Assembly: GCF_024436035.1 (NCBI RefSeq)
Contig: NZ_JANFNG010000034.1
Span: 1 to 64,000, forward strand
Direction of reading: 5' to 3'
Length of the DNA: 64,000 nt
From: Streptomyces humicola
GTDB lineage: Bacteria > Actinomycetota > Actinomycetes > Streptomycetales > Streptomycetaceae
This document shows positions 1 to 64,000 of the stretch, in pieces; position 1 is the first letter of the stretch, and every line of letters begins with the position of its first letter. A model generated the notes under the pieces. That model did not search any database. It saw only the letters and a program-made list of their open reading frames with translations, and was not told where the DNA came from. The position numbers and the translations under genes are program-made.

Positions 1-184
1 ATCCGCTGCCCCGGTCAGATGGCGTCAGCCAGGGAACGCGCTCAGCACTGCCTCGGAACGGATCTCAATCCCGACCCCAGACCGCCACCCGACATATGCC
101 GGAACGGCCGCTCGGGTATCCCCCACGAGTAGCAACCAACGTGCCGCCTTGCCAGGGCGGATGACGTGTTCGGCAAGCGGAGGG
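1..184. other. window edge, no definable gene
   Basis: This stretch lies downstream of the minus-strand DUF262 gene. On the minus strand there is an open frame of about 50 codons that ends with a stop at 25-27 and reads plausibly as a protein tail (GWRSGVGIEIRSEAVLSAFPG region), but it has no convincing start of its own after the preceding gene stops. It could be a frameshifted continuation or the remnant of a small gene. I do not call it. Confidence 0.3.
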
Positions 185-1861
185 TCACAGATCCCACTCA
201 GTGCTGAGCGCGGTCAGAAGGTAGTCCTGACGTTTCGCCAGCACTTCAGGGGTCCAGGTCTCGTAGTTGAGGACCTGCGCGGTCAGTGCAAAGTTGACCG
301 TGCCGAGCTTGCTGGTGAAGTACTTGGCCTTCTTGGTCGCGAAATCATAGTTCTGCGCCTCGGAGTTCTTGGCGCGGTTGAGCAGCACGAGGTTGCCCAG
401 CCGGTGCGTCCAGCGTTCGCGCTCGTCCTCACCGAAGTCGTCCAGCCAGCGAGACCCCGTCTTCGGCTTCTGCGGCAGGACGTGCTCGACCGTGATCAAC
501 GGATAGGCGTAGACGGCGCCAGAGCTGTTGGCCAGTACTTCGTCCAGACGCAGCAGGACGTACTTACGGGTTCTGGTGTCGAGGTAGATTGGTCCGGCGA
601 GCCGCTCCCGGGTCGCCGCCCGCTCGTCTCCGGTCAGTGTGAATGACGGGGCATCCAGCTCGTAACCGCCGTCAAGTTCCTTCAGAAGTTCGGCGTAGCG
701 CAGGACACGCGGCGTCGTGTAGATGCGGCGGATGAACATGCTCGCGGCGAGCCGCTCCAGCGTGCGGAAGAAGCGGTCAAGCCAGCCCGCGTCCTGGCCG
801 TGGTTACGCAGCGCCCACAGCGCGGAGGGCCGCCAGTCATTGTTGTCGATCTGTGCCAGCCGCCTGAACCAGGCATTGACCTGCTCGGCTCCGGTCGGCG
901 TGCTGTAGCTGTGATCACGGATCTGCTCGTAGGCGTTGGCGTAGGGCACCAGCACGTCATTGACGAAGTCCTGCGCCTTGCCTGGTAGGAAATACCGGTT
1001 GAGGACCTGCTCGGGGAACTCCTTGAGAAGTTCGCGTCTGGCGCGCTCCTTGGCAAAGATCATGCGCAGGTGTAGGAACAGGTCGGCGAAGTCGTCGCGG
1101 CCGAGGCTCTCCTCTGCGTCCTCCCACTTCGCGGCGCAATCGTCCCCGGTCGCGAGGTCGAGATCTCCGATGATCAACGACTTGAAGATGTCGGCTGGCG
1201 ACAGGTCCAGACCGCGGGCGTTCATTACGCTGAAGATGCGGTGAGCGCTCTCCAGGTCCGGGGTGCTCACCACAACGAGGAAGGTGCGGGCGGCCAACAA
1301 CTGCACCAGCTTCAGCTGCCGCTCGGGCGACCACGTGGACAGCTGTAGATGCAGCGCGCGGGCATTGGCTTGCAGGGCCTGCTGTGCATCGGTCTTCAGC
1401 TTGTCAGTCTTCAGTTCCAGCAACGTGGCGATCGAGCCTTTGGTCTGCACATAGGTGCGGAAGAAGCCGGCGTCCTTGCTCCGCAGGGTCAGCCGAGGCT
1501 TGGCCGTGAGCCCCAGGGTCATCTTGCCGGGCTCGGCGATCTGGGCATCCAACTCGGCTTGGAGTCCGGGGTCCTCGGCGAGATCGCGTAGCACCGCGAG
1601 CAGGATCGTCAGCGTTGTGAGCCGCTGTTGCCCGTCGATGACGTCTGCTGCGGCATCGCGAGGCTCCTTGACGAGGACTATCGAACCGAGGAAGTACGGC
1701 TCGTCCCCGCTGCTGTCCAGTGCCTCGGCGAGGTCGGAGAGCAGTTGTTCGGCCTGCTCGGGCTGCCAGGCATAGGGGCGCTGGTAGTTCGGGATGCGGA
1801 AGTCGTAGTCGCTGCAGAACACCTTGTGCAGCGGCACTTCGTGAGCCTCTAGTTGCTTCAT
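185..1861 (-). CDS. DUF262/DUF1524 GmrSD-like protein
   Basis: This 558-residue protein has the two-domain layout of the GmrSD-like DUF262 family. Near the N-terminus it shows IPNYQRPYAWQ (about 23-33) and DVIDGQQRLTTL (about 73-84), the DGQQR signature of the ParB-like NTP-hydrolysing DUF262 domain. Near the C-terminus is TVEHVLPQ followed by HRLGNLVLLN, the His-Asn-His type DUF1524 nuclease motif (about 455-505). Family members include type IV restriction enzymes that cut modified phage DNA, but many DUF262 proteins are uncharacterised, so antiphage nuclease is an inference. The length is normal for a fused S+D protein and all key motifs look intact. It is the last gene of a minus-strand run, 201 bp after the SMC-like gene, and may be transcribed with it. 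Confidence 0.85.
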   Translation of the reverse strand: MKQLEAHEVPLHKVFCSDYDFRIPNYQRPYAWQPEQAEQLLSDLAEALDSSGDEPYFLGSIVLVKEPRDAAADVIDGQQRLTTLTILLAVLRDLAEDPGLQAELDAQIAEPGKMTLGLTAKPRLTLRSKDAGFFRTYVQTKGSIATLLELKTDKLKTDAQQALQANARALHLQLSTWSPERQLKLVQLLAARTFLVVVSTPDLESAHRIFSVMNARGLDLSPADIFKSLIIGDLDLATGDDCAAKWEDAEESLGRDDFADLFLHLRMIFAKERARRELLKEFPEQVLNRYFLPGKAQDFVNDVLVPYANAYEQIRDHSYSTPTGAEQVNAWFRRLAQIDNNDWRPSALWALRNHGQDAGWLDRFFRTLERLAASMFIRRIYTTPRVLRYAELLKELDGGYELDAPSFTLTGDERAATRERLAGPIYLDTRTRKYVLLRLDEVLANSSGAVYAYPLITVEHVLPQKPKTGSRWLDDFGEDERERWTHRLGNLVLLNRAKNSEAQNYDFATKKAKYFTSKLGTVNFALTAQVLNYETWTPEVLAKRQDYLLTALSTEWDL

Positions 1862-2062
1862 GTGCCTATCCTTCCGGAACAGGAATCATCGCGTTTCGGG
1901 AAGCGCAGCGCTGCTCCACAGCACGACGGTGTTGACATGTCTGCGCAGCTCCTCCTCGTGATAGGAGAGTGTGTCTCCAGAGATCTCCAGGGCTGACTGA
2001 TCAGCGGTCAGGCCGACAGTCGCCTGATCACGACGTGGCCGGGGAGTCAGCGGTCGCGGATG

Positions 2063-5000
2063 TCACTGGCTGGCGACCGGGCGCAGCGCGACGACGGAGT
2101 CAGCGGGGCCGGTGAGTGTGTCACGGGCCCAGTCGACTATGAGTTGCTCCTGCGCGAAGAGGATGACCTGCTGGTGAGCGGAGAGTTCGTGGAGTAGTTC
2201 GAGGAGCCGCCGGGTGCGTTCGGCATCCGACTGTACGGTCACGTCGTCGAGGAGCAGCGGGCAGGATTCGTCGCGGACGGCCAGATGGCTGGCGAGGGCG
2301 ATCCGCAGCAGTAGGTAGATCTGTTCGGCGGTTCCGCGGGAGAGCCGCTCGGAGTGGCGCAGGGTCCGCTGGTCGCCGCAGACACGCACGCGCAGGTCCG
2401 ACGGATCGACGATCGCGTCGACGTACCGGCCGCCGGTGATGCGCGGGAGCCACTGTTTGAGGCTGCCTGCCAGCACAGGTGCGATGTCGCGGTGTACCCG
2501 CTCCTGAGCGTTGTGAAGGAACTGCTGGGTGAGAGACAGGACGATGTCGAGCTGCTCGACACGGTCCAGTTCACGTCGGGCCGCGGCTGCCCCCTCCTCT
2601 GCCTCGGGGACCGAGGGCAGGGCCCGCGTGCGTTCCTGGAGGGCACCGTCGGCGGCTGCGGCGCAGTCGGCAGCGTAGCTGGCTGTAGTGCGAGCCTCGC
2701 CGAGGGCCTGGCGGGCTCGTTCCCGCAGTCCTGTGAGGCGGACGGTGTCCGGGTGCGGTATTCCTTCGCGTTCTGCGCCTTCGGCGAGCTTGGCCGCTGC
2801 GGTTCGGGCTTGCTCCTCGGCCGTATGTGCCTCGGTTTCCGCCTGCGCATGCCGGCTCTCCATGGTGGTGACGGCGGCGGCGAGGTCGTCGAGGCCGGCG
2901 CCGTCGAGGAGGGTCTGCAGTGTGCTCCATTGCGATCGCTGCTCATCGAGGGCAGCCTGCGCCGTCGCGCGCTCGTGCTGCCACTGGGTCAGGGCGGCGG
3001 TCAGTGCCCAGGCGGTGCCGGTCACGTCGTCCGTGTTCAACGCCGAATCGACTCTGACTGCGGCGGCCTCCGCCGCGGCTACCAGGTCAGTTAGAGCGGC
3101 AGCGCGCAGCGCCTCGGCTTGGGCGGCATTGTGCTCGCGCTCGCGGCGGGCTTCGAGTTGCTGGAGAAGGGCCGCGCGCTGGCTCGCAGCTGCGGCCTGC
3201 TCGGCACGGGCACGGCACTGGTCCTCGTAGTCGTTCCGCATCGCCTCGATCGAGCCACCGGTGCCATCTGTGCCATGGGCGACCAGTGTGTCGCGAAGCA
3301 GCCGCTCGGCCTGGTCAACGCCGGCACGAAGCCGCTCGAACCGCTCGGTCCAATGGGCTGTCGCCTCGGTCGTGGCGATGGCATGCTCGGCTTGGGCGGC
3401 CAGGGTCGCCAGCCGCTCCGCGTCGCCTGGCACGTCGAGTTCGGCGCAGAGCGCGGCTGTCTTCTCCCGGACCGTCTCGGCGGTGCGCACCGCGCGCTGA
3501 TGCTCGTCCTGCCGCGCCTGGGCGGCCGCGGCCGCGCCCTCGGCGGAGGCCAGTTCGGCTTCGAGCCGCCGCACAACGGTATCGCTGTCAGTGACCCGCT
3601 GGCTCGCCTGGGCCAGCCGCTGCTCGGCGGCAGCCAGCTCGGGCGCGGGCTCTTCCTCGGTGTTCGCATTCGGCCGCGCGCGCCGCCTCAGTGCGGCGAC
3701 CACGAGCAGGGCCACGCCGAGGATTCCGCTGACGGCGCTGACGACGGATTGCCCGGCTGCGAGCAGGCCTGCACCCCCTGCGAGAGAGAGCACTCCCGCG
3801 CCGGCCAGCTCCGTCCGGCGCCGCTTTGTGGCGGCAGCCTTGATGGCCGCGGCCGCGACCCGTGCCTCCTGCTGTGCGGCCAGTCGTCCCTGCACCGCGG
3901 CGCGAGCGGATTCGGCGTCGCGTAGGTCACGCTGTGCCTCGCCGTGTTGTCGGCGTGCCTGCTCCAGAGCCTCGGCAGTCCTGCTCCGCTCAGCGGCGGT
4001 AGCGTCGAGTTCGCTCAGGAGTCCGTCCGGCATCTCGGGGAGAGGCGCGGTCATAGCCTGGGCGAGCTCTCGCAGCCGCGCCGGTCCCACCCGGACGGCG
4101 GTGTCCACCTCGGTGTCGGCCTGCGATTCCGCCGGTCTGCTGCGAAGGTGCTCTTCGAGCACCGCTGCGGCCTTCTCGAACTCGGAGGTCGCAGCGCGCA
4201 CTTCGTCGTGGACGGCGGTGTCGCCGTCCGGTGGCTCCGGCAGTTCCGCGATCATTGCGGCGAGTTCAGCGGACGTCGGCCCCGTGAGAACGGGTGCGGC
4301 GGGTGCGGCTTTCCAGGCGCTGATGGCGTCACCGACCAGCCGGGCGGTGCTCTCCCCGATCAGGCCGTCGTCGGGTGCCTTGCCACCGAGGACGCTGTGG
4401 AGCTGCCTGGCACGCTCCAGGCGATGCCGCTCCCGGCTGAGCTCACTGGACACAGTGTTCAGCCGCTCGACGAGCCGGTTTGCAATCTCCTGTTTCCTCG
4501 CGGCATCCGCGGCATGGTCGATAAGCCGGTCCAGCCGGACGATGACACGGTCGCGGGTCTGAACCTCGTCAGCGGCGGCCCGGGCCGCCTCTCGACATTC
4601 CTGGGCCTCGGCGACGAATTGCAGGTAGTCCTCGTGGAGCCGCTGGACGACGTTCAGGTGCTCTTCGGCTCGGACCAGCCGGTCCTTGGCCCGGCGTAGT
4701 GGGCGGGTGCTGTTGCTGCGGTCCGAACCGACGTGCTCACGCTGGAACGCCTGCAGGCATTCCAGCGCCTGGGCGGCGGTGCTGTCCGTGTTCGCGTTCG
4801 CCGCTGCGCGTTGCAAGTGTTCCTGCAGGCTGCCGGCTGCATCGAGGACGGACAGCAGCTCGGCCTGGGTGACGCTGCCGGTGGCGGCGAAGGAACGGCG
4901 GTCCAGGCCTAGCCAGCGGGAGCCGTCGGGCGCACCATCGTGCATGATCTCGGCGGACACGTCGCGACCCAGCGCCAGGTCGGTGGCCCGGCAGTCGACC

Positions 5001-5299
5001 ATTCCAGCAAGGTCGTGGCGCAGTTCGATCCGGCGTCCGTCGTCCAGGGACAGGATGCAGGAAACCCCCCACTCCTCTGGACGGTCCCACGGGCGGTGCC
5101 GGTCGGCGAAGCGCTGGTCCTCTGTGGTCTGGCGGCCCCTGGCACGGCGTCGGCCGCACAGCGCAGCGTAGGTGGCCGCGTGCCAGCTGGACTTCGCGGA
5201 CTCGTTGCCGCCGTGGACAACCGTCATACCGGGGGTGAGGATCAGGGTCTCGCCGACCAGCGGGCCAAAGGCGCGCGCGGTGACCGTGTGTATGCGCAT
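2063..5299 (-). CDS. SMC/YhaN-like AAA ATPase
   Basis: This 1078-residue protein is built like Rad50/SbcC/YhaN ATPases. It has an N-terminal Walker A (VVHGGNESAKSSWHA, about 28-40), a very long Ala/Glu/Arg-rich coiled coil, and a C-terminal signature motif (LSRGTAEQIYLLLRIAL) followed by a Walker B (CPLLLDDVTVQSD). Mid-protein (about 495-540) is a hydrophobic hairpin that looks like two membrane helices in the hinge, as in YhaN-type proteins, so it may be membrane-tethered. The Walker A is unusual: the Gly before the catalytic Lys is Ala (SAKSS). The start overlaps the stop of the upstream metallophosphoesterase by one base (TGATG), implying translational coupling. The pair resembles SbcCD/YhaON nuclease complexes that process DNA ends; whether this one serves repair or defence cannot be decided here. 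Confidence 0.85.
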   Translation of the reverse strand: MRIHTVTARAFGPLVGETLILTPGMTVVHGGNESAKSSWHAATYAALCGRRRARGRQTTEDQRFADRHRPWDRPEEWGVSCILSLDDGRRIELRHDLAGMVDCRATDLALGRDVSAEIMHDGAPDGSRWLGLDRRSFAATGSVTQAELLSVLDAAGSLQEHLQRAAANANTDSTAAQALECLQAFQREHVGSDRSNSTRPLRRAKDRLVRAEEHLNVVQRLHEDYLQFVAEAQECREAARAAADEVQTRDRVIVRLDRLIDHAADAARKQEIANRLVERLNTVSSELSRERHRLERARQLHSVLGGKAPDDGLIGESTARLVGDAISAWKAAPAAPVLTGPTSAELAAMIAELPEPPDGDTAVHDEVRAATSEFEKAAAVLEEHLRSRPAESQADTEVDTAVRVGPARLRELAQAMTAPLPEMPDGLLSELDATAAERSRTAEALEQARRQHGEAQRDLRDAESARAAVQGRLAAQQEARVAAAAIKAAATKRRRTELAGAGVLSLAGGAGLLAAGQSVVSAVSGILGVALLVVAALRRRARPNANTEEEPAPELAAAEQRLAQASQRVTDSDTVVRRLEAELASAEGAAAAAQARQDEHQRAVRTAETVREKTAALCAELDVPGDAERLATLAAQAEHAIATTEATAHWTERFERLRAGVDQAERLLRDTLVAHGTDGTGGSIEAMRNDYEDQCRARAEQAAAASQRAALLQQLEARREREHNAAQAEALRAAALTDLVAAAEAAAVRVDSALNTDDVTGTAWALTAALTQWQHERATAQAALDEQRSQWSTLQTLLDGAGLDDLAAAVTTMESRHAQAETEAHTAEEQARTAAAKLAEGAEREGIPHPDTVRLTGLRERARQALGEARTTASYAADCAAAADGALQERTRALPSVPEAEEGAAAARRELDRVEQLDIVLSLTQQFLHNAQERVHRDIAPVLAGSLKQWLPRITGGRYVDAIVDPSDLRVRVCGDQRTLRHSERLSRGTAEQIYLLLRIALASHLAVRDESCPLLLDDVTVQSDAERTRRLLELLHELSAHQQVILFAQEQLIVDWARDTLTGPADSVVALRPVASQ

Positions 5300-6402
5300 C
5301 AGCGCACCTCCAGTTCGTCCGCGCGACCGTCGAAGGCCCGCAGACCGGTGATCAGGACTCGTCGGCGGGTGTCCTCGTCGAGATGCGCTGCTGCCTGCAC
5401 ATCACGGACGAACTGGCCGCGTACGGTGGCCTCCTCGGCCAGCGCCGCGAGGTCGTAGGCCGGGCGCACCGCGCCGAGCCTGGCCACCAGCGCCTCCAGA
5501 TGCGGGGCGACGCCCTCCAGGCCCTCTGCCCGCACGTTGATGTCGGGCGCGACCTCGCCCTCCAGAGTCACCCGGGCGATGCCGGTCATTGCGGCCACGG
5601 CTGCTGCGACGCGCTCGCGTACCTGCCCGGTGTGCTCGACGCCGTCCAGTCGGACGGTCACGTCGTGGACTTCGCTGTGCGCGACGCGCTGCCGTGTCCG
5701 CGCGACGGTGCCGTCGGACGTCACCGTGACGATCACCGCTCCGCGCTCGCCGGTCTCACCGAACTCGAGCGGGTCGGGATTGCCCGGGTAGGTGTGCGTC
5801 TCGGCGTCCTTCGGCAGATGGAAGTGGCCGAGCAGGGCGTGGTCCAGCCCTGCCTCGCGGATCTGAGCGGCCCGAAACGGCGCGTGCGGCGCCTTGCCCG
5901 ACTCTTGGTAGGGCAGCTCGGACTGCTCGGAGCCGTGGAACAGTGCCACGTTCACACCACCGCGGTCCACCCGGAACCCGTCCAGGAAACCATCGGTGTT
6001 GGCCGGCGCCCGGTGAGCCGCTCCCCACAGGGTTAAGCCGTCGGCGAGCTCGACCGGGGACAGGCGTGCCTCGGTGAAGACGTGCACGTTGGACGGCCAG
6101 TCAACCTGCCGGTACAGGCTGCTGGGTCCGTACCAGTCATGGTTGCCGGGCGCTAGGAACACCGGGCGCGGATGAAGTGCGCCGAATACAGAGCAGAGGA
6201 ACGCGCCGGTGTCGGCTGCCACCCGGTCGTGCTCGTACAGGTCGCCCGCGCACAGCAGCGCGTCGACATCTTCGGATATCGCGAGATCGCGGATGCGCTC
6301 GAGGGTTTGGCGTAGCGCCAGTCGGCGTGCCCGCGCCAGTTGCGGCCGTGCCCAGCGGAATGGCGTGTCCAAGTGGAGATCGGAGAAGAGCAGGAGCTTC
6401 AC
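5299..6402 (-). CDS. SbcD/YhaO-like metallophosphoesterase
   Basis: This is a calcineurin-fold phosphoesterase of about 367 residues with the complete metal-binding set: LLFSDLHLDTPF at the N-terminus, DALLCAGDLYEHD, PGNHDWYG and LLGHFHLP. These motifs define the Mn-dependent Mre11/SbcD/YhaO nuclease family. I chose the GTG at 6402 because it begins directly with the first motif and has GGAG 7 bases upstream; a longer open frame to 6519 adds only non-conserved residues. The stop overlaps the start of the SMC-like ATPase gene by one base, so the two are very likely made together and act as a nuclease-ATPase complex. The C-terminal third lacks recognised motifs and probably contacts the ATPase. 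Confidence 0.88.
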   Translation of the reverse strand: MKLLLFSDLHLDTPFRWARPQLARARRLALRQTLERIRDLAISEDVDALLCAGDLYEHDRVAADTGAFLCSVFGALHPRPVFLAPGNHDWYGPSSLYRQVDWPSNVHVFTEARLSPVELADGLTLWGAAHRAPANTDGFLDGFRVDRGGVNVALFHGSEQSELPYQESGKAPHAPFRAAQIREAGLDHALLGHFHLPKDAETHTYPGNPDPLEFGETGERGAVIVTVTSDGTVARTRQRVAHSEVHDVTVRLDGVEHTGQVRERVAAAVAAMTGIARVTLEGEVAPDINVRAEGLEGVAPHLEALVARLGAVRPAYDLAALAEEATVRGQFVRDVQAAAHLDEDTRRRVLITGLRAFDGRADELEVR

Positions 6403-6589
6403 CGGGCCACTCCATGCGAACGCCGGAGCGGGGCACGGCGCAAGAGACACCGCGCGGACGCGGAGCCAACCGCGCGTAGAGCGATTCCAAGCATGGAGCG
6501 CCCTCCAAGAGTATGTCACGAATGAGCGTGAAGAGTGAAGCTATCAGGAAGATTTTGCGGTCATGATCTGGTCTGTCTTTGGTCTGCGA

Positions 6590-8206
6590 TCAGGCGACCA
6601 GCCCGGAGGGGCCGCCAGCACGAAGTGAGTTGGTGATCTGTTCTGCTGACTTGCGTGCCACGGATTCGGGGGTGCGGCCGCTGGCGCGGTGGAGGGCGAG
6701 GCGGGCGAGGGCGTCGGCGGCCTCGTTGAGGTCGTGGCCGATGTGACCCTTGAGCCAGCGGACCTCGATGCGGTCACGGTGAGGCGCGAGTTGGTCGAGC
6801 AGCGCGCGGCCATCGGGGAAGAGCACGGTGCGCTGGATGATGGACGGCTCCGAGCCGTTGACGGCGTGGCGCACGGCCTCGACCGCCTGGATGCTGTCGC
6901 ACAGCACGAGGACGCGCTGGAGCGACGGATGACGGTCGACCAGGGCGAGAAGCGCCTGGCAGACGGCGATGACCTCGGCTTCGCCGCTGGTGGATGCGAG
7001 GGAGTCGCCCCAGCCGGCGGTCCCGTCGGCGGCGGCCCAGCCGTAGCCGCACAGTGCGGACTCCTCGGTGTTGACGGCGGCGTCGGCCACCGCCCAGGGG
7101 ATGTTGGCCGGTACGTCGTCGAGCAGCGCGTAGCGGGCAGCGTCCAGGGCGATGGGTGCTGTGATGGCAGCCGGGGAGCGAGGTTCGTCGTCGCGGGCGA
7201 GGTAGGGCGCGGCCAGGCCGGGGGCGCAGGCGGGGCAGCCTTCGCTGCTGTTCCTGCAGGAGAGTTCGTGTGCGGCGGCTGCGGCCGTAATCTCCTCCCA
7301 CAGTTCGGGCTCGGCGGCGGCAAGGCGCCGGGTCGCTTCGGAACCACACTTCAGCCGCAGCTGTCCGATGACTGGATGGGCGAGGCGGCTGATGCGGCGG
7401 CGCAGCCCGGCATGTCGCCATGTGGCCTCGTGGGCGCGCAGCGCCAGGACGGCCGCGTCCTGGTAGGCGGCGTCGAGGGCGTCGAGTTCGGCTGCTCGGG
7501 CGTTCGCCGGGCGCTGGAGTATGGCTCGTTCGGCCAGGGCTATGGCGTATCGGCCCCACGCCTGCGCGGTGCGGGCGTGCGCTGCCCAGTGCTCGACGAC
7601 GGCGTCGTGGGTCAGGTGCGGATTCTCCTCTTCCCGGGCGTCGTGGAGCAGTGCCTGGACGAACTCCTCATCGGAGCATGCAAGGAGCCGCTGGATGTCC
7701 GGCGGGAGTTCGGAGGTGACCAATCCTCGTGCGCGCGCCCAGTTCCATACGTTCGAAGCGGGCACGTCCAGCTCCGTTGGCGCCAGTTCGCGCTCGGCGC
7801 ACGCGGCTTCGTACGCCGCGTGGAAGGCATAGGGGCGGGCCTTGGCCAGGACGCGCGCGGCGAGCGGCAGCCGGGGCCTCGGGGAGCTTCCGGGCTCGAG
7901 GCGGGCGTGCTTCGCCGCGGCTGCCGCGCGCTTGCGGGCCTGGGCGATCCGCTGCAGCCGGACGGTCATGACTCGCCGTTCCCGCGTGGGCATGGCGCTG
8001 AGCCGGGCGCGGTGCAACCCGCCGCGGGCGAGTGTTTCGGCGTGCAGGAGGGCGCCGACGTGGGCGTCGGCGAGCTGAGGGGAAGTCAGCGCGGCGATCG
8101 TCGATGGCGAGGCGGTGCCGTAGGCGTGGGCGAGTGCGGCCTTCTGCAGGGCGTCGAAGTCGGAGGCGAGGTGTGCGATGAGGGCGGTGGTCTCGGGAGG
8201 GGTCAT
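6590..8206 (-). CDS. RNase HI-domain protein with long N-terminal region
   Basis: This 538-residue protein has a C-terminal RNase HI domain (about 365-505) with all four acidic catalytic positions visible: Asp375 in AVADAAVN, Glu411 in GEAEVIAVCQAL, Asp437 in VLVLCDSIQAV and Asp498 in NEAADALARLA. The family His is in WLKGHIGHDLNEAAD. An active RNase HI cleaves RNA in RNA-DNA hybrids. The preceding 360 residues are mostly helical and not recognised; a Cys trio (about 317, 324, 327) could bind metal. It sits 187 bp upstream of, and on the same strand as, the phosphoesterase/SMC pair, suggesting a shared role in nucleic-acid processing. It is much longer than stand-alone RNase HI (about 150 residues). 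Confidence 0.8.
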   Translation of the reverse strand: MTPPETTALIAHLASDFDALQKAALAHAYGTASPSTIAALTSPQLADAHVGALLHAETLARGGLHRARLSAMPTRERRVMTVRLQRIAQARKRAAAAAKHARLEPGSSPRPRLPLAARVLAKARPYAFHAAYEAACAERELAPTELDVPASNVWNWARARGLVTSELPPDIQRLLACSDEEFVQALLHDAREEENPHLTHDAVVEHWAAHARTAQAWGRYAIALAERAILQRPANARAAELDALDAAYQDAAVLALRAHEATWRHAGLRRRISRLAHPVIGQLRLKCGSEATRRLAAAEPELWEEITAAAAAHELSCRNSSEGCPACAPGLAAPYLARDDEPRSPAAITAPIALDAARYALLDDVPANIPWAVADAAVNTEESALCGYGWAAADGTAGWGDSLASTSGEAEVIAVCQALLALVDRHPSLQRVLVLCDSIQAVEAVRHAVNGSEPSIIQRTVLFPDGRALLDQLAPHRDRIEVRWLKGHIGHDLNEAADALARLALHRASGRTPESVARKSAEQITNSLRAGGPSGLVA

Positions 8207-8291
8207 GGGCGGCCGTATCCCTTTCTGTCCCGGGCTCGGTCGGGTGCGGGGCGGGGCGATTGCCGGGTGGGGCGGCGGAATGGCGGGCTGG

Positions 8292-8723
8292 TTACTTCCC
8301 GGGGTCCTGGCGGGCGGTGGCGTAGACGTTGTTCTCGCAGGCGTTCATGTACTGCTGCCGGTCGATGGTGATGTTGGACGCGGATGCGTCGTCCGCGTAC
8401 TCGGTCGAGCAGGTCTGGTCGTCCGGCGTGGTGTCCGGGGTGGTCGAGGCGTTGTCGTAGACGCCGCCGGAGGTGATCTGTCCGGCCGCGTGGATGCCCA
8501 GCAGCACGGACTTCCCGAAGATCGGGTTCTGGACGACCTTGGTGACGGTGATCGGCTTGGCCGCCTTCGCGTCGGCGGCGCGCGTCTCGGCCCGCGCCGC
8601 CTGCACCGCCCGGTCCTTGCCGGCGATCCTGGAGGAGTCGACCGCGTTCACGGCGACCGCGCCGGTGACGGCGGCGACAGCGACGCAGCACGCCACTACG
8701 GTGACGATTCTGTCTCTCGTCAT
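8292..8723 (-). CDS. small secreted protein, unknown
   Basis: The product is about 143 residues. It begins with a short basic stretch and one hydrophobic segment (IVTVVACCVAVAAVTGAVAV), typical of a signal peptide or N-terminal anchor, then an Ala-rich linker and a polar domain with two Cys residues. I prefer the ATG at 8723 because AAGGA lies 8 bases upstream; an ATG at 8729 is only 2 bases from the same site. It is 53 bp downstream of another small exported protein and 85 bp upstream of the RNase HI gene, so the three may form one transcript. I recognise no family and assign no function. Confidence 0.65.
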   Translation of the reverse strand: MTRDRIVTVVACCVAVAAVTGAVAVNAVDSSRIAGKDRAVQAARAETRAADAKAAKPITVTKVVQNPIFGKSVLLGIHAAGQITSGGVYDNASTTPDTTPDDQTCSTEYADDASASNITIDRQQYMNACENNVYATARQDPGK

Positions 8724-8776
8724 GTCCATATTCCTTTCTCGTGAGGGGTCCCGGCCGTTGCGTGGCCGGGAGGGGG

Positions 8777-9316
8777 TCAGCCGCCGTTGACGACCTTCAC
8801 GGTCCAGTCGCACTCGGAGTTGATCTGAAGGTGGTGGGTGCCCGCGTCGTACTGCGGATCCTGGCCGCTGCCCTGGGACTTCAGCTCGTTGGCGAGCGGC
8901 ATGCCCGTCTCGTCGGTGACGATGAAGTTGCCGGGCTGCCCGAGCGCCGCGCAGTTGAAGGTGTACTGGAGCGTCCAGTTGCCGCCGACTGTGAAGGACG
9001 GGGTGTTCTTGATTCCGCTTCCGCTGTCGGTCATGACGACCGTGGGCGCCGCCGTCGGAGTCGGCTTCTGGTTCAGAGCGCTGCTCGACGGGGCGGTGGC
9101 GGTCGGGCTGCCGGAGGAGTTGCTGTGCGCGCCCGTGGTCGTGCCCGTCGCGCCGGCGGCTACGAGACCGATGATGACGAGCAGAGCCAGCGCGCCCGAG
9201 CATCCGAGGCAGCCGAAGAGGCCCTTCCTGGACTTCTTCTGCGGCTGCTGGGGCGGCCCGTATCCCGGCTGCTGACCGTACGGGTACGGGTTAGCCGGGG
9301 GCTGGTTGTGATTCAT
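8777..9316 (-). CDS. membrane-anchored extracytoplasmic protein
   Basis: The product is 179 residues. A Pro/Gln/Tyr/Gly-rich cytoplasmic head (about 1-28) and basic stretch (KKSRK) precede one hydrophobic helix (ALALLVIIGLVAAGATG), then a Ser/Thr/Pro linker and a C-terminal domain of about 100 residues that looks like a beta-rich extracellular domain. This layout is common in actinobacterial DUF4190/DUF4352-like surface proteins, but the exact family is not clear. The ATG at 9316 is preceded by a strong GGGGAGGA site with good spacing. It is the first gene of the minus-strand run and diverges from the methyltransferase gene. Confidence 0.7.
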   Translation of the reverse strand: MNHNQPPANPYPYGQQPGYGPPQQPQKKSRKGLFGCLGCSGALALLVIIGLVAAGATGTTTGAHSNSSGSPTATAPSSSALNQKPTPTAAPTVVMTDSGSGIKNTPSFTVGGNWTLQYTFNCAALGQPGNFIVTDETGMPLANELKSQGSGQDPQYDAGTHHLQINSECDWTVKVVNGG

Positions 9317-9617
9317 GAGGCGTGTTCCTCCCCTGTTGTCCTGCGCAGTTGCTTGTCCCGCGCGGCGCCTACGTCTGGAACTTCTGGAACTGGTCTGTCC
9401 GGTCGACTCGCGAGCCCCGTTCGCCCGGTGGGCGGAGGGACGGGGCAGGGCCGGGCTTCCTGCGTGCTGGAGATCAGCGCAGTCGCTACGAGGACCAAGC
9501 CTCGAGCGGAAGCAGAGCCAGATAAGCAGAACAATGAAAGCACTGTCAATCACATCTTCTGGAGTGGATCGTCGTGTAGGGTGTGTGCGTCAGCTCGCCA
9601 CCGAGTGGGGGAAGGTC
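9317..9617. promoter_or_regulatory. divergent intergenic promoter region
   Basis: This 301-bp non-coding interval separates the minus-strand membrane protein gene from the plus-strand methyltransferase gene, so promoters for both directions should lie here. The part nearest the methyltransferase (about 9520-9590) is clearly richer in A/T than its surroundings, as expected for a promoter. I see no convincing -35/-10 pair and no clear operator palindrome. Confidence 0.4.
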
Positions 9618-11804
9618 ATGCCGAAGCCGTCCGCACAGGTGACCGCCGCCGAGATCTCCCGGCTGGCGGGGGTGACGCGTGCCACGGTCAGCAACTGGCG
9701 CCGCAGGCATGCCGACTTCCCCGCCCCGGTCGCCGGCACCGATGCCAGCCCGCTGTACGACTTGGAGGCGGTGCGCGCCTGGCTCGCGGCGCGCGGCCAC
9801 GTATCGTCCGCCTCACCGGCCGAGGAACTGCGCACCGTCTTGCGCCTGCATACCGGGACCGACGGCGCCGCCACCCGCCTGCTGCCCCTGGTCCTGGCCG
9901 CCGCCGAGCGCGACAAGGACGACCTGGCCGCGCTGAGCGGGCTCCCCGACGCCGATCTCGCGGCACGCTGCCAGGAAGCGGTGGGCAAGCTGACCGACGT
10001 CGTCCCCGACGCGGACGCCATCACCTACACGCCGGACGACGCGTCCCTGCTGCGCGCCCTGCTGCACTGCGTGCACGGGCAGAGCGCCCAGGCCGCTCTC
10101 GACGTCCTCGCCGAGCGCGAGTTGGAGGACAGCGCCGCAAGCGGCGCCTACCAAACCCCCCAGCGGCTAGCCGATCTGATGTCCTGCCTGCTGGCACCCG
10201 GCCCCGGCCCGTATCCGGCGCGGGTGCTCGACCCGGCCTGCGGCAGCGGCAGCCTGCTCGCCGCCGCCCGCTCCGGCGCCACCTGCCTGTTCGGCCAGGA
10301 CAGCATCCCCGTCCAGGCCCAGCGCAGCGCCGTGCGGCTACACCTGTCCGCCCCCCGCGCCGAGGTCGCCGTGCGCGCCGGGGACTCGCTGCGCGCCGAC
10401 GCCTTCCCCGGCCTCACCGTGGACGCCGTCCTGTGCAACCCACCGTACGGAGACCGCGACTGGGGCCACGACGACCTGGCCTACGACCCCCGCTGGGCCT
10501 ACGGCCTGCCACCGCGCGCCGAGTCCGAACTCGCCTGGGTCCAGCACGCTCTGGCCCACCTCGCCCCCGGCGGCCTCGCGGTCATGCTCCTGCCGCCCGC
10601 CACCGCCTCACGCGCCTCCGGCCGCCGGGTACGCGCCGAACTGTTGCGCGCTAGCGCCCTGCGCGCCGTCATCGCGCTGCCGCCCGGCGCCGCCACCCCC
10701 TTCCACATCGGCCTGCACCTGTGGATCCTGCAACGCCCGCGGCCGGACGAGACCGGGCAGCACACGGTGCTGTTCATCGACACCGCCGCCGACCAACGAC
10801 CTAGCCCCGCCCACACGTTGCCCACCCAAGCGGCGGGCACGCCGGCCCGCTCCCGGGAGGGACGAACGGACCTTGACTGGACCGCGCTGAGCGACACCGT
10901 CCTGGCTCACTGGCGGTTGTTTGCTGCCGATCCTGCTGGCTTTGCTGACGAGCCCGGCGTGGCGCGCGCCGTCCCGGTCATCGAGCTTCTCGACGACCTG
11001 GTCGACATCACCCCGACTCGTCACGTCCGGACCAGCCCGTCCGCTGCTGACCCGGCCGCGATCGCCAAGCGCGCTGAGGAACTGCGACGCCGGCTGAAGG
11101 AGGGCGTCACGATCTTGGCGGCGTCCAGCGGCGGTGGCGGCTGGCAGCCGGCGGGGGAGGGCGCGCGTTCTTGGCGCACCGCCACCATCGCCGACCTCAC
11201 ACGCGGCGGAGCCCTCACCCTCCACCGCGCCGCCCCCGGCACGCGCGGCGCCCAGGAATCCGAACGACCGGGTGAGGGTGAGGAGTACGCGGGCCGGGCT
11301 GTCCTCACCGGGTACGACGTGGCGACCGGCGGATGCGCCTCCGGAGACCCCGATGGGCAGGCGGGAGCAGCCTCCGTCCTCGTCGAGGAGGGCGACATCC
11401 TGCTGTCGAGCCTCCGCACCGTCGCCCCGGGCGCCATCGTTCGAGTCGCGGACGCCACCGACGCCGGATGCCTCCTCGGCCCGAACCTGCACCTCTTCCG
11501 CCCCGACCCCGAGCGCCTGGACTCCTGGTTCCTGGCGGGCTTCCTGTCCGCCGAGGACAACATCAACGCCGCATCCACCGGTACCACGACCATCCAGATC
11601 GACCCTAGGCGCCTGCGCCTCCCGTTGCTGCCGCTGGCCGAACAGCGCCGCTACGGCAAGGCGTTCCGCCGCCTGTACGAGCTACGCGCCGCCGCCCGGC
11701 AAGCCGCCGACCTGGCCACCGCCACCGCAGACCTCCTCGGCACCGGACTCACCGGCGGCGCCCTCCTGCCCCCCGGCACTCAACCCGAGTCCGATTCCGC
11801 CTGA
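9618..11804 (+). CDS. N6-adenine methyltransferase fused to specificity-like domain
   Basis: This 728-residue protein, read from the ATG at 9618 (preceded by GGGGGAAGG), has three parts. Residues 5-60 form a MerR/AlpA-like winged helix (EISRLAGVTRATVSNWRRR). The middle carries the type I gamma-class methyltransferase motifs: SAM-binding VLDPACGSGSLL (about 205) and catalytic CNPPYGDRDWG (about 275). The last 200 residues (WRTATIADLTRGG onward, with LLPLAEQRRYGKAFRRLYEL at the end) look like a single type I target-recognition half with its helical spacer. Such M-S fusions methylate adenine without a separate HsdS. No restriction subunit of its own is obvious, so it may be an orphan, or part of a system with the minus-strand genes. 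It lies 80 bp upstream of hsdM. Confidence 0.82.
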   Translation: MPKPSAQVTAAEISRLAGVTRATVSNWRRRHADFPAPVAGTDASPLYDLEAVRAWLAARGHVSSASPAEELRTVLRLHTGTDGAATRLLPLVLAAAERDKDDLAALSGLPDADLAARCQEAVGKLTDVVPDADAITYTPDDASLLRALLHCVHGQSAQAALDVLAERELEDSAASGAYQTPQRLADLMSCLLAPGPGPYPARVLDPACGSGSLLAAARSGATCLFGQDSIPVQAQRSAVRLHLSAPRAEVAVRAGDSLRADAFPGLTVDAVLCNPPYGDRDWGHDDLAYDPRWAYGLPPRAESELAWVQHALAHLAPGGLAVMLLPPATASRASGRRVRAELLRASALRAVIALPPGAATPFHIGLHLWILQRPRPDETGQHTVLFIDTAADQRPSPAHTLPTQAAGTPARSREGRTDLDWTALSDTVLAHWRLFAADPAGFADEPGVARAVPVIELLDDLVDITPTRHVRTSPSAADPAAIAKRAEELRRRLKEGVTILAASSGGGGWQPAGEGARSWRTATIADLTRGGALTLHRAAPGTRGAQESERPGEGEEYAGRAVLTGYDVATGGCASGDPDGQAGAASVLVEEGDILLSSLRTVAPGAIVRVADATDAGCLLGPNLHLFRPDPERLDSWFLAGFLSAEDNINAASTGTTTIQIDPRRLRLPLLPLAEQRRYGKAFRRLYELRAAARQAADLATATADLLGTGLTGGALLPPGTQPESDSA

Positions 11805-11883
11805 CGCCGGGACGAGCGCCCCCGGCATCGAGCACACTGGCTTCCTCCGCACCCAACCGGACGGACCTTGTGAAGGGAACCCG

Positions 11884-13875
11884 TTGAACAGCAGCAAGCA
11901 CACGGAACTGGCGAACCACGCCTGGTCCGTCGCCGACCTCCTGCGCGGCGACTACAAACAGTCCGACTACGGCAAGGTCATCCTGCCGTTCACCGTGCTG
12001 CGGCGCCTGGAGTGCGTACTGGAGCCGACACGGGAGAAGGTCGCGGAGCTGGCCGCCCAATACAAGGACAGCGGCATCGACCCGGACGGGTTCCTGCGCC
12101 GCGCCTCGGGCCACTCCTTCTACAACAAGTCAAACCTGAGTCTGAAGAAGATCGCGGCGGACCCGCAGAACGCCGCGAAGAACCTCCAGGTGTATGTGGG
12201 GGCGTTCTCGGACAACGCACGCGGAGTGCTGGACCGCTTCGAGTTCGCCCAGCAGGTGAAGCGGCTCGACAGCGCAAACCTGCTCTACAAGGTCATCGGC
12301 AAGTTCACCGACCTGGACCTGCACCCGGACAACGTGCCCAACCACAACATGGGTTACATCTTCGAGGAGCTGATCCGCCGCTTCGCCGAGCAGTCCAACG
12401 AGACCGCGGGTGAGCACTTCACGCCCCGCGAGGTCATCAAGCTCATGGTGAACCTGCTGATCGCCCCGGACGGCGACGCGCTGCACCTGCCCGGTGTGGT
12501 CCGCACGGTCATGGACCCTGCGTGCGGCACGGGCGGCATGCTCTCGGCGATGGACGACCACATCAAGGCGCTCAACCCCGACGCCACGGTGGAGATGTTC
12601 GGGCAGGAACTCAACCCCGAGTCGTGGGCGATCTGCCGGTCCGACCTCATGATCAAAGGCCAGGACCCGGAGAACATCGTCTTCGGAAACTCCTTCTCCG
12701 ACGACGGGCACACGCGCAGGACCTTCGACTACCTGCTGGCCAACCCGCCGTTCGGCGTGGAGTGGAAGAAGGTCAAGGAGGAGGTCGAGCACGAGCACCA
12801 GACGCTCGGCGAGGCCGGCCGCTTCGGTGCGGGGCTGCCGCGCATCAACGACGGCTCGCTGCTGTTCCTCCAGCACATGATCTCCAAGATGAAGCCAGTC
12901 GACGTCAACGGCGGGGGCGGCTCGCGCATCGCGATCGTCTTCAACGGCTCACCCCTGTTCACGGGCGCGGCAGGCTCGGGCGAGTCGGAGATCCGGAGAT
13001 GGATCCTGGAGAACGACTGGCTGGAGGCCATCATCGCCCTCCCGGACCAGCTCTTCTACAACACCGGCATCTCCACCTACTTCTGGATCCTCACCAACCG
13101 CAAGAACCCCGAGCACAAGGGCAAGGTCGTACTGCTGGATGCGCGCGACCAGTGGCAGAAGATGCGCAAGTCCCTCGGCGACAAGCGCAAGGAGCTCGGC
13201 AAGGAGCACATCGCGACGATCACGCGGCTGTACGGCGAGGCCCTTGCCGCCGCCGAGAACCCCGAACACCCGCTCCACGCGAAGGTCAAGGTCTTCGCCA
13301 ACACGGACTTCGGGTACCAGCGGATCACGGTGGAGCGGCCGTTGAAGCTCCGCTTCGAGGTCACGGAGGAGACGCTGGCCGCGCTGGCGGCAGCCAAGCC
13401 GGTGCAGAAGCTGGAGGCCAGCGAGGAGTTCCTGTCGGCGGCGCGGACGCTGCTGGGCTCGACGTGGGAAACCAAGTCCGAGGCGTTCGTGGCGTTGAAG
13501 GACGCGGTCGTCGCGGCCGGGCTGCTATGGCCGACGGGCGCGCCTTTCGCGAGGGCGCTACGCGAGGCCATCGGCGTGCGGGACCCGGAGGGCGAGGTCC
13601 AGCTCATCAAGGGCACGCCCGAGCCGGACCCGGAGCTGCGGGACTACGAGAACGTACCGCTGGGCGAGGAAGTCGAGGAGTACCTGAAGCGGGAGGTCCA
13701 CCCACACGTGCCGGACGCGTGGATCGACCACAGCAAGACCAAGGTGGGGTACGAGATCCCGTTCACCCGGCACTTCTACGTGTATGAACCGCCGCGACCG
13801 TTGGCGGAAATCGACGTGGAGTTGCAAGCGCTGGAAGCTGAGATCCAGATGCTCTTGGGGGAGGTCACCCAGTGA
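11884..13875 (+). CDS. hsdM: type I restriction-modification methylase subunit HsdM
   Basis: HsdM is the 663-residue modification subunit of a type I system. It starts at a TTG preceded by GAAGGGA. An N-terminal helical HsdM_N domain (LANHAWSVADLLRGDYKQSDYG) precedes the SAM-binding motif DPACGTGG (about 211-218) and the catalytic motif NPPF (about 287-290). These place it in the N6-adenine methyltransferase class. The C-terminal 150 residues beyond the catalytic core are longer than in classic HsdM but are seen in actinobacterial homologues. It overlaps hsdS by 4 bp (GTGA), so M and S are translationally coupled as expected for an M2S core complex. Confidence 0.95.
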   Translation: MNSSKHTELANHAWSVADLLRGDYKQSDYGKVILPFTVLRRLECVLEPTREKVAELAAQYKDSGIDPDGFLRRASGHSFYNKSNLSLKKIAADPQNAAKNLQVYVGAFSDNARGVLDRFEFAQQVKRLDSANLLYKVIGKFTDLDLHPDNVPNHNMGYIFEELIRRFAEQSNETAGEHFTPREVIKLMVNLLIAPDGDALHLPGVVRTVMDPACGTGGMLSAMDDHIKALNPDATVEMFGQELNPESWAICRSDLMIKGQDPENIVFGNSFSDDGHTRRTFDYLLANPPFGVEWKKVKEEVEHEHQTLGEAGRFGAGLPRINDGSLLFLQHMISKMKPVDVNGGGGSRIAIVFNGSPLFTGAAGSGESEIRRWILENDWLEAIIALPDQLFYNTGISTYFWILTNRKNPEHKGKVVLLDARDQWQKMRKSLGDKRKELGKEHIATITRLYGEALAAAENPEHPLHAKVKVFANTDFGYQRITVERPLKLRFEVTEETLAALAAAKPVQKLEASEEFLSAARTLLGSTWETKSEAFVALKDAVVAAGLLWPTGAPFARALREAIGVRDPEGEVQLIKGTPEPDPELRDYENVPLGEEVEEYLKREVHPHVPDAWIDHSKTKVGYEIPFTRHFYVYEPPRPLAEIDVELQALEAEIQMLLGEVTQ

Positions 13876-15164
13876 GCAGGTGGCGCAGTGTTCGCCTTAA
13901 AGACCTCTGTCTCGACGCCGGTCAATACGGTCTCAACGTATCGGCAGAAGCGTATGCCCAGTCAGGAGTACGGCTGCTGCGTACCACGGACATCAGCACT
14001 GGTACCCTGATTCCTGAAGATTGCGGAGTCTTCGTAGACTCCGTTTCCGAGGAGCGATTCACCCTTGTAGCGGGGGATCTACTGCTCTCCCGCAGTGGAA
14101 CGCCGCCTGGGCAGTCCTACCTTGTTCGTCCTGGCGATGCAGGTATGACGTTCGCGGGCTATCTGGTGAGATTCCGTCCCCGTTCGGATGTGGACCCGCG
14201 GTTCCTCGCCTACGTTGCCCGCAGCGCTCCATTCCAGCACACTATCCATGCGGAGTCGGTATCATCGACAATCCAGAACTTTAACGCTGAGCGTTACGCG
14301 AACATCCGTTTCGTATCCCCGGACCTCGCGCAGCAGCGCCGCATCGCCGACTTCCTCGATGCCGAGACAGCTCGCATCGACCGAGTTGGTCGACTACGTG
14401 ACTCGCAAAGAGACCTGCTGAGTCTTCTGCTGACGCAACTCGTCGATGGCGCTTTGGCCGGCGACTCTGAAACGCTGCAGAAACTAGGTGTCGAAACCAA
14501 TAGCTTGGGCTGGGCGAAGGGGAAGGTGAGCCGTCTATGCGAGGTGATCCCAGGCTATGCGTTTCCAAGTGACGGATTTTCGCCGAGCGGCAAGATGCGG
14601 CTCCTGCGCGGGGTCAACGTCTCTGTCGACCAGACGTCCTGGACGGACTGCGTTTCATGGGATGAAGACCGAACACCAACGCCTGTGCGGTTCCACCTGC
14701 GCGCGGGGGATCTGGTTCTCGGTATGGATCGCCCTTGGATCTCCAGCGGTATGCGTATCACCTTCATTGACGAAGAAGACCTACCTGCCTTGCTGCTTCA
14801 ACGCGTTGCTTGCCTGCGGCCAAATTCTGCAGACATAGATATGCGGTATGTCTACTGGAGCTTGCGCTCCTCTCAATTCCGTCAAGCGGTGGAGGGCGAA
14901 CTCACGGGTGTCTCAGTTCCACACCTGAGTGGAGATCAGATTGGTGGCTTCTCCTTTCCTCTTCCGCCGATCTCCGTGCAGAGGACTATCTCAGATCAGC
15001 TGGCGATTCACTCTGCGCTTATCCGCAAGCTGCAGGCCGCGATGATTCGGCAGACCACGTTGCTGGGCGAACGCCGCCAGTCTCTCATCACCGCCGCCGT
15101 CACCGGCCAGTTCGACGTGTCCGCCGCCAGTGGCCGCAACGTAACGGAAGGACTCCCCGCATGA
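13872..15164 (+). CDS. hsdS: type I restriction-modification specificity subunit HsdS
   Basis: The product is 430 residues with the duplicated target-recognition layout. The first half ends in PDLAQQRRIADFLDAETARIDRV and the second in PPISVQRTISDQLAIHSALIRKL. Each is the conserved helical region that spaces the two recognition domains. It determines the DNA sequence bound by the M2S and R2M2S complexes. Its GTG start overlaps the hsdM stop by 4 bp and its stop overlaps the hsdR start by 4 bp. The coding sequence is visibly richer in A/T than hsdM and hsdR, especially 13900-14450 and 14540-15000, consistent with exchange of target-recognition domains by recombination. Confidence 0.95.
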   Translation: MSRWRSVRLKDLCLDAGQYGLNVSAEAYAQSGVRLLRTTDISTGTLIPEDCGVFVDSVSEERFTLVAGDLLLSRSGTPPGQSYLVRPGDAGMTFAGYLVRFRPRSDVDPRFLAYVARSAPFQHTIHAESVSSTIQNFNAERYANIRFVSPDLAQQRRIADFLDAETARIDRVGRLRDSQRDLLSLLLTQLVDGALAGDSETLQKLGVETNSLGWAKGKVSRLCEVIPGYAFPSDGFSPSGKMRLLRGVNVSVDQTSWTDCVSWDEDRTPTPVRFHLRAGDLVLGMDRPWISSGMRITFIDEEDLPALLLQRVACLRPNSADIDMRYVYWSLRSSQFRQAVEGELTGVSVPHLSGDQIGGFSFPLPPISVQRTISDQLAIHSALIRKLQAAMIRQTTLLGERRQSLITAAVTGQFDVSAASGRNVTEGLPA

Positions 15165-18100
15165 GCCCTGCACCCGCGCCGCATGACGAGTCCGCCTTCG
15201 GCTCCGCTATCGTTGCCGCCCTGTGCGAACGTGGCTGGCGGAAGGCGAACCCCGAGGACTACCGGCCCGATCTCGGGCTGGACACCAGCGAGCTGTTCGC
15301 GTTCATCGGCGCCACCCAGCCTGACGAGTGGAACGAGCTACTGACCGTCTACGGTGGCGACCCGAACGAGGCCCAGCGGGGCTTCGCTCAGCGCTTGGAC
15401 CGGGCGATCGCCGACAGCGGGCTGCTGCACATCCTCCGGAACGGCGTGAAGGACCGGGGCGTCCGGCTTCGCGTCGCGTACTTCAAGCCCAACCTCATCT
15501 CAGCCGACTCCGTGCTCGACGGCTACCGGGCCAACCGCCTCACCATCGTCCGCGAGCTCCCCTACGCCACCAAGCAGGCCGACTGGGGCCACCGCCTCGA
15601 CCTGACCCTGTTCCTGAACGGAATCCCGGTCGCCACCGCCGAGTTGAAGAACCCACTCACTGGGCAGGGCGTCGAGCACGCCAAGGAGCAGTACCGGACC
15701 GACCGCGACCCGACCGAGCTGATCTTCACCCGGCGCGTGATCGCCAACTTCGCTGTCGACCCGGACCTGGTTTTCGTGACCACCCAGCTCCGTGGCAAGA
15801 GCACCCAGTTCCTGCCGTTCAACACCGGCTCCACTGGCCCCGGCCAGCCCGGCGGGGCCGGGAACCCAGCGCCCACCGCATTCGGCATGTACGCCACCTC
15901 CTACCTGTGGGAGCAGGTCTGGCAGCGGGACAACTGGCTGGACCTCCTCCAGCGCTTCGCGCACCAGCAGAAGCACAAGACCCCCGGCGGCGGCACCACC
16001 AAGTCCACGATCTTCCCCCGATTCCACCAGTGGGACGTGGTCAAGAAACTCACCGCCCACGCGGCCACCCACGGCACTGGCCAGAACTATCTGATCATGG
16101 CGTCCGCCGGCTCCGGCAAGTCGAACACCGTCGGCTGGCTTGCTCACCGCCTCAGCGATCTGCACGCCGACACCGCCCCGAACGGGCTCGATCCCGAGGC
16201 CCTGCGCAACAACCGCATCACGCCCGGCGAACCCGTCTTCGACAAGGTCATCGTGATCACGGACCGCCGTAACCTGGACGCCCAGCTCCGGGAGACCGTC
16301 GGCAGTTTCTCCCAGACCGACGGCTTGGTCGTGAAGGTCGATGAGAAGCACGGCGCGAAGAGCGAGCAGCTCGCCCGTGCCCTCTCCCGGGACACCGGCA
16401 AGATCGTCACTGTCACCCTGCATTCGTTCCCGGCGCTGCTTGACTACATCAAGCGCAACCCGACCGAGATCAGCGGCACTCGCTTTGCGATCGTCGTCGA
16501 CGAGGCGCACTCGTCCCAGTCCGGCGATGCCGCCACCGCCGTCAAGGCCGCCTTGCGGGACCTCGGCCTGGATGCCGACTCCGACGACGAGGGCGCGAGC
16601 TCCGTCACCCTGGACACGCCGGAGACCTTGGACGGCAAGCTCAAGGCGAAGGCCGAAGAACGCTCGCAGGCCGCCAATCTGTCCTACTTCGCCTTCACGG
16701 CCACCCCGAAGGCGAAGACTCTCGAACTCTTCGGCACCGAAAGCATGGAGAACGGCAAGGCGGTATACCGCCCGTTCCATACGTACTCCATGCGCCAGGC
16801 CATCGAGGAAGGCTTCATCCTCGACCCGTTGCGTAACTACGTCACGTACAACACCTACTGGAAGCTGGCGAACCTGAACCGGGACGAGAAGGAGGTCGAT
16901 CCCTCCAAGGCGAACAGTCTGCTTGCCCGGTTCGCGCTCATGCACGAGCACACCGTTGCCCAGCACGCCCAGGTGATCGTGGAGCACTTCGTCGCGCACA
17001 CCCGTGGCCGGCTCGGTGGACGTGCCAAGGCGATGGTGGTTACGGCGTCCCGGCAGTCCGCCGTGGAGATGGCGCGGGCCATCAAGAGCTACCTCAAGGA
17101 CCGCGACTACGACTCCATCTACCCGGACTTGGGCGTCCTCGTCGCCTTCTCCGGTTCGCTCACCATCGACGGGGAGGAGACCACCGAGAGCAAGGAGAAC
17201 GGCGGTCTTCCCGAGAGCGCGCTGCCCAAGGCGTTCGCGTACGTCCGTGCCGACGACAAGGCCGTCAAGGCGGGCGGCAAGGGGCAGCAGGAGTACAAGA
17301 TCCTGGTCGTCGCCGAGAAGTACCAGACCGGCTTCGACCAGCCGCTGCTCACGACGATGTACGTCAACAAGAAGCTGACCGGCATCTCTGCAGTGCAGAC
17401 CATCTCCCGCCTCAACCGCACCGCCGAGCGCAAGTCCCAGGCCGATCTGGCGGTCCTGGACTTCGTCAACCACGCCGAGGACATACAGGACGCCTTCCGT
17501 CCGTACTTCGAGGAGGCGACGACCCTCCCCTCCGACCCGAACCTCCTCTACACGGCCCAAAGCCGCGTCATGTCCGCACCGGTCATCTCCGAGCAGGACA
17601 TGGACGAGTTCGCCGCCGCGTACTTCGAGGCGAAGGAGAAGGCAGGCGGCTCGCAGGCCAGGTGGGAGAAGCTCCACGCCGAGCTCTACCGACTCCTCTC
17701 CCCCGCCGTCACCCGGTTCACCGCCCTCATGGAGAGCGAGGAGGAGGACGACGTCGAGACGGCGGAGGACTTCCGCGCCAACCTCAACGACTACGTCCGC
17801 AAGTACGGCTTCCTCGCCCAGATCGTGCCGTATCACGACCCCGAGCTGGAGCGGCTGCACCTGTACGGGCGCTACCTCCTCAACCGGCTTCCCCGCAACG
17901 CCGACGGCGGCGTGGACATAGGCGAGGTCGACCTCAGCCACCTTCGCGTCGAGAAGACCGGCGAGTACGACATCTCCCTCAGCCCCGAGGGGCCCGCCGA
18001 GCTCAAGGGGTTCGGCGACGGCGTGGGCGCCGCCAAGGAGGCCGAGAAGTCACTGCTGTCCGAGCTGATCGAGAAGTTCAACGCGAGGTTCGGCACCGAG

Positions 18101-18370
18101 TTCACGGAGGAGGACATCCTCCCGGCCTTCAACGCCGCCAAGAACGACCCGAAGGTCCGCGCCGCCGCGGTCGTCAACGACGAGGAGAACTTCGGCGTCG
18201 TCTTCGACAAGGCGTTCAACGGCTACATGATGGACCATGTCTCCACCATCGACACCCTCGGTAAGCGGTACTTCGGCGCCGACCGCAGCTTCAAGTCCAA
18301 CCTGGACCGCAGCGCGCGGCGCGCCGCGTGGCGGATGATCCGCAACGAGGAGGGCCTGGACGACGTGTGA
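15161..18370 (+). CDS. hsdR: type I restriction endonuclease/translocase HsdR
   Basis: HsdR is the 1069-residue motor and nuclease subunit. The N-terminal PD-(D/E)XK nuclease is visible as RLDLTLFLNGIPVATAELK (Asp147, Glu161, Lys163). It is followed by the SF2 translocase with Walker A ASAGSGKS (about 314-321) and the DEAH box FAIVVDEAHSS. Downstream it carries motif TATPKAKT and the late motif YQTGFDQPLL. A C-terminal helical domain should contact the methylase core. The enzyme cuts DNA at a distance after ATP-driven translocation when target sites are unmethylated. The ATG overlaps the hsdS stop by 4 bp. All motifs are intact, so hsdMSR looks functional. Confidence 0.95.
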   Translation: MSPAPAPHDESAFGSAIVAALCERGWRKANPEDYRPDLGLDTSELFAFIGATQPDEWNELLTVYGGDPNEAQRGFAQRLDRAIADSGLLHILRNGVKDRGVRLRVAYFKPNLISADSVLDGYRANRLTIVRELPYATKQADWGHRLDLTLFLNGIPVATAELKNPLTGQGVEHAKEQYRTDRDPTELIFTRRVIANFAVDPDLVFVTTQLRGKSTQFLPFNTGSTGPGQPGGAGNPAPTAFGMYATSYLWEQVWQRDNWLDLLQRFAHQQKHKTPGGGTTKSTIFPRFHQWDVVKKLTAHAATHGTGQNYLIMASAGSGKSNTVGWLAHRLSDLHADTAPNGLDPEALRNNRITPGEPVFDKVIVITDRRNLDAQLRETVGSFSQTDGLVVKVDEKHGAKSEQLARALSRDTGKIVTVTLHSFPALLDYIKRNPTEISGTRFAIVVDEAHSSQSGDAATAVKAALRDLGLDADSDDEGASSVTLDTPETLDGKLKAKAEERSQAANLSYFAFTATPKAKTLELFGTESMENGKAVYRPFHTYSMRQAIEEGFILDPLRNYVTYNTYWKLANLNRDEKEVDPSKANSLLARFALMHEHTVAQHAQVIVEHFVAHTRGRLGGRAKAMVVTASRQSAVEMARAIKSYLKDRDYDSIYPDLGVLVAFSGSLTIDGEETTESKENGGLPESALPKAFAYVRADDKAVKAGGKGQQEYKILVVAEKYQTGFDQPLLTTMYVNKKLTGISAVQTISRLNRTAERKSQADLAVLDFVNHAEDIQDAFRPYFEEATTLPSDPNLLYTAQSRVMSAPVISEQDMDEFAAAYFEAKEKAGGSQARWEKLHAELYRLLSPAVTRFTALMESEEEDDVETAEDFRANLNDYVRKYGFLAQIVPYHDPELERLHLYGRYLLNRLPRNADGGVDIGEVDLSHLRVEKTGEYDISLSPEGPAELKGFGDGVGAAKEAEKSLLSELIEKFNARFGTEFTEEDILPAFNAAKNDPKVRAAAVVNDEENFGVVFDKAFNGYMMDHVSTIDTLGKRYFGADRSFKSNLDRSARRAAWRMIRNEEGLDDV

Positions 18371-18377
18371 CCCCTTT

Positions 18378-18402
18378 GGGGTCCGGGTTCGCACCGGGCC
18401 CC
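18378..18402 (+). terminator. hairpin terminator after hsdR
   Basis: Seven bases after the hsdR stop, GGGGTCCGG and CCGGGCCCC (one G-T pair) can form a 9-bp stem with a 7-base loop. There is no T run, as is common for terminators in very GC-rich actinobacteria. It most likely ends the hsdMSR transcript and separates it from the kinase gene. Confidence 0.6.
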
Positions 18403-18485
18403 GACGGCGTACGTCCCTGCCGGCCCGGCTCCGCCTGGACGGGGCGAATCCTGGGCAGGGAGACTGATCCTTAAGACCACATCGG

Positions 18486-20096
18486 ATGCTCGACGGGGGC
18501 ACGGTGCCTAACCGACCGATCGCAGGCCGCTACGAACTGCTCGAACATTACGGCCATGGCGGCATGGGAGACGTATGGCGCGGCTATGACGCCGTACTGG
18601 ACCGGCCCGTGGCCGTGAAGCTCATCCGGCCCCAGTCCGTGACGACGCCGGAGCTGGCCGAGGAGTTCGCGAAACGGTTCAGGCGCGAGGCGCGGATCAC
18701 CGCGCGCATCCAGCATCCGGGCGTGCCGCAGGTATACGACGCCGTGCTCGACGAGACCTACGACCATCTGTTCCTGGTGATGGAGTTGGTCGACGGCGTG
18801 CCGCTGACCGCCTACATCAACCCGGCGCGACCGCTCCCGGTCAGCTGGGCGGTGGCCGTCGCGGCGCAGGTCGCCACCGTGCTGTCGTACGCGCACGACG
18901 TGCCGGTGGTGCACCGCGACCTGAAACCGGGCAACATCCTCGTCGCCCGCGACGGAACGGTGAAGGTCCTGGACTTCGGCATCGCGGCGATGCTGCGCAC
19001 CGACGTCACCAAGCTGACGGCGACCGGCAGCCCCGTCGGCACCTACCAGTACATGTCGCCGGAGCAGGTTCGCGGCGGGCACGTCACCCCGCAGACCGAC
19101 CTGTACGCCTTCGGCTGCGTGCTCCACGAACTCCTGTGCGGGCGCCCGCTGTTCACCGGTGACAGCGATTTCCAGCTGATGAACCAGCACGTCAACGCCG
19201 CCCCGACGCCACTGCGGCAGCTGCGCGCCGATGTGCCGGCCGCCTTGGAGGAGCTGGTCCTGCACCTGCTCCGCAAGGCGTCCGAGGCACGCCCCGCAGA
19301 CGTGCAGGAGGTGTACGAACGGCTGCGGCCCTTCCTGCCGCCACCCGGCGAGCAGACCGTGCCGGAGGAGGCAGGGCCCGCCGCGGTCCCCGACCCCACG
19401 GGGATCTTCCGACACCCGTACGCGCCCCGCTCACGCGCCGGCACCAGCACTGCGCGGTCCGCGCCGGTCACCACAGAGGAGCGGCCCGCTGCTCCGGTGC
19501 CGCTGCCAGATACGCTGCGCGCTCAGATCAGGGAGGTCCACGCCCACTATGCCGCGCTCATGGAGGAGGAGCGCTACGCCCAGGCCGCCGAGGTGGTCGG
19601 TGAGCTGATTGGCCCGGCGGCGCGCGCACTCGGCTCCGAGAACAAGATGGTGCTCGGGCTGCGCAGGCGCAGGGCGTTCAGCCGGCAACTCGCGGGCGAC
19701 CACCGGGCCGCGCTGCCCGAATTCGAAGCGCTCGCCGAAGCCTACGGCCGGATCAGCGGCCCGAGAAGCAAGGAGGCGCTGGACAGCCGGGCCCAGGCTG
19801 CCCGGTGCCGCGGCGAACTCGGCCAGATCACCGACGCGCTGGCAGGACTGCGCGAAGTCCTCGGGATCGTACGGTCCGTCGACGGTGACGTGAGCGAGGA
19901 CGCCGTCGAGCTGCGCCGCGACATCGGCATGCTCCTGCTCGCGCAGGGCCGGACAGCGGAGGCGCTGAGCGTCCTGGAACCGCTCCACGAGGACCTGTGC
20001 CTGGTGTTCGGCCCGGACGACGAGCTGACGGTCGAGGTCGCCGAGACCCTGGCCGTGATCCGTCTGGATCTCGACCGCCCCTCACCCTCCGCCTGA
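18486..20096 (+). CDS. Ser/Thr protein kinase with TPR-like tail
   Basis: This 536-residue Hanks-type kinase has a Gly-rich loop YGHGGMGDVWRG, Lys45 in VAVKLI, catalytic HRDLKPGN (about 143-150), DFG (about 163-165) and YMSPEQ in the activation segment, so it should be active. A Pro-rich linker (about 310-350) leads to about 180 helical residues with repeated spacing typical of tetratricopeptide repeats. There is no transmembrane segment, so it should be cytosolic, unlike PknB. GTG at 18504 is an alternative start with GGGGG just upstream. Its partner is unknown. It follows the hsdR hairpin and is probably transcribed on its own. TPR-tailed kinases are common in Streptomyces; a link to defence is only positional. 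Confidence 0.88.
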   Translation: MLDGGTVPNRPIAGRYELLEHYGHGGMGDVWRGYDAVLDRPVAVKLIRPQSVTTPELAEEFAKRFRREARITARIQHPGVPQVYDAVLDETYDHLFLVMELVDGVPLTAYINPARPLPVSWAVAVAAQVATVLSYAHDVPVVHRDLKPGNILVARDGTVKVLDFGIAAMLRTDVTKLTATGSPVGTYQYMSPEQVRGGHVTPQTDLYAFGCVLHELLCGRPLFTGDSDFQLMNQHVNAAPTPLRQLRADVPAALEELVLHLLRKASEARPADVQEVYERLRPFLPPPGEQTVPEEAGPAAVPDPTGIFRHPYAPRSRAGTSTARSAPVTTEERPAAPVPLPDTLRAQIREVHAHYAALMEEERYAQAAEVVGELIGPAARALGSENKMVLGLRRRRAFSRQLAGDHRAALPEFEALAEAYGRISGPRSKEALDSRAQAARCRGELGQITDALAGLREVLGIVRSVDGDVSEDAVELRRDIGMLLLAQGRTAEALSVLEPLHEDLCLVFGPDDELTVEVAETLAVIRLDLDRPSPSA

Positions 20097-20471
20097 CCAG
20101 CGACCGGCGCATCCGGCCGTGCCGGGCAACGGTCGACGAATCCGGGGGACACCTCGCTGTCCAGCAGCTCGGCCACCAGTATCGCGATGCGCTCAGTGCT
20201 GATGCCCTTCTGCGGCCAGCAGCGTCCCGAAGGACCGCAGGTTCGGCCCGTAACAGCCCGGACCGCTGATACGCGGGGGCGCGTCCGCCCGGCAGAAGGC
20301 TGATCGCGGCGGATGCTGGAGCCGCTCCTACGATGGCCTTGCCGTGGCGGGGGACGACCTGCCGGCACAAACCGCGGCACAGGGGAGCGACCAGTGCTCA
20401 GCGATTGCCTCGAGGCATTCGTGACCGGCCGTCCGCCAGGCACCAGCTCACTGGACGACCGGCCCACGAGG
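20097..20471. other. 375-bp convergent intergenic region
   Basis: This interval separates the kinase gene from the convergent lipoprotein gene. I see no gene with both a ribosome site and sensible composition. Small frames on both strands are Arg/Pro-rich shadows. It may hold terminators for both genes, but no clean stem-loop stood out. Confidence 0.3.
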
Positions 20472-21308
20472 TCAGGAGCTGGGCAGCTGCGAGGGCAGGT
20501 CCATCGTGTCGCTCGCCGCGGGCGGGGTGATGGTGACCGGCGTCGTGCTGAAGTCGGAGTAGTCGATCGTCACCTTTAGCTGCATCGAGGAGGATGGCGC
20601 GGTGGCCTCCTGGACCCGGACGGGGAGGTTCTGGTCGTTGACCCACAGGTCCACGTTCATGTTGGTGATGCCCTGCTTGCTGTCCTGCTGGATCAGCGAC
20701 TTCAGTTGCGAGTCCTCCTGCTTGGCGGCGAGCTTGGCGAGGTCCACAGCGCCGGAGTAGCGCGTTGTCGAGACGCCGTCCACCGTCTGCGTGCCGACGC
20801 GCTTGATGTCGCCGGAGGAGATAAACAGCTTGACCTGGGTGGCCGGATCCGTCCCGCTGGTCTTGTTCAGCGATTCAGCCGCCGCAGCGTTCTTGGACAG
20901 GTCCATCTTCAACCAGTGCTTGCCCTTGAAGGCCGCAGGCGCGTTCCCGGTGAAGCCCATGTACATGGTCGTCCCGGACATCATCATGCGCAGCGAGGAG
21001 TCGCCGGCGAGCTTGCTCGCCAACTGCGGGCTGGTGACGGTCATGTCCATAGCCAGCGGGCTCCAGGAGATATGGCCGCTGCCGGTCATATCCACCGCCT
21101 GGCCCTTGGCGGTCACCTGCTCCGACATCTTTGTGCTGGCCGAGGTGTACTTCTGCGTGGCCTTGGTCGTCATCGACATCGCGTCAGCGACGGAGACCAT
21201 AGGAGCCGCAGCGCCTTGCGCGGCCTTCTGGGCCGCGGAGCAGGCGGAGAGGCTGGTGAGAGCAATGGCGGCCACCGTGGTGGCGACGAGCGGACGTATG
21301 CGACGCAT
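20472..21308 (-). CDS. LppX/LprG-like lipoprotein
   Basis: The product is 278 residues with a lipoprotein signal (MRRIRPLVATTVAAIALTSL followed by lipobox LSAC, Cys about 23). The mature part is an LppX_LprAFG-type fold: VADAMSMTTKATQKYTSAST, central strands with repeated Met/Gly, then YSGAVDLAKL and VDLWVNDQNLPVRVQ. The latter resembles the family element that describes a lipid-binding U-shaped sheet. It would sit on the outer face of the membrane. In mycobacteria relatives carry lipids; in Streptomyces the role is unknown. It is monocistronic, convergent with the kinase gene. Confidence 0.8.
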   Translation of the reverse strand: MRRIRPLVATTVAAIALTSLSACSAAQKAAQGAAAPMVSVADAMSMTTKATQKYTSASTKMSEQVTAKGQAVDMTGSGHISWSPLAMDMTVTSPQLASKLAGDSSLRMMMSGTTMYMGFTGNAPAAFKGKHWLKMDLSKNAAAAESLNKTSGTDPATQVKLFISSGDIKRVGTQTVDGVSTTRYSGAVDLAKLAAKQEDSQLKSLIQQDSKQGITNMNVDLWVNDQNLPVRVQEATAPSSSMQLKVTIDYSDFSTTPVTITPPAASDTMDLPSQLPSS

Positions 21309-21787
21309 CTGGGATTCCCCCCGTAGGACGACTTTGTGATCTCCCAGACGCTACACCGCTTTGCCAACGGCCATGTAGTTCGGAAAGTCCAACCGGCGAT
21401 GGGCGAACCGCCTCACGCGCGGGCAGCACTTGAGAGCAATACGAAGCCCAGACGCGCCTCGCCCCGCTTCCCCGCCGTCAAGTCCGTCCTTTGTCTAGGG
21501 ATAGGGACCCAGACTCCCCCAAGCGGACCAGTCCGTACGGACCCTTGGTCAAGGTCGCCTCTACGTCGAGCGTGCAACGTGGCATTGGCTGAGGGCGGCA
21601 CGCGCGCACCACGAGCCTGGAGGCCGCGTCGCAAGGGACTCTGTACAGTCTTCGGCTCTGTCGCGCAGGACGGGACAAACCCGTGGCAAGTTCTCGACCA
21701 CCTGTTGGGTATCGCGGGGGTCGAGGTTCAACTGATCGTATAATCCCTAGGGTTGTGTCTGGAGGGGGACTCGGGGGGACGTGACGC
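21309..21787. promoter_or_regulatory. 479-bp divergent region with -10 element for toxin locus
   Basis: This non-coding interval lies between the minus-strand lipoprotein gene and the plus-strand toxin operon. At 21739-21744 it contains an exact TATAAT, unusual in DNA this GC-rich, 44 bp upstream of the first gene of the toxin operon. The hexamer at the usual -35 spacing is poor, so this may be an activator-dependent promoter or chance. A GGGGGG ribosome site lies just before the ATG at 21788. Short frames in the rest look like shadows. Confidence 0.4.
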
Positions 21788-22513
21788 ATGTCGATCAACT
21801 TGCCGCATTGGCTTGCCGAGGTCGTCAATCTGCTGGGCTTCAACTGGCCGGAGATCGATGAGGACCAGTTGCGTGATGCGGCCCGGGGGCTGCGTCAGTA
21901 CGCGGACAAGTGCCAGCAGTCGCACGATGTGACGCACGGCATCGTCAACGGCGGTCTGCAGCAGGCGTATGCGGCGCAGTCGTACACCGCGCTGGCGCAG
22001 GTGTGGGCGCAGCAGTCGCAGGGCCACATGAGCACGCTGATCGACGCCTGCCGGGCGTTGGCCGACGGCCTGGACGTGGCGGCGGTCGGCGTCGAGGGGA
22101 TGAAGGGCGAGTGTATTGCGCAGCTCGGCATCGCGGCGGGTGAGCTGCTGGTCGACACGGGTGCCGCGGTCTTCACGTTCGGCCTGTCGGAACTCGCGGC
22201 GGCTGGCGAGATCGAGCTGCAGAATCGTCTGCTCAGCGGCATCTTGCAGCGGTTTGAGCAGGAAGTGATCGGGCAGCTGGTGGGCGGGTTGATGGGCCCG
22301 TTGAAGCAGCAGATCGACGAGGCGGTCGACAAGCTCGTCTTCGAGGAGGTCGCGGGTGTTGCCGTCGGTGGCCCGCCGCCGGGGCTGAAGCTGGACACCG
22401 GGGCGATCCGTGAGCACGCGGGCAAGATCAACGAGCAGGCCGAGGCGAATCTCGAGCACGGCCGGGCCTTCGGCAACCAGATGGGTGCTCTGACGTTCAC
22501 CACCGGAGGCTGA
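21788..22513 (+). CDS. WXG/ESX-like helical partner of RHS toxin
   Basis: The product is 241 residues and almost entirely alpha-helical. The first 100 residues (WLAEVVNLLGFNWPEIDEDQ, then an amphipathic hairpin) resemble the WXG100/LXG-type domain that delivers polymorphic toxins through type VII (ESX) systems in actinobacteria. A hydrophobic central segment (GAAVFTFGLSELAAAGEIEL) and a C-terminal helical hairpin (HAGKINEQAEANLEHGRAFG) follow. It is 7 bp upstream of the RHS toxin gene and certainly in the same operon. I infer a secretion adaptor or chaperone. No ESX secretion genes lie in the window. Confidence 0.7.
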   Translation: MSINLPHWLAEVVNLLGFNWPEIDEDQLRDAARGLRQYADKCQQSHDVTHGIVNGGLQQAYAAQSYTALAQVWAQQSQGHMSTLIDACRALADGLDVAAVGVEGMKGECIAQLGIAAGELLVDTGAAVFTFGLSELAAAGEIELQNRLLSGILQRFEQEVIGQLVGGLMGPLKQQIDEAVDKLVFEEVAGVAVGGPPPGLKLDTGAIREHAGKINEQAEANLEHGRAFGNQMGALTFTTGG

Positions 22514-22520
22514 GCCGACC

Positions 22521-25500
22521 GTGAGCGAGATCGTCGAAAAGCTGGTCAGGCCCACGGTCGAGATGCTCGACCATATGGCGCGCAAGATCCCGCAGGCGCT
22601 GGGCAAGGCGCATTACCGGATCTCGAAGATGGCCCACGACGCGGCGGACCACTTCGACAAGGTCGAAGAGGACGTCGCGGGCAAGGCCCACATCCACACC
22701 CACGACGGGGAGGAGCACCTGCCGGGCGAGGGCGGTCTGGCGAACTCGGCCGCGTCGCGGGCGGAGGCCGCTGCTAAGGACGGCGGCAAGGCGGCCGAGG
22801 ACGCGGAACGGGATGCTGCGCGGGATGCGGAGCACGACGCCAACCTGCGCTCCGGCAATACGGATAAGGACTCCATACCCGCTGGCGAGCGGACATGCAA
22901 GACCGACCCGGTCGATGTGGTGACCGGCGACATGGTGCTGCCGCAGGTGGACGTGCGGCTCCCGGGTGCGCTGCCGCTGGTGCTGGAGCGCATCCACGTC
23001 TCCTCGTACCGTCACGGCGTCTGGTTCGGCCCCTCGTGGGCGTCAACCCTCGACCAGCGGCTGCAACTCGATGCCGAGGGTGTGGTGTTCGCGGCAGCTG
23101 ACGGGGCGCGACTGGTCTATCCGATACCGCGGGGTGACGCGGCGGTCTATCCGCTCAAGGGGCCGCGGCGGCCGTTGACCTGGAGTGGTGAGCCGAACAC
23201 GCCGATACGGATCGGAGACCCCGGGACCGGCCAGACCCTCGTATTCGACCACCCCCGCCCCGCCCCTGGAGCGGTGGGCGGGGTGAGCCTGCGGCTCGTC
23301 GCCGTCGAGGACCGCTGCGGCAGGCGCATCGAGGTGACCTGGTCCGACGACGACACTCCGGTCCTGCTGACCCACCACGGCGGTTATCGCATCGCCATCG
23401 ACCGCCATCCCGCACTGCCCCGCATCACCGCCTTCCGTCTGCTCGACACCGACGGCCCGGGCACGGAGACGGTGCTGATGCGCTACGGCTACGACAGCGC
23501 GGGCAATCTCACGGAGATCATCAACTCCTCCGGACTCCCGCTGCGTCTGACCTACGACCCACAGGGGCGGGTGACCGGCTGGACCGACCGCAACGGCACG
23601 GCATATCGCTACGTCTACGACGACGCGGGCCGCGTCATCGAAACCGCGGGCTCGGACAACTTCCTGTCGTCCAGCTTCGCCTACGACGAATCGACGCGCA
23701 CCACGTCCTTCACCAACTCACTCGGCCACACCACCACCTACCAGCACAACGACGCCTACCGCCTGGTCAGCGAGACCAGCCCGCTGGGCGAGATCACCGT
23801 GCAGGAGTGGGATGGAGCGGGCCGTCTGCTGACGTCTGTCACCGACCCGCTGGGGCGCACGACCCGCTACGAGTACGACGACGAGGAGAACGTCACCGCC
23901 ATCGTGCGTCCGGACGGCACCCGCGCGAGCGCGGTCCACAACGAGCTGAGCCTCCCGGTGGAGGCCACCGAACCCGATGGCCTGAGGTGGCGTCACACCT
24001 ACGACACACGGGGCAATCGGCTGTCCACCAGCGACACGGCCGGGGCCGTCACGCGGTACGCATACGACGAGGCCGGCGATCTGATCTCCGTCACGGATGC
24101 CCTGGGCAACACCCAGCAGTTCCGGTACGACGCGGCCGGTCTCCCGATCGAAACGATCGACGCCCTCGGCCGCGTCACTACCGCCGAGCGCGACGCCTTC
24201 GGCCGGGTGCGCACCCTCACCGACCCCCTGGGCGGCGTGCACTGCTTCGGCTGGACGACCGAGGGCAACCCTGCCTGGTACGAGCATCCGGACGGCACCC
24301 GGGAGAGCTGGGAATGGGATGCCGAGGGCAATGAGCTCTCCCACACCGACACCGCCGGGCACGTCACGTCGAGCGCCTACACCCACTTCGACCTGCCCTC
24401 GGAACGCACCACGGTCGATGGCACGCGCTATCGCTTCGCGTACGACACCGAACTCCGGCTGACCGGCGTCACCAACCCGCAGGGGCTGACCTGGCACTAC
24501 GCCTATGACCCGGCCGGCCGACTGGTGTCCGAGACCGACTTCAACGGACGCACCCTCGCCTACCGCCACGACGCGGCGGGTCAGCTCGTCGCCCGGACCA
24601 ACGCGGCCGAGGAAACGATCATCTTCGTCCGCGACGAGGTCGGCATGGTCGTGGAACAGCGCAGCGGCGACGAGGTCACCCGCTTCCAACGCGATCCCGC
24701 CGGCCGCCTGCTGCATGCGGTCAACGCCCACTGTGAGCTGAACCGGACCTACGACGAGGCCCGCCGTCTGGTCGCCGAGACCGTGGGCGGCCGGACCATG
24801 ACGTACGCCTACGACGTGCTGGGGCGCCTCGTGGAGCGGCGCACACCCAGCGGCATCGTGTCGAGGTGGAGCTTCGACGCGGAGGGATACCCCGAGGCCC
24901 TGACCACCGGCGGCCAAACGGTCGGCTTCGCCTTCGACGCGAACGGCCGCGAGACCACGCGCAGGTACGGCGCCGATCTGATGCTCACCCAGAGCTGGAA
25001 CGCCTCCGACCGGCTCACCGCCCAGTCCGTCGGCGTGTCCGGCGAGGCGGGCGGCGGGCTTGTGCAGCACCGCGAATACCACTACCGCGCCGATGGGTTC
25101 CTCACCGAGATCCAGGACCTGCTCGCGGGCACCCGCCGCTACGAGCTCGACGCCGGCGGCCGTCCCCGACGCGCCCTCGGCCACCAGTGGACCGAGACCT
25201 ACGCCTACGACAATCTCGGCAACCTGACGAGGGCGGCCGCCCCCGTCGGCGACGGCCAGGAAGAGGAGCGTGAGTTCGCCGGGACCCTGCTGCGTCGCAC
25301 AACCCGCACCGTGTACGAGCACGATGCGCAAGGCCGCGTCGTGCGCACCACCAAGCGGCTGCTCAACGGTCAGACACGCATCTGGCACTACACGTGGAAC
25401 GCCGAGGACCAGCTGACGCAGACGGTCACCCCCGACGGCGTCCGCTGGCGTTACCTTTACGATCCGGCCGGTCGTCGCATCGCCAAGCAGCGGATGGCAC

Positions 25501-26483
25501 AGGACGGGAGCGTCGCGGAAGAGATCAGGTTCACCTGGGACGGTGCCCGGCTCGCCGAACAGACCGCTCCTGATGGTGCCAGCACCGCATGGGAGTACCT
25601 GCTCGACTCGCACCGCCCGCTCGCCCAGATCGACCAGACGAACGCCGGTGACGGAGAGCTCTCGCAGGCCGAGGTCGATGCGCGCTTCCACGCCATCATC
25701 ACCGACCTCACCGGTGCGCCCCGCGAACTGGTCACGCTCGACGGCGAGCTCGCGTGGCAGCAGAGCACTACCGTCTGGGGCGTCACGACCCAGCAGCGTA
25801 CGGCTGGCGCCGTCGACTGCCCGTTGCGTTTCCCCGGCCAGTACGCGGACGAGGAGACCGGCTGGAATTACAACTTCTTCCGCCACTACGACCCGGAAAC
25901 AGCCCGCTACACCTCCCCCGACCCGCTCGGACTCGCCCCGGCTCCCAACCAGTTCGCCTATGTGGGCAATCCGTTCTCGTGGAGCGATCCTCTCGGGCTC
26001 GCCGCATGCCAGGATCAGTACGCCTGGGACGGCAGCGTCAAATACGGAAAGCTTGACGAACTTGGGCGGCCCACGGGGATATCCGCCTCCATTCGGCCGG
26101 AAATGCTGGACAAGGGAAGCGAGGCCGGGAGACTGATGCCTCGCGGGTGGCGGGGCGACGGAACCGCGTTCAACGAAGCCCGCGGACATCTCCTCGCCAA
26201 CAGACTCGGCGGTGTCGGCAAGGGCCGCCTCGCCCGGCACAACCTCGTCACGCTCACCCAGGACCCGGTTAACACACCCTTGATGCGAGACAACTTCGAG
26301 CAAAAGGTTTACGACGCCGTCAAGAAGGGCGAGATCGTTCAATACCACGTGACACCCATCTATGAGGGAGCCAATCCAATCCCCGTCAGACTGGAGTTCC
26401 TCGCCCACGGCAACAGGGGATTCCACCTCTCCGGCCACCTCGAAAACCCGGCCTCCGGCGTACGCATTCCCGTTCCGCGGTAA
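22521..26483 (+). CDS. RHS/YD-repeat polymorphic toxin, non-specific nuclease tip
   Basis: This is a 1320-residue polymorphic toxin. After an N-terminal helical and Ala/Glu-rich region comes a DUF6531-type domain (DPVDVVTGDMVLPQVDVRLP, about 130 on), then some 20 YD repeats (YDxxGRL..., about 300-1100). These form the shell that encloses the toxin. The RHS core motif (EETGWNYNFFRHYDPETARY, about 1110) and SDPLGLA end the conserved part. The last 165 residues are the toxin: EARGHLLANRLGGVGKG, then NLVTLTQDPVNTPLMRDNFE, match the DNA/RNA non-specific endonuclease (Endonuclea_NS_2) family, with the catalytic His in RGH. There is no own signal peptide. The next gene probably encodes immunity. Confidence 0.92.
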   Translation: MSEIVEKLVRPTVEMLDHMARKIPQALGKAHYRISKMAHDAADHFDKVEEDVAGKAHIHTHDGEEHLPGEGGLANSAASRAEAAAKDGGKAAEDAERDAARDAEHDANLRSGNTDKDSIPAGERTCKTDPVDVVTGDMVLPQVDVRLPGALPLVLERIHVSSYRHGVWFGPSWASTLDQRLQLDAEGVVFAAADGARLVYPIPRGDAAVYPLKGPRRPLTWSGEPNTPIRIGDPGTGQTLVFDHPRPAPGAVGGVSLRLVAVEDRCGRRIEVTWSDDDTPVLLTHHGGYRIAIDRHPALPRITAFRLLDTDGPGTETVLMRYGYDSAGNLTEIINSSGLPLRLTYDPQGRVTGWTDRNGTAYRYVYDDAGRVIETAGSDNFLSSSFAYDESTRTTSFTNSLGHTTTYQHNDAYRLVSETSPLGEITVQEWDGAGRLLTSVTDPLGRTTRYEYDDEENVTAIVRPDGTRASAVHNELSLPVEATEPDGLRWRHTYDTRGNRLSTSDTAGAVTRYAYDEAGDLISVTDALGNTQQFRYDAAGLPIETIDALGRVTTAERDAFGRVRTLTDPLGGVHCFGWTTEGNPAWYEHPDGTRESWEWDAEGNELSHTDTAGHVTSSAYTHFDLPSERTTVDGTRYRFAYDTELRLTGVTNPQGLTWHYAYDPAGRLVSETDFNGRTLAYRHDAAGQLVARTNAAEETIIFVRDEVGMVVEQRSGDEVTRFQRDPAGRLLHAVNAHCELNRTYDEARRLVAETVGGRTMTYAYDVLGRLVERRTPSGIVSRWSFDAEGYPEALTTGGQTVGFAFDANGRETTRRYGADLMLTQSWNASDRLTAQSVGVSGEAGGGLVQHREYHYRADGFLTEIQDLLAGTRRYELDAGGRPRRALGHQWTETYAYDNLGNLTRAAAPVGDGQEEEREFAGTLLRRTTRTVYEHDAQGRVVRTTKRLLNGQTRIWHYTWNAEDQLTQTVTPDGVRWRYLYDPAGRRIAKQRMAQDGSVAEEIRFTWDGARLAEQTAPDGASTAWEYLLDSHRPLAQIDQTNAGDGELSQAEVDARFHAIITDLTGAPRELVTLDGELAWQQSTTVWGVTTQQRTAGAVDCPLRFPGQYADEETGWNYNFFRHYDPETARYTSPDPLGLAPAPNQFAYVGNPFSWSDPLGLAACQDQYAWDGSVKYGKLDELGRPTGISASIRPEMLDKGSEAGRLMPRGWRGDGTAFNEARGHLLANRLGGVGKGRLARHNLVTLTQDPVNTPLMRDNFEQKVYDAVKKGEIVQYHVTPIYEGANPIPVRLEFLAHGNRGFHLSGHLENPASGVRIPVPR

Positions 26484-26555
26484 CGCGGCCGCGGCACGCC
26501 GGCGCGGCGCGTAGCTGACTATGCTCGGGGACGCTGCAATCGACGGAGGAGCCCC

Positions 26556-27587
26556 ATGACGCGGACCACGCCGGCACGGCCGGTCGACATCGAGGCACTG
26601 TTTCCGCAGCTGTCGGACTATCGCGCCATCGGCACGCGCCTGCACCCACGGCCCGGCGTGCCAAGTGCGAAGCAGAGCTCGGTGGGCGGGCCCTTCCTGT
26701 GGCCCGCCGACGAGCCGTGGCCGGTCTGCGTGGAGCCGCATCCGCGCGACACCGGCCTGCGCCCCCAAGACGTGCGCGAACGACGCCGGATCCTCGCCGA
26801 GGCGTGGAGCAGACAGCCGGGACCGGACGGCCGGCGCGGACCGACGGACGAGGAGATCGCCCGGCTCACCGCTTTGGAGGCGACGCACCACGTCCCGGGG
26901 CTCCGGAACACCGATCCCATTCCGCTGCTGCCGCTCGCCCAGCTCTTCAGACATGAGGTCCCCGGCCTGGAAGGCCCTGCCGGCCACGACTTGCTGCAGA
27001 TCTTCTGGTGCCCATTCGACGCCCACGGAGACGGCCGCCACGACCTGTCCGTCCAGTTGTACTGGCGCAACAGCGCCGACGTCGTCCAGGTGCTCGGCAA
27101 TCCCCCCGAGCCGCAGGTGGTCGGGTACGAGGGCTACGTTCCCGAACCCTGCGTGGTCGATCCCGAGGAGGTCCTGGAACACCAGTACGCGGAACTCCTC
27201 CCGGATGAGCTGCGCGAAGCCATCGACGCGTGGGACGAACAACAGGAGGAAGAAGCCGAGGAAGCCGAAGAGGAGGAGTGGCCCGCCTATCAGTACGACC
27301 TCTCCATTCCACCGGGCTGGAAGGTCGGCGGTTTCGCATCCTGGAATGTCACCGGCCCGACGCAACTCACCTGCGCATGCGGCCGGACCATGAAGCTCCT
27401 CGTCACCATCGACAGCAAAGAATGGGACAACGGCAGCCGCAGCTGGGTACCCATCGAGGACCGAGCCGTGATCGACACGATGGACGCCAACATCCCCACA
27501 CACATCACCGTCGGCCGCGGAGGCTCCCTGAGGATCTTCGTCTGCCCCGCCGACCCGACGCATCCGCACCGGATCAACCTGCAGTAA
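26556..27587 (+). CDS. YwqG/DUF1963-like putative immunity protein
   Basis: The product is 343 residues, acidic, with a GGAGG site before its ATG. Features resembling YwqG/DUF1963 proteins are VGGPFLWPADEPWPVC near residue 45, LPLAQLFRHEVPGLEG and LLQIFWCPFD in the middle, and a Cys-containing tail (LTCACGRTMKLLV ... RIFVCPADPTHPH) that could bind metal. DUF1963-like proteins are frequent neighbours and presumed immunity proteins of RHS and other polymorphic toxins. Its place 72 bp after the nuclease toxin fits that role; direct inhibition is inferred. A Glu-rich stretch (about 228-246) is low complexity. The last base of its stop codon is the first base of an IS end, so the insertion sits exactly at the gene end. 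Confidence 0.65.
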   Translation: MTRTTPARPVDIEALFPQLSDYRAIGTRLHPRPGVPSAKQSSVGGPFLWPADEPWPVCVEPHPRDTGLRPQDVRERRRILAEAWSRQPGPDGRRGPTDEEIARLTALEATHHVPGLRNTDPIPLLPLAQLFRHEVPGLEGPAGHDLLQIFWCPFDAHGDGRHDLSVQLYWRNSADVVQVLGNPPEPQVVGYEGYVPEPCVVDPEEVLEHQYAELLPDELREAIDAWDEQQEEEAEEAEEEEWPAYQYDLSIPPGWKVGGFASWNVTGPTQLTCACGRTMKLLVTIDSKEWDNGSRSWVPIEDRAVIDTMDANIPTHITVGRGGSLRIFVCPADPTHPHRINLQ

Positions 27588-28317
27588 GAAGCTGTGACCA
27601 AAGCGATTTTGGGGCTTGAGGATCGGACGGGGTTTCGGCTCTCGGTTCCGTTCGAGTGATCGCGTACCAGCCGGCGCATGAAGGAAGGGCCTCCTGCACA
27701 GCTCGGAGATGTCGAGTCACCGGAGCAGGAGGAGGCCCTGTTGTCCCAGTCTGTCGCTTCCGCTATTGCGGCGTCCAACTGCGGCGTGTCGGACTGTGAT
27801 TGCCTCGCGCACCGGTTCGGCAACGCCGCCGACCACGAGGACCGCGAGCGCCGCTACCCCAGCGATCTCACCGACGCCGAGTGGGCCGTGGTACGCGACG
27901 CGCTGCCGCTGCCGCGCTGGCTGGAGGGTCGCGGCGGCCGCCCGGAGGGCTACTGCCACCGCACCATGGTCGACGCCGTGCTCTACCTGGTCGACGGCGG
28001 CATCAAGTGGCGGGCGATGCCCGCCGACTTCCCTCACTGGCGGGCCGTCTACCGCTTCTTCCGCCGCTTCCTGACCCAGGGCCTGCTCACCGAGCTGCAC
28101 GACCGGCTGCGCCGCCGGCTACGGGTCAAGGAGGGCCGTGACCCGGAACCGTCCGCGGGGATCATCGACTCCCAGTCGGTCAAGGCCGACGCCACCGTGG
28201 GTGCTGCCACACGCGGCTACGACGGCGGCAAGAAGATCAACGGCCGCAAGCGCCACCTGGTGGTGGACTGCCTGGGCCTGCTGCTGGCCGTGCTGGTCAC
28301 CCCCGCCTCCACCACCG
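27587..28317 (+). repeat. 731-bp inverted repeat, left copy
   Basis: This segment is repeated in inverse orientation at 29514-30244 (paired positions sum to 57831). Translations and the flanking non-coding bases I compared are identical. It contains the IS5 left end and the first 213 codons of the transposase. Confidence 0.9.
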
Positions 28318-28529
28318 ACCGCGACGCCGCAACCGTGATGCTGCCGTGCCTGCGCGAGAGGTACTTCCGCCTGAGGCTGATCTGGGCCGACAGCAGCTAC
28401 AGCGGCGCCCTGGTCGAGTGGGCCCAACGGGCGCTGCACCTGGCGCTCACGGTGGTCAAGCGCACCGAGGCCACCACGGGGTTCCAGGTGCTGCCCCGCC
28501 GCTGGGTGATCGAGCGCACCAACGGCTAG
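27678..28529 (+). pseudogene. IS5-family transposase, 3' end lost
   Basis: This is a DDE transposase of the IS5 group, 283 codons as read. The N-terminal DUF4096-like part (YPSDLTDAEWAVVRDALP) and three catalytic acids are present: IIDSQSVK, LIWADSSYSG and the Glu in RRWVIERT. The reading frame stops four codons after that Glu, where IS630 sequence begins, so the last 25 or so residues typical of the family are missing. It may be inactive. Its first 213 codons are duplicated in the inverted copy at 29494-30153. Confidence 0.85.
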
Positions 28530-28612
28530 TGCTGTGACCGCATAGGTTCGCCGGGTTGGTGGTCGTGGCGGTTGGATGTGCGGTGACGTCCGATCCGACC
28601 GCTGGAGGTGCG

Positions 28613-29614
28613 GTGGCCGAGCCTGTCCGTGTGCGCAGACTGACCGACCAGGAGGGGCAGAAGCTGCAGCAGATCGTGCGCCGGGGGAGCACCAACTCGG
28701 TGCGCTATCGGCGCGCGATGCTGCTGCTGGCCTCGGCCGGCGGCAACCGGGTTCCGGTGATTGCCCAGCTGGTGCAGGCCGACGAGGACACCGTCCGGGA
28801 CGTGATCCACCGTTTCAACGAGATCGGGCTGGCCTGCCTGGACCCTCAGTGGGCGGGAGGCCGTCCCCGCCTGCTCAGCCCTGATGACGAGGACTTCGTC
28901 ATCCAGACCGCCACCACCCGACCGACCAAGCTCGGCCAGCCCTTCACCCGCTGGTCACTGCGCAAGCTGGTCGCCTACCTGCGCAAAGTCGACGGCCGCG
29001 TGATCCGCATCGGCCGCGAGGCGTTACGCGGCTTGCTCGCCCGCCGCGGCGTCACCTTCCAGCGCACCAAGACGTGGAAGGAGTCCCCGGACCCCGACCG
29101 CGAGGCGAAGCTGGACCGGATCGAGGTAGTCCTGGACAGCTTCCCGGACCGGGTCTTCGCATTCGACGAGTTCGGCCCGCTCGGGATCCGGCCCACCGCG
29201 GGCTCGGGCTGGGCGGAACGCAAACGCCCCGACCGGTTGCCCGCTACCTATCACCGCACCCACGGGGTGCGGTACTTCCACGGCTGCTACTCGGTCGGCG
29301 ACGACACCCTGTGGGGCGTCAACCGGCGCAGGAAGGGCGCCGCCAACACGCTGGCCGCGCTGAAGTCGATCCGTGCCGCCCGGCCCGACGGCGCCCCGAT
29401 CTACGTGATCCTGGACAACCTGTCCGCCCACAAGGGCACCGACATCCGCCGCTGGGCCAAGAAGCACAAGGTCGAGTTGTGCTTCACCCCGACCTACGCC
29501 TCGTGGGCGAACCCGGTGGTGGAGGCGGGGGTGACCAGCACGGCCAGCAGCAGGCCCAGGCAGTCCACCACCAGGTGGCGCTTGCGGCCGTTGATCTTCT
29601 TGCCGCCGTCGTAG
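28613..29614 (+). pseudogene. IS630-family transposase, 3' end replaced
   Basis: This is an IS630/Tc1-type transposase with an N-terminal helix-turn-helix region (VIAQLVQADEDTVRDVIHRF) and a DDE core (VFAFDEFGPLG, VILDNLSAHKG). The GTG at 28613 is preceded by GGAGGTGCG. Homologues continue after TPTYASWANP with the third catalytic Glu and about 60 more residues; here the sequence switches at about 29513 into antisense IS5 DNA, giving a nonsense tail. The catalytic Glu and C-terminus are lost, so it should be inactive. Confidence 0.88.
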
Positions 29615-30153
29615 CCGCGTGTGGCAGCACCCACGGTGGCGTCGGCCTTGACCGACTGGGAGTCGATGATCCCCGCGGACGGTTCCGGGTCACGGCCCTC
29701 CTTGACCCGTAGCCGGCGGCGCAGCCGGTCGTGCAGCTCGGTGAGCAGGCCCTGGGTCAGGAAGCGGCGGAAGAAGCGGTAGACGGCCCGCCAGTGAGGG
29801 AAGTCGGCGGGCATCGCCCGCCACTTGATGCCGCCGTCGACCAGGTAGAGCACGGCGTCGACCATGGTGCGGTGGCAGTAGCCCTCCGGGCGGCCGCCGC
29901 GACCCTCCAGCCAGCGCGGCAGCGGCAGCGCGTCGCGTACCACGGCCCACTCGGCGTCGGTGAGATCGCTGGGGTAGCGGCGCTCGCGGTCCTCGTGGTC
30001 GGCGGCGTTGCCGAACCGGTGCGCGAGGCAATCACAGTCCGACACGCCGCAGTTGGACGCCGCAATAGCGGAAGCGACAGACTGGGACAACAGGGCCTCC
30101 TCCTGCTCCGGTGACTCGACATCTCCGAGCTGTGCAGGAGGCCCTTCCTTCAT
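29494..30153 (-). pseudogene. IS5-family transposase, second copy, truncated
   Basis: This is an inverted copy of the first two thirds of the IS5 transposase at 27678, identical for 213 residues, then six residues read from IS630 DNA before a stop. It keeps the first catalytic Asp (IIDSQSVK) but lacks the second Asp and the Glu, so it cannot be active. Confidence 0.88.
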
Positions 30154-30244
30154 GCGCCGGCTGGTACGCGATCACTCGAACGGAACCGAGAGCCGAAACC
30201 CCGTCCGATCCTCAAGCCCCAAAATCGCTTTGGTCACAGCTTCT
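29514..30244 (-). repeat. 731-bp inverted repeat, right copy
   Basis: This is the inverse copy of 27587-28317. Its outer end (30244) falls inside the 3' end of an EACC1-type gene. Its inner end is the junction with the IS630 gene. Confidence 0.9.
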
Positions 30245-30473
30245 GAAGCCAGGTGACCAGCGACTTGGCAAGGGCAACCCCTGCACCGCCGGACCCTAAG
30301 GCAACAGTGAGCACCTCCATAGCACCGCCCAGGTGAGTCGGGTCGGGAGGAGGCTTCTCCCAGGCGATGCCGCCCCGCAACTCGGGCTCGTCGTGCAACC
30401 AATCCCACAAGGCAGCGCGTTCCCCGACATCGTCGCCGCCGCTCAGAGCAATCCGCGCCCGCACCTCGCCCAC
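30234..30473 (-). pseudogene. EACC1-type conflict-system protein, C-terminus cut by IS
   Basis: The reading frame (about 79 residues from the GTG at 30473, with GTG 30464 and 30539 as alternatives; GGAGGGAGGG lies upstream) resembles the effector-associated constant component EACC1. It shows a strand (ARIALSGGDD), then LWDWLHDEPELRGGIAW, PTHLGGAMEVLTVALGSGGA and ALAKSLVTWLQ. EACC1 proteins are small adaptors in predicted Streptomyces conflict systems with caspase- or CATRA-like effectors. Homologues as I know them continue about 40 residues beyond the VTWL helix; here the frame ends after QKL in a TGA supplied by the IS5 end, so the C-terminus is lost. No effector gene is nearby. The family call rests on recall of motif pattern. 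Confidence 0.6.
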
Positions 30474-30899
30474 CCTCCCTCCACGGTCGGTGATCGTCAC
30501 GCAGCCGGCATGACGCCCCGGCCTCATCGCTGTGATCACCGCAGCAAGTGCCCATCGTAAGAGGAGGGTTCGCCACCATGCCAGTGATCACGCTGCGCTT
30601 CGTGGCCCCGCGGAAACACCAGGCAACACCGACGGCACGCACTGCGCAGGGGTCTCTATCACACGGGCTGCCGCGTACGGCCGCTGCCGTGGCCGCGGTG
30701 GCGGCCGTAGGCGGCTATACCGGTGGCCGCCTCCGGCGAGGCGCTCGACTGCCCAGGCCCACGACGAGGCGTTCCTGCGCGGAAATGACCGGCCGTCCCC
30801 CAGCTTCCCCGCGGGCGTCACTCTCGGCCATGTGGGGGCGAGTTGGCGTTTCTGGCGTGGCCTGCATGCTAGCGTCGTTGCCGGGGAGGGATGTGGGGC
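30474..30899. other. 426-bp region without a clear gene
   Basis: This lies between the divergent EACC1-type remnant and the next plus-strand gene. A plus-strand frame starting at 30581 has a good GGAGGG site but its translation soon becomes Arg/Pro-rich and looks non-coding. It may be the degraded 5' end of a gene. Promoters for both neighbours are expected here; none is recognisable. Confidence 0.3.
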
Positions 30900-31379
30900 A
30901 TGAGTGACGCGGTGGTGTTCCAGTTCTCGGCGGGTTGGTGTGAGCTCGCCTTGGGCTCCGGTGCGCAGCGGCGCGCTTTCCGGGCGACCGGGATCGATGA
31001 TGCCTTCCGGCACCTGGCTCAGGCCGTCGCAGCCCTGGCCCATCCGGAGCCCGAGACGTGTCTGCAGGCGGTGCTGTGGGGCGATGAGCCGGGCGGGGTC
31101 TTCCTGGACTTCGCTACGGTCGCGCCCGATCACCTTGCCCTGGTGGTGCACGCGCTGGCGATCCCGAATTGGATCACCGGCACTGCGGCGCAGTGGATGC
31201 CGATCCGGGGCGAGGTGCTGCTGAAGCAGCTGGCGCCCCGCCAGGAGCTCGTCACGGCCTTCCTGCATGGCTTCACCGCGGCCGGTGCCACTGCCGGGCC
31301 GGACGGCTCGATCGCGGGCTGGCCGCATCCGTATCCGGCAGCGGCCGTCACCGAGATCCGCGACGCACTGGGCGGCTGA
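30900..31379 (+). CDS. conserved-looking hypothetical protein, 159 aa
   Basis: The product is 159 residues with no signal peptide or membrane segment. The ATG at 30900 has GGAGGG 9 bases upstream; an ATG at 30891 directly follows that site and is less likely. The protein has mixed alpha/beta character (VVFQFSAGWCELALGSG, then a helical DAFRHLAQAVAALAH, then LQAVLWGDEPGGVFLDFATV), consistent with a small globular immunity- or ligand-binding-type fold. I do not recognise the family. Codon use is normal for the window. Confidence 0.65.
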   Translation: MSDAVVFQFSAGWCELALGSGAQRRAFRATGIDDAFRHLAQAVAALAHPEPETCLQAVLWGDEPGGVFLDFATVAPDHLALVVHALAIPNWITGTAAQWMPIRGEVLLKQLAPRQELVTAFLHGFTAAGATAGPDGSIAGWPHPYPAAAVTEIRDALGG

Positions 31380-31440
31380 CCTCTCCGCCCTACTGACCCG
31401 CCGAGTTCGATGCTCGGCTGAAGAGAAACGGGGATTTGTC

Positions 31441-32277
31441 ATGAACTTATCGAATATCTTCCGTGTCGTGAGTCGGCTCGGCGTGCTGGCCGTCGTGGTG
31501 ACGTTGGCGTGGTTTGTCACGAGCGCCGCCGGTGCTGCCGCGGTGACCACCACCGTTCCGGCCGGGGGCTTCCAGGACTGCTTCGCCCCCAATGCGGACG
31601 CGAACCATCTGGTCACCTCCGTGGACAACCAGGACACCTACCGCACCGTCGCATTACGCTGCGGCAGCGCCAGCACCTTCGGCGTCCTGCACATCAACGC
31701 CGGCCACCCGCCGTTCAACGCGACCACGGTGCAGTGCATCGAGCACGTCTTGAGCACGGCCCCCTACGAAGGGCCGGCGTCCGGCAAGGACAACGTCTCC
31801 TACACCATCTCCAACCGCCAGCTGGACGCCATCGTGATCGTCAACGTCGACACCGACAACGTGGTGACCGCCTACACCTCGCAGGGCGGCAGCCCCCGCA
31901 GCAACGACTGGGACGGCTGCGTGTCCATCCCGGCCTCCGCCCAGCACACACCGAACGTCACAGTCACGCCGCAGACGGCGGGTTCCTGCTGGCAGGAGTG
32001 GTTCGGCAACCGCTCGGTGTGCATCGCGGTGAACGGCACCAAGCTGCACGTCAACACGCTCGGCGCGGGCGAGAGCTATGAGAGCTTCGACGACACCGGC
32101 TGCGCGACACCGCTGCTGTTCGCAGGCGGCCGGCTGTTCCGCATCGGATCCAACACCTGCGGCCGCGGCCTCCTCTCCCAGAACTTCGCCATGAACAACG
32201 ACTTCCCCAACAACCTCCGCCTCTGCCTGGGCTGGACCGACATCGACCACCGCGGCTGCCTCACCATCCACGACTGA
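31441..32277 (+). CDS. secreted protein, 278 aa, unknown
   Basis: The ATG at 31441 opens a typical signal peptide (basic start, hydrophobic VVSRLGVLAVVVTLAWFVTS, then AAGAAA as likely cleavage zone). The mature domain is rich in Asn, Thr, Gly and Cys (about ten Cys, even numbers suggesting disulfides). It includes GGFQDCFAPNADANHLV and LRLCLGWTDIDHRGCLTIHD. No catalytic motif is visible. It should be exported. A long G/C palindrome lies just after its stop. Confidence 0.7.
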   Translation: MNLSNIFRVVSRLGVLAVVVTLAWFVTSAAGAAAVTTTVPAGGFQDCFAPNADANHLVTSVDNQDTYRTVALRCGSASTFGVLHINAGHPPFNATTVQCIEHVLSTAPYEGPASGKDNVSYTISNRQLDAIVIVNVDTDNVVTAYTSQGGSPRSNDWDGCVSIPASAQHTPNVTVTPQTAGSCWQEWFGNRSVCIAVNGTKLHVNTLGAGESYESFDDTGCATPLLFAGGRLFRIGSNTCGRGLLSQNFAMNNDFPNNLRLCLGWTDIDHRGCLTIHD

Positions 32278-32579
32278 CCCCGAAGACGCAGATGGCGGTG
32301 GGGGGGGGGGGGGGGGGCCCCCCCCCCCCCCCCCACCGCCGTCACCGAGACCGTACTGCTCAGCAGACAGCGAGCGCCGTCAGCCGAGGCCACGCTCCAC
32401 GCGGCGCAGCTGCTCGTGCGAACACCGGCTTAGATCCTTCCCACCAGGCGGTTGGCGGTCGTTGCGCGCGGGGTGACCAGGCGGAGTGGGACGTCCGCGC
32501 GCGGGCGAGCCGTCCGGAGTCTGTGATCGCTTTCCTCGGGTGGGTGGCTGCTGCAATGCTGTTCTGGAATGCTTGACCT
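32278..32579. other. 302-bp intergenic region
   Basis: This interval holds the perfect G/C palindrome at 32294-32340, then non-coding sequence leading to the next gene. The ribosome site before the ATG at 32580 is weak (GGAATG 9 bases upstream). No other element is visible. Confidence 0.4.
32294..32340. repeat. G18/C17 palindrome with GGCGGT/ACCGCC arms
   Basis: GGCGGT followed by 18 G, then 17 C and ACCGCC, forms an almost perfect 47-bp palindrome with no loop, 16 bp after the stop of the secreted-protein gene. It could act as a very stable hairpin terminator or G-quadruplex-forming tract. Such a run is also a classic place for assembly or sequencing error, so the true length is uncertain. 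Confidence 0.7.
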
Positions 32580-33389
32580 ATGTCTGAGGGGGAATTGTCA
32601 GGCGGTGGGGGCAATCACCATGCCCGTCGACGCAAATCCACAGCCTTGGCGGTTACGGTGACCGCGGTCCTGGCCGCGGTTGTACACCTGGTGTGGCCGC
32701 ACATCAGGTTCGATGCAATCACGGTGACGTTACTAGTGATCGCGATAATCCCCTGGCTGGGCGAGATCTTCGACAGCATCACCCTGCCCGGCGGCGCAGG
32801 CGTGCAGTTCCGGAAGCTGACCGCGCGGGTGGAGGAGGCCGAGGCGGCCACAGCCCGCCTGGAACGGGAGGTGGAAGGAGCCGCCGACACCTCCCAGGTT
32901 GCCCTGACCGCCGCGCAGGAACACACCGCAGGTGAGCTCGCCGCCGACCCGGCAGAGACGGTGGATCGGCTGGCAGCCGACTATCTGGCCCTACGCCAGT
33001 CCCTGCCCGCAGGGACGGAGCGTACTCGCCTGATGCAGCAGGTGTTCGGAGAACTGGTCCGGGAGACGGCGCGTATCCCCGACCCGCCGATTGCCTCCTG
33101 GCTCGAGTCGGAGAACGGTGGACTGCGGCTCGCCGCCTACACGCGCCTTTTCCTCAAGCCGGATCCCCAGTATCTGGAGGCACTGCTCGACGCCGTCATC
33201 AAGGATGACTTTGCTTTCAACGTCAGCCGGGGAATCCGTGCGCTGGAGAACGTCATCGACATCATCGGCCCGGCACAGATCCGTGTGGGAACAGTCCACC
33301 GGCTCCGCATGTACTTCGGAGAGCTGCCGGAAGGCAACCGCAAGAAACACCTACGCCGTCTCCTGGACCGCTTTCCCGAGCTGGCCTGA
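32580..33389 (+). CDS. membrane protein with coiled coil and helical C-domain
   Basis: The product is 269 residues. A short polar head with a His/Arg cluster precedes two membrane helices (ALAVTVTAVLAAVVHLVW and ITVTLLVIAIIPWLGEIF, about 22-65). A coiled coil (KLTARVEEAEAATARLEREV, about 78-100) and a cytoplasmic helical domain (about 120-269) follow. The latter has repeat-like helices (LRLAAYTRLFLKPDPQYLEA, VSRGIRALENVIDIIG). No enzyme motif is seen. It could be a membrane-anchored sensor or scaffold. It appears monocistronic. Confidence 0.65.
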   Translation: MSEGELSGGGGNHHARRRKSTALAVTVTAVLAAVVHLVWPHIRFDAITVTLLVIAIIPWLGEIFDSITLPGGAGVQFRKLTARVEEAEAATARLEREVEGAADTSQVALTAAQEHTAGELAADPAETVDRLAADYLALRQSLPAGTERTRLMQQVFGELVRETARIPDPPIASWLESENGGLRLAAYTRLFLKPDPQYLEALLDAVIKDDFAFNVSRGIRALENVIDIIGPAQIRVGTVHRLRMYFGELPEGNRKKHLRRLLDRFPELA

Positions 33390-33667
33390 AATAGGCCGCC
33401 GACACCGTGGACGTGGCCTCTGGGCGCGTTCGGTTGAACCGCGCGGCCACCGGGTGCGAGCAGCCCGGAATCAGGCCGGCCCGGCCGCGGATGCGGCTCG
33501 CACAGCTCGATCCGGTGAAAGGTCCGGCACGGATGTCGGCTGGGGTGTTCGCGGCTGGCGCTGATCGGACGGCCCGCCTCCTGATAACCGACATCCGGGC
33601 GGGACCACCACCAACAGCAGCCCTCCTCCGAACTCCCAATAGACAGAGGAGTTAGCAGCCAGGAATC

Positions 33668-34357
33668 ATGGCCGTCATGTCTGCCACCGCCCGCCCGTCG
33701 CGCCGGTTCGGCGAGAAGCGCGCCGTATGGATCCTGGTCGCGGGCGCGATCAGCGGCCTGACCGCGGCGGTGTGCTTTGCTACGGTGCGCATCGCATCGC
33801 TGCTGTTGGTCTCCACGTCTCCGGCAGTGGGCGCCGCGTGGTGGGGTGTGGCCGCCGGGACAGTGGCGACAGTGCTCGCCACCGCAACCTTTTATATCCG
33901 GGGAAGAGCGAAGGACTTCCTGTCGGCGCTGTGGCTGCTCGTAGCCCCTGCAGTGGCGCTCGCAGGCGCCGCATGGCTGCTCACTAGCGCAGCCCATGAA
34001 CTGCTCGACAAATTCGTGAAGCCAACGCTACCGGTGGCGGCGGCGCTCTCCGACTGCCACGAGGTATCGAGTGGTGAAGGCGGTGACCACCACGACACGG
34101 TGTGCACCTTCACCTGGCGGTACGACGGCCGGACGTGCAGCGCCACTGCGGACGGCGCTGGGGAAGACACCGTACCGCCGGCGGTCAAGGTGATCCGGAT
34201 CGACTCGCGTGACCCATGCCGCTCGTCACTAATCGACCCGTATGGACTGCGCCTTACGACGCCTGTCCTGCTGGGCGTCCTCGGCCTAGCGGCGACATTC
34301 TCCTCCGCACGCGGGTACCGCGCACTCGTCGCTGCGCTCCGCGAGGAATACACATGA
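33668..34357 (+). CDS. multi-pass membrane protein, unknown
   Basis: The product is 229 residues with three hydrophobic helices in the first 115 residues, a polar loop with four Cys (about 135-195, including DSRDPCRSS) and a last helix near residue 205. The Cys loop would be extracytoplasmic, between helices 3 and 4, and could form disulfides. The general layout recalls DUF3592-like membrane proteins, but I would not assign it. A second start, ATG 33677, is possible. Confidence 0.6.
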   Translation: MAVMSATARPSRRFGEKRAVWILVAGAISGLTAAVCFATVRIASLLLVSTSPAVGAAWWGVAAGTVATVLATATFYIRGRAKDFLSALWLLVAPAVALAGAAWLLTSAAHELLDKFVKPTLPVAAALSDCHEVSSGEGGDHHDTVCTFTWRYDGRTCSATADGAGEDTVPPAVKVIRIDSRDPCRSSLIDPYGLRLTTPVLLGVLGLAATFSSARGYRALVAALREEYT

Positions 34358-34492
34358 CCAGCGCAGACCGGATCACGAGCGTCAGGCGAGTACGTCAACG
34401 CCTCTCGGCGACGGGTGAATCCCGTCGTGTCGCGTCTGTTGGGGGCGGGTACGGCTTCGGCAACTGGCCGCCGTTTTGAGGGAGGTTGTGGG

Positions 34493-35749
34493 GTGGGGAA
34501 GGCGAGCCGGGGCAAGCGGGAGCGCAGCAGGGACCGGGCCGGGCAGTGGATGGCATCCCGCGCGGCGCTGACGGCGCAGAGGCTTCGTAGGCTGTCGCTG
34601 CGTGACCTGTCGGGTAATCCATGGGTGCAGATGATGCTCGCCTCCAACATCAACAACGTGATCGGCGAGCTGCATGGCGTGCTGCTCCACAGCGATCTCT
34701 CGGACGTGGCCGACGATCCGGCGGGCCTGGAGTGGGATGCGGCGATGTCGATGACGTTGGGCAAGCAGGGGTTTAGGCCGCCGTGGCCGCGGGCGCCGCG
34801 GGAGGTCGCCGCGTGGCAGATCCGGCAGATCGGGAAGTTGCTGCGGCAGGCGGAGGTCTTCGTTATCTCCCCGGCCGCGCACGCCGCGGTGATGGCTGCA
34901 GCGGCGACGCTCGAGCCGGCCGACGTCAGCACCCTGGACCGCGACCGGGACGTGATCGTGCCCATCGGGTTGCTGGTGCTGCCCGAGCCGGTTGTGGTCG
35001 TCAACCGTACCGGCTCGCTGTCGGACACCGCGGCGTTCGGCTGGCAGTTCGTCACCCAGCATCAGGTCCTGCCCACCGCGCAGTACGCGGGCGTGCGGGT
35101 GACGACGTTCATGGACCGCGACGGGCCGGTTCAGCCGGCCGAGTGGCAGTTGGCGGTCCGTCAGGCGCGCGCGTCCGGGACTCCGCTTCCGCCGTTGGTG
35201 CCGGATGGCATGTACGGGATGCGGGGGGATGGGTGCCTGGCGGAGGAGAGCACCGAGACGATGGCGGATCTGTCCGAGCGGCACCGTCAGCTGCAGAAGG
35301 CGCTCACCCAGGCCTCCCAGTGGCGCTCCGAGCCGGTGCCCGAGATGGGGGAGTGGGGCGGGGGCCGTGTCGAGGACCCGTTCGACGACTTCGCGGGCCG
35401 CTACATGTTCGCGTTCTGGCGGCTCATCAGCCAAGGAATCACGGCCGCTGACCAGCCCCAGGCGCCGTTCGGGCCGCGGACGGCCGCCGACCGCGGCGGC
35501 GGTTCTGAGCCGGACGATCCCGAGGTTCGGGTCATCCGGCTCACGGCTCCGGCCCCGCGTACGACGGATACGCCGGGGGAGAAGAAGGCGCGGGTGTACC
35601 ACCACCGGTGGCCAGTGCGGATGCACAAGGTCCGGCAGTGGTATCCGAGTCGCCAGGAGCATCGGGTGATCTGGCGCGGCCCCTACATCAAAGGACCGGC
35701 CGATGCGCCGCTGATGATGGGCGAGAAGGCCTACCTCGTGGACTCCTGA
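34493..35749 (+). CDS. hypothetical protein with conserved-looking C-terminus
   Basis: The product is 418 residues. I chose the GTG at 34493 because GGGAGG lies 7 bases upstream; the frame stays open further 5' but without a ribosome site. The protein is soluble, with a basic start and long helices. It ends in a strikingly Trp/Tyr/Arg-rich tail (HHRWPVRMHKVRQWYPS and HRVIWRGPYIKGPADAP, last 55 residues). In my recollection this kind of tail recurs in proteins from actinobacterial plasmids, integrative elements and phages. No catalytic motif is visible. Confidence 0.7.
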   Translation: MGKASRGKRERSRDRAGQWMASRAALTAQRLRRLSLRDLSGNPWVQMMLASNINNVIGELHGVLLHSDLSDVADDPAGLEWDAAMSMTLGKQGFRPPWPRAPREVAAWQIRQIGKLLRQAEVFVISPAAHAAVMAAAATLEPADVSTLDRDRDVIVPIGLLVLPEPVVVVNRTGSLSDTAAFGWQFVTQHQVLPTAQYAGVRVTTFMDRDGPVQPAEWQLAVRQARASGTPLPPLVPDGMYGMRGDGCLAEESTETMADLSERHRQLQKALTQASQWRSEPVPEMGEWGGGRVEDPFDDFAGRYMFAFWRLISQGITAADQPQAPFGPRTAADRGGGSEPDDPEVRVIRLTAPAPRTTDTPGEKKARVYHHRWPVRMHKVRQWYPSRQEHRVIWRGPYIKGPADAPLMMGEKAYLVDS

Positions 35750-35957
35750 CCGCAGCCGTGTGCGCCGTGGAGACCGGGTCGGACGGATCACGGGCGCCGG
35801 TTGAGGACGTGGGACGCGCCAGAGTGCATATGGGCGGTGGTCCTGCCAGCGGTCGCCGAATCCTTGGCCAGCGGGGAGTTGACCCGCCGGACAGCGTGAC
35901 GGTGCCTCGAACCCCTACTCGGCGCTCCATCTGCCGACAGGGGCGTGTGGATCCCGA

Positions 35958-36266
35958 TCAGGGGGTGGTGGTGAGCGCGTCGACCAGGACGCGCAGTTGC
36001 AGCATGACGGCGGCGGGTACCTTGTCGGCGGCCTGGTCGAAGACCTCGGTGGCGGGTTCGAGGACGTCGATGAGCCGGCCGCCGCGTGCGTCCGGCGGCA
36101 CCTTTCGCAAGGCAGCGCGGAGGAACTGCGCGTCCCAGCGGCCGCGGGCGAGTTCGTCGGCGAGCTCCCGCTCGCCCGGCTGGGGTACCCACCGGTGTGT
36201 CCGGTACGCGTCCAGTAAGACAGCCGCGTCGCGGCGCAGTGCCTCGGCCAGCGGGGTAATGATCAC
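35958..36266 (-). CDS. small hypothetical protein, 102 aa
   Basis: The product is 102 residues, helical, soluble and well composed for coding (MIITPLAEALRRDAAVLLDA start, LRVLVDALTTTP end). The ribosome site upstream of the ATG is not strong. There is no recognised family. It stands alone between non-coding stretches. Moderate confidence that it is a gene. Confidence 0.45.
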   Translation of the reverse strand: MIITPLAEALRRDAAVLLDAYRTHRWVPQPGERELADELARGRWDAQFLRAALRKVPPDARGGRLIDVLEPATEVFDQAADKVPAAVMLQLRVLVDALTTTP

Positions 36267-36557
36267 ACCCGGCCCAACGAGCCGCAGCCGCGTGCGGCAT
36301 GGGAGCGGCAGACCGTCCCCGCCTGGCCGGCACGGTGAGGCGGGGACGGTGGGTGTCCTCCTCTTCTTCTTTTCGGCACGGGGAGGACGTTGCCTTCCGG
36401 ACGGGAAGGTCCGACGCAGCAGCGTCTGCCCTTCTCATTGGCGGGTACGGCTCGGCATACCCGCTCCGGCTTCGTCGATACCGGCGGCGGCTTCTCCCAC
36501 CGCCCCGGCACGGTGTCTTGGGAGTCGGCATGAGCGCCGACGTCCCGGCGGCCACGT

Positions 36558-36776
36558 GCAGGGAGGCAGGTCCTGCTGGTTGTTCTGGTAGATGTAGTCG
36601 AGGCTGATGTAGACATTCCTGCGGCCCTGGTCGTTGGTGGTTGCTACCCAGATGTCACTGGCGCGGCCGAAGGCGTTGAACCATTCGCCGTGGGTCCAGC
36701 AGGAGAACCAGCGCGGGCCCGGCCCCACGTCACCGGCGTAGGTGGCCTCCTTGGCATCGGGTGCGGTGTGGTCCAA
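36558..36776 (-). pseudogene. fragment of secreted SH3-like domain protein
   Basis: About 70 codons (GPRWFSCWTHGEWFNAFG, DIWVATTNDQGRRNVYISL, NNQQDLPPC) look like the C-terminal SH3-type domain of secreted actinobacterial proteins. Two conserved Cys could form a disulfide. There is no signal peptide and no convincing start; the frame runs on past the natural end into Arg-rich sequence. I read it as a gene remnant. Confidence 0.35.
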
Positions 36777-36849
36777 CTCCTGGTAGACGACAACCAGTCG
36801 CTGCGGGCCGGGTTGTTCTGATTCCCTGCAGGTCGGCCGTGAAGTGCTG

Positions 36850-37290
36850 TTAGCTGATCTGTTCGGCCAGGGCGAGGATGATGCCTGAGGGGCCGCGGAG
36901 GTAACAGAGGCGGTAGATGTCCTTGTACTGCGCTACCTCGCCGATTAGTTCGGCGCCATGGCGGCGCAGGCGGGCGATGGTGTCGTCGATGTCGTCGACG
37001 GCGAACATGACCCGGTGCAGGCCCAGCGTGTTCGGCGGCGGGTTGTGCGATCCATCGCCGATCGCCGCGGGGGTGTGGTACTGCGCGAGCTCCAGCTTGC
37101 CGTGGCCGTCCGGGGCCCGCATCATCGCGATGTCGCTGCGGACTCCGTCGAGTCCGACGGCCTGGTCCGCGAAGAGGCCCTCGATCTGTGCCTTGCCTTC
37201 GACCTCCATGCCCAGTTCGGTGAAGAAGGCGACGGCGGCGTCCAGGTCTTCGACAACGATGCCGACGTTGTCCATCCGTTGAAGCGTCAT
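36850..37290 (-). CDS. VOC/glyoxalase-fold protein
   Basis: The product is 146 residues with the paired beta-alpha-beta modules of the vicinal oxygen chelate superfamily: MDNVGIVVEDLDAAVAFFTELG at the start, LHRVMFAVDDIDDTIARLRR in the middle and LCYLRGPSGIILALAEQ at the end. Candidate metal ligands are His in LHRVMF and the Glu of ALAEQ. The ATG at 37290 is preceded by GAGGGAGAA. Members include glyoxalases, dioxygenases and resistance proteins; the substrate cannot be told. Confidence 0.88.
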   Translation of the reverse strand: MTLQRMDNVGIVVEDLDAAVAFFTELGMEVEGKAQIEGLFADQAVGLDGVRSDIAMMRAPDGHGKLELAQYHTPAAIGDGSHNPPPNTLGLHRVMFAVDDIDDTIARLRRHGAELIGEVAQYKDIYRLCYLRGPSGIILALAEQIS

Positions 37291-37810
37291 GACGGTTCTC
37301 CCTCTGCGTCGCGCGGCTCTTTGAGGCCACCGGTATACCGAGGACGGAGCCAGCGGCCCATTCTCGACACCGTAAACGGACTGAGTTCCGGAGACGCGTT
37401 CGGCGGCGGCCCGGCTGCGGCAGATGGCAGCGGCTTCCGGAAAGCCTCCCGCATGCCTGTGACATCCGTCACGCTGTCCTGATTTTGCCTGGTAGACGGG
37501 GCGTACTGTCGCAATTGCCCCGTGCCCGAGCGCATCCGCGGAAGCGCCGGCTCCACGGGGTCCAAGACGAACGGACGGTTCGAGGCGGTAAGGACCATGC
37601 GACGGACCAGTTAGGGATCGCGCGCGTGCGGGAGCCCTTGCTACCGCGCGGGGTCGTCGCGAACCGATGGCCCTCGACCCACGTGGCGGGGCACCGAGCG
37701 CCCGGAGCCCGGTGAGGGACGAGCGGGCATGTGCGAGGACGGCCACGCGTCCCGGAACCTCCCCGATCGCCTGTCCCGCCTTCCGCAGGCGGTACCTTCG
37801 CAGGACTGGC
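37291..37810. other. 520-bp divergent intergenic region
   Basis: This lies between the minus-strand VOC gene and the plus-strand HAD gene. No gene could be supported. It holds a GTGAC-ATCC-GTCAC inverted repeat at 37459-37472 that could be an operator. The rest looks non-coding on both strands. Confidence 0.35.
37459..37472. promoter_or_regulatory. possible operator, GTGAC inverted repeat
   Basis: GTGAC and GTCAC arms are separated by four bases, in the divergent region 168 bp upstream of the VOC gene. Short perfect dyads like this are typical binding sites for dimeric regulators, but no regulator gene is adjacent and chance is possible. Confidence 0.25.
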
Positions 37811-38485
37811 ATGTACCGGGAAGGTAGTGGAAGCGTGGCGCACGGCACTCGCAATGGCACGCCCTATCGGTCGCTGATCCTGGATTTCGCAGGTGTCTTG
37901 ACCGTGGACGTTCATCCGGCTCACCGCGCGTGGTGCGCGTCGGAAGGACTGGATCCGCAAGCGTGGGTCGACACGCTGGAGACCAATCCCGAGGGGCGGC
38001 GCCTGTACGTGGCGCTGGAGTCGGGCGAGATCGATCAACGCGAGTGGAACCGGCGTACGGCCGCGCTGCTCGGCGTGGACGACGAGAACCTGATGGGCCG
38101 CGCATGGACCGGGGTGGCGCCCGCAGCCGAGATGGTCCAACTTGCCCGCGACGCACGCGCGGCCGGGCTGCTGGTTGCGCTGTTGTCTAATTCCTTCGGC
38201 TTGGACCCGTACAACCCCTATGAGGCTCTTGGTGTGTGGGACCTATTCGACGTACACGTGATCTCAGAGGTCGAGGGGATCGCCAAACCGGACCCGGCGA
38301 TCTACGAGCGGACACTGGACCGCCTTGGCCTGCCCGGTGAGGCATGTGTGTTCGTGGACGACCACGAACGGAATCTTCCCCCCGCTGCGGCGCTTGGTAT
38401 CACCACCGTGCACGCCGACGGGCAGGACGGTACCGCAGCCCGCGTCGCCGCGCTGCTCGGCCTGTGTACAGCGCCCGCAGCCTAA
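37811..38485 (+). CDS. HAD-family hydrolase
   Basis: The product is 224 residues from the ATG at 37811 (AGGA 5 bases upstream) or 216 from the GTG at 37835. The haloacid-dehalogenase motifs are present: SLILDFAGVLT (nucleophile Asp about 25), LLSNSFG (motif II), the Lys in GIAKPDPAIYERTL (motif III) and CVFVDDHERN (motif IV). The acid two residues after the nucleophile, usual in phosphatases, is Ala, as in epoxide-hydrolase-like and some sugar-phosphatase members. Substrate unknown. A hairpin follows the stop. Confidence 0.88.
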   Translation: MYREGSGSVAHGTRNGTPYRSLILDFAGVLTVDVHPAHRAWCASEGLDPQAWVDTLETNPEGRRLYVALESGEIDQREWNRRTAALLGVDDENLMGRAWTGVAPAAEMVQLARDARAAGLLVALLSNSFGLDPYNPYEALGVWDLFDVHVISEVEGIAKPDPAIYERTLDRLGLPGEACVFVDDHERNLPPAAALGITTVHADGQDGTAARVAALLGLCTAPAA

Positions 38486-38489
38486 TGGG

Positions 38490-38521
38490 ACTCATCGGGT
38501 CGTGAGCGAGACTCGATGAGT
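38490..38521 (+). terminator. hairpin terminator after HAD gene
   Basis: ACTCATCG and CGATGAGT form a perfect 8-bp stem 4 bp after the HAD stop; GTC/GAC inside the loop can extend it. No T run. Confidence 0.5.
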
Positions 38522-38567
38522 GGCCGCCAGCCGGTGAGCACCATTGTGGCCGGAGCCTTCGAGCTCT

Positions 38568-39920
38568 GGTGTCAGACCGTGCCCCTGCTGGTCGGCCGGA
38601 AGGCCCGACTGCTGATGGGATGGCGTGCCCGCCGGGGCTGTGGCGGCGTGAGTACTGGATCCATTAGGGCGCGAGCTGTGTCTTCCGCTGGGCCACGCGC
38701 ACGTGTACGTCGAGAGGTTGGAGAAGCGGGTGCTGTTCGTCGGCGACGACTGGGCCGAAGATCACCATGATGTCGAGGTCCAGGACGGTTCGGGCCGCAG
38801 GCTCGGGACCGCCCGACTGATGGAGGGCATCGAAGGGATCGCGAAGCTGCACGCTCTGGTCGCCCGGCACGGCGGGGAGGACCTGGAGCCGGGGCAGGTG
38901 GTGGTCGGGATCGAGACCGACCGCGGCTCGTGGGTGCAGGCCCTGCTCGCGGCCGGCTACCAGGTCTACGCGGTCAACCCGCGCCAGGCGGCCCGGTTCA
39001 AGGAACGCTACGCAACCTCCGGTGCCAAGAGCGACAAGGGCGACGCGCACGCTCTCGCAGACATGGTCCGCATCGACCGTGATCAGTTGCGGCCGATCGC
39101 CGGGGACAGCGAGCAGGCCCAGGCCGTCAAGGTCGTCGCCCGCGCCCACCAGACCCTGATCTGGGAACGCACCCGCACCTTCCAGCGGCTGCGGAACACG
39201 CTGCGCGAGTACTTCCCCGGCGCCCTGACCGCATACGCCAGCCTGGAGCTGACCAGCACCGACGCCCTGGAGCCGCTGGTCAAGGCCCCCACACCCGAGC
39301 GGGCGGCGAAGCTGACGAAGAAACAGATCACCGCCGTTCTGGCCCGGCACGACGTCGCGACCCCGGTGGCAGCCGCCTGCGCCGCCGCAGCAACCGCGCA
39401 CGCCCGGCTGCTGATCGCCCTCAACGAGCAGATAGACACGTTGGAGGCTGAGGTGAAGGCACATTTTCGAGCGCACCCGGACGCTGAGATCTACCTGTCG
39501 ATGCCCGGCATCGGCGAGATCGTCGGGGCCCGGGTGCTCGCCGAGTTCGGGGACACCCCACCCGCTACGCGTCCGCCAAGGCACGGAAGAACTACGCCGG
39601 CACCAGCCCGATCACCCGGGCCTCCGGCAAGAGCCACACCGTCCAGGCCCGCTTCGTCCGCAACAACCGCCTCGCCGACGCGCTGCAGCGCCAGGCGTTC
39701 TGCGCCCTGCAGAACTCACCCGGAGTCCGCCGCTACTACGACAAGCAACGCGCCCGCGACCTCGACTACAACCCCGCCCTCCGCCAGGTCGGCAACCGAC
39801 TCGTCGGCATCCTCCACGGGTGCCTCAAGACCCGCACCCGCTACGACGAAGCCACCGCCTGGGCCCACCACGCCAACCTCGCCACAGCTTGACACCCGAC
39901 GCCATGGGATGTCTGACACC
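38568..39920 (+). mobile_element. IS110-family element, ends tentative
   Basis: The block contains a frameshifted IS110 transposase gene. GGTGTCAGAC at 38568-38577 and its reverse complement GTCTGACACC at 39911-39920 lie 1.35 kb apart, a normal IS110 length, and may be short subterminal inverted repeats. IS110 elements often lack clear terminal repeats, so the true ends may differ by some tens of bases. Confidence 0.55.
38730..39892 (+). pseudogene. IS110-family transposase, frameshifted
   Basis: This is a DEDD transposase of the IS110 group. It starts at the GTG at 38730, with GGAG 6 bases upstream and the usual VLFVGDDWAEDHHDVEV beginning. The DEDD domain continues with VVVGIETDRG and SDKGDAHALADMVR. 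At about 39554, within the Transposase_20 helix-hairpin-helix region after SMPGIGEIVGARVLAEFGD, one base appears to be missing. The correct continuation (TRYASAKARKNYAGTSPIT and on to AHHANLATA, stop 39890-39892) is found in the next frame. The unshifted frame runs on as nonsense. Real inactivation is most likely; sequencing error in the C-run is possible. Confidence 0.9.
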
Positions 39921-40041
39921 GATAGCAATGTGGGCCTGTCTCACCGTCAACTGCGGAGCTGGGGTATCACCTGGGTTCTGTCACGCCGACGAAGCGCGTA
40001 ACGTCCTCAGTGAGGCGACTCGCAGGAACGGAGCCCGGGTT

Positions 40042-41247
40042 ATGACGGCATGGCAAGACCTCACTACCGGCGAGCGGGTGAAGTCTTTGCGAGGCTCAGA
40101 CATGACGCAAGAGCAGCTCGCCGAATCCGCAGGCGTCAGTGTCGGCACCGTTCGGAAGTTGGAACAGGGCGGCACCTTGTCGTTGCCGTTCCTGCTCAAG
40201 ATCGCAGGTGCCCTCGGGACGGACGTTTCTACGATCCTCGGCCAGCAGTCACCGCGCCGGGGCATGGACCGTGACGAACGCTCTGCCGTGCGCGCCATGT
40301 CGGCGGCCGTCCACGGCTCGGCGATGGGCGACATCGACCACGTCGAACCCGGGCCACTGGACGGCTTGCAAGCAGCTGCTCGCCGCGCGGACACCCTGCT
40401 GTGGGTCAGTGACTACCCTGAGCTGGGAGCCGTGCTGTCTCGCCTGCTGCCTGAGGCCCGCGCCGTGTACGACGCGAGCACCGGTGAGGAGCGCAGTGCC
40501 GCCGCCGGCGTGCTCGCCGATGCCTACCAGACCGCCGCGTATGCGGCGAACCTTCTGGGGCAGCGGGACCTGTCTCGCGCGGCGTTGAACTACGGCCGGA
40601 CCACTGCCCTCTCTGTCGGTGACGACCTGCGGGCCGCGCATCTGGCGTCCACCGTCGCATGGGTGAGCCTGCGCGACGGGCAGACCAAGTACGGCGTCCA
40701 GGTCGCCGCGAAGGCCGCCGCCGCGACCGAACCCCGCATGTCCGAGACCGACCCCGACCTCCTCAGCGTCTATGGCCAGTTGGTCACCAACGCCGCCGTA
40801 GCGGCTTCCCGCGGCGGGGCCAGCCCCGACACGGCCCGGGATTGGCTCAGCCAGGCGCACGCCGTTGCCGCCCGTATCGGCCGCGAGCACGCCCGTGGCA
40901 AGCAGAATCAGCCCTTCGGTCCCGCGTACGCCGCCACGCAGGCCATGTCGGTGGCTATCGCACTGGGCGACACTGCGCGAGCGCTACGGCTGGCAGAGAC
41001 CACCACGCTGCCGGACGACATGCCGCTATCCACCCGCGCCCGCTGGCGCCTCGACGTGGCCCTACTGCGCACGCAAACGCGGCAATGGGATACGGCAGCG
41101 GATGAGCTGGAAGAGGTGTGCATGATGGCCCCGGCATGGGTGCGGCATCAGGCGCTGCCTGGAGTGGTCGCGGCCAAGATTGCCGATTACAACGTGTCCC
41201 GGGTCCGGCGGATCGCCGCCATGGCCAGGGTGCCACTCGGTGTCTGA
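40042..41247 (+). CDS. XRE-family regulator with TPR-like sensor domain
   Basis: The product is 401 residues with an N-terminal helix-turn-helix (LRGSDMTQEQLAESAGVSVG, about 15-36, then TVRKLEQGG). Over 300 residues of Ala-rich paired helices follow, typical of TPR-type sensor domains in Streptomyces transcription regulators. The ATG at 40042 is preceded by GGAG with good spacing. It lies 150 bp after the IS110 gene, which may have separated it from former neighbours, and shortly before a string of tiny overlapping genes it may regulate. Ligand and targets are unknown. Confidence 0.85.
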   Translation: MTAWQDLTTGERVKSLRGSDMTQEQLAESAGVSVGTVRKLEQGGTLSLPFLLKIAGALGTDVSTILGQQSPRRGMDRDERSAVRAMSAAVHGSAMGDIDHVEPGPLDGLQAAARRADTLLWVSDYPELGAVLSRLLPEARAVYDASTGEERSAAAGVLADAYQTAAYAANLLGQRDLSRAALNYGRTTALSVGDDLRAAHLASTVAWVSLRDGQTKYGVQVAAKAAAATEPRMSETDPDLLSVYGQLVTNAAVAASRGGASPDTARDWLSQAHAVAARIGREHARGKQNQPFGPAYAATQAMSVAIALGDTARALRLAETTTLPDDMPLSTRARWRLDVALLRTQTRQWDTAADELEEVCMMAPAWVRHQALPGVVAAKIADYNVSRVRRIAAMARVPLGV

Positions 41248-41298
41248 CGGTGCCTGACCACCACGGGACGCGGTAGTCCATCACTTGCGACGTGGGCA

Positions 41299-41319
41299 AC
41301 TACTACGGGCCGTGGTAGT
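41299..41319. promoter_or_regulatory. inverted repeat downstream of XRE gene
   Basis: ACTACTACGG and CCGTGGTAGT (9 of 10 pairs, one-base centre) form a dyad 52 bp after the regulator stop and 75 bp before the resolvase-like gene. Related GTAGT and ACCACG words occur nearby on both sides. It could be an operator for the neighbouring XRE protein or a terminator. Confidence 0.35.
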
Positions 41320-41393
41320 CGGCGGCCTGCGATCTGGGCCGCTACCACGCCCCGTTTCTTCACGGTGAGTCATGGTGCAGCCACGCTAAAGGC

Positions 41394-41864
41394 ATGTTGA
41401 GTGACTCCCGCCCGGCGACTGGCCGCGTTCCGGTCGCCCTCTACATCGCCACCGATGTCAGCGATGACGAAGCGTCCCATCTGATGCGCTGTTGCCGGGA
41501 CTATGCCGAGGCCCGTCACTGGACCGTCGCCGCCGCTGTCTGCGACACCGGCACGACCGCGCCCCTGACCGGCCGGCCCGGCTGGTGCGAGATCACCGCC
41601 GCCCTTGGTACCGGGAGCGCCCGTGGCGTTGTCACCTGGCAACGCCGCATGATCGCCGCCGACACCACGGCGTACGAAACGCTCACGGCCTTGGTCGCCG
41701 ACCGTGGCGGATTCCTCGCCATCGCCTCCGACAGCCGTACCCCGATCGAGATGCGCCCCGGCATCCCGCTGCCCCGTCGCACCCCCGGCCAGGTCCAGCG
41801 ACTCCGCTGGATCGCCGATGCCGCGGCTGGATTCGGCCCCTGGATGCCGGAGGCGATCTCATGA
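41394..41864 (+). CDS. resolvase-fold protein without DNA-binding domain
   Basis: The product is 156 residues that match the pattern of the serine recombinase catalytic domain. It has ALYIATDVSDDEASHLMRCC (a Ser at the nucleophile position, about 23), YAEARHWTVAAAVCDTGTT, then LTGRPGWCEITAALGTGSAR and GVVTWQRRMI. It ends after the core fold: there is no long linker or C-terminal DNA-binding domain, and the canonical RVS box is IATDVS. It is therefore probably not an active recombinase; resolvase-fold proteins can be repurposed as regulators. Its stop overlaps the next gene by 4 bp. Confidence 0.65.
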   Translation: MLSDSRPATGRVPVALYIATDVSDDEASHLMRCCRDYAEARHWTVAAAVCDTGTTAPLTGRPGWCEITAALGTGSARGVVTWQRRMIAADTTAYETLTALVADRGGFLAIASDSRTPIEMRPGIPLPRRTPGQVQRLRWIADAAAGFGPWMPEAIS

Positions 41865-42052
41865 GCGCCGCCGTCCACAACGTGCCGGGTGGCGAGCACA
41901 CTACGGCCGAGCACTCCCGGTACGGCCGTCACCGCTACAACAAGGACAGCGGCCGGTGCACGGCTGGCTGCCCCGGACCATGGCCCTGCACAGTCGCCAT
42001 AACGCTGAATTCGGGCGACTCTACCCCGCCGCGGCCGGAGACTGAGCGGTGA
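41861..42052 (+). CDS. tiny protein, 63 aa, ATGA-coupled
   Basis: The product is 63 residues, His/Arg/Cys-containing (HSRYGRHRYNKDSGRCTAGC), with no hydrophobic segment. Its ATG overlaps the stop of the resolvase-fold gene (ATGA) and its stop overlaps the next start, so it is translated as part of a coupled chain. The Cys/His content could allow metal binding, but no standard finger is present. Function unknown. Confidence 0.55.
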   Translation: MSAAVHNVPGGEHTTAEHSRYGRHRYNKDSGRCTAGCPGPWPCTVAITLNSGDSTPPRPETER

Positions 42053-42294
42053 GCGCGGCCGTAGACAGCGCGTCAGCGCAGCCCCCGGCCTGGCTGGTGG
42101 CGGGCCGGGTCGTGTACGACTCGGCCCGCCACCAGTTCGGCCGCGTGATGGCGGTCGGTGAGCCGTACGACCAGCGCGGCTACCTGGGCAACGGCTCGGA
42201 CACGACCCTTGTGGTGCCTTACCCCGGCGGCGGTATCGGGTGGGAGGCGGCAGAAAAGGATCTCACCCCCGCACGGCTGGAGGATGTCAGATGA
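42049..42294 (+). CDS. small protein, 81 aa, GTGA-coupled
   Basis: The product is 81 residues starting at a GTG that overlaps the preceding stop by 4 bp. It contains WLVAGRVVYDSARHQFGRVM and later TLVVPYPGGGIGWEAAEKDL, a small beta-rich pattern reminiscent of an SH3- or KOW-like barrel. Proteins of this size and pattern are frequent in Streptomyces next to XRE regulators. Function unknown. Confidence 0.6.
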   Translation: MSAAVDSASAQPPAWLVAGRVVYDSARHQFGRVMAVGEPYDQRGYLGNGSDTTLVVPYPGGGIGWEAAEKDLTPARLEDVR

Positions 42295-42467
42295 CCGGCC
42301 GTCACGCTGCGCCCGCCGAGCCGATCTCGGTACCGGGGTGGCGGTTCGCGGTCGCCCTTGTCGCCCTCGGCTCGGTCGGCCCGGCTGTCGTGGCCGCGTA
42401 CCACGTGCTCGCCCCTCGCCCACAGCCGGCGTCCGTACAAGACACGCCGCCGCTGGATGACGGCTAG
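42291..42467 (+). CDS. single-pass membrane peptide, 58 aa
   Basis: The product is 58 residues with one hydrophobic helix (GWRFAVALVALGSVGPAVVA, about 16-35) and a Pro-rich tail. It overlaps the previous stop (ATGA), completing a four-gene coupled chain. Function unknown. Confidence 0.55.
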   Translation: MTGRHAAPAEPISVPGWRFAVALVALGSVGPAVVAAYHVLAPRPQPASVQDTPPLDDG

Positions 42468-42550
42468 CTCCCCGTCGCTCACACACCCGCCGCTCCGAGC
42501 GGGTCACCGAATCCGTACAACCACAACCACAACCATCGACAGAGGCCCAA

Positions 42551-42906
42551 TTGACCAACACCATTACTGTCGCGGTCTGGAACGTCGAGGCCGACGGAGG
42601 CCGAAACGGCGAGCATCGCGACCTCGTACTCGACATCCTCAGCGAGCACCTGCCGGACATCTTCCTCCAACAGGAGGCGAAGTTCAGCCGCGAGCGCGGG
42701 TGCGCGCGCATGCACGCCGCCGAGGAGCGGCTGGGGCTGCGCGGGTTCCTGTCCACGCCCAACCCGCACGCGGACGCCGGCATCGCTAGCGCTGTGTATG
42801 TCCGACAACGACGACACCCGTGAAGCCTCTGACCCATGCCCTGTTGATCTTCCGATTCCACCGCGGCCGGGTGGAACGCGTACTGCGACAGCAGCCCGTC
42901 GCCTGA
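42551..42906 (+). pseudogene. endonuclease/exonuclease/phosphatase family gene, broken
   Basis: A TTG start opens about 85 codons of an EEP-family (DNase I-like) N-terminus: ITVAVWNVEADGG with the conserved Asn, then LSEHLPDIFLQQEAKFSRE with the metal-binding Glu. After ADAGIASAVYV the homology is lost, and the Asp/His catalytic motifs of the second half are absent. A scrambled stretch continues to about 42906. The gene is a truncated remnant. The intergenic region up to the lanthipeptide precursor (to 43211) contains no other gene. Confidence 0.6.
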
Positions 42907-43211
42907 ACTGAGAGAGGACCAGACCGATGCCACGGGCAGACATCCGAGGACCGCCCCATCGTCCGATCCGCACTGCGGGGCGATGGGTCAGTTTCGGTCA
43001 TCTGTGATGAGGACCGAGCTTGCGGCGCGCACCGCCGAGAAGGATGAGGCCCTGGCCCTGGCGTAGTACCGGAACTGCGGTGTCCGCGCATTCGACTGGC
43101 CGGGCGATGGGCAGCCGGATGCGGGGATCCCGCACTCCCCGCCGCGCGCCCAGATGCATCGGCGGCGCGCCATGTACGTCCGTAACGTCCCTACGATTCA
43201 TGGGAGTTGCC
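42907..43211 (+). promoter_or_regulatory. upstream region of lanthipeptide operon
   Basis: This 305-bp interval without a gene precedes the precursor gene and should carry the operon promoter. The ribosome site GGGAG lies 5 bases before the ATG. I could not pick out a confident -35/-10 pair. Confidence 0.35.
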
Positions 43212-43394
43212 ATGAAACGAAGCACCGATCCGAGCACCACGCAGGTCCGCCCGCAGACGCCGCAGTCGACGACGTCCGACGGCTTCGAGCTGGACGTCAC
43301 CCTGCTGGAAGTGTCCGACGCTGCCAGCCTCACCAACCTGACTGACGACGGCTGCGGCGAGACCTGCGGCGCCTGCACCACCAACGTGGCCTGA
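43212..43394 (+). CDS. lanA: FxLD-type class I lanthipeptide precursor
   Basis: This is a 60-residue precursor peptide. The leader (about 1-38) contains the motif that names the family, FELDV at residues 25-29, where the dehydratase is expected to bind. The core, roughly after residue 38, is ASLTNLTDDGCGETCGACTT plus NVA. It offers Cys at 48, 52 and 55 and several Thr (41, 44, 51, 56, 57) and a Ser (39) for lanthionine and methyllanthionine rings. Asp46-Gly47 is a plausible site for Asp to isoAsp conversion by the methyltransferase encoded downstream. The ATG is preceded by GGGAG. No protease or exporter gene is adjacent, so leader removal must use a distant enzyme. Confidence 0.92.
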   Translation: MKRSTDPSTTQVRPQTPQSTTSDGFELDVTLLEVSDAASLTNLTDDGCGETCGACTTNVA

Positions 43395-43480
43395 CCCGAG
43401 GCGCACGTCATCCCGGGCCGGTGTCTTCGCGCTGCGGGCCGCGAGGGCACCGGCCGCCCGCCTGGACCACGGAGGTTGTG

Positions 43481-46400
43481 ATGGCTTCGAGCACCGCGTT
43501 CCGCGCCGGTAAGACCGCTCTCGTCCGTGCGGTCGCCCGACCGGAGCTTCCCGTTTCACCGTGCCCCGACCTCGACGACCCTTCCCCTCGCGGCGCAGCT
43601 GCACGGCTCGCGTGGCTGCGGGAGGTGTGGTCCGAGGAGGACGTTGCCGAGGCGCTGCAACACGCCAGCGCTGCCCTGGCCTCCCAGGTGCGTGTCTTGT
43701 GCTCATCCGGCACCCCGGCCGAGCGTGATGTGCGCCGCGCGGTCGCCTCCGTGGCCCGCTATGTGTTGCGAGCCGAGCACCGGGCGACTCCGTTCGGCCT
43801 GTTCGCCGGCGTGACCTCAGCCACCTTCGGACCACGAGCGGGCTCGACATGGGGCTTGGATCACGTGGTCATCGGCAGGGCGAGCGCGGAGTGGCTGACG
43901 GCTGTTGTCGAGCGGCTGGAGTCGTGCCCCGGACTGCTGGAGCGTCTTTTGGTGGTCGTCAACAACGCCGTCGCACGACGTGGTGATCGGCTCATCGTGC
44001 CGTACACCTGCGAGCCCCGAAGTGGCCGGAGTCGTGCGGTCGAGACATCCATCGGCCTGACGGAGCCGGTGCGGGCGGTCCTGGATGCGGCCGGGGCACC
44101 GATCCGCGCTGGTGTTCTCGCTGACAAGCTTGCTGCGGACTTCCCCACAGCAGGGTTGGATAAGGCGCATCGGCTGGTGCAGGAGTTGATCCGGTACCAG
44201 GTGCTGATCACCAATCTGCACGCGCCGAGCACTGACACCGACGCCCTGGGCTACCTGGTCGACCAGCTCGACGCCGTGGACGCCGGCACCGTGGCTCCGG
44301 CCGCTGATACGATCCGCAACCTGCACTTCGTGCACAACAATTTGCGTGAGTGCGGCATCCGCAGTAGCCGGGACCGCATCACCGCACGGATGCAGGCTCT
44401 GGTCCCGGGCCTTCGCCGCCACCCCCTCGCTCTCGACCTGCGTCTGGACGCCCGCGTCGAGCTGCCCGAGGAGATCGCCCGGGAGATCGAGCGTGTCGCC
44501 TTGGTCCTGACCTGGGTCAGCGCCCTCCCGTACGGAACGGCGGCGTGGAAGGCGTATCAGCGGCGGTTTTACGAGCGGTATGGCATCGGCACGATGGTGC
44601 CGCTCAAGGAGGTCGTCGCGGACAGCGGTACCGGTCTGCCTGACGGGTATCCGGGCGCCCCGGCCGACGGGCGCCGCCCCCGGCTCTCCGAACGGGACGA
44701 CAGCTTGGTGCGCCTCGCGCAGGCCGCCGTCCTCGATGGCCGCGACGAGGTGGTCCTGACCGACGAGTTGATCGCCGCGATGGACGTGGGGCCCGAGCAC
44801 CCAAGGGTGCCGCCCCACCTGGAGGTCGGTGTCCGGGTGCACGCCTCCAGCGCTGAGGAGCTTGACCGCGGGCGGTTCCGGCTGGAGGTCGTGAGCGTGT
44901 CCCGCGGCGTCGGAGTCACCACGGGCCGGTTCCTCAGCGTGCTGGCCCCCAAGGACCGAGAACGTCTGGCCGCGGAGCTGGCCGACCTGCCGACCGCGGA
45001 TGCAGGCACCGTTCCCGCTCAGTTGTCCTTCCCGCCGCTGCTGTCCAGGAGCGCCCATGTCGCGCGCGCCCCGCAGGTCCTGGCCAGCGTGATCAGTGTG
45101 CAGGAGCACCGCGCCGACCCAAGCGGGGATGTGCTCACGCCTGACGATCTCGCGGTGGCTTGCGACGGTCGCCGCATGTATCTGGCCGCACCCCAGCGCG
45201 GACACCGGATCGAGGCCGTGGGGATGCACGCGCTGAACCTCAAGGAGCACACCCCGCCGCTGGTGCGGTTCCTCACCGAGCTGTCCCGCGCTCAGTGCGC
45301 GCAAGTCACGCTGTTCGACTGGGGCGCCGCAAACGCGATGCCGTTCCTGCCCCGACTGCGCTACGGACGCACAGTCCTGGCTCCCGCACGGTGGCGGCTG
45401 GAAGCGCCGGAGCTGCCCGGCCGCGACCGCCCCCGGGCCGAGTGGGAGACGGCTCTCCGCGAGTGGCGGAGCCGGCGGCGGATGCCGCAGCGGGTCTACC
45501 TGGCCGAGGACGACCGCCGCCTCCTCCTCGACCTCGACCAGGCCGGACACCGAACCTTGCTGCGCCAGCACCTGAACCGCGCCCGCCTGGTAGTTCTCGT
45601 CGAAGCCCCGGAAGTTGACGCGTACGGCTGGTGCGATGGCCGTGCGCATGAGGTCGTGGTACCGCTGGAGGCGACGCGGCCACCGGGGTGGCCAGCCCTG
45701 CCGGCCCCCGCGCCGGCCCGCACCTTTTCTCCGGCGCAGATCCAGTCTCCGGGCGTCTCGCCGGTGTTGCTGGCTACTTTGTACGGCGACCTGCGCCGCC
45801 AGGACACCCTGCTCACCCAGCATCTCCCAGACCTGCTGGATCGACTCGGCGGTCCGCCGTGGTGGTTCATCCGCTTCCGCGACCCCCACCAGCACTTGCG
45901 GGTGCGCATCTCATTGCCCGACCTCGATGCCTTCGCCGAGACCGCCCGATCGGTCAGCACGTGGGCCGACGAGCTGCGCGCCGCCGGATTGCTGTCGGAT
46001 CTGCGTTTTCCCACCTCGTACCAAGAGATGGGCCGTTGGGGCTCCGGCGCCGCCTGGGACGCCGCCGAGGAAGTGTTCCGCGCGGACTCGCGCGCCGTCG
46101 TCGCTCAGCTCTCCCAGCCCCAGCGCCCGCACCAGCGTGCGCTGGTGGCCGCGCACTCCATCGCCATCGCCACGGCGTTCCTCGGCAGTACCGAGGCCGG
46201 GATGCGCTGGCTGATCGACCACATTCCGCCCACCGCGCCCGCACCGGTGCCGCGCCCGGAATTCGCCGAGACCGTACGGCTCGCAGATCCGTCCAACGAC
46301 TGGGCGGCATTGCGCACCGTTCCCGCAGGGCAGACCATCGTGGAGGCGTGGGCCGGTCGCGACGCGGCGCTCGCCGCCTACCGGCCGCACCTCCCCGGCT

Positions 46401-46555
46401 CGCACACCCAGGGCATCGCCCTGGACGACGTCCTCTCATCGCTGCTGCACGTCCATTTCGTACGGCACATCGCGGTCGACTTCCCCGAGGAAGCAGTCTG
46501 CCTCTACCTCACGCGCGCCACCGCCCTGGCCTGGATGTCCCGGAGGGCACGGTGA
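43481..46555 (+). CDS. lanB: lantibiotic dehydratase LanB, full length
   Basis: The enzyme is 1024 residues and dehydrates Ser/Thr of the precursor to Dha/Dhb using glutamyl-tRNA. The N-terminal glutamylation domain is recognisable by RYVLRAEHRATPFGLFAGV (about 88-106), typical of Lant_dehydr_N. The C-terminal elimination domain (SpaB_C) starts near residue 760 with SPVLLATLYGDLRRQDTLLT and contains PPWWFIRFRDPHQHLRVRI and FPTSYQEMGRWG. Both halves are fused in one chain, as in classic NisB. The ATG has GGAGG upstream. The stop overlaps lanC by 4 bp (GTGA). All conserved blocks appear intact. Confidence 0.93.
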   Translation: MASSTAFRAGKTALVRAVARPELPVSPCPDLDDPSPRGAAARLAWLREVWSEEDVAEALQHASAALASQVRVLCSSGTPAERDVRRAVASVARYVLRAEHRATPFGLFAGVTSATFGPRAGSTWGLDHVVIGRASAEWLTAVVERLESCPGLLERLLVVVNNAVARRGDRLIVPYTCEPRSGRSRAVETSIGLTEPVRAVLDAAGAPIRAGVLADKLAADFPTAGLDKAHRLVQELIRYQVLITNLHAPSTDTDALGYLVDQLDAVDAGTVAPAADTIRNLHFVHNNLRECGIRSSRDRITARMQALVPGLRRHPLALDLRLDARVELPEEIAREIERVALVLTWVSALPYGTAAWKAYQRRFYERYGIGTMVPLKEVVADSGTGLPDGYPGAPADGRRPRLSERDDSLVRLAQAAVLDGRDEVVLTDELIAAMDVGPEHPRVPPHLEVGVRVHASSAEELDRGRFRLEVVSVSRGVGVTTGRFLSVLAPKDRERLAAELADLPTADAGTVPAQLSFPPLLSRSAHVARAPQVLASVISVQEHRADPSGDVLTPDDLAVACDGRRMYLAAPQRGHRIEAVGMHALNLKEHTPPLVRFLTELSRAQCAQVTLFDWGAANAMPFLPRLRYGRTVLAPARWRLEAPELPGRDRPRAEWETALREWRSRRRMPQRVYLAEDDRRLLLDLDQAGHRTLLRQHLNRARLVVLVEAPEVDAYGWCDGRAHEVVVPLEATRPPGWPALPAPAPARTFSPAQIQSPGVSPVLLATLYGDLRRQDTLLTQHLPDLLDRLGGPPWWFIRFRDPHQHLRVRISLPDLDAFAETARSVSTWADELRAAGLLSDLRFPTSYQEMGRWGSGAAWDAAEEVFRADSRAVVAQLSQPQRPHQRALVAAHSIAIATAFLGSTEAGMRWLIDHIPPTAPAPVPRPEFAETVRLADPSNDWAALRTVPAGQTIVEAWAGRDAALAAYRPHLPGSHTQGIALDDVLSSLLHVHFVRHIAVDFPEEAVCLYLTRATALAWMSRRAR

Positions 46556-47826
46556 CCCACCCGCTCGCGCTCAAGGTGGCGGACGCGGTCGCAGACCTCC
46601 TGGCCGACCCCGACACCGCCCCGGTGAACCCTCGCACGACAATCACTCACCGGCAGCAACTCGCATACGGGCCACCGGGGATCGCCCTGCTGCACATCGA
46701 GCGCGCCGCATCCGGCATCGGGCCGTGGCAGCGCGCCCACGACTGGCTCGCCGTCGCTGCCCGGCAGCCGTTCACCAGCGGAGACGACAGCCACCCCTTC
46801 TACGGGGCCCCCGGCCTCGCACACACCGTGGCCTGCGCAGCCGAGCACCTGCCCGGCCCGTACCAGCGCGCCCTGGACACCCTCGATGCGCAGATCGCCA
46901 CCGACATCCGCCGGCGCCTCGGCGCCGCGCACCGCCGCCTCGACGCCAAACTCCTCCCGCAGCTGGCGGAGTTTGACGCGATCCGCGGGCTCACCGGCTA
47001 CGGCGCCTATCTCCTGCATCGCAACCCCGGCAGCGATGCCGTGCGGACCATCCTCGACTACTGCGTCCGCCTCACCGAACCGATCACCGATTGCGGCGAC
47101 GTCCTGCCGGGGTGGTGGACAGCGAGCGGACCCTCGGGCCGACCGGACGAGAAGTTCCCCGGCGGGCACGCCAACAACGGTGTCGCCCATGGCATCGCAT
47201 CGGTCCTCGCGCTGCTGGCCCTGGCCGCCCGGCACGGCACCGTCGTCGACCGCCACCACGACGCCGTGCGCACCATCCTGGCGTGGCAGGACCGCTGGCG
47301 CCTCGACACCGACCGCGGACCGACCTGGCCGTACTGGGTCACCCGCGCCGAACTTCGCGCGGGACGGCTCGCTCCTTGCGCGCCGCGGCGGCCGTCGTGG
47401 TGCTACGGCACCGCGGGCCTCGCCCGGGCCCGGCAACTCGCCGCCCTGGCCCTGGGCGATGTTCGGCGCCAGATCGAGGCGGAGAACGCGCTGACCTCCG
47501 CACTCACCGATCCACTACAGCTCAAGGCCACCACTGACAACGGCCTGTGTCACGGCACCGCGGGCCTCGCGCACGTCGCCGCCCGGATGGCCGCTGACGC
47601 CCACCCCTCAACCGCCAGAGCGCTTCGCGCCACGATCCCGGCACTCCTGACTGCTATATACCCGCCAGGCACCGACCCGCGGGAGGCCGCCCTGACGATG
47701 GTCCAAGACGAGGAAGCCGGGCCCGGATTCCTCAACGGTGCCGCGGGCATCGCCCTGGCGCTCCAGACACCCGCCACCGCCGTACCGCCCCGCTCAGCGT
47801 GGGACGCCTGCCTGCTCATTGCCTGA
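46552..47826 (+). CDS. lanC: lanthionine cyclase LanC
   Basis: The product is 424 residues with the double alpha-barrel pattern of LanC enzymes. Repeated Gly motifs include FYGAPGLAHTVACAAEHL, KFPGGHANNGVAHGIASVLA and PGFLNGAAGIALALQ. The zinc site is present: Cys in SWCYGTAGLA (about 284) and Cys-His in GLCHGTAGLAHV (about 333-334). It catalyses Michael addition of Cys thiols to dehydrated residues, forming the thioether rings. The GTG start overlaps the lanB stop by 4 bp and has GGAGGG upstream. Function should be complete. Confidence 0.93.
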   Translation: MTHPLALKVADAVADLLADPDTAPVNPRTTITHRQQLAYGPPGIALLHIERAASGIGPWQRAHDWLAVAARQPFTSGDDSHPFYGAPGLAHTVACAAEHLPGPYQRALDTLDAQIATDIRRRLGAAHRRLDAKLLPQLAEFDAIRGLTGYGAYLLHRNPGSDAVRTILDYCVRLTEPITDCGDVLPGWWTASGPSGRPDEKFPGGHANNGVAHGIASVLALLALAARHGTVVDRHHDAVRTILAWQDRWRLDTDRGPTWPYWVTRAELRAGRLAPCAPRRPSWCYGTAGLARARQLAALALGDVRRQIEAENALTSALTDPLQLKATTDNGLCHGTAGLAHVAARMAADAHPSTARALRATIPALLTAIYPPGTDPREAALTMVQDEEAGPGFLNGAAGIALALQTPATAVPPRSAWDACLLIA

Positions 47827-47850
47827 CCGTCGCCGACCGAAGGACCTGTC

Positions 47851-49932
47851 ATGCCCACGGACTGGCACCAGCACAACATCACCTTCGCCGACCGCGAGAC
47901 CGGCCACCGCGTCATCACCGAACGCCTCGGCCCTGCCCTCCTCGCGGCTGAGGACTCCGGGCAACTCACCGGCTGGTGGTTCATGAACAAGCAGCCCTGG
48001 CCCTTGCGCTACCGCGCCGCCAAGCCGTCCCCACTGATTGAGTCACTGCTCACAGATCTCGTCGGCCAAGGCGCCGTCCACTCGTGGCTGCCCGGCATCT
48101 ACGAACCGGAGACCACCGCGTTCGGCGGCCCCAAGGCCATGGACGCCGCCCACGACCTGTTCCACCAGGACAGCCGCCACCTGCTCACCTACCGGCCCGG
48201 CCCGGGCCACCTGGGCCGCAGGGAGACCGCCGTTCTCCTGATCAGCGCCATGATGTGGTCGGCTGGCCTGGACTGGTTCGAGCAGGGCGATGTCTGGGCG
48301 AAGGTTGCCGAACTGCGCCCGGCCACGACCGAACCGCTCGCCCCGGAGACGGCCAGTGCTCAGGTCCCGGCCATGCGCAAGCTGATGACCACCGACGCCC
48401 ACAGTCTGTGCCGTCCGAACGGTCCGCTCGATGGGCACGCCGAGTGGGTGACCGCTTTCGAGCGGACAGGCGCCACCCTCGCTCACCTCGCCACCAGAGG
48501 CGGCCTCACCCGCGGCCTACGAGCCGTCATCACCCATCACGTGATCTTCCACGCCAACCGCGCAGGTCTCCACCGGGACGACCAGCACGCCATGTCCCAC
48601 ATCGCACGAGAGGTAGTCATGGGATCGAGTGACAACACCGCGTCTCCCAGTCAGGCCACGGCCGAGGCCGATAGCGTCAACGTGGTGAACACCGACATGC
48701 TCGCCACCCCCGAGGCCGACGCGCAACGGCTCCGCAACGCCCTGGTCGACTCGATCCGCGAATCCGGGTACGCCCGCACGGCCACTGTCGAGACCGCGCT
48801 GCGCACCGTGCCCCGCCACCTGTTCGTACCCGACGCGCCGCTCGAAGAGGCCTACGCCGACACGCCGGTCAACATCAAGTACGACACCGACGGCACGTCG
48901 ATCTCCTGCGCCTCCCAGCCCGGAGTCGTCGCCCTCATGCTGGACCAACTGGAGGCGCGGCCTGGTGAACGCATTCTCGAACTCGGCGCAGGCACTGGTT
49001 ACAACGCGGCCCTGCTCGCCTGCTTGGTCGGTGAAACCGGTCACGTCACCACCATCGACGTCGATGACGACCTCGTCGAAGGAGCCCGCGCACACCTCGC
49101 CACAGCCGGGTTCACCAATGTCGAGGCCCTGACCCGCGATGGGGCTGTCGGCCACGCCGAGGGCGCACCGTACGACCGGATCATCGCCACCGTCGGCTCA
49201 CACGGTGTACCGCACGCCTGGATGCAGCAACTCGCCCCCGGCGGGCGGCTCGTGGTCCCCCAGCGCCTCAAGGGCAGCGTGTCCCGCTCCATCGCCTACG
49301 AGCAGCACGACGGCCGCTGGATGAGCGTCAGCAGCAAGATGAACACCTTCATGCCGCTACGAAAAGGCATTGCCGACGACGACCGCCGCGTCATCCCGCT
49401 CAGCACGGACGGCACCGTACGGCTCCAGGCCCCCGCCGGGCAGCACATCGACACCGACGCCTTGGCCGGAGTCCTGGACCAGCCGCGCACCGAGGAGTGG
49501 ACCGGCATGATGGTCCGCGCCATGGAGTCGCCTGAGTGGATGGAGCTGTTCGTCACCTGCTGCCTGCCCAGCGGTCTGATCCGGATGCTGTTCCCGAAGG
49601 AAGTCAAGGGCACCCTCCTTACCGACGACCCCTACCCCTCCTCCGCCGCGTCCGTCGACAAGGGGGCTGTCACCTACCTCGCCCGCCGCCTGTCAGAGAA
49701 GAAGACCCCCGAGGGCGGCAAGCTCTGGGAATTCGGCGTCATCGGCCATGGGCCGGGCAGCGACGAGTTGACCGCGAAGGTCGCCGACGCGATCCGCACC
49801 TGGGACCGCGACTTCCGCGGGCGCGAAGCCTCCTTCGAGATCCAGCCGCTCGACGCCCCCGCGATCGAGCAGCAGCCCGGTCTCTTCGCCATCGACACCC
49901 CGCTGAACCGCATCGTCGTCGATTGGCAGTGA
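47851..49932 (+). CDS. SpaB_C-like domain fused to FxLD-system methyltransferase
   Basis: This is a 693-residue two-part protein. Residues 1-260 resemble the thiopeptide-type SpaB_C domain (DWHQHNITFADRETGHRVIT, then LFHQDSRHLLTYRPGPGHLG). The remainder is a protein-isoaspartate O-methyltransferase-like enzyme with SAM motif LELGAGTGYNAA (about 375-386) and AGGRLVVP-type motif APGGRLVVPQR, extended by 150 residues found in the FxLD-system methyltransferases. LanS/OlvSA-type relatives methylate a core Asp so that it rearranges through a succinimide to isoAsp; this role is inferred. The added SpaB_C domain duplicates one already in LanB and may help bind the leader. It is 24 bp after lanC and followed by a strong hairpin. 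Confidence 0.9.
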   Translation: MPTDWHQHNITFADRETGHRVITERLGPALLAAEDSGQLTGWWFMNKQPWPLRYRAAKPSPLIESLLTDLVGQGAVHSWLPGIYEPETTAFGGPKAMDAAHDLFHQDSRHLLTYRPGPGHLGRRETAVLLISAMMWSAGLDWFEQGDVWAKVAELRPATTEPLAPETASAQVPAMRKLMTTDAHSLCRPNGPLDGHAEWVTAFERTGATLAHLATRGGLTRGLRAVITHHVIFHANRAGLHRDDQHAMSHIAREVVMGSSDNTASPSQATAEADSVNVVNTDMLATPEADAQRLRNALVDSIRESGYARTATVETALRTVPRHLFVPDAPLEEAYADTPVNIKYDTDGTSISCASQPGVVALMLDQLEARPGERILELGAGTGYNAALLACLVGETGHVTTIDVDDDLVEGARAHLATAGFTNVEALTRDGAVGHAEGAPYDRIIATVGSHGVPHAWMQQLAPGGRLVVPQRLKGSVSRSIAYEQHDGRWMSVSSKMNTFMPLRKGIADDDRRVIPLSTDGTVRLQAPAGQHIDTDALAGVLDQPRTEEWTGMMVRAMESPEWMELFVTCCLPSGLIRMLFPKEVKGTLLTDDPYPSSAASVDKGAVTYLARRLSEKKTPEGGKLWEFGVIGHGPGSDELTAKVADAIRTWDRDFRGREASFEIQPLDAPAIEQQPGLFAIDTPLNRIVVDWQ

Positions 49933-49943
49933 CGCCCCGAGTA

Positions 49944-49975
49944 CGGTGCCCGTCGCCGAGCGTCGACGGGCACCG
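49944..49975 (+). terminator. perfect 12-bp hairpin ending lanthipeptide operon
   Basis: CGGTGCCCGTCG and CGACGGGCACCG pair perfectly around an 8-base loop, 12 bp after the methyltransferase stop. This should terminate or attenuate the operon before the downstream helical-repeat gene. Confidence 0.75.
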
Positions 49976-50013
49976 CTGTCTTCACGCCTCCGTTCTTGCC
50001 TCCTGGGAGACCC

Positions 50014-51105
50014 ATGGACCCGCACGGCCTCATAGCCCAGCGTTTTCCGCTCGTCGCCCGGTTCCGGCCCGCATGCCTGCCGCTGCCCGAGCGCGTGGGC
50101 GCGCTCGTCGACCTCGCGGACACCGCAACACGAAAAGCCGACCAGGGGCTAGCCTCGGCGGTCTTCAACCAGGCCGCGCTGATCGCCTCCGACGTGGGCG
50201 TTCCCGATCTGGCCCGCGAGATGTGCCACCAGCACGCCGCCGCCTACCTCCACGCCTGCCCACTGCCCGGCATGTCCGTGATCCGCGCCCTCGAGCCCGT
50301 CGTCAACCTCGCCCGCTTGCAGATCCGCGCCGGTCGCGCCGACGACGGCCGCCAGCGCCTCCTCGCCCTGTACGAAGCCGTCGACCAGGGCACAGCCGCT
50401 CAGTTCGAGGACGTCACCGTGCCCGCAGACCTCACCGCGTCTCCGGAAGATCGGCACGAGGTCCGCGCGTGGCTGTGGCGGGTCCTCCTCGCCGACGGCA
50501 CACGCACCTTCACCATCGCCGGACGCTGGAACGAGGCCCTGGCGCACATCGAAGCCCATCGCGGTGTGGGTAAACGGATGCTCGACGGTCGCCAAGTCGC
50601 CGTCCTCTCAACCCTCACCACAGGCGACACGGCGGGCGCTGCGGCCCTGCTCGCGGACACGGCGCCCGGCGATCCATGGGAGCAGGCCGTCACGGCATGC
50701 CTGACCGCATTGTGCCGCCGTGACGCCGGGCAACTGACCGATGCCCACGTGAACGACCTGGTGAATACCTTCCATGAGTGGAAGGCCGAGCGTGGCATGA
50801 CCGTTTTCGATATCCGGCTCGGCCTGACCACACTGGACGTCATCGGCATTGCTGATAACCCGGCGGCGCACCGCATCGTCGAAGACCTGGTTCGCCGGAC
50901 AACCGAAGCCCGTGACGGATACGTGGCCCGCGAGATCCTGGCGCATCCGCTGTGCTCCGCTCTCATCACAGGCCAACAGACACACGACTGCAGCGACCTG
51001 ATACGCACCTGCGCTCTCGGATCGCGTTCTCTCCCCCCGCGTTTGCAGAACGATCTCACCATCGCGCTGCGCACGAGCGACAAGGTGGTCCGGGAGAGTC
51101 TTTGA
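50014..51105 (+). CDS. TPR-like helical protein linked to lanthipeptide cluster
   Basis: The product is 363 residues, almost entirely paired helices (LVDLADTATRKADQGLASAV, LVNLARLQIRAGRADDGRQR, LIRTCALGSRSLPPRLQNDL), with no helix-turn-helix, signal or membrane segment. Such proteins recur next to Streptomyces RiPP and signalling genes and may be adaptors or regulators. The ATG at 50014 has GGGAG upstream. It starts 39 bp after the operon hairpin, so it may be expressed at a lower level by read-through. I assign no biochemical role. Confidence 0.7.
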   Translation: MDPHGLIAQRFPLVARFRPACLPLPERVGALVDLADTATRKADQGLASAVFNQAALIASDVGVPDLAREMCHQHAAAYLHACPLPGMSVIRALEPVVNLARLQIRAGRADDGRQRLLALYEAVDQGTAAQFEDVTVPADLTASPEDRHEVRAWLWRVLLADGTRTFTIAGRWNEALAHIEAHRGVGKRMLDGRQVAVLSTLTTGDTAGAAALLADTAPGDPWEQAVTACLTALCRRDAGQLTDAHVNDLVNTFHEWKAERGMTVFDIRLGLTTLDVIGIADNPAAHRIVEDLVRRTTEARDGYVAREILAHPLCSALITGQQTHDCSDLIRTCALGSRSLPPRLQNDLTIALRTSDKVVRESL

Positions 51106-51376
51106 CCAGAATCTGGCAAGTAGTCAAGGACGGCATCATGCCGATGCATTCTGCGGCCCAGGTCCAGCCTGACGACAGCCGTAGATCTCCGACCGCTGGC
51201 GTGCCCTCAGGCGCGCTGTGGCTGCCTACGGTTACCTCGCCGACCGACTCGGCGGCCCGGGCCCGGTTCCGGGCCGCTTCCGAAGGCGGGGTGGAGCTGG
51301 GTCCGGGTGTGTTGGCCCAAGAGCGCATCGTCAGCTTGAACCCCCGACCCGAACCGCCACTACCCGGCAGGCTGCT
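51106..51376. other. 271-bp convergent region, possible gene remnant
   Basis: This lies between the TPR-like gene and the convergent DJ-1 gene. A plus-strand frame beginning near 51129 reads reasonably (SAARARFRAASEGGVELGPG) but lacks a good ribosome site, overlaps the DJ-1 gene and shows weaker third-position GC. It may be a remnant. No clear terminator was found. Confidence 0.25.
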
Positions 51377-52015
51377 TCAGGTGAGGATGGTCAGGCGGCG
51401 GGATCGCAGGTTGTCGACGATCTCACGGGGTGCCGTGCGGGGCGAGCCTGCTTGGTAGGGCGGCCGTGGGTCGTACTCAAGGCCCAGCTGTATCGCCTGA
51501 GCCACCGGGTCCCCTGCGATGCGACCGGCCAGGTCGAGAGCCATGTCCAGACCCGCTGACACACCGGCGGCGGTGACGTACTTGCCGTCGACGACGACCC
51601 GTTGGTCCTCGACCGGGTGGGCGCCGAGCGGTGCCAACTGCTCGATTGCAAGCCAGTGCGTGGTCGCTCGGCGGCCGGCCAGGAGCCCTGCCGCTGCGAG
51701 CAGTAGTGATCCGGTGCAGACCGAGGTTGTCCAGGTGGTGTGTGCGTCGACAGCAAGCAGCCACTCCAGCACCGGCCCGTCGTCCATGTGTGCGTTCTGG
51801 CCCGGACCGCCGGGCACCACCACGAGGTCGGGCCGCAGCACATCGCCGAGCCCAGCCTCGGCCACTAATCGCAAGCTGCCGATCTCGTTCACCACCGGGC
51901 CCGGCTGCTCGGCGACGAACACCACCTCGGCCCCAGGCAGGTGGCTGAGCACGTCGTATGGCCCGACGGCATCGAGTGCGGTGAAGCGTTCGAAGAGCAG
52001 AATAGCTATCTGCAT
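51377..52015 (-). CDS. DJ-1/PfpI family protein
   Basis: The product is 212 residues of the class I glutamine amidotransferase-like fold. Motifs are ILLFERFTALDAVGPYDVLS at the start, LVVVPGGPGQNAHMDD, and the nucleophile elbow TTSVCTGSLLLAAAGLL (Cys about 100), then RATTHWLAIEQL. The pattern resembles isonitrile hydratase InhA and the N-terminal half of GATase-type AraC regulators, but there is no DNA-binding domain. It may be a hydratase or stress protein. It diverges from the YCII-like gene. Confidence 0.88.
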   Translation of the reverse strand: MQIAILLFERFTALDAVGPYDVLSHLPGAEVVFVAEQPGPVVNEIGSLRLVAEAGLGDVLRPDLVVVPGGPGQNAHMDDGPVLEWLLAVDAHTTWTTSVCTGSLLLAAAGLLAGRRATTHWLAIEQLAPLGAHPVEDQRVVVDGKYVTAAGVSAGLDMALDLAGRIAGDPVAQAIQLGLEYDPRPPYQAGSPRTAPREIVDNLRSRRLTILT

Positions 52016-52187
52016 GGGAACCTACCTTTCTCGGCAAAGGGCCATTGCGCCGGCTGCGCCCCGGCGATCCTAGGCATGAGCGCCCCGCTTGATCATTCGC
52101 TACGTGGACAGCGTCGACCGCCGTGTTGTAGGCACTGTCGACAACCCCTTGGCGGGTGGCAGCCAAAGAACCCGACGGAGACGTGAG

Positions 52188-52502
52188 ATGCACTACCTGG
52201 TCCTCGGCTATGACCACCCGGGCGAGGAGGGACGACGACGTCGCGCCCATGCCCGGGAGCGGCACCTTGCCCAAGCCGAGACGATGATCCAGGTCAAGGC
52301 CATCTTCGGGACCGCCACCCTCGACAACCACGGCGACATGATCGGTTCAATGCTGGTCATGGCCGCCGACTCCCGCGAAGATCTCGACGCATGGTTGCGA
52401 GTGGTGCCGTACGTGGTCGACGACGTCCGGCGCGACGTGCGCGTCCACCCGTGCCAGGCAGGGTCTGCTTTGCTGCCGACCGGCGATCAAGCCGCCGAGT
52501 GA
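52188..52502 (+). CDS. YCII-like protein
   Basis: The product is 104 residues with the ferredoxin-like YCII pattern: YLVLGYDHPGEEGRRRRAHA at the start, the central FGTATLDNHGDMIGSMLVMA and the pair EDLDAWLRVVPYV. Family members carry a His-Asp dyad (here D9/H10 in YDHPG). YCII proteins are small cytosolic proteins of mostly unknown catalytic role. The ATG at 52188 is chosen because GGAG lies 7 bases upstream. It is divergent to the DJ-1 gene and may share its promoter region. Confidence 0.75.
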   Translation: MHYLVLGYDHPGEEGRRRRAHARERHLAQAETMIQVKAIFGTATLDNHGDMIGSMLVMAADSREDLDAWLRVVPYVVDDVRRDVRVHPCQAGSALLPTGDQAAE

Positions 52503-52551
52503 CCGGCTCACGCCAACCCGCCCCGCGGATCCGGCAACCGCACGCACCATG

Positions 52552-53364
52552 TCATGCCCGATCAGGACGGCGACTTACGTTCGGCTGTGCCCGGGTGCTG
52601 TAGCGAGGAGCCGGGCTGCGGGATGCGACGCCAGTCGTGTTCGGAACGGCCTGGCTACGCCACTGGGATGGCTCCGCGAGAATGTCAAGACTCATCTCGT
52701 ATCGCTGGGCCAGCCCATGTTCACCGATGCCGTGTGCTGCTTCTTGGGCTGCGGTCGTCGCCACGAGGAGTTTGGGGATCAGGGTGTCGTCCTGCGGCAA
52801 GTTCATCAGGAGTTCGGCGAAGGCCAGTACTTGCCGGTGAGCGAACTGGAGCGTCGCACATTCTACTGGAAAGCCACTGATGTGATGCGCTGTCATTTTT
52901 GCTGGAGCGGAGTGCGGGTGGGCAGAAGCACGGTTAGCCGGGGTGCGGTCCCCATCGCCCTCGGGCAGAGCGGTGCGCGGGACCGGGATGAAGTGTCGCT
53001 GGTCGCTTCCTGTCCGGTGGTTGGCGTAGTGGAGCCAGTCGTTGGCCAGTGCGACGGCTGGGCAGGGGGCAGCCGCGATCCTCGTCAGGCCGTCGTCGGC
53101 CGGGACTGACCACGTCCGTGCCAGGGCGGCACCGGGCCATAGATCGCGTACGGAGACGGGGCTGCCTGTGGCTTCGGTGAGGAGTTGGGCGACGATGGCG
53201 GGGACCGGTTCGCGGGGGATGCGTCCCGCGTGGAGCCATTCGGAGACGGTGGAGCGGCGCAGATAGCCGTCACCGAGAAGGTCGTTCACGGCTCTGGTCA
53301 GGTGCGACGGCCGCCATCCGGCACGGTCGAGTTGCTCGGTGAGAGCGAGGTTCGGGCGGCGCAT
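52552..53364 (-). CDS. XRE-like regulator with C-terminal sensor region
   Basis: The product is 270 residues with an N-terminal helix-turn-helix (SHLTRAVNDLLGDGYLRRST followed by VSEWLHAGRIP), then a linker of about 90 residues and a helical region (QFAHRQVLAFAELLMNLPQD). The C-terminal 40 residues are Arg/Ser-rich and may be disordered. Regulators of this size are usually paired in Streptomyces with divergent HATPase and tiny proteins, as here. The ATG at 53364 was chosen as the first start of the conserved domain. Confidence 0.75.
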   Translation of the reverse strand: MRRPNLALTEQLDRAGWRPSHLTRAVNDLLGDGYLRRSTVSEWLHAGRIPREPVPAIVAQLLTEATGSPVSVRDLWPGAALARTWSVPADDGLTRIAAAPCPAVALANDWLHYANHRTGSDQRHFIPVPRTALPEGDGDRTPANRASAHPHSAPAKMTAHHISGFPVECATLQFAHRQVLAFAELLMNLPQDDTLIPKLLVATTAAQEAAHGIGEHGLAQRYEMSLDILAEPSQWRSQAVPNTTGVASRSPAPRYSTRAQPNVSRRPDRA

Positions 53365-53577
53365 GATCGCCTCCGGCTATTCGGCGCCAAACGGGCAGCG
53401 TGGACCATAACGTCGTTGCCGGGCAGAGGGGAACCGGGACGCCCACGACCATGCGGTCGTCTCTCTTTGTATACGTCGGTTTTCGGGTAACGACGTCGCC
53501 GGCGGCCGGTGCCCCTCTTGCCGGGGTCGGGGTGTGGTGGTCGTGCATTCGCTGCGACCATCACGGAGGCACCGTTG

Positions 53578-53739
53578 ATGCTGCCCGCCCTGTTCATTGC
53601 CACTCTGTTCCTTCCAGTGTTGCCAATCGCCGCACCGCTCGCCATCGGCGAAGCGCGGGCCATCGCCGGCCCCGGAGGCGGACGTCACCGCCGTGTCCCG
53701 GTTCGGGGCCGTCACGCGGCCCGCGGAGGTGCACGATGA
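53578..53739 (+). CDS. tiny membrane peptide coupled to HATPase gene
   Basis: The product is 53 residues with a hydrophobic N-terminal segment (MLPALFIATLFLPVLPIAAP) and a basic Arg/Gly-rich tail. GGAGG lies 8 bases before the ATG. Its stop lies 2 bp inside the start of the ATPase gene, so the two are translationally coupled. It could tether or regulate the ATPase at the membrane. Function unknown. Confidence 0.6.
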   Translation: MLPALFIATLFLPVLPIAAPLAIGEARAIAGPGGGRHRRVPVRGRHAARGGAR

Positions 53740-54200
53740 TGCGCCGCCGCCCCACCGCTGAATTGCTCTGCACCTGGACAAGTTGCACCCCAGGAGCAGC
53801 CGCCCGTGTCCGCACAGCCCTACGCCACGCTCTGGATAGAAGGCGAATCCCGGGGGAAGTGATCAGCGACACGGTCCTGGCCGTCTCCGAACTCGCCGCC
53901 AATGCCAGCGAACACGCCGAAGGGCCGTACGAGCTGTGGCTGCGCCCCACGGCGGCCGAACTCATCTGCGAAGTTCATGATCGCGATCCGCGCATGCCCG
54001 ATCTCCCGGATTTTCCGGCCGTAACTCCGTTCGTTCCGGACCCTGAACATTGCGGGGGAGGGCTGGAGGCGTTGTGTGCGCTGATGTCGGAGCGCGGGCG
54101 CGGGCTGCAGATCGTCGATCATCTGACCGGCGGTCACTGGGGTTACCGGCTCACGAGAAACGGAAAGAAGAAGATCGCCTGGGTAACGGTGGGTATGTGA
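53736..54200 (+). CDS. anti-sigma-type HATPase (ATP-binding regulator)
   Basis: The product is 154 residues of the HATPase_c_2 fold used by SpoIIAB/RsbW-like kinases. The N box is SELAANASEHAEGPYELW, the G1 region DRDPRMPDLPDF, and the G2-type motif ERGRGLQIVDHLTGGHWGY. Streptomyces has dozens of these single-domain ATP-binding proteins, a few of which are known anti-sigma factors. The partner here is unknown. It overlaps the upstream tiny gene and sits divergent to the XRE regulator, a common arrangement. Confidence 0.88.
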   Translation: MMRRRPTAELLCTWTSCTPGAAARVRTALRHALDRRRIPGEVISDTVLAVSELAANASEHAEGPYELWLRPTAAELICEVHDRDPRMPDLPDFPAVTPFVPDPEHCGGGLEALCALMSERGRGLQIVDHLTGGHWGYRLTRNGKKKIAWVTVGM

Positions 54201-54337
54201 TGAGACGTGGCGCACTGGACTGATTATCTCCCGTGCGCTGTCGCCGAGCCTGTTTCGTCGATTGCCTACCGCATATGCTACACACAGTTGCTATGCTGCT
54301 GCGCTCCGTGATAGCACTGGGTGGCGATTGGGGGTTG

Positions 54338-54892
54338 ATGCGCGTGCGCAGAACATTCGAAGGCGTTGCCGTCGCCGCTGCGGTACTGCTCGCTCAGGGT
54401 GTCCTTGCCGGATGCAGCGGGGGCACGCAGGGGCATTCAGCGCAGGCTTCGCAGCATGAGAAACCCAGCGCGTCGGCTGCGATCCCCGCCCGTCAGCTGG
54501 CTGCTCTCTCGGCATATCGCGCCATGTGGAACGATCTCGTCCACGCCTCCCTCACAGCCGACGTGAACGCCCCGCAACTGAGCGACCACGCCTCTGCGGG
54601 CGCCTTGCAATTGTTGCGGTACGGGCTCGAACAGGAGCAGAAGGAAGGGGTCGTCAGCAAAGGCCAGCCGGTCCTGGACCCGGTAGTCGTCTCGAGCCAG
54701 CCCACGGCGCAACCGGTCAAATACGCCCTTCGGGACTGCTTCGACGACACGCATTGGTTGCAGTACACGAAGTCCGGCAAGCTCAAGAACGATGTTCCGG
54801 GAGGGCACCACCTCACTGACGCCACCGTCGAATTGAACGACGGCACGTGGAAGGTGACCTCTCTGTACCTCCACGAGGCCGGAACGTGCTGA
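54338..54892 (+). CDS. lipoprotein at head of pilus locus
   Basis: The product is 184 residues with a lipoprotein signal ending in the lipobox LAGC. The mature domain resembles small Streptomyces secreted proteins of the SnoaL/NTF2-like type (LAALSAYRAMWNDLVHASLT, ending WKVTSLYLHEAGTC). The ATG at 54338 has GGGGG just upstream. It overlaps the next gene by 7 bp, tying it to the Tad locus. Confidence 0.75.
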   Translation: MRVRRTFEGVAVAAAVLLAQGVLAGCSGGTQGHSAQASQHEKPSASAAIPARQLAALSAYRAMWNDLVHASLTADVNAPQLSDHASAGALQLLRYGLEQEQKEGVVSKGQPVLDPVVVSSQPTAQPVKYALRDCFDDTHWLQYTKSGKLKNDVPGGHHLTDATVELNDGTWKVTSLYLHEAGTC

Positions 54893-55758
54893 CGCACTCG
54901 AACGTGAGGCCGTGCCTTGTCGTCGTTGTGGTGATGGGCGTCCTCGGCGCGGTCGCGACGACAGTCGCGTACTCCGACGGCAATGCCGATCCTTGGACCG
55001 GAGTGGCCTGCACCGCCGCGCAATGCCAGGTGGGGGCCGGGACGCCAGGAAGGGCATCAGTCCCGGCACCTTCCGCTCAAACTGCCAATGCCCCAAAGCC
55101 GCAGGGCCACGAGGCCGCGAAGGCAGATGATCAGCCAGCCTCAACGGCCGCCTCGCCCTCGCCCTCGCCCACCGATTGCGCGCTGTTGGCCGGTGCCACG
55201 TGTTTCGGCCTGAAGACTCAGGGTGTGAACCCTGCCGCGCCCGCGGCAGCGGGATCACACGCGTCACCCGAGGCGCTGGCGCAGCAGGCTGTACGTCAGT
55301 TGCAACTGCCATTGCCGGTGATCCGGATGAATCCCGATGCGTCCGCTGCTCAGGTGGTGCGGGTGCCCACCTGGTTGTGGGTCGACCGGGGTGTGTGGCG
55401 GCCAGTGTCGAAGACGGTGCAGGTGCCGGGTGTGACGGTGACGGCGACGGCCACGCCGCAGCAGGTGATCTGGTCGATGGGGGACGGGGGCTCGGTGTCG
55501 TGCGCAGGGCCTGGTACGCCGTATTCGGCGGCGTATCCGGCGGATGCGTCGTCTCCGGATTGCGGCTACACCTACGTGCGCTCGTCGGCCGGGCAGCCGG
55601 GTGAGGCGTTCACGGTGACCGCGACGGTGGTGTGGACGGCGGTCTGGCACGGAGGCGGCCGGGGCGGCACCGTACCGGGCCTGAGGAGCAGGGCCCAGGT
55701 GTTGGTGCGGGTGAGTGAGGTGCAAGGCGTGATCGTGTCCGGGGACGGCGCGATATAA
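54886..55758 (+). CDS. secreted/anchored protein of Tad locus
   Basis: The product is 290 residues. The GTG at 54886 opens an N-terminal hydrophobic segment (CLVVVVVMGVLGAVATTVAY), then a Pro/Ala/Ser-rich linker and a C-terminal domain of about 140 residues with a beta-sandwich (PKD-like) feel (TWLWVDRGVWRPVSKTV, VIWSMGDGGSVSCAGPGTPY, AFTVTATVVWTAVW). It would lie outside the membrane. Homologues recur upstream of CpaB genes in Streptomyces Tad loci. It overlaps the lipoprotein gene. Confidence 0.75.
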   Translation: MLTHSNVRPCLVVVVVMGVLGAVATTVAYSDGNADPWTGVACTAAQCQVGAGTPGRASVPAPSAQTANAPKPQGHEAAKADDQPASTAASPSPSPTDCALLAGATCFGLKTQGVNPAAPAAAGSHASPEALAQQAVRQLQLPLPVIRMNPDASAAQVVRVPTWLWVDRGVWRPVSKTVQVPGVTVTATATPQQVIWSMGDGGSVSCAGPGTPYSAAYPADASSPDCGYTYVRSSAGQPGEAFTVTATVVWTAVWHGGGRGGTVPGLRSRAQVLVRVSEVQGVIVSGDGAI

Positions 55759-55836
55759 CCCCTGCCCTGGAGCGGCCTTCGCGGGCGACTGCCTGGTATG
55801 CGGAACGATCGTCCTAATGTCCTGTGGGGAATTGAC

Positions 55837-56616
55837 GTGGGTATCTCCTTCTCTGCTTCGGCTTCTACCTCTTCACCGTCGTCACGGTCTGTGCTGTCAG
55901 GTTCGGGCGCTACTTTCACCGCTTCTGGGTCCGGCCCTGATGGGGGCGGGCCGCGTGGTGCGCCGGGGCGGCTGCCGGCAGGTCGGGTACGGCGGCGGCC
56001 TGGGTTGGTGTGGGCGGGCATTGGCGTGGTGCTCGTCTGCTCGGTCGGCTTCACGACGGTGCTGGCACAGGCAGGGCGGACGGTGCCGGTGCTGGAAGTG
56101 GCCCGCCCGGTTCCGGCCGGGAGCGTGGTCACGGCTGGTGATGTGCGGGTGGTGCGGCTGGGCGTGCACGATGCGGGCGGCGAGGTCGTCCGCAAAGCAC
56201 GGGAAGACTCGGCGCTCCGCCGGGTAGCCGTCGTGCCGCTCGTCCCAGGGGAGCTCTTGTCCCCGGGGCAGGTCGGTGGCCGGGCGGGGTTTCCGCCCGC
56301 GGGTAAGGCGCTGGTGCCGTTCGCGGTCGAGCCGGGCGGAATTCCGGCGGGCCTTGAGGCCGGCCAGCGCGTCGCGATCCTGCCCGGGTCCTCCGACACC
56401 GGTGGTACTGAGCCTTCGCCTACCTCGCCACCGGACGGTTCCACACCGGCCTCGGTGGTGGGGACGGTCATGAGCGTCACGGCGGCTTCCGCCGACGGCG
56501 GGTCGGCGGGGTCAGTGGTGACGGTGCTGTTGGACACGGCTGCCGCGAGCCGGGCGGCGCAGATTGCCCGGCCGCATCTGGTGGTGCTCAGCCCGACGGG
56601 CCGGGAGCTCCCGTAA
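55837..56616 (+). CDS. SAF-domain CpaB/RcpC-like pilus protein
   Basis: The product is 259 residues from the GTG at 55837 (GGGGA 6 bases upstream); an ATG at 55798 is possible. A low-complexity head and Arg cluster precede one membrane helix (LVWAGIGVVLVCSVGFTTVL), followed by the SAF domain (VLEVARPVPAGSVVTAGDVR) found in CpaB/FlgA proteins. In Gram-negative Tad systems CpaB is a periplasmic assembly factor; here it would sit on the outer membrane face. The last base of its stop is the first base of the next start. Confidence 0.85.
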   Translation: MGISFSASASTSSPSSRSVLSGSGATFTASGSGPDGGGPRGAPGRLPAGRVRRRPGLVWAGIGVVLVCSVGFTTVLAQAGRTVPVLEVARPVPAGSVVTAGDVRVVRLGVHDAGGEVVRKAREDSALRRVAVVPLVPGELLSPGQVGGRAGFPPAGKALVPFAVEPGGIPAGLEAGQRVAILPGSSDTGGTEPSPTSPPDGSTPASVVGTVMSVTAASADGGSAGSVVTVLLDTAAASRAAQIARPHLVVLSPTGRELP

Positions 56617-57446
56617 TGGGCGGGGCGCTGGTCGTGATCGGGTCGGTGAAGGGCTCGCCGGGGTGTACGACCCTGGCGTTGGCATTGGCGACGTGCTGGC
56701 CGAGAGGGGAACGACTTCCCGCGCCGCTGGTGGTGGAGGCGGACCCCGGCGGAGGTGATGTGGCAGCCCGGTTCGGGCTGGCGGAGTCACCGGGACTGGT
56801 GAGCCTGGCTGCTGCGGCACGGCGTCCGGCGTCACCACAGGTGCTCAGTGAATGCGTGCAAGTACTGCCTGGCGACCTGCATGTGATCGTGGGTCCGACT
56901 GGGGCCCAGCAGGCGGCTGCGGCGGTGGGTCTGTTCGCCGGGCAGGGGCCGGGGCTGCTGCGGGCCGGGATGGGCACCGCCGGTTCGGTACTTGTTGATG
57001 TGGGGCGTTTCCAGCCGCAGACGGTGGGGTTGGTGGCTGCGGCGGACCGGCTCCTGCTGGTGACTCGTGGCGAGGCGGACGCCTTGGCGCACGCTTCGGG
57101 GAAGGTCGAGGAGTACCACGGCGCGGGCTGTGATGTGGAGCTGGTGGTGGTCGGGCCGAGCCCCTACCCGGTGGCGGAGATCAGCAGCGTGCTGGGGGTG
57201 GAGCGCGTGCACCTGGTGCCATGGGAGGAGAAGACCGCCCGGGTCTTGCGCGGGCGTGGTGCCGTGCCTGCCCGGCGGTGGCGCAGCTCGCCCCTGGTAC
57301 GTGACGCCACCGCGATGGCCCTCCACCTCATGCCACCCGTCGTCACGCGGCGCCCCGGCCATAACTCGGCTGTGCACGACGCTGTCCCCGCCCCGGTGGC
57401 GCAGACCGGCGGTCAGCCGTTGGCCGAGGCGGGTGAGCGAACGTGA
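56616..57446 (+). CDS. CpaE/ParA-like ATPase of Tad locus
   Basis: The product is 276 residues with a P-loop of the MinD/ParA type (VIGSVKGSPGCTTLALALAT, about 7-26) and the switch-type PLVVEADPGGGDVAARFG. The Walker A is a deviant KGSPGCTT, as in CpaE-like proteins. Later strands LVDVGRF and LLLVTRGEADAL follow. CpaE proteins position the pilus apparatus. The start overlaps the previous stop by one base and the stop overlaps tadA by 4 bp. Confidence 0.85.
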   Translation: MGGALVVIGSVKGSPGCTTLALALATCWPRGERLPAPLVVEADPGGGDVAARFGLAESPGLVSLAAAARRPASPQVLSECVQVLPGDLHVIVGPTGAQQAAAAVGLFAGQGPGLLRAGMGTAGSVLVDVGRFQPQTVGLVAAADRLLLVTRGEADALAHASGKVEEYHGAGCDVELVVVGPSPYPVAEISSVLGVERVHLVPWEEKTARVLRGRGAVPARRWRSSPLVRDATAMALHLMPPVVTRRPGHNSAVHDAVPAPVAQTGGQPLAEAGERT

Positions 57447-58795
57447 GCAACCGCATCGACCATGTCTCCCCGTCGCTATCGCTGTCGATGGAAAGGGAGC
57501 GTCACCTGATCGAGACGCTGCGGGACCACGTGGCGGGACGGATGGCCGCCTACGCGCAGGCCAGGCAGGAGGCGGGGCTGCCGCCGGAGGATGCCGGGCA
57601 GCGCCGACAGGTTACGCGTCGTCTGCTGGCCGAGGGACTGGACGCCCACGCACAAGACCAACTCGCCGCCGGAAAGCCGACACTGGATACAGACGCGGAG
57701 GCGAGGATCGAGCAAGCGGTGCTGGGGGCGTTGTCCGGCCTGGGGCCGCTGGAGGCCTTGCTGGCGGATAAGCGGGTGGAAAACATCGCGGTCAACGGCG
57801 CCGATACAGTCTGGGTGCGGCATGCGGACGGCAGCAAGCACCGCCTCGCCCCGATCGCCGCGTCGGATGAGGAACTGGTGGAGCTGGTGCGGCAGATCGC
57901 CGCCCGCACCGGGCTGGAGGAACGCCGATTCGACCGCGCGGTTCCGAGGTTGAACATGTGCCTGCCGGACGGCTCCCGCCTGTTCGCCGTGATGTCGGTG
58001 ACCGGCCGGGTGTCGCTGTCGATCCGCCGCCACCGCTACCGCGCCGCCACCCTCGACGACCTGGTGACGCTCGAGGTGTGTGATGAGGCGATGGCGCAAT
58101 TCCTGGGCGCTCTGGTGCGCTCGCGTCGCAACCTGCTCATCGGCGGGGGCACCAACGTCGGCAAGACCACCGTCCTGCGCGCCCTCGCCTCGGCGATCCC
58201 GCCCGCCGAGCGGTTGGTGACGATCGAGGACACCTTCGAACTCGGCCTGGACGCTGACCCGGTGGCGCATCCGGACGTGGTGGCGATGCAGGCCAGAGAG
58301 GCCAACATCGAGGGCGAGGGGGCGATCGACCAGGCGGAGCTGGTGCGGTGGGGGCTGCGGATGTCTCCGGACCGGGTGATCGTCGGGGAGATCCGCGGGG
58401 CGGAGGTGGTGCCGATGTGCAACGCCATGTCCCAGGGCAACGACGGCTCTCTGTCCACGATTCACGCCTCCACCTCCCGTGGGGTGTTCACCAAGCTCGC
58501 CGCCTACGCAGCCCAGGCCCCGGAGCGGCTGTCGCTGGAGGCCACCAACCTGCTTGTGGCCTCGGCGGTGCACTTCGTCATCCACCTCGCCTGGGACACC
58601 AGCGGCCGGCGGACCATCGGCTCCATCCGGGAGATCATCGACGCCGACGGGGCCCAGGTGGTCTCCAACGAGGTCTACCGCCCTGGCCCCGACGGCCGGG
58701 CGGCACCCGCAGCCCCGTTGCGCACCGAAACCCAGGCCGCCCTGCTGGCGGCGGGCCTGGACGAGCGGGCGCTTCCTGCCCAGAGGGGATGGTGA
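57443..58795 (+). CDS. tadA: TadA/CpaF secretion ATPase
   Basis: The product is 450 residues of the type II/IV secretion ATPase family. It has Walker A LLIGGGTNVGKTTVLRALA (about 231-249), Asp box ERLVTIEDTFELGL, Walker B-like SPDRVIVGEIRGAEVVPM and His box NDGSLSTIHASTSR. It powers assembly of the Tad pilus from the cytoplasmic face. The GTG start overlaps the CpaE-like gene by 4 bp. All four motifs are intact. Confidence 0.93.
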   Translation: MSNRIDHVSPSLSLSMERERHLIETLRDHVAGRMAAYAQARQEAGLPPEDAGQRRQVTRRLLAEGLDAHAQDQLAAGKPTLDTDAEARIEQAVLGALSGLGPLEALLADKRVENIAVNGADTVWVRHADGSKHRLAPIAASDEELVELVRQIAARTGLEERRFDRAVPRLNMCLPDGSRLFAVMSVTGRVSLSIRRHRYRAATLDDLVTLEVCDEAMAQFLGALVRSRRNLLIGGGTNVGKTTVLRALASAIPPAERLVTIEDTFELGLDADPVAHPDVVAMQAREANIEGEGAIDQAELVRWGLRMSPDRVIVGEIRGAEVVPMCNAMSQGNDGSLSTIHASTSRGVFTKLAAYAAQAPERLSLEATNLLVASAVHFVIHLAWDTSGRRTIGSIREIIDADGAQVVSNEVYRPGPDGRAAPAAPLRTETQAALLAAGLDERALPAQRGW

Positions 58796-58802
58796 CCCAC
58801 CG

Positions 58803-59747
58803 ATGGGCCTCACCCTCCTGACCGGGCTGATCCTGGGGTCCGCCACAGGCGGCGGCCTCTGGCTGATCGTCCACGGAATCACCCGGCAGCACGAGCCCGG
58901 CGAATCGCGGAACCCGCCATCCCGGACGGCACGTTGGCGTGAGCGACTGCGGTGCTTCGGCTGGCGGCGCGCGTCCGTCGTCGCACTGGTCGGGCTGCTG
59001 GCGGGGATGGTGACGGACTGGCCGGTCGCCAGTGTGCTCGCTGCCCTTGCTGCCGGAGTACTGCCGAAGCTTGTTGGGCCGGACCGGGCTGCGCGGGCGC
59101 GGACGGAGCGGTTGGAGGCGGTGGCGGTGTGGGCGGAAATGCTCCGCGACACGCTGTCAGCCGCGGCCGGGCTGGAACAAGCCATCCTGGCCACCGCGCC
59201 ACTCGCCCCGGATGCCCTGCGCCCGCACACCACCGCTCTCGCTACCCGGATCGAACGGGGTGAGGCACTGGGGGCCAGCCTGAGGCTGTTCGGGCAGGAG
59301 GTCGGCGACCCGGTGGTCGATGTGGTGGCGGTCGCATTGGTGATGGCGGCTGAGCGGCAGGCCCGTAAACTCGCCGACCTCCTCGGCTCGCTGGCGGCAT
59401 CGACGCGGGAGCAAGTGGCGATGCGGTTGAAGATCGACGCGAGTCGGGCGCGGGTGCGGACCTCGGTGCGGGTCGTCACCGGCACCACCCTGGGTATGGC
59501 CGCAGGGCTCATGGTGCTCAACCGCCCGTATCTGCAGCCGTTCTCCGGTCTGACCGGACAGCTGATGCTCACCGTGGTAGGCGCCCTGTTCGCGGCAGGG
59601 TTCGCGTGGCTGGCCAGGATCGCTCACATCCCCGACGAGCCCCGCATCCTCGCCCCATCTGCCCTGTCGGCACCGAGCAGCCAGGCGACCTCAACCGGCC
59701 CGGTGCCACCGCAGGTGGCCGCGAAAACGACGGAGGCCAGGACGTGA
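58803..59747 (+). CDS. tadB: TadB-like inner-membrane platform protein
   Basis: The product is 314 residues with N-terminal helices (LLTGLILGSATGGGLWLIVH and a pair near 60-85), a cytoplasmic T2SSF domain (AVWAEMLRDTLSAAAGLEQA; then DVVAVALVMAAERQARKLAD) and two C-terminal membrane helices. It forms the membrane platform with TadC. The ATG is 7 bp after tadA; the stop overlaps tadC by 4 bp (GTGA). Confidence 0.9.
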   Translation: MGLTLLTGLILGSATGGGLWLIVHGITRQHEPGESRNPPSRTARWRERLRCFGWRRASVVALVGLLAGMVTDWPVASVLAALAAGVLPKLVGPDRAARARTERLEAVAVWAEMLRDTLSAAAGLEQAILATAPLAPDALRPHTTALATRIERGEALGASLRLFGQEVGDPVVDVVAVALVMAAERQARKLADLLGSLAASTREQVAMRLKIDASRARVRTSVRVVTGTTLGMAAGLMVLNRPYLQPFSGLTGQLMLTVVGALFAAGFAWLARIAHIPDEPRILAPSALSAPSSQATSTGPVPPQVAAKTTEART

Positions 59748-60655
59748 TCGGGATCGTGCTCGGCGCGCTGTTCGGCGCCGGAGTGCTCGCTGCGGTGCTC
59801 GGCCTGCGCCCGCCCCGCCCTTCCCTGGCAACCACTTTGGCGGCCCTGCAGCGACCGAGCCCCCGCCATACGGCGTCGCCGACGGATGGCCTGGAGCAGC
59901 AGTCCGCCGGTGGGTGGGCGGCGCGGTGGGGGCGGGTCGGAGTGCCGCTGCTGCGCGCGGCCGGGCTTCCGACCGCAGCGTTGCGCGCGGACCTGGAGTT
60001 GGTCGGAATGAGCGTGGAGCGGTACCTGGCCGAGAAGGCCGCGGCCACAGCAGTCGGTCTGATCGCCCCACCGGTCGTGATCGCCCTGGTCGGCGCTGTC
60101 CTGCACGCAGGGGTCGGTTGGTGGCTGCCGGTATGGTCGGCGCTGTTCAGCGCTGTCGTGATGTTCCGAGCCCCCGATCTGGGGGTGCGCTCGCAGGCTG
60201 CGGCGCGGCGCTCGGAGTTGCGGCATGCGCTCGCCGTCTTCCTCGACCTGGTGGTCATCGCCCTGGCCGGCGGTGCCGGCGTGCAGCAGGCGCTGACGGA
60301 CGCGGCCGGAGCGGGGCACGGCTGGGCTGCAGCACGGATCCGGCGGGCTGTGGCCACCGCGAGCCTTGCCCGCACCGGCGTCTGGGACGAACTCGCCGCC
60401 CTCGGACAGGCCACCGGCGTCAGCGAGTTCTCGGAACTGGCTGCGACCGTAGGCCTGGCGGGTGCCGAAGGGGCGAAGGTCCGCCAGTCGCTTGCCACCA
60501 AGGCAGCGGCCATGCGCGCCCGCCGCCTGGCGGAGGCGGACGGTGCCGCCCAGGCCGCCACGGAGCGCATGTCCTTGCCGGTGGTGTTGATGTTCGCCGC
60601 CTTCCTGGTCTTCATCGGCTACCCGGCCATGATGCGCGTCCTGGTCTCCACGTAG
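59744..60655 (+). CDS. tadC: TadC-like inner-membrane platform protein
   Basis: The product is 303 residues with one N-terminal and two central membrane helices, a T2SSF domain (ALAVFLDLVVIALAGGAGVQ, then RQSLATKAAAMRARRLAEAD) and a final helix (LPVVLMFAAFLVFIGYPAMM). It pairs with TadB in the pilus platform. The GTG start overlaps tadB by 4 bp. The length is usual for the family. Confidence 0.9.
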   Translation: MIGIVLGALFGAGVLAAVLGLRPPRPSLATTLAALQRPSPRHTASPTDGLEQQSAGGWAARWGRVGVPLLRAAGLPTAALRADLELVGMSVERYLAEKAAATAVGLIAPPVVIALVGAVLHAGVGWWLPVWSALFSAVVMFRAPDLGVRSQAAARRSELRHALAVFLDLVVIALAGGAGVQQALTDAAGAGHGWAAARIRRAVATASLARTGVWDELAALGQATGVSEFSELAATVGLAGAEGAKVRQSLATKAAAMRARRLAEADGAAQAATERMSLPVVLMFAAFLVFIGYPAMMRVLVST

Positions 60656-60708
60656 ACCCCGGAGCCTCCTTCCGTTCTTTCCCCGCCCTGCTCATGAAAG
60701 AGATCGAG

Positions 60709-60909
60709 ATGGAACCAATGACCCATTACCTGCGGCACCAGGTACGGCGCCTGGTGGTCCGGTTGCGCGAGTGCGCCAGGGATGACGCGGGATACTCGAC
60801 CGAGACCGTGATCATCACCGCGCTGCTCGCCGCTTTGGCGATTGCGGCGGTCGCGGTCATCACGGCCAAGGTCATGGCCAAAGCCCGAGGGATCAACCTG
60901 GGGGGCTGA
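60709..60909 (+). CDS. Flp-pilin-like small protein
   Basis: The product is 66 residues from the ATG at 60709 (ATGs at 60694 and 60718 are possible). A basic head ends in DDAGYSTETVIITALLAALA, which carries a Gly and Glu in the arrangement of Flp/TadE prepilin processing sites, and is followed by one hydrophobic helix. It is a good candidate for the major pilin, with cleavage near the Gly. The Glu is at +4 if cut after Gly, not the usual +5, so the exact site is open. No prepilin peptidase gene is in the window. Confidence 0.75.
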   Translation: MEPMTHYLRHQVRRLVVRLRECARDDAGYSTETVIITALLAALAIAAVAVITAKVMAKARGINLGG

Positions 60910-60911
60910 CG

Positions 60912-61454
60912 ATGCCTCGTCTTGCCCTCCAGTTGCTCCGTCGACGCGGCGCCGCAGGAGCGCGCGCTTCCCGTTCCACGCGCAACGCGAGCGCTGTCGG
61001 CGGCTGGATGCACCGTAAGGCGGCGCATTGCCGTGTTCCTGCCCTTGCTCTGCTCCGGCGATGCCGCACCGCCGGCAAGGATGCTGGTGCGTCGGCAACG
61101 GAGACGGTCATCGTCACGCCATTGCTGCTGGTGTTGCTACTGCTGATCGTGCAATTCGCGCTCGTGGAGCATGCGCAGCACATCGCGCAGACGGCGGCTG
61201 CCCGGGCACTGGCGGCGGCTCGGGCGCAGGACAGCAACGCAGCCGCAGGCCGGGCCCAAGCGGCCCGCACGCTGACGGCGATTGGGCACGGCGTGCTGCT
61301 CGCGCCGACCGTCACCGTTCAGCGGAGCGCGCGCACCGCGAAGGCGGTCGTACGCGGGAGAGTGGAAGCGCTGATCCCGGGGTTGCAGCTTGATGTCTCC
61401 GCACACGCGGCAGGTGCCGTCGACCGGTGGACACCGGCTGGACGCCAAGGGTGA
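60912..61454 (+). CDS. TadE-like minor pilin
   Basis: The product is 180 residues with a long basic N-terminal extension (about 60 residues), then DAGASATETVIVTPLLLVLL, the TadE-type processing site (Gly, Glu at +5) and helix. A C-terminal extracytoplasmic domain of about 100 residues follows. It starts 2 bp after the pilin stop, overlaps the next gene by 4 bp and is a predicted minor pilin. Confidence 0.8.
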   Translation: MPRLALQLLRRRGAAGARASRSTRNASAVGGWMHRKAAHCRVPALALLRRCRTAGKDAGASATETVIVTPLLLVLLLLIVQFALVEHAQHIAQTAAARALAAARAQDSNAAAGRAQAARTLTAIGHGVLLAPTVTVQRSARTAKAVVRGRVEALIPGLQLDVSAHAAGAVDRWTPAGRQG

Positions 61455-61960
61455 GTAGCGTGCGGCAGCGAGCATCCCAGCGCCTGCATCGGCCCTCGAT
61501 CCGCCGCCACGCTCTTACCGATACCGAGGAGGGTATCCACAGGCGTGCGGCGGGGCTGTGGAGGACGGAAGAGGGCTCGGCCGCGACCGAACTGGTGGTG
61601 GTCACGCCGTTGCTGGTGCTGGTGCTGCTGGTCATGGTGGCCTTGGGACGGCTGGCGACCGCGCGGCTGCGGGTGGATGACGCCGCGCACCAGGCTGGCC
61701 GCGCTGCCACGTTGGCCCGCACCCCGGATCAGGCGCGGCGGCAGGCCGGTGCTGCGGCGGGAGCGGCGCTGTCCGCCTCCAGTCCGGCCTGCACACGCTC
61801 CACCGTGCAGACGGATACCGGTGCGTTCGCCCCGGGTGGTGTGGTACGCGTGACGGTGGCCTGCACCGCCGCCCTCGGCGTGGTCGGTCTGCCGGGCCAC
61901 GTGACGATCACGCGTACAGCTGTCTCCGCTATCGACTCCCACCGAGGAGTAAGCAGATGA
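61451..61960 (+). CDS. second TadE/TadF-like minor pilin
   Basis: The product is 169 residues. A polar head precedes EEGSAATELVVVTPLLVLVL, the TadE/F processing motif and helix, then an extracytoplasmic domain with two Cys that may form a disulfide. The GTG start and the stop overlap the neighbours by 4 bp each. It is paralogous in layout to the preceding gene. Confidence 0.8.
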   Translation: MSSVRQRASQRLHRPSIRRHALTDTEEGIHRRAAGLWRTEEGSAATELVVVTPLLVLVLLVMVALGRLATARLRVDDAAHQAGRAATLARTPDQARRQAGAAAGAALSASSPACTRSTVQTDTGAFAPGGVVRVTVACTAALGVVGLPGHVTITRTAVSAIDSHRGVSR

Positions 61961-62424
61961 TCAGGCATCAGCGGTCATCCGGCCGCAAATCGGTGGGATG
62001 GGATGTAGAGACGGGGCAGACGACGGCGTTCGTCGTCGTGCTCTTCGCGGGCCTGTTCCTGTTCGCCGGGCTGGTGCTGGACGGTGGCGTGGCGCTGGCC
62101 GGGAAGGTGGCCGCCGCAGACGAGGCGGCCGAAGCCGCCCGCACCGGAACCCAGCAACTCCAGATCTCCCAGGTCCGCGCCCGCCAGCGCGTCCGGATCG
62201 ACCCTGGGCGGGCGGTCCAGGCAGCGCTGGCCTACGTGCACGCCGCCGGAGACACCGGCCAGGCCCACGCCGCCGGGAACACGGTAAGCGTCCAGGTCAC
62301 GCACCGTCAGCACACCCAGATCCTGTCCTTGGTCGGCATGGATGATCTGGTCACGACCGGACGAGCCACCGCCCGCGCCGAGCAGGGGATCACCACACCG
62401 TGGCGAAATGAGGTAACGCCATGA
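61957..62424 (+). CDS. TadG-like pilus protein
   Basis: The product is 155 residues with a helix near residue 23 (TTAFVVVLFAGLFLFAGLVL) preceded by ETGQ, as in TadG/TadE-like Tad proteins (putative Flp pilus-assembly family), and a C-terminal domain outside the membrane. It lacks the long von Willebrand A part of full TadG. The start and stop overlap the neighbours by 4 bp. Confidence 0.8.
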   Translation: MIRHQRSSGRKSVGWDVETGQTTAFVVVLFAGLFLFAGLVLDGGVALAGKVAAADEAAEAARTGTQQLQISQVRARQRVRIDPGRAVQAALAYVHAAGDTGQAHAAGNTVSVQVTHRQHTQILSLVGMDDLVTTGRATARAEQGITTPWRNEVTP

Positions 62425-64000
62425 CACACTCTGGCAGTTCGTGTCGGCGCCGTCTTGGCGCGGCGCTGCAACTTCTCGTGTCCTTGATCGCCTTGCTGGC
62501 CATCACCGTGGGCGCCCCGATCGTCCTTGCCTGGTCGGTCGGCACTCCATGGCCCGCCTCGGTCACCTCACTCAGCGATCTGATGGAGCGTCTGTCCGAG
62601 CCGGTCAGCGACCCGTTCCTCACCAAACTTCTCGCCCTGATCGCCTGGTGGTGCTGGGCGGCGTTTATGGTCACACTCGTGCGGGAGGCGTTCTGGGCGG
62701 CACGGGAGCTGCCGGCGTTCTTCCGGGACGGCACGGTACTGCGCCACCGTCTGCGGACCGTACCCGCCCACCAGGCCGCTGCCGCCTTCCTCACCGGCAC
62801 GCTGCTGCTCGCCCTGGCGACCATGTGGCGCCCGCAGGCGGCCAGTGCCCAACAGCCTTACTCCACCAGCGAGATCCGGCCACACATCGCGGCCACGGCA
62901 CCGCTCACCTCCGCCCCGACCCCGCGGTCGGCCCCTTCCACAGCGGTAACTGCGAACCCGCGCACCCAGGCCGCGAACCGGGGTCATCGTCCAGCGTGGC
63001 CCGGACCGCATACGCTGGGCGAGGCGGCCCGTTATGCGGAGTACACAGTCCGCGAAGGCGACACCTTGTGGGACATCGCCCGAGCCCACATGGGAGATCC
63101 GCTCGCCTGGCCGCGGATCTACGCGCTCAACAAGGACCGCGTCCAAAGCGACGGAGCCCAGCTGCACGATCCCGACCAGATCACGCCCGGCTGGCGGCTG
63201 GCCATCCCCAACAGCCAGACCACCACGCCGCCACCCGCGCCTGCTCCCGCCCCGGCGGACCGCACACCGGCTGCCGGTGAGGCCGGGCCCGTATCACAGG
63301 TCGCCCCCGCACCCCACATCGCTCGGCCCGGCACCAGCATGAGCGTTCACGCAGACACCGATCACGCGCAGACCAGGCCCGGCAGGCGCCACGAGCCGAC
63401 GACCCGCCGACCGGGCACGCAGCGAGGTCCGGCGGCGGTCGACCTGGGCGAGGCGGGCCTGATCGGCATTACGGCCGCGGTCGGCCTGCTGGCCGCGCGC
63501 CACTACTTGTGGGCACACCAAAGCCGCCACCGTAAACCGGACCTGACGGCCTTGACGGCAGAGTTGCCCTCATTGAGCACGGTGGTCTCCCGGGCTACCC
63601 GGGCCGCCCGCGAAGCCACCATGCCGCCCCGCCCGTACGACCCGGATTCGCTGATCCCCCGCCGCGTCCCGCCCCAACGCCCGCAGCGCCCCCGGACCGT
63701 CACCATCGGCGAGCGGGACAACACTGAGGTCACCCTCGACGAACTGGCCATCCCAGGTGGCTGCACGTGGACCGGCCCCGGCGCCGAAGGCGCCGCACGT
63801 GCCCTGCTGGTCGGTATCCTCACCGCAGCCGAACGCCAGCGCCGCAAACCCGCACGGGTTACGGCCGTCGTCCCCAAAGACGTGGCCGAGCACCTGCTGC
63901 CCGGTCTGCCACCGCAGTTCACGGCCCTGACTCAAAAGTGCGACATCGCGCAGACCATCGAAGCCGCCGAGCAGCACCTGATCGCCCACGCCCGCACTCA
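62421..64000 (+). CDS. membrane LysM protein of Tad locus, 3' end outside window
   Basis: The frame is open to the window edge (526 codons so far). Two or three N-terminal membrane helices (within 1-140) include the opening LLVSLIALLAITVGAPIVLA. A LysM domain (about 205-263: YTVREGDTLWDIARAHMGDP, ending PGWRLAIPN), a Pro-rich linker and another helix (about 348) follow. The part after about residue 400 looks like the start of a cytoplasmic domain. Similar large proteins at the end of Streptomyces Tad loci continue into a BTAD/TPR-type domain; that part is not visible. LysM suggests binding of peptidoglycan near the pilus. Confidence 0.85.
   Translation, partial: MTHSGSSCRRRLGAALQLLVSLIALLAITVGAPIVLAWSVGTPWPASVTSLSDLMERLSEPVSDPFLTKLLALIAWWCWAAFMVTLVREAFWAARELPAFFRDGTVLRHRLRTVPAHQAAAAFLTGTLLLALATMWRPQAASAQQPYSTSEIRPHIAATAPLTSAPTPRSAPSTAVTANPRTQAANRGHRPAWPGPHTLGEAARYAEYTVREGDTLWDIARAHMGDPLAWPRIYALNKDRVQSDGAQLHDPDQITPGWRLAIPNSQTTTPPPAPAPAPADRTPAAGEAGPVSQVAPAPHIARPGTSMSVHADTDHAQTRPGRRHEPTTRRPGTQRGPAAVDLGEAGLIGITAAVGLLAARHYLWAHQSRHRKPDLTALTAELPSLSTVVSRATRAAREATMPPRPYDPDSLIPRRVPPQRPQRPRTVTIGERDNTEVTLDELAIPGGCTWTGPGAEGAARALLVGILTAAERQRRKPARVTAVVPKDVAEHLLPGLPPQFTALTQKCDIAQTIEAAEQHLIAHART

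Follow-up and report, generated by a model that had tools for sequence, protein, structure and literature searches.

The window analyzed in this study, a stretch of 64,000 nucleotides of Streptomyces humicola, contains five open reading frames on the forward strand between positions 43212 and 51105. The first gene (43212 to 43394) encodes an FxLD lanthipeptide precursor, LanA, of 60 amino acids (MKRSTDPSTTQVRPQTPQSTTSDGFELDVTLLEVSDAASLTNLTDDGCGETCGACTTNVA) and is preceded by the sequence GGGAG at positions 43202 to 43206. The precursor scored 45.6 bits (cutoff, 30 bits) against TIGR04363 ("FxLD family lanthipeptide") and was aligned with 65 homologues. The recognition motif FELD, the first part of FELDV, is found at residues 25 to 28, and the core contains TDDGC at residues 44 to 48 and cysteines at positions 48, 52, and 55. 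An initial annotation of this DNA had correctly described these features, together with the Asp46-Gly47 pair and the flanking Thr residues.

The second gene encodes LanB. Its open reading frame opens with GTG at position 43421 and ends at 46555; the ATG at 43481, which is preceded by GGAGG at 43471 to 43475, is the likelier start as judged from the sequence. The protein (43481 to 46555, forward strand) consists of a tRNA-Glu-dependent glutamylation domain and a canonical anti-glutamyl-lyase domain (PF04738, E value of 1.7e-208; PF14028, E value of 1.3e-34). Its alignment with MibB, MadB, and NisB revealed that all residues equivalent to NisB R83, R87, R464, R784, R786, and R826 are retained, and the His of the lyase domain is located in the segment SLLHVHF. 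The gene overlaps by 4 bases with that of the zinc cyclase LanC (46552 to 47826, forward strand; PF05147, LANC_like, E value of 5.5e-39), which, in an alignment with NisC and MadC, retains the HG, WCYG, and CHG motifs with the catalytic His and the zinc ligands. A separate LanB, with the catalytic residues of both domains, and a separate LanC, with its own catalytic residues, are thus found beside a precursor with an FxLD leader, as is characteristic of class I lanthipeptide clusters.

The fourth gene (47851 to 49932, forward strand) starts 24 bases after LanC and encodes a fused protein of 693 residues. Residues 291 to 693 (48721 to 49929) form a protein L-(iso)aspartyl O-methyltransferase (PIMT) homologue with a C-terminal extension, of the PAMT/LanSA type. 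Residues 291 to 692 matched TIGR04364 with 446 bits (cutoff, 320 bits), and the match to the PCMT domain PF01135 (E value of 4.9e-45) ends at residue 504. Residues 1 to 256 (47851 to 48618) correspond to a syn-type glutamyl lyase similar to CoiSA(ED); residues 5 to 256 matched the lantibiotic dehydratase C-terminal domain TIGR03891 with an E value of 8.6e-48. The fifth gene (50014 to 51105, forward strand), which is preceded by GGGAG at 50005 to 50009, encodes a protein of 363 amino acids with a predicted TPR-like, alpha-superhelical fold, which is a probable CoiH homologue. Gene content, domain types, catalytic residues, and conservation were obtained directly, as was the predicted fold of the fifth protein. 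The initial annotation had considered the precursor, LanB, LanC, and PIMT-like enzyme to be intact, which is borne out by open frames in one direction and by matches above the cutoffs of TIGR04363 and TIGR04364, and its assignment to class I (FxLD) agrees with the family matches of all four named genes. However, these four genes had also been called a complete cluster, which misses both the syn-glutamyl-lyase domain that the methyltransferase carries at its N terminus and the fifth gene, so that the operon reaches position 51105.

A syn-type glutamyl lyase domain fused to the methyltransferase

The closest characterized counterpart is the coi cluster of Streptomyces coelicolor A3(2), which encodes CoiA1, CoiB, CoiC, CoiSA, and CoiH, as described in PMC9486935 and PMC9011353. 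Both clusters contain LanA, LanB, LanC, a protein of unknown function, and a fusion of a methyltransferase with a syn-glutamyl lyase; they differ in the number of precursors, since the window encodes one and coi three. The olv cluster of Streptomyces olivaceus (OlvA, OlvB, OlvC, and OlvSA; reviewed in PMC13001092) contains neither a fused glutamyl lyase nor CoiH, whereas the window methyltransferase does carry a lyase domain. In addition, the olv product has an extra N-terminal Lan ring (PMC13001092).

The fused lyase domain differs from canonical lyases: the equivalent of NisB R826 is Ala90, and the His at the H961 position is absent. Since canonical lyases require this Arg and this His, the domain might be a noncatalytic substrate-binding remnant, with LanB alone carrying out the eliminations as in olv-type chemistry and with a product containing DL/LL rings and no d-allo-L-MeLan. 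Several observations make this improbable. (i) The fused domain has Lys47 at a position where the LanB lyase domain has no Lys; the corresponding residue of CoiSA(ED), K46, was shown to be necessary in the experiments reported in PMC9011353. (ii) K47 is invariant in 30 relatives, and all other syn-type lyase domains of FxLD loci that were aligned have kept the Lys as well. (iii) The olv clusters described in PMC9486935 are those without the fused lyase and CoiH. Window LanB and the fused domain match the residue contrast published for CoiB and CoiSA (PMC9486935, PMC9011353), which points to a coi-type, syn-acting domain. A syn-type glutamyl lyase with the conserved Lys is likewise present in SptBb of the SapT pathway, according to PMC9011353; SptBb, however, is a stand-alone enzyme from another lanthipeptide pathway, that of the morphogenetic peptide SapT. 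Interpretations of the extra lyase domain as a dead remnant or as a [4+2] cyclase were also set aside, because its residues match those of the studied CoiSA/SptBb group. A sequence search of the methyltransferase against the PDB matched the PIMT half only and returned no match for the lyase half, and the model of the full protein had a pTM of 0.56; its domain arrangement is uncertain, and it was kept out of the argument.

Conservation of the precursor core and predicted ring pattern

Thr44, Asp46, Cys48, Thr51, Cys52, and Cys55 were invariant in the 65 aligned precursors. Position 57 was Thr in 64 sequences and Ser in a single one (locus L079), in which position 56 is Val, and position 50 was occupied by Ser, Thr, or Glu, with Glu50 in 11 of 65. 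S35, S39, and T41 were unconserved. The pN/pS ratio of the precursor core in this family was approximately 0.3. Among FxLD precursors from other loci, the pattern TxD[G/N/T]C was present in all 58 sequences tallied, and the last two Cys residues were spaced by 2, 3, 4, or 6 residues in the 54 for which the spacing was measurable. A comparison of the precursor with PDB sequences gave no match at an E value of 10, and hence no close product structure.

The order of Thr and Cys residues in the core is the same as in CoiA1, of which T43, C47, T50, C51, C55, and T57 correspond to T44, C48, T51, C52, C55, and T57 of the window, respectively. In mCoiA1, the rings reported are T43-C47, T50-C55, and, in the reverse direction, T57-C51 (PMC9486935). 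Two residues separate the last two Cys in the window and three in CoiA1; we infer that its last ring pair, which is one residue tighter, would form in the same way. The conservation of the core supports a product with three thioethers, of which 44-48 and 51-55 would run forward and 57-52 would be reversed. Because the only conserved Thr residues preceding the three cysteines are Thr44 and Thr51, a third ring should use Thr57 in reverse. The same scarcity of upstream donors would fit a product with only the T44-C48 and T51-C55 rings, in which Cys52 is free or engaged in a disulfide; we give little credence to this alternative, since position 57 is Thr or Ser in 65 of 65 precursors, including the one in which Ser57 follows Val56, and since its counterpart in CoiA1 closes onto Cys51 in the reverse direction, as reported in PMC9486935. 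In locus L079, with its Val56-Ser57 sequence, any third ring would have to take its donor from position 57. The three thioethers proposed initially are therefore plausible by homology with mCoiA1, although no donors had been named.

Asp46 had been proposed as the site of isoaspartate formation on account of the Asp-Gly pair. Judged by conservation, the predicted modification site is indeed the invariant Asp46 rather than Asp45, which is replaced by Asn in 4 of the 65 sequences. The Asp-Gly pair, however, is no marker of the site: the residue that follows Asp46 is Asn in 46 of the 65 precursors and Gly in the other 19, so that Gly is dispensable there. The presence of a PIMT homologue with a C-terminal extension of more than 100 amino acids and of the conserved Asp in TxDGC would place the product among the lanthimiditides (PAMT-modified lanthipeptides), and the conservation of the core supports isoAsp or aspartimide at Asp46. 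The expectation of isoAsp is drawn from OlvSA and other PAMTs rather than from CoiSA.

A fifth gene associated with the syn-type lyase domain

The fifth gene was present in 77 of 80 related loci, with a median identity of 70% and at a median distance of 88 bases 3' of the methyltransferase gene. No match above the cutoff was obtained in Pfam or NCBIfam, and the protein thus belongs to no curated family of these collections. Its AlphaFold2 model had a pLDDT of 93.8 and was almost entirely alpha-helical. Foldseek returned no match at an E value of 0.001, whereas VIA-align gave TPR proteins with a top Z score of 13.6, a value that is common among helical repeats. The alpha-superhelical TPR arrangement of the model is shared with Rap/NprR-type peptide sensors, namely, NprR (Z score of 13.2, rmsd of 7.1, 259 aligned residues) and Rap of pLS20 (Z score of 12.3, rmsd of 5.9, 249 aligned residues). 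This likeness is unspecific, since the unrelated TPR protein LGN is equally similar (Z score of 13.6) and identities are about 10%. The predicted fold is accordingly TPR-like and carries little information on function. An origin of the protein from the NsdA-family regulator that relatives carry upstream (see below) was considered and abandoned after BLASTP of one pair detected no similarity.

The protein is probably CoiH, as judged from its position and from locus L145, in which a homologue adjoins a three-precursor, coi-like cluster; a literature search on CoiH returned one mention and nothing further. To relate the gene to the lyase domain, 69 FxLD loci were inspected over 11 kb each. The fifth gene was found in 50 of 63 loci with a syn-lyase domain and in none of the 6 that lack one (Fisher P = 0.0002, with loci treated as independent despite shared ancestry). 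The link is not exclusive, because the presence of the gene is correlated with that of the methyltransferase as well (36 of 40 loci with and 14 of 29 without); it thus occurs in 14 FxLD loci with no detected methyltransferase. Furthermore, in five FxLD loci with no methyltransferase detected, one uninterrupted open reading frame comprises the lyase and the fifth-gene domain (L118, 5162 to 7234; L147, 4232 to 7441; L167 and L168, 4004 to 6610; L189, 4188 to 6347); L167 and L168, which have identical scores, may be near copies.

On the basis of this distribution and of the shared open reading frames, we propose that the fifth protein may be a partner dedicated to the syn-glutamyl lyase. As a TPR scaffold, it would present the glutamylated peptide or bind the product and thereby ensure that one Thr is eliminated syn and the others anti. 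We regard this role as possible rather than probable. In the experiments described in PMC9486935, three dehydrations of CoiA1 took place in E. coli with no need for CoiH, so that a required role in the lyase step is unsupported by that experiment. As a separate observation, four genomes with a match to the fifth gene and no FxLD precursor (G014, G017, G038, and G076) hold only fragments of it, which suggests decay following cluster loss.

Distribution and genomic context

FxLD precursors were detected in 51 of 150 related genomes. In a collection with one genome per species, 142 stretches encode a relative of the methyltransferase, and the best 80 of these 142, with 57 to 88% identity, were used as the related loci of this study. 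Among these best 80, window-type precursor, LanB, LanC, and methyltransferase genes were present in 64 (at least), 76, 78, and 80 loci, respectively, in the same order, and the arrangement A-B-C-SA-H is kept in relatives. The recurrence of the first four genes in this order indicates that the cluster is not a chance assembly. Plasmid records also carry methyltransferase relatives, which are annotated as fxlM.

The families that recur in the flanks of these 80 loci are (i) the five cluster genes themselves, (ii) in 40 loci, upstream of the cluster, a TPR regulator of the NsdA family, (iii) a gene that reads as methylmalonyl-CoA mutase, identified by eye, in 18, and (iv) mobile-element genes (DUF3631, DUF2637, and integrase), in approximately 13. 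The NsdA-family regulator is divergent and located some 2.5 kb upstream of the precursor (for example, L072, 3404 to 4768, reverse strand); no homologue was found beside the window cluster. In the approximately 13 relatives, L052, L046, L058, and L101 among them, DUF3631, DUF2637, HTH, and integrase genes lie downstream of the cluster and look like an actinomycete integrative element that adjoins or carries it.

The initial annotation had reported neither protease nor transporter, and indeed none is encoded locally; nor was one recognized among the recurring flank families of the 80 relatives, of which some small ones are unnamed. This absence looks like a family trait, which agrees with the coi and olv clusters, described as being without a protease in PMC9486935. 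Taken by itself, the lack of a local protease and transporter, together with an IS110-type transposase gene that ends approximately 3 kb upstream, could speak for a decaying cluster with no active product. Such a state is extremely unlikely, given that all five frames are open, the catalytic residues are retained, the pN/pS ratio of the core is low as given above, and the absence of both functions is common to the relatives.

Other features of the window were recorded. The IS110 family transposase gene (38703 to 40001, forward strand) matches Pfam in its DEDD part only and may have lost its 3' part. An HTH_3/XRE-type regulator (39820 to 41247, forward strand) overlaps its end, 2 kb upstream of the precursor, and has no counterpart in the loci of the relatives. 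Two open reading frames on opposite strands (27678 to 28529, forward; 29494 to 30153, reverse) share their first 40 residues (MKEGPPAQLGDVESPEQEEALL...) and thus suggest an inverted repeat. Behind the cluster (55798 to 62424, forward strand), SAF-domain, ParA-like, TadA-type ATPase, and TadE-like open reading frames form a Tad pilus set, in which ParA and TadE were assigned by eye.

Proposed biosynthesis and implications

Taken together, the data indicate, with a probability that we estimate at roughly 85%, that the operon directs coi-type class I lanthipeptide biosynthesis in the order A-B-C-SA-H. Its reactions, ring pattern, stereochemistry, and isoAsp are modeled on the characterized coi and olv homologues. 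A product of the coi type would contain three MeLan rings, each of a different stereochemistry. The pathway would comprise the following steps. (i) LanB would bind the FELD leader and glutamylate the core Thr residues. (ii) Glutamate elimination by the lyase domain of LanB itself would convert Thr44 and Thr51 to (Z)-Dhb, whereas that by the syn-lyase domain of SA would convert Thr57 to (E)-Dhb. (iii) LanC would close Thr44-Cys48, Thr51-Cys55, and, in the reverse direction, Cys52 onto Thr57. (iv) The methyltransferase domain would methylate Asp46 within the first ring, and the ester would convert to an aspartimide, the hydrolysis of which would yield mostly isoAsp. (v) The TPR-like fifth protein would most likely aid the syn-lyase step or bind the peptide. 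(vi) The leader would be removed and the product exported by host enzymes encoded elsewhere.

The cluster belongs to a widespread and already reconstituted kind. The view that FxLD products are scarcely characterized is outdated, since the coi and olv products have been reconstituted and their ring pattern and stereochemistry determined (PMC9486935, PMC9011353), the former product having been made in E. coli (PMC9486935). The coi and olv products are described in PMC9486935 as unseen in the native producer and with no known role. In the precursor of the window, Glu50 is of practical use, as cleavage by GluC should detach the first ring from the two that overlap.

In a published mining study, clusters that carry a PIMT and a conserved Asp were described as the class I group with the highest abundance in Actinobacteria, and the fusion of elimination domains with PIMT-type methyltransferases was noted (PMC7268733); a further study counted 1305 lanthipeptide clusters with such methyltransferases, mostly with the TxDGC motif (PMC10787088). 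The window cluster is one more, clearly readable member of this most abundant actinobacterial group. The link between the fifth gene and the syn-lyase is new here and suggests a specific role, amenable to experiment, for a protein whose function the coi papers did not settle. Finally, the near-invariance of the core among many species of Streptomyces is more in keeping with a single, fixed target or signal than with an arms race.
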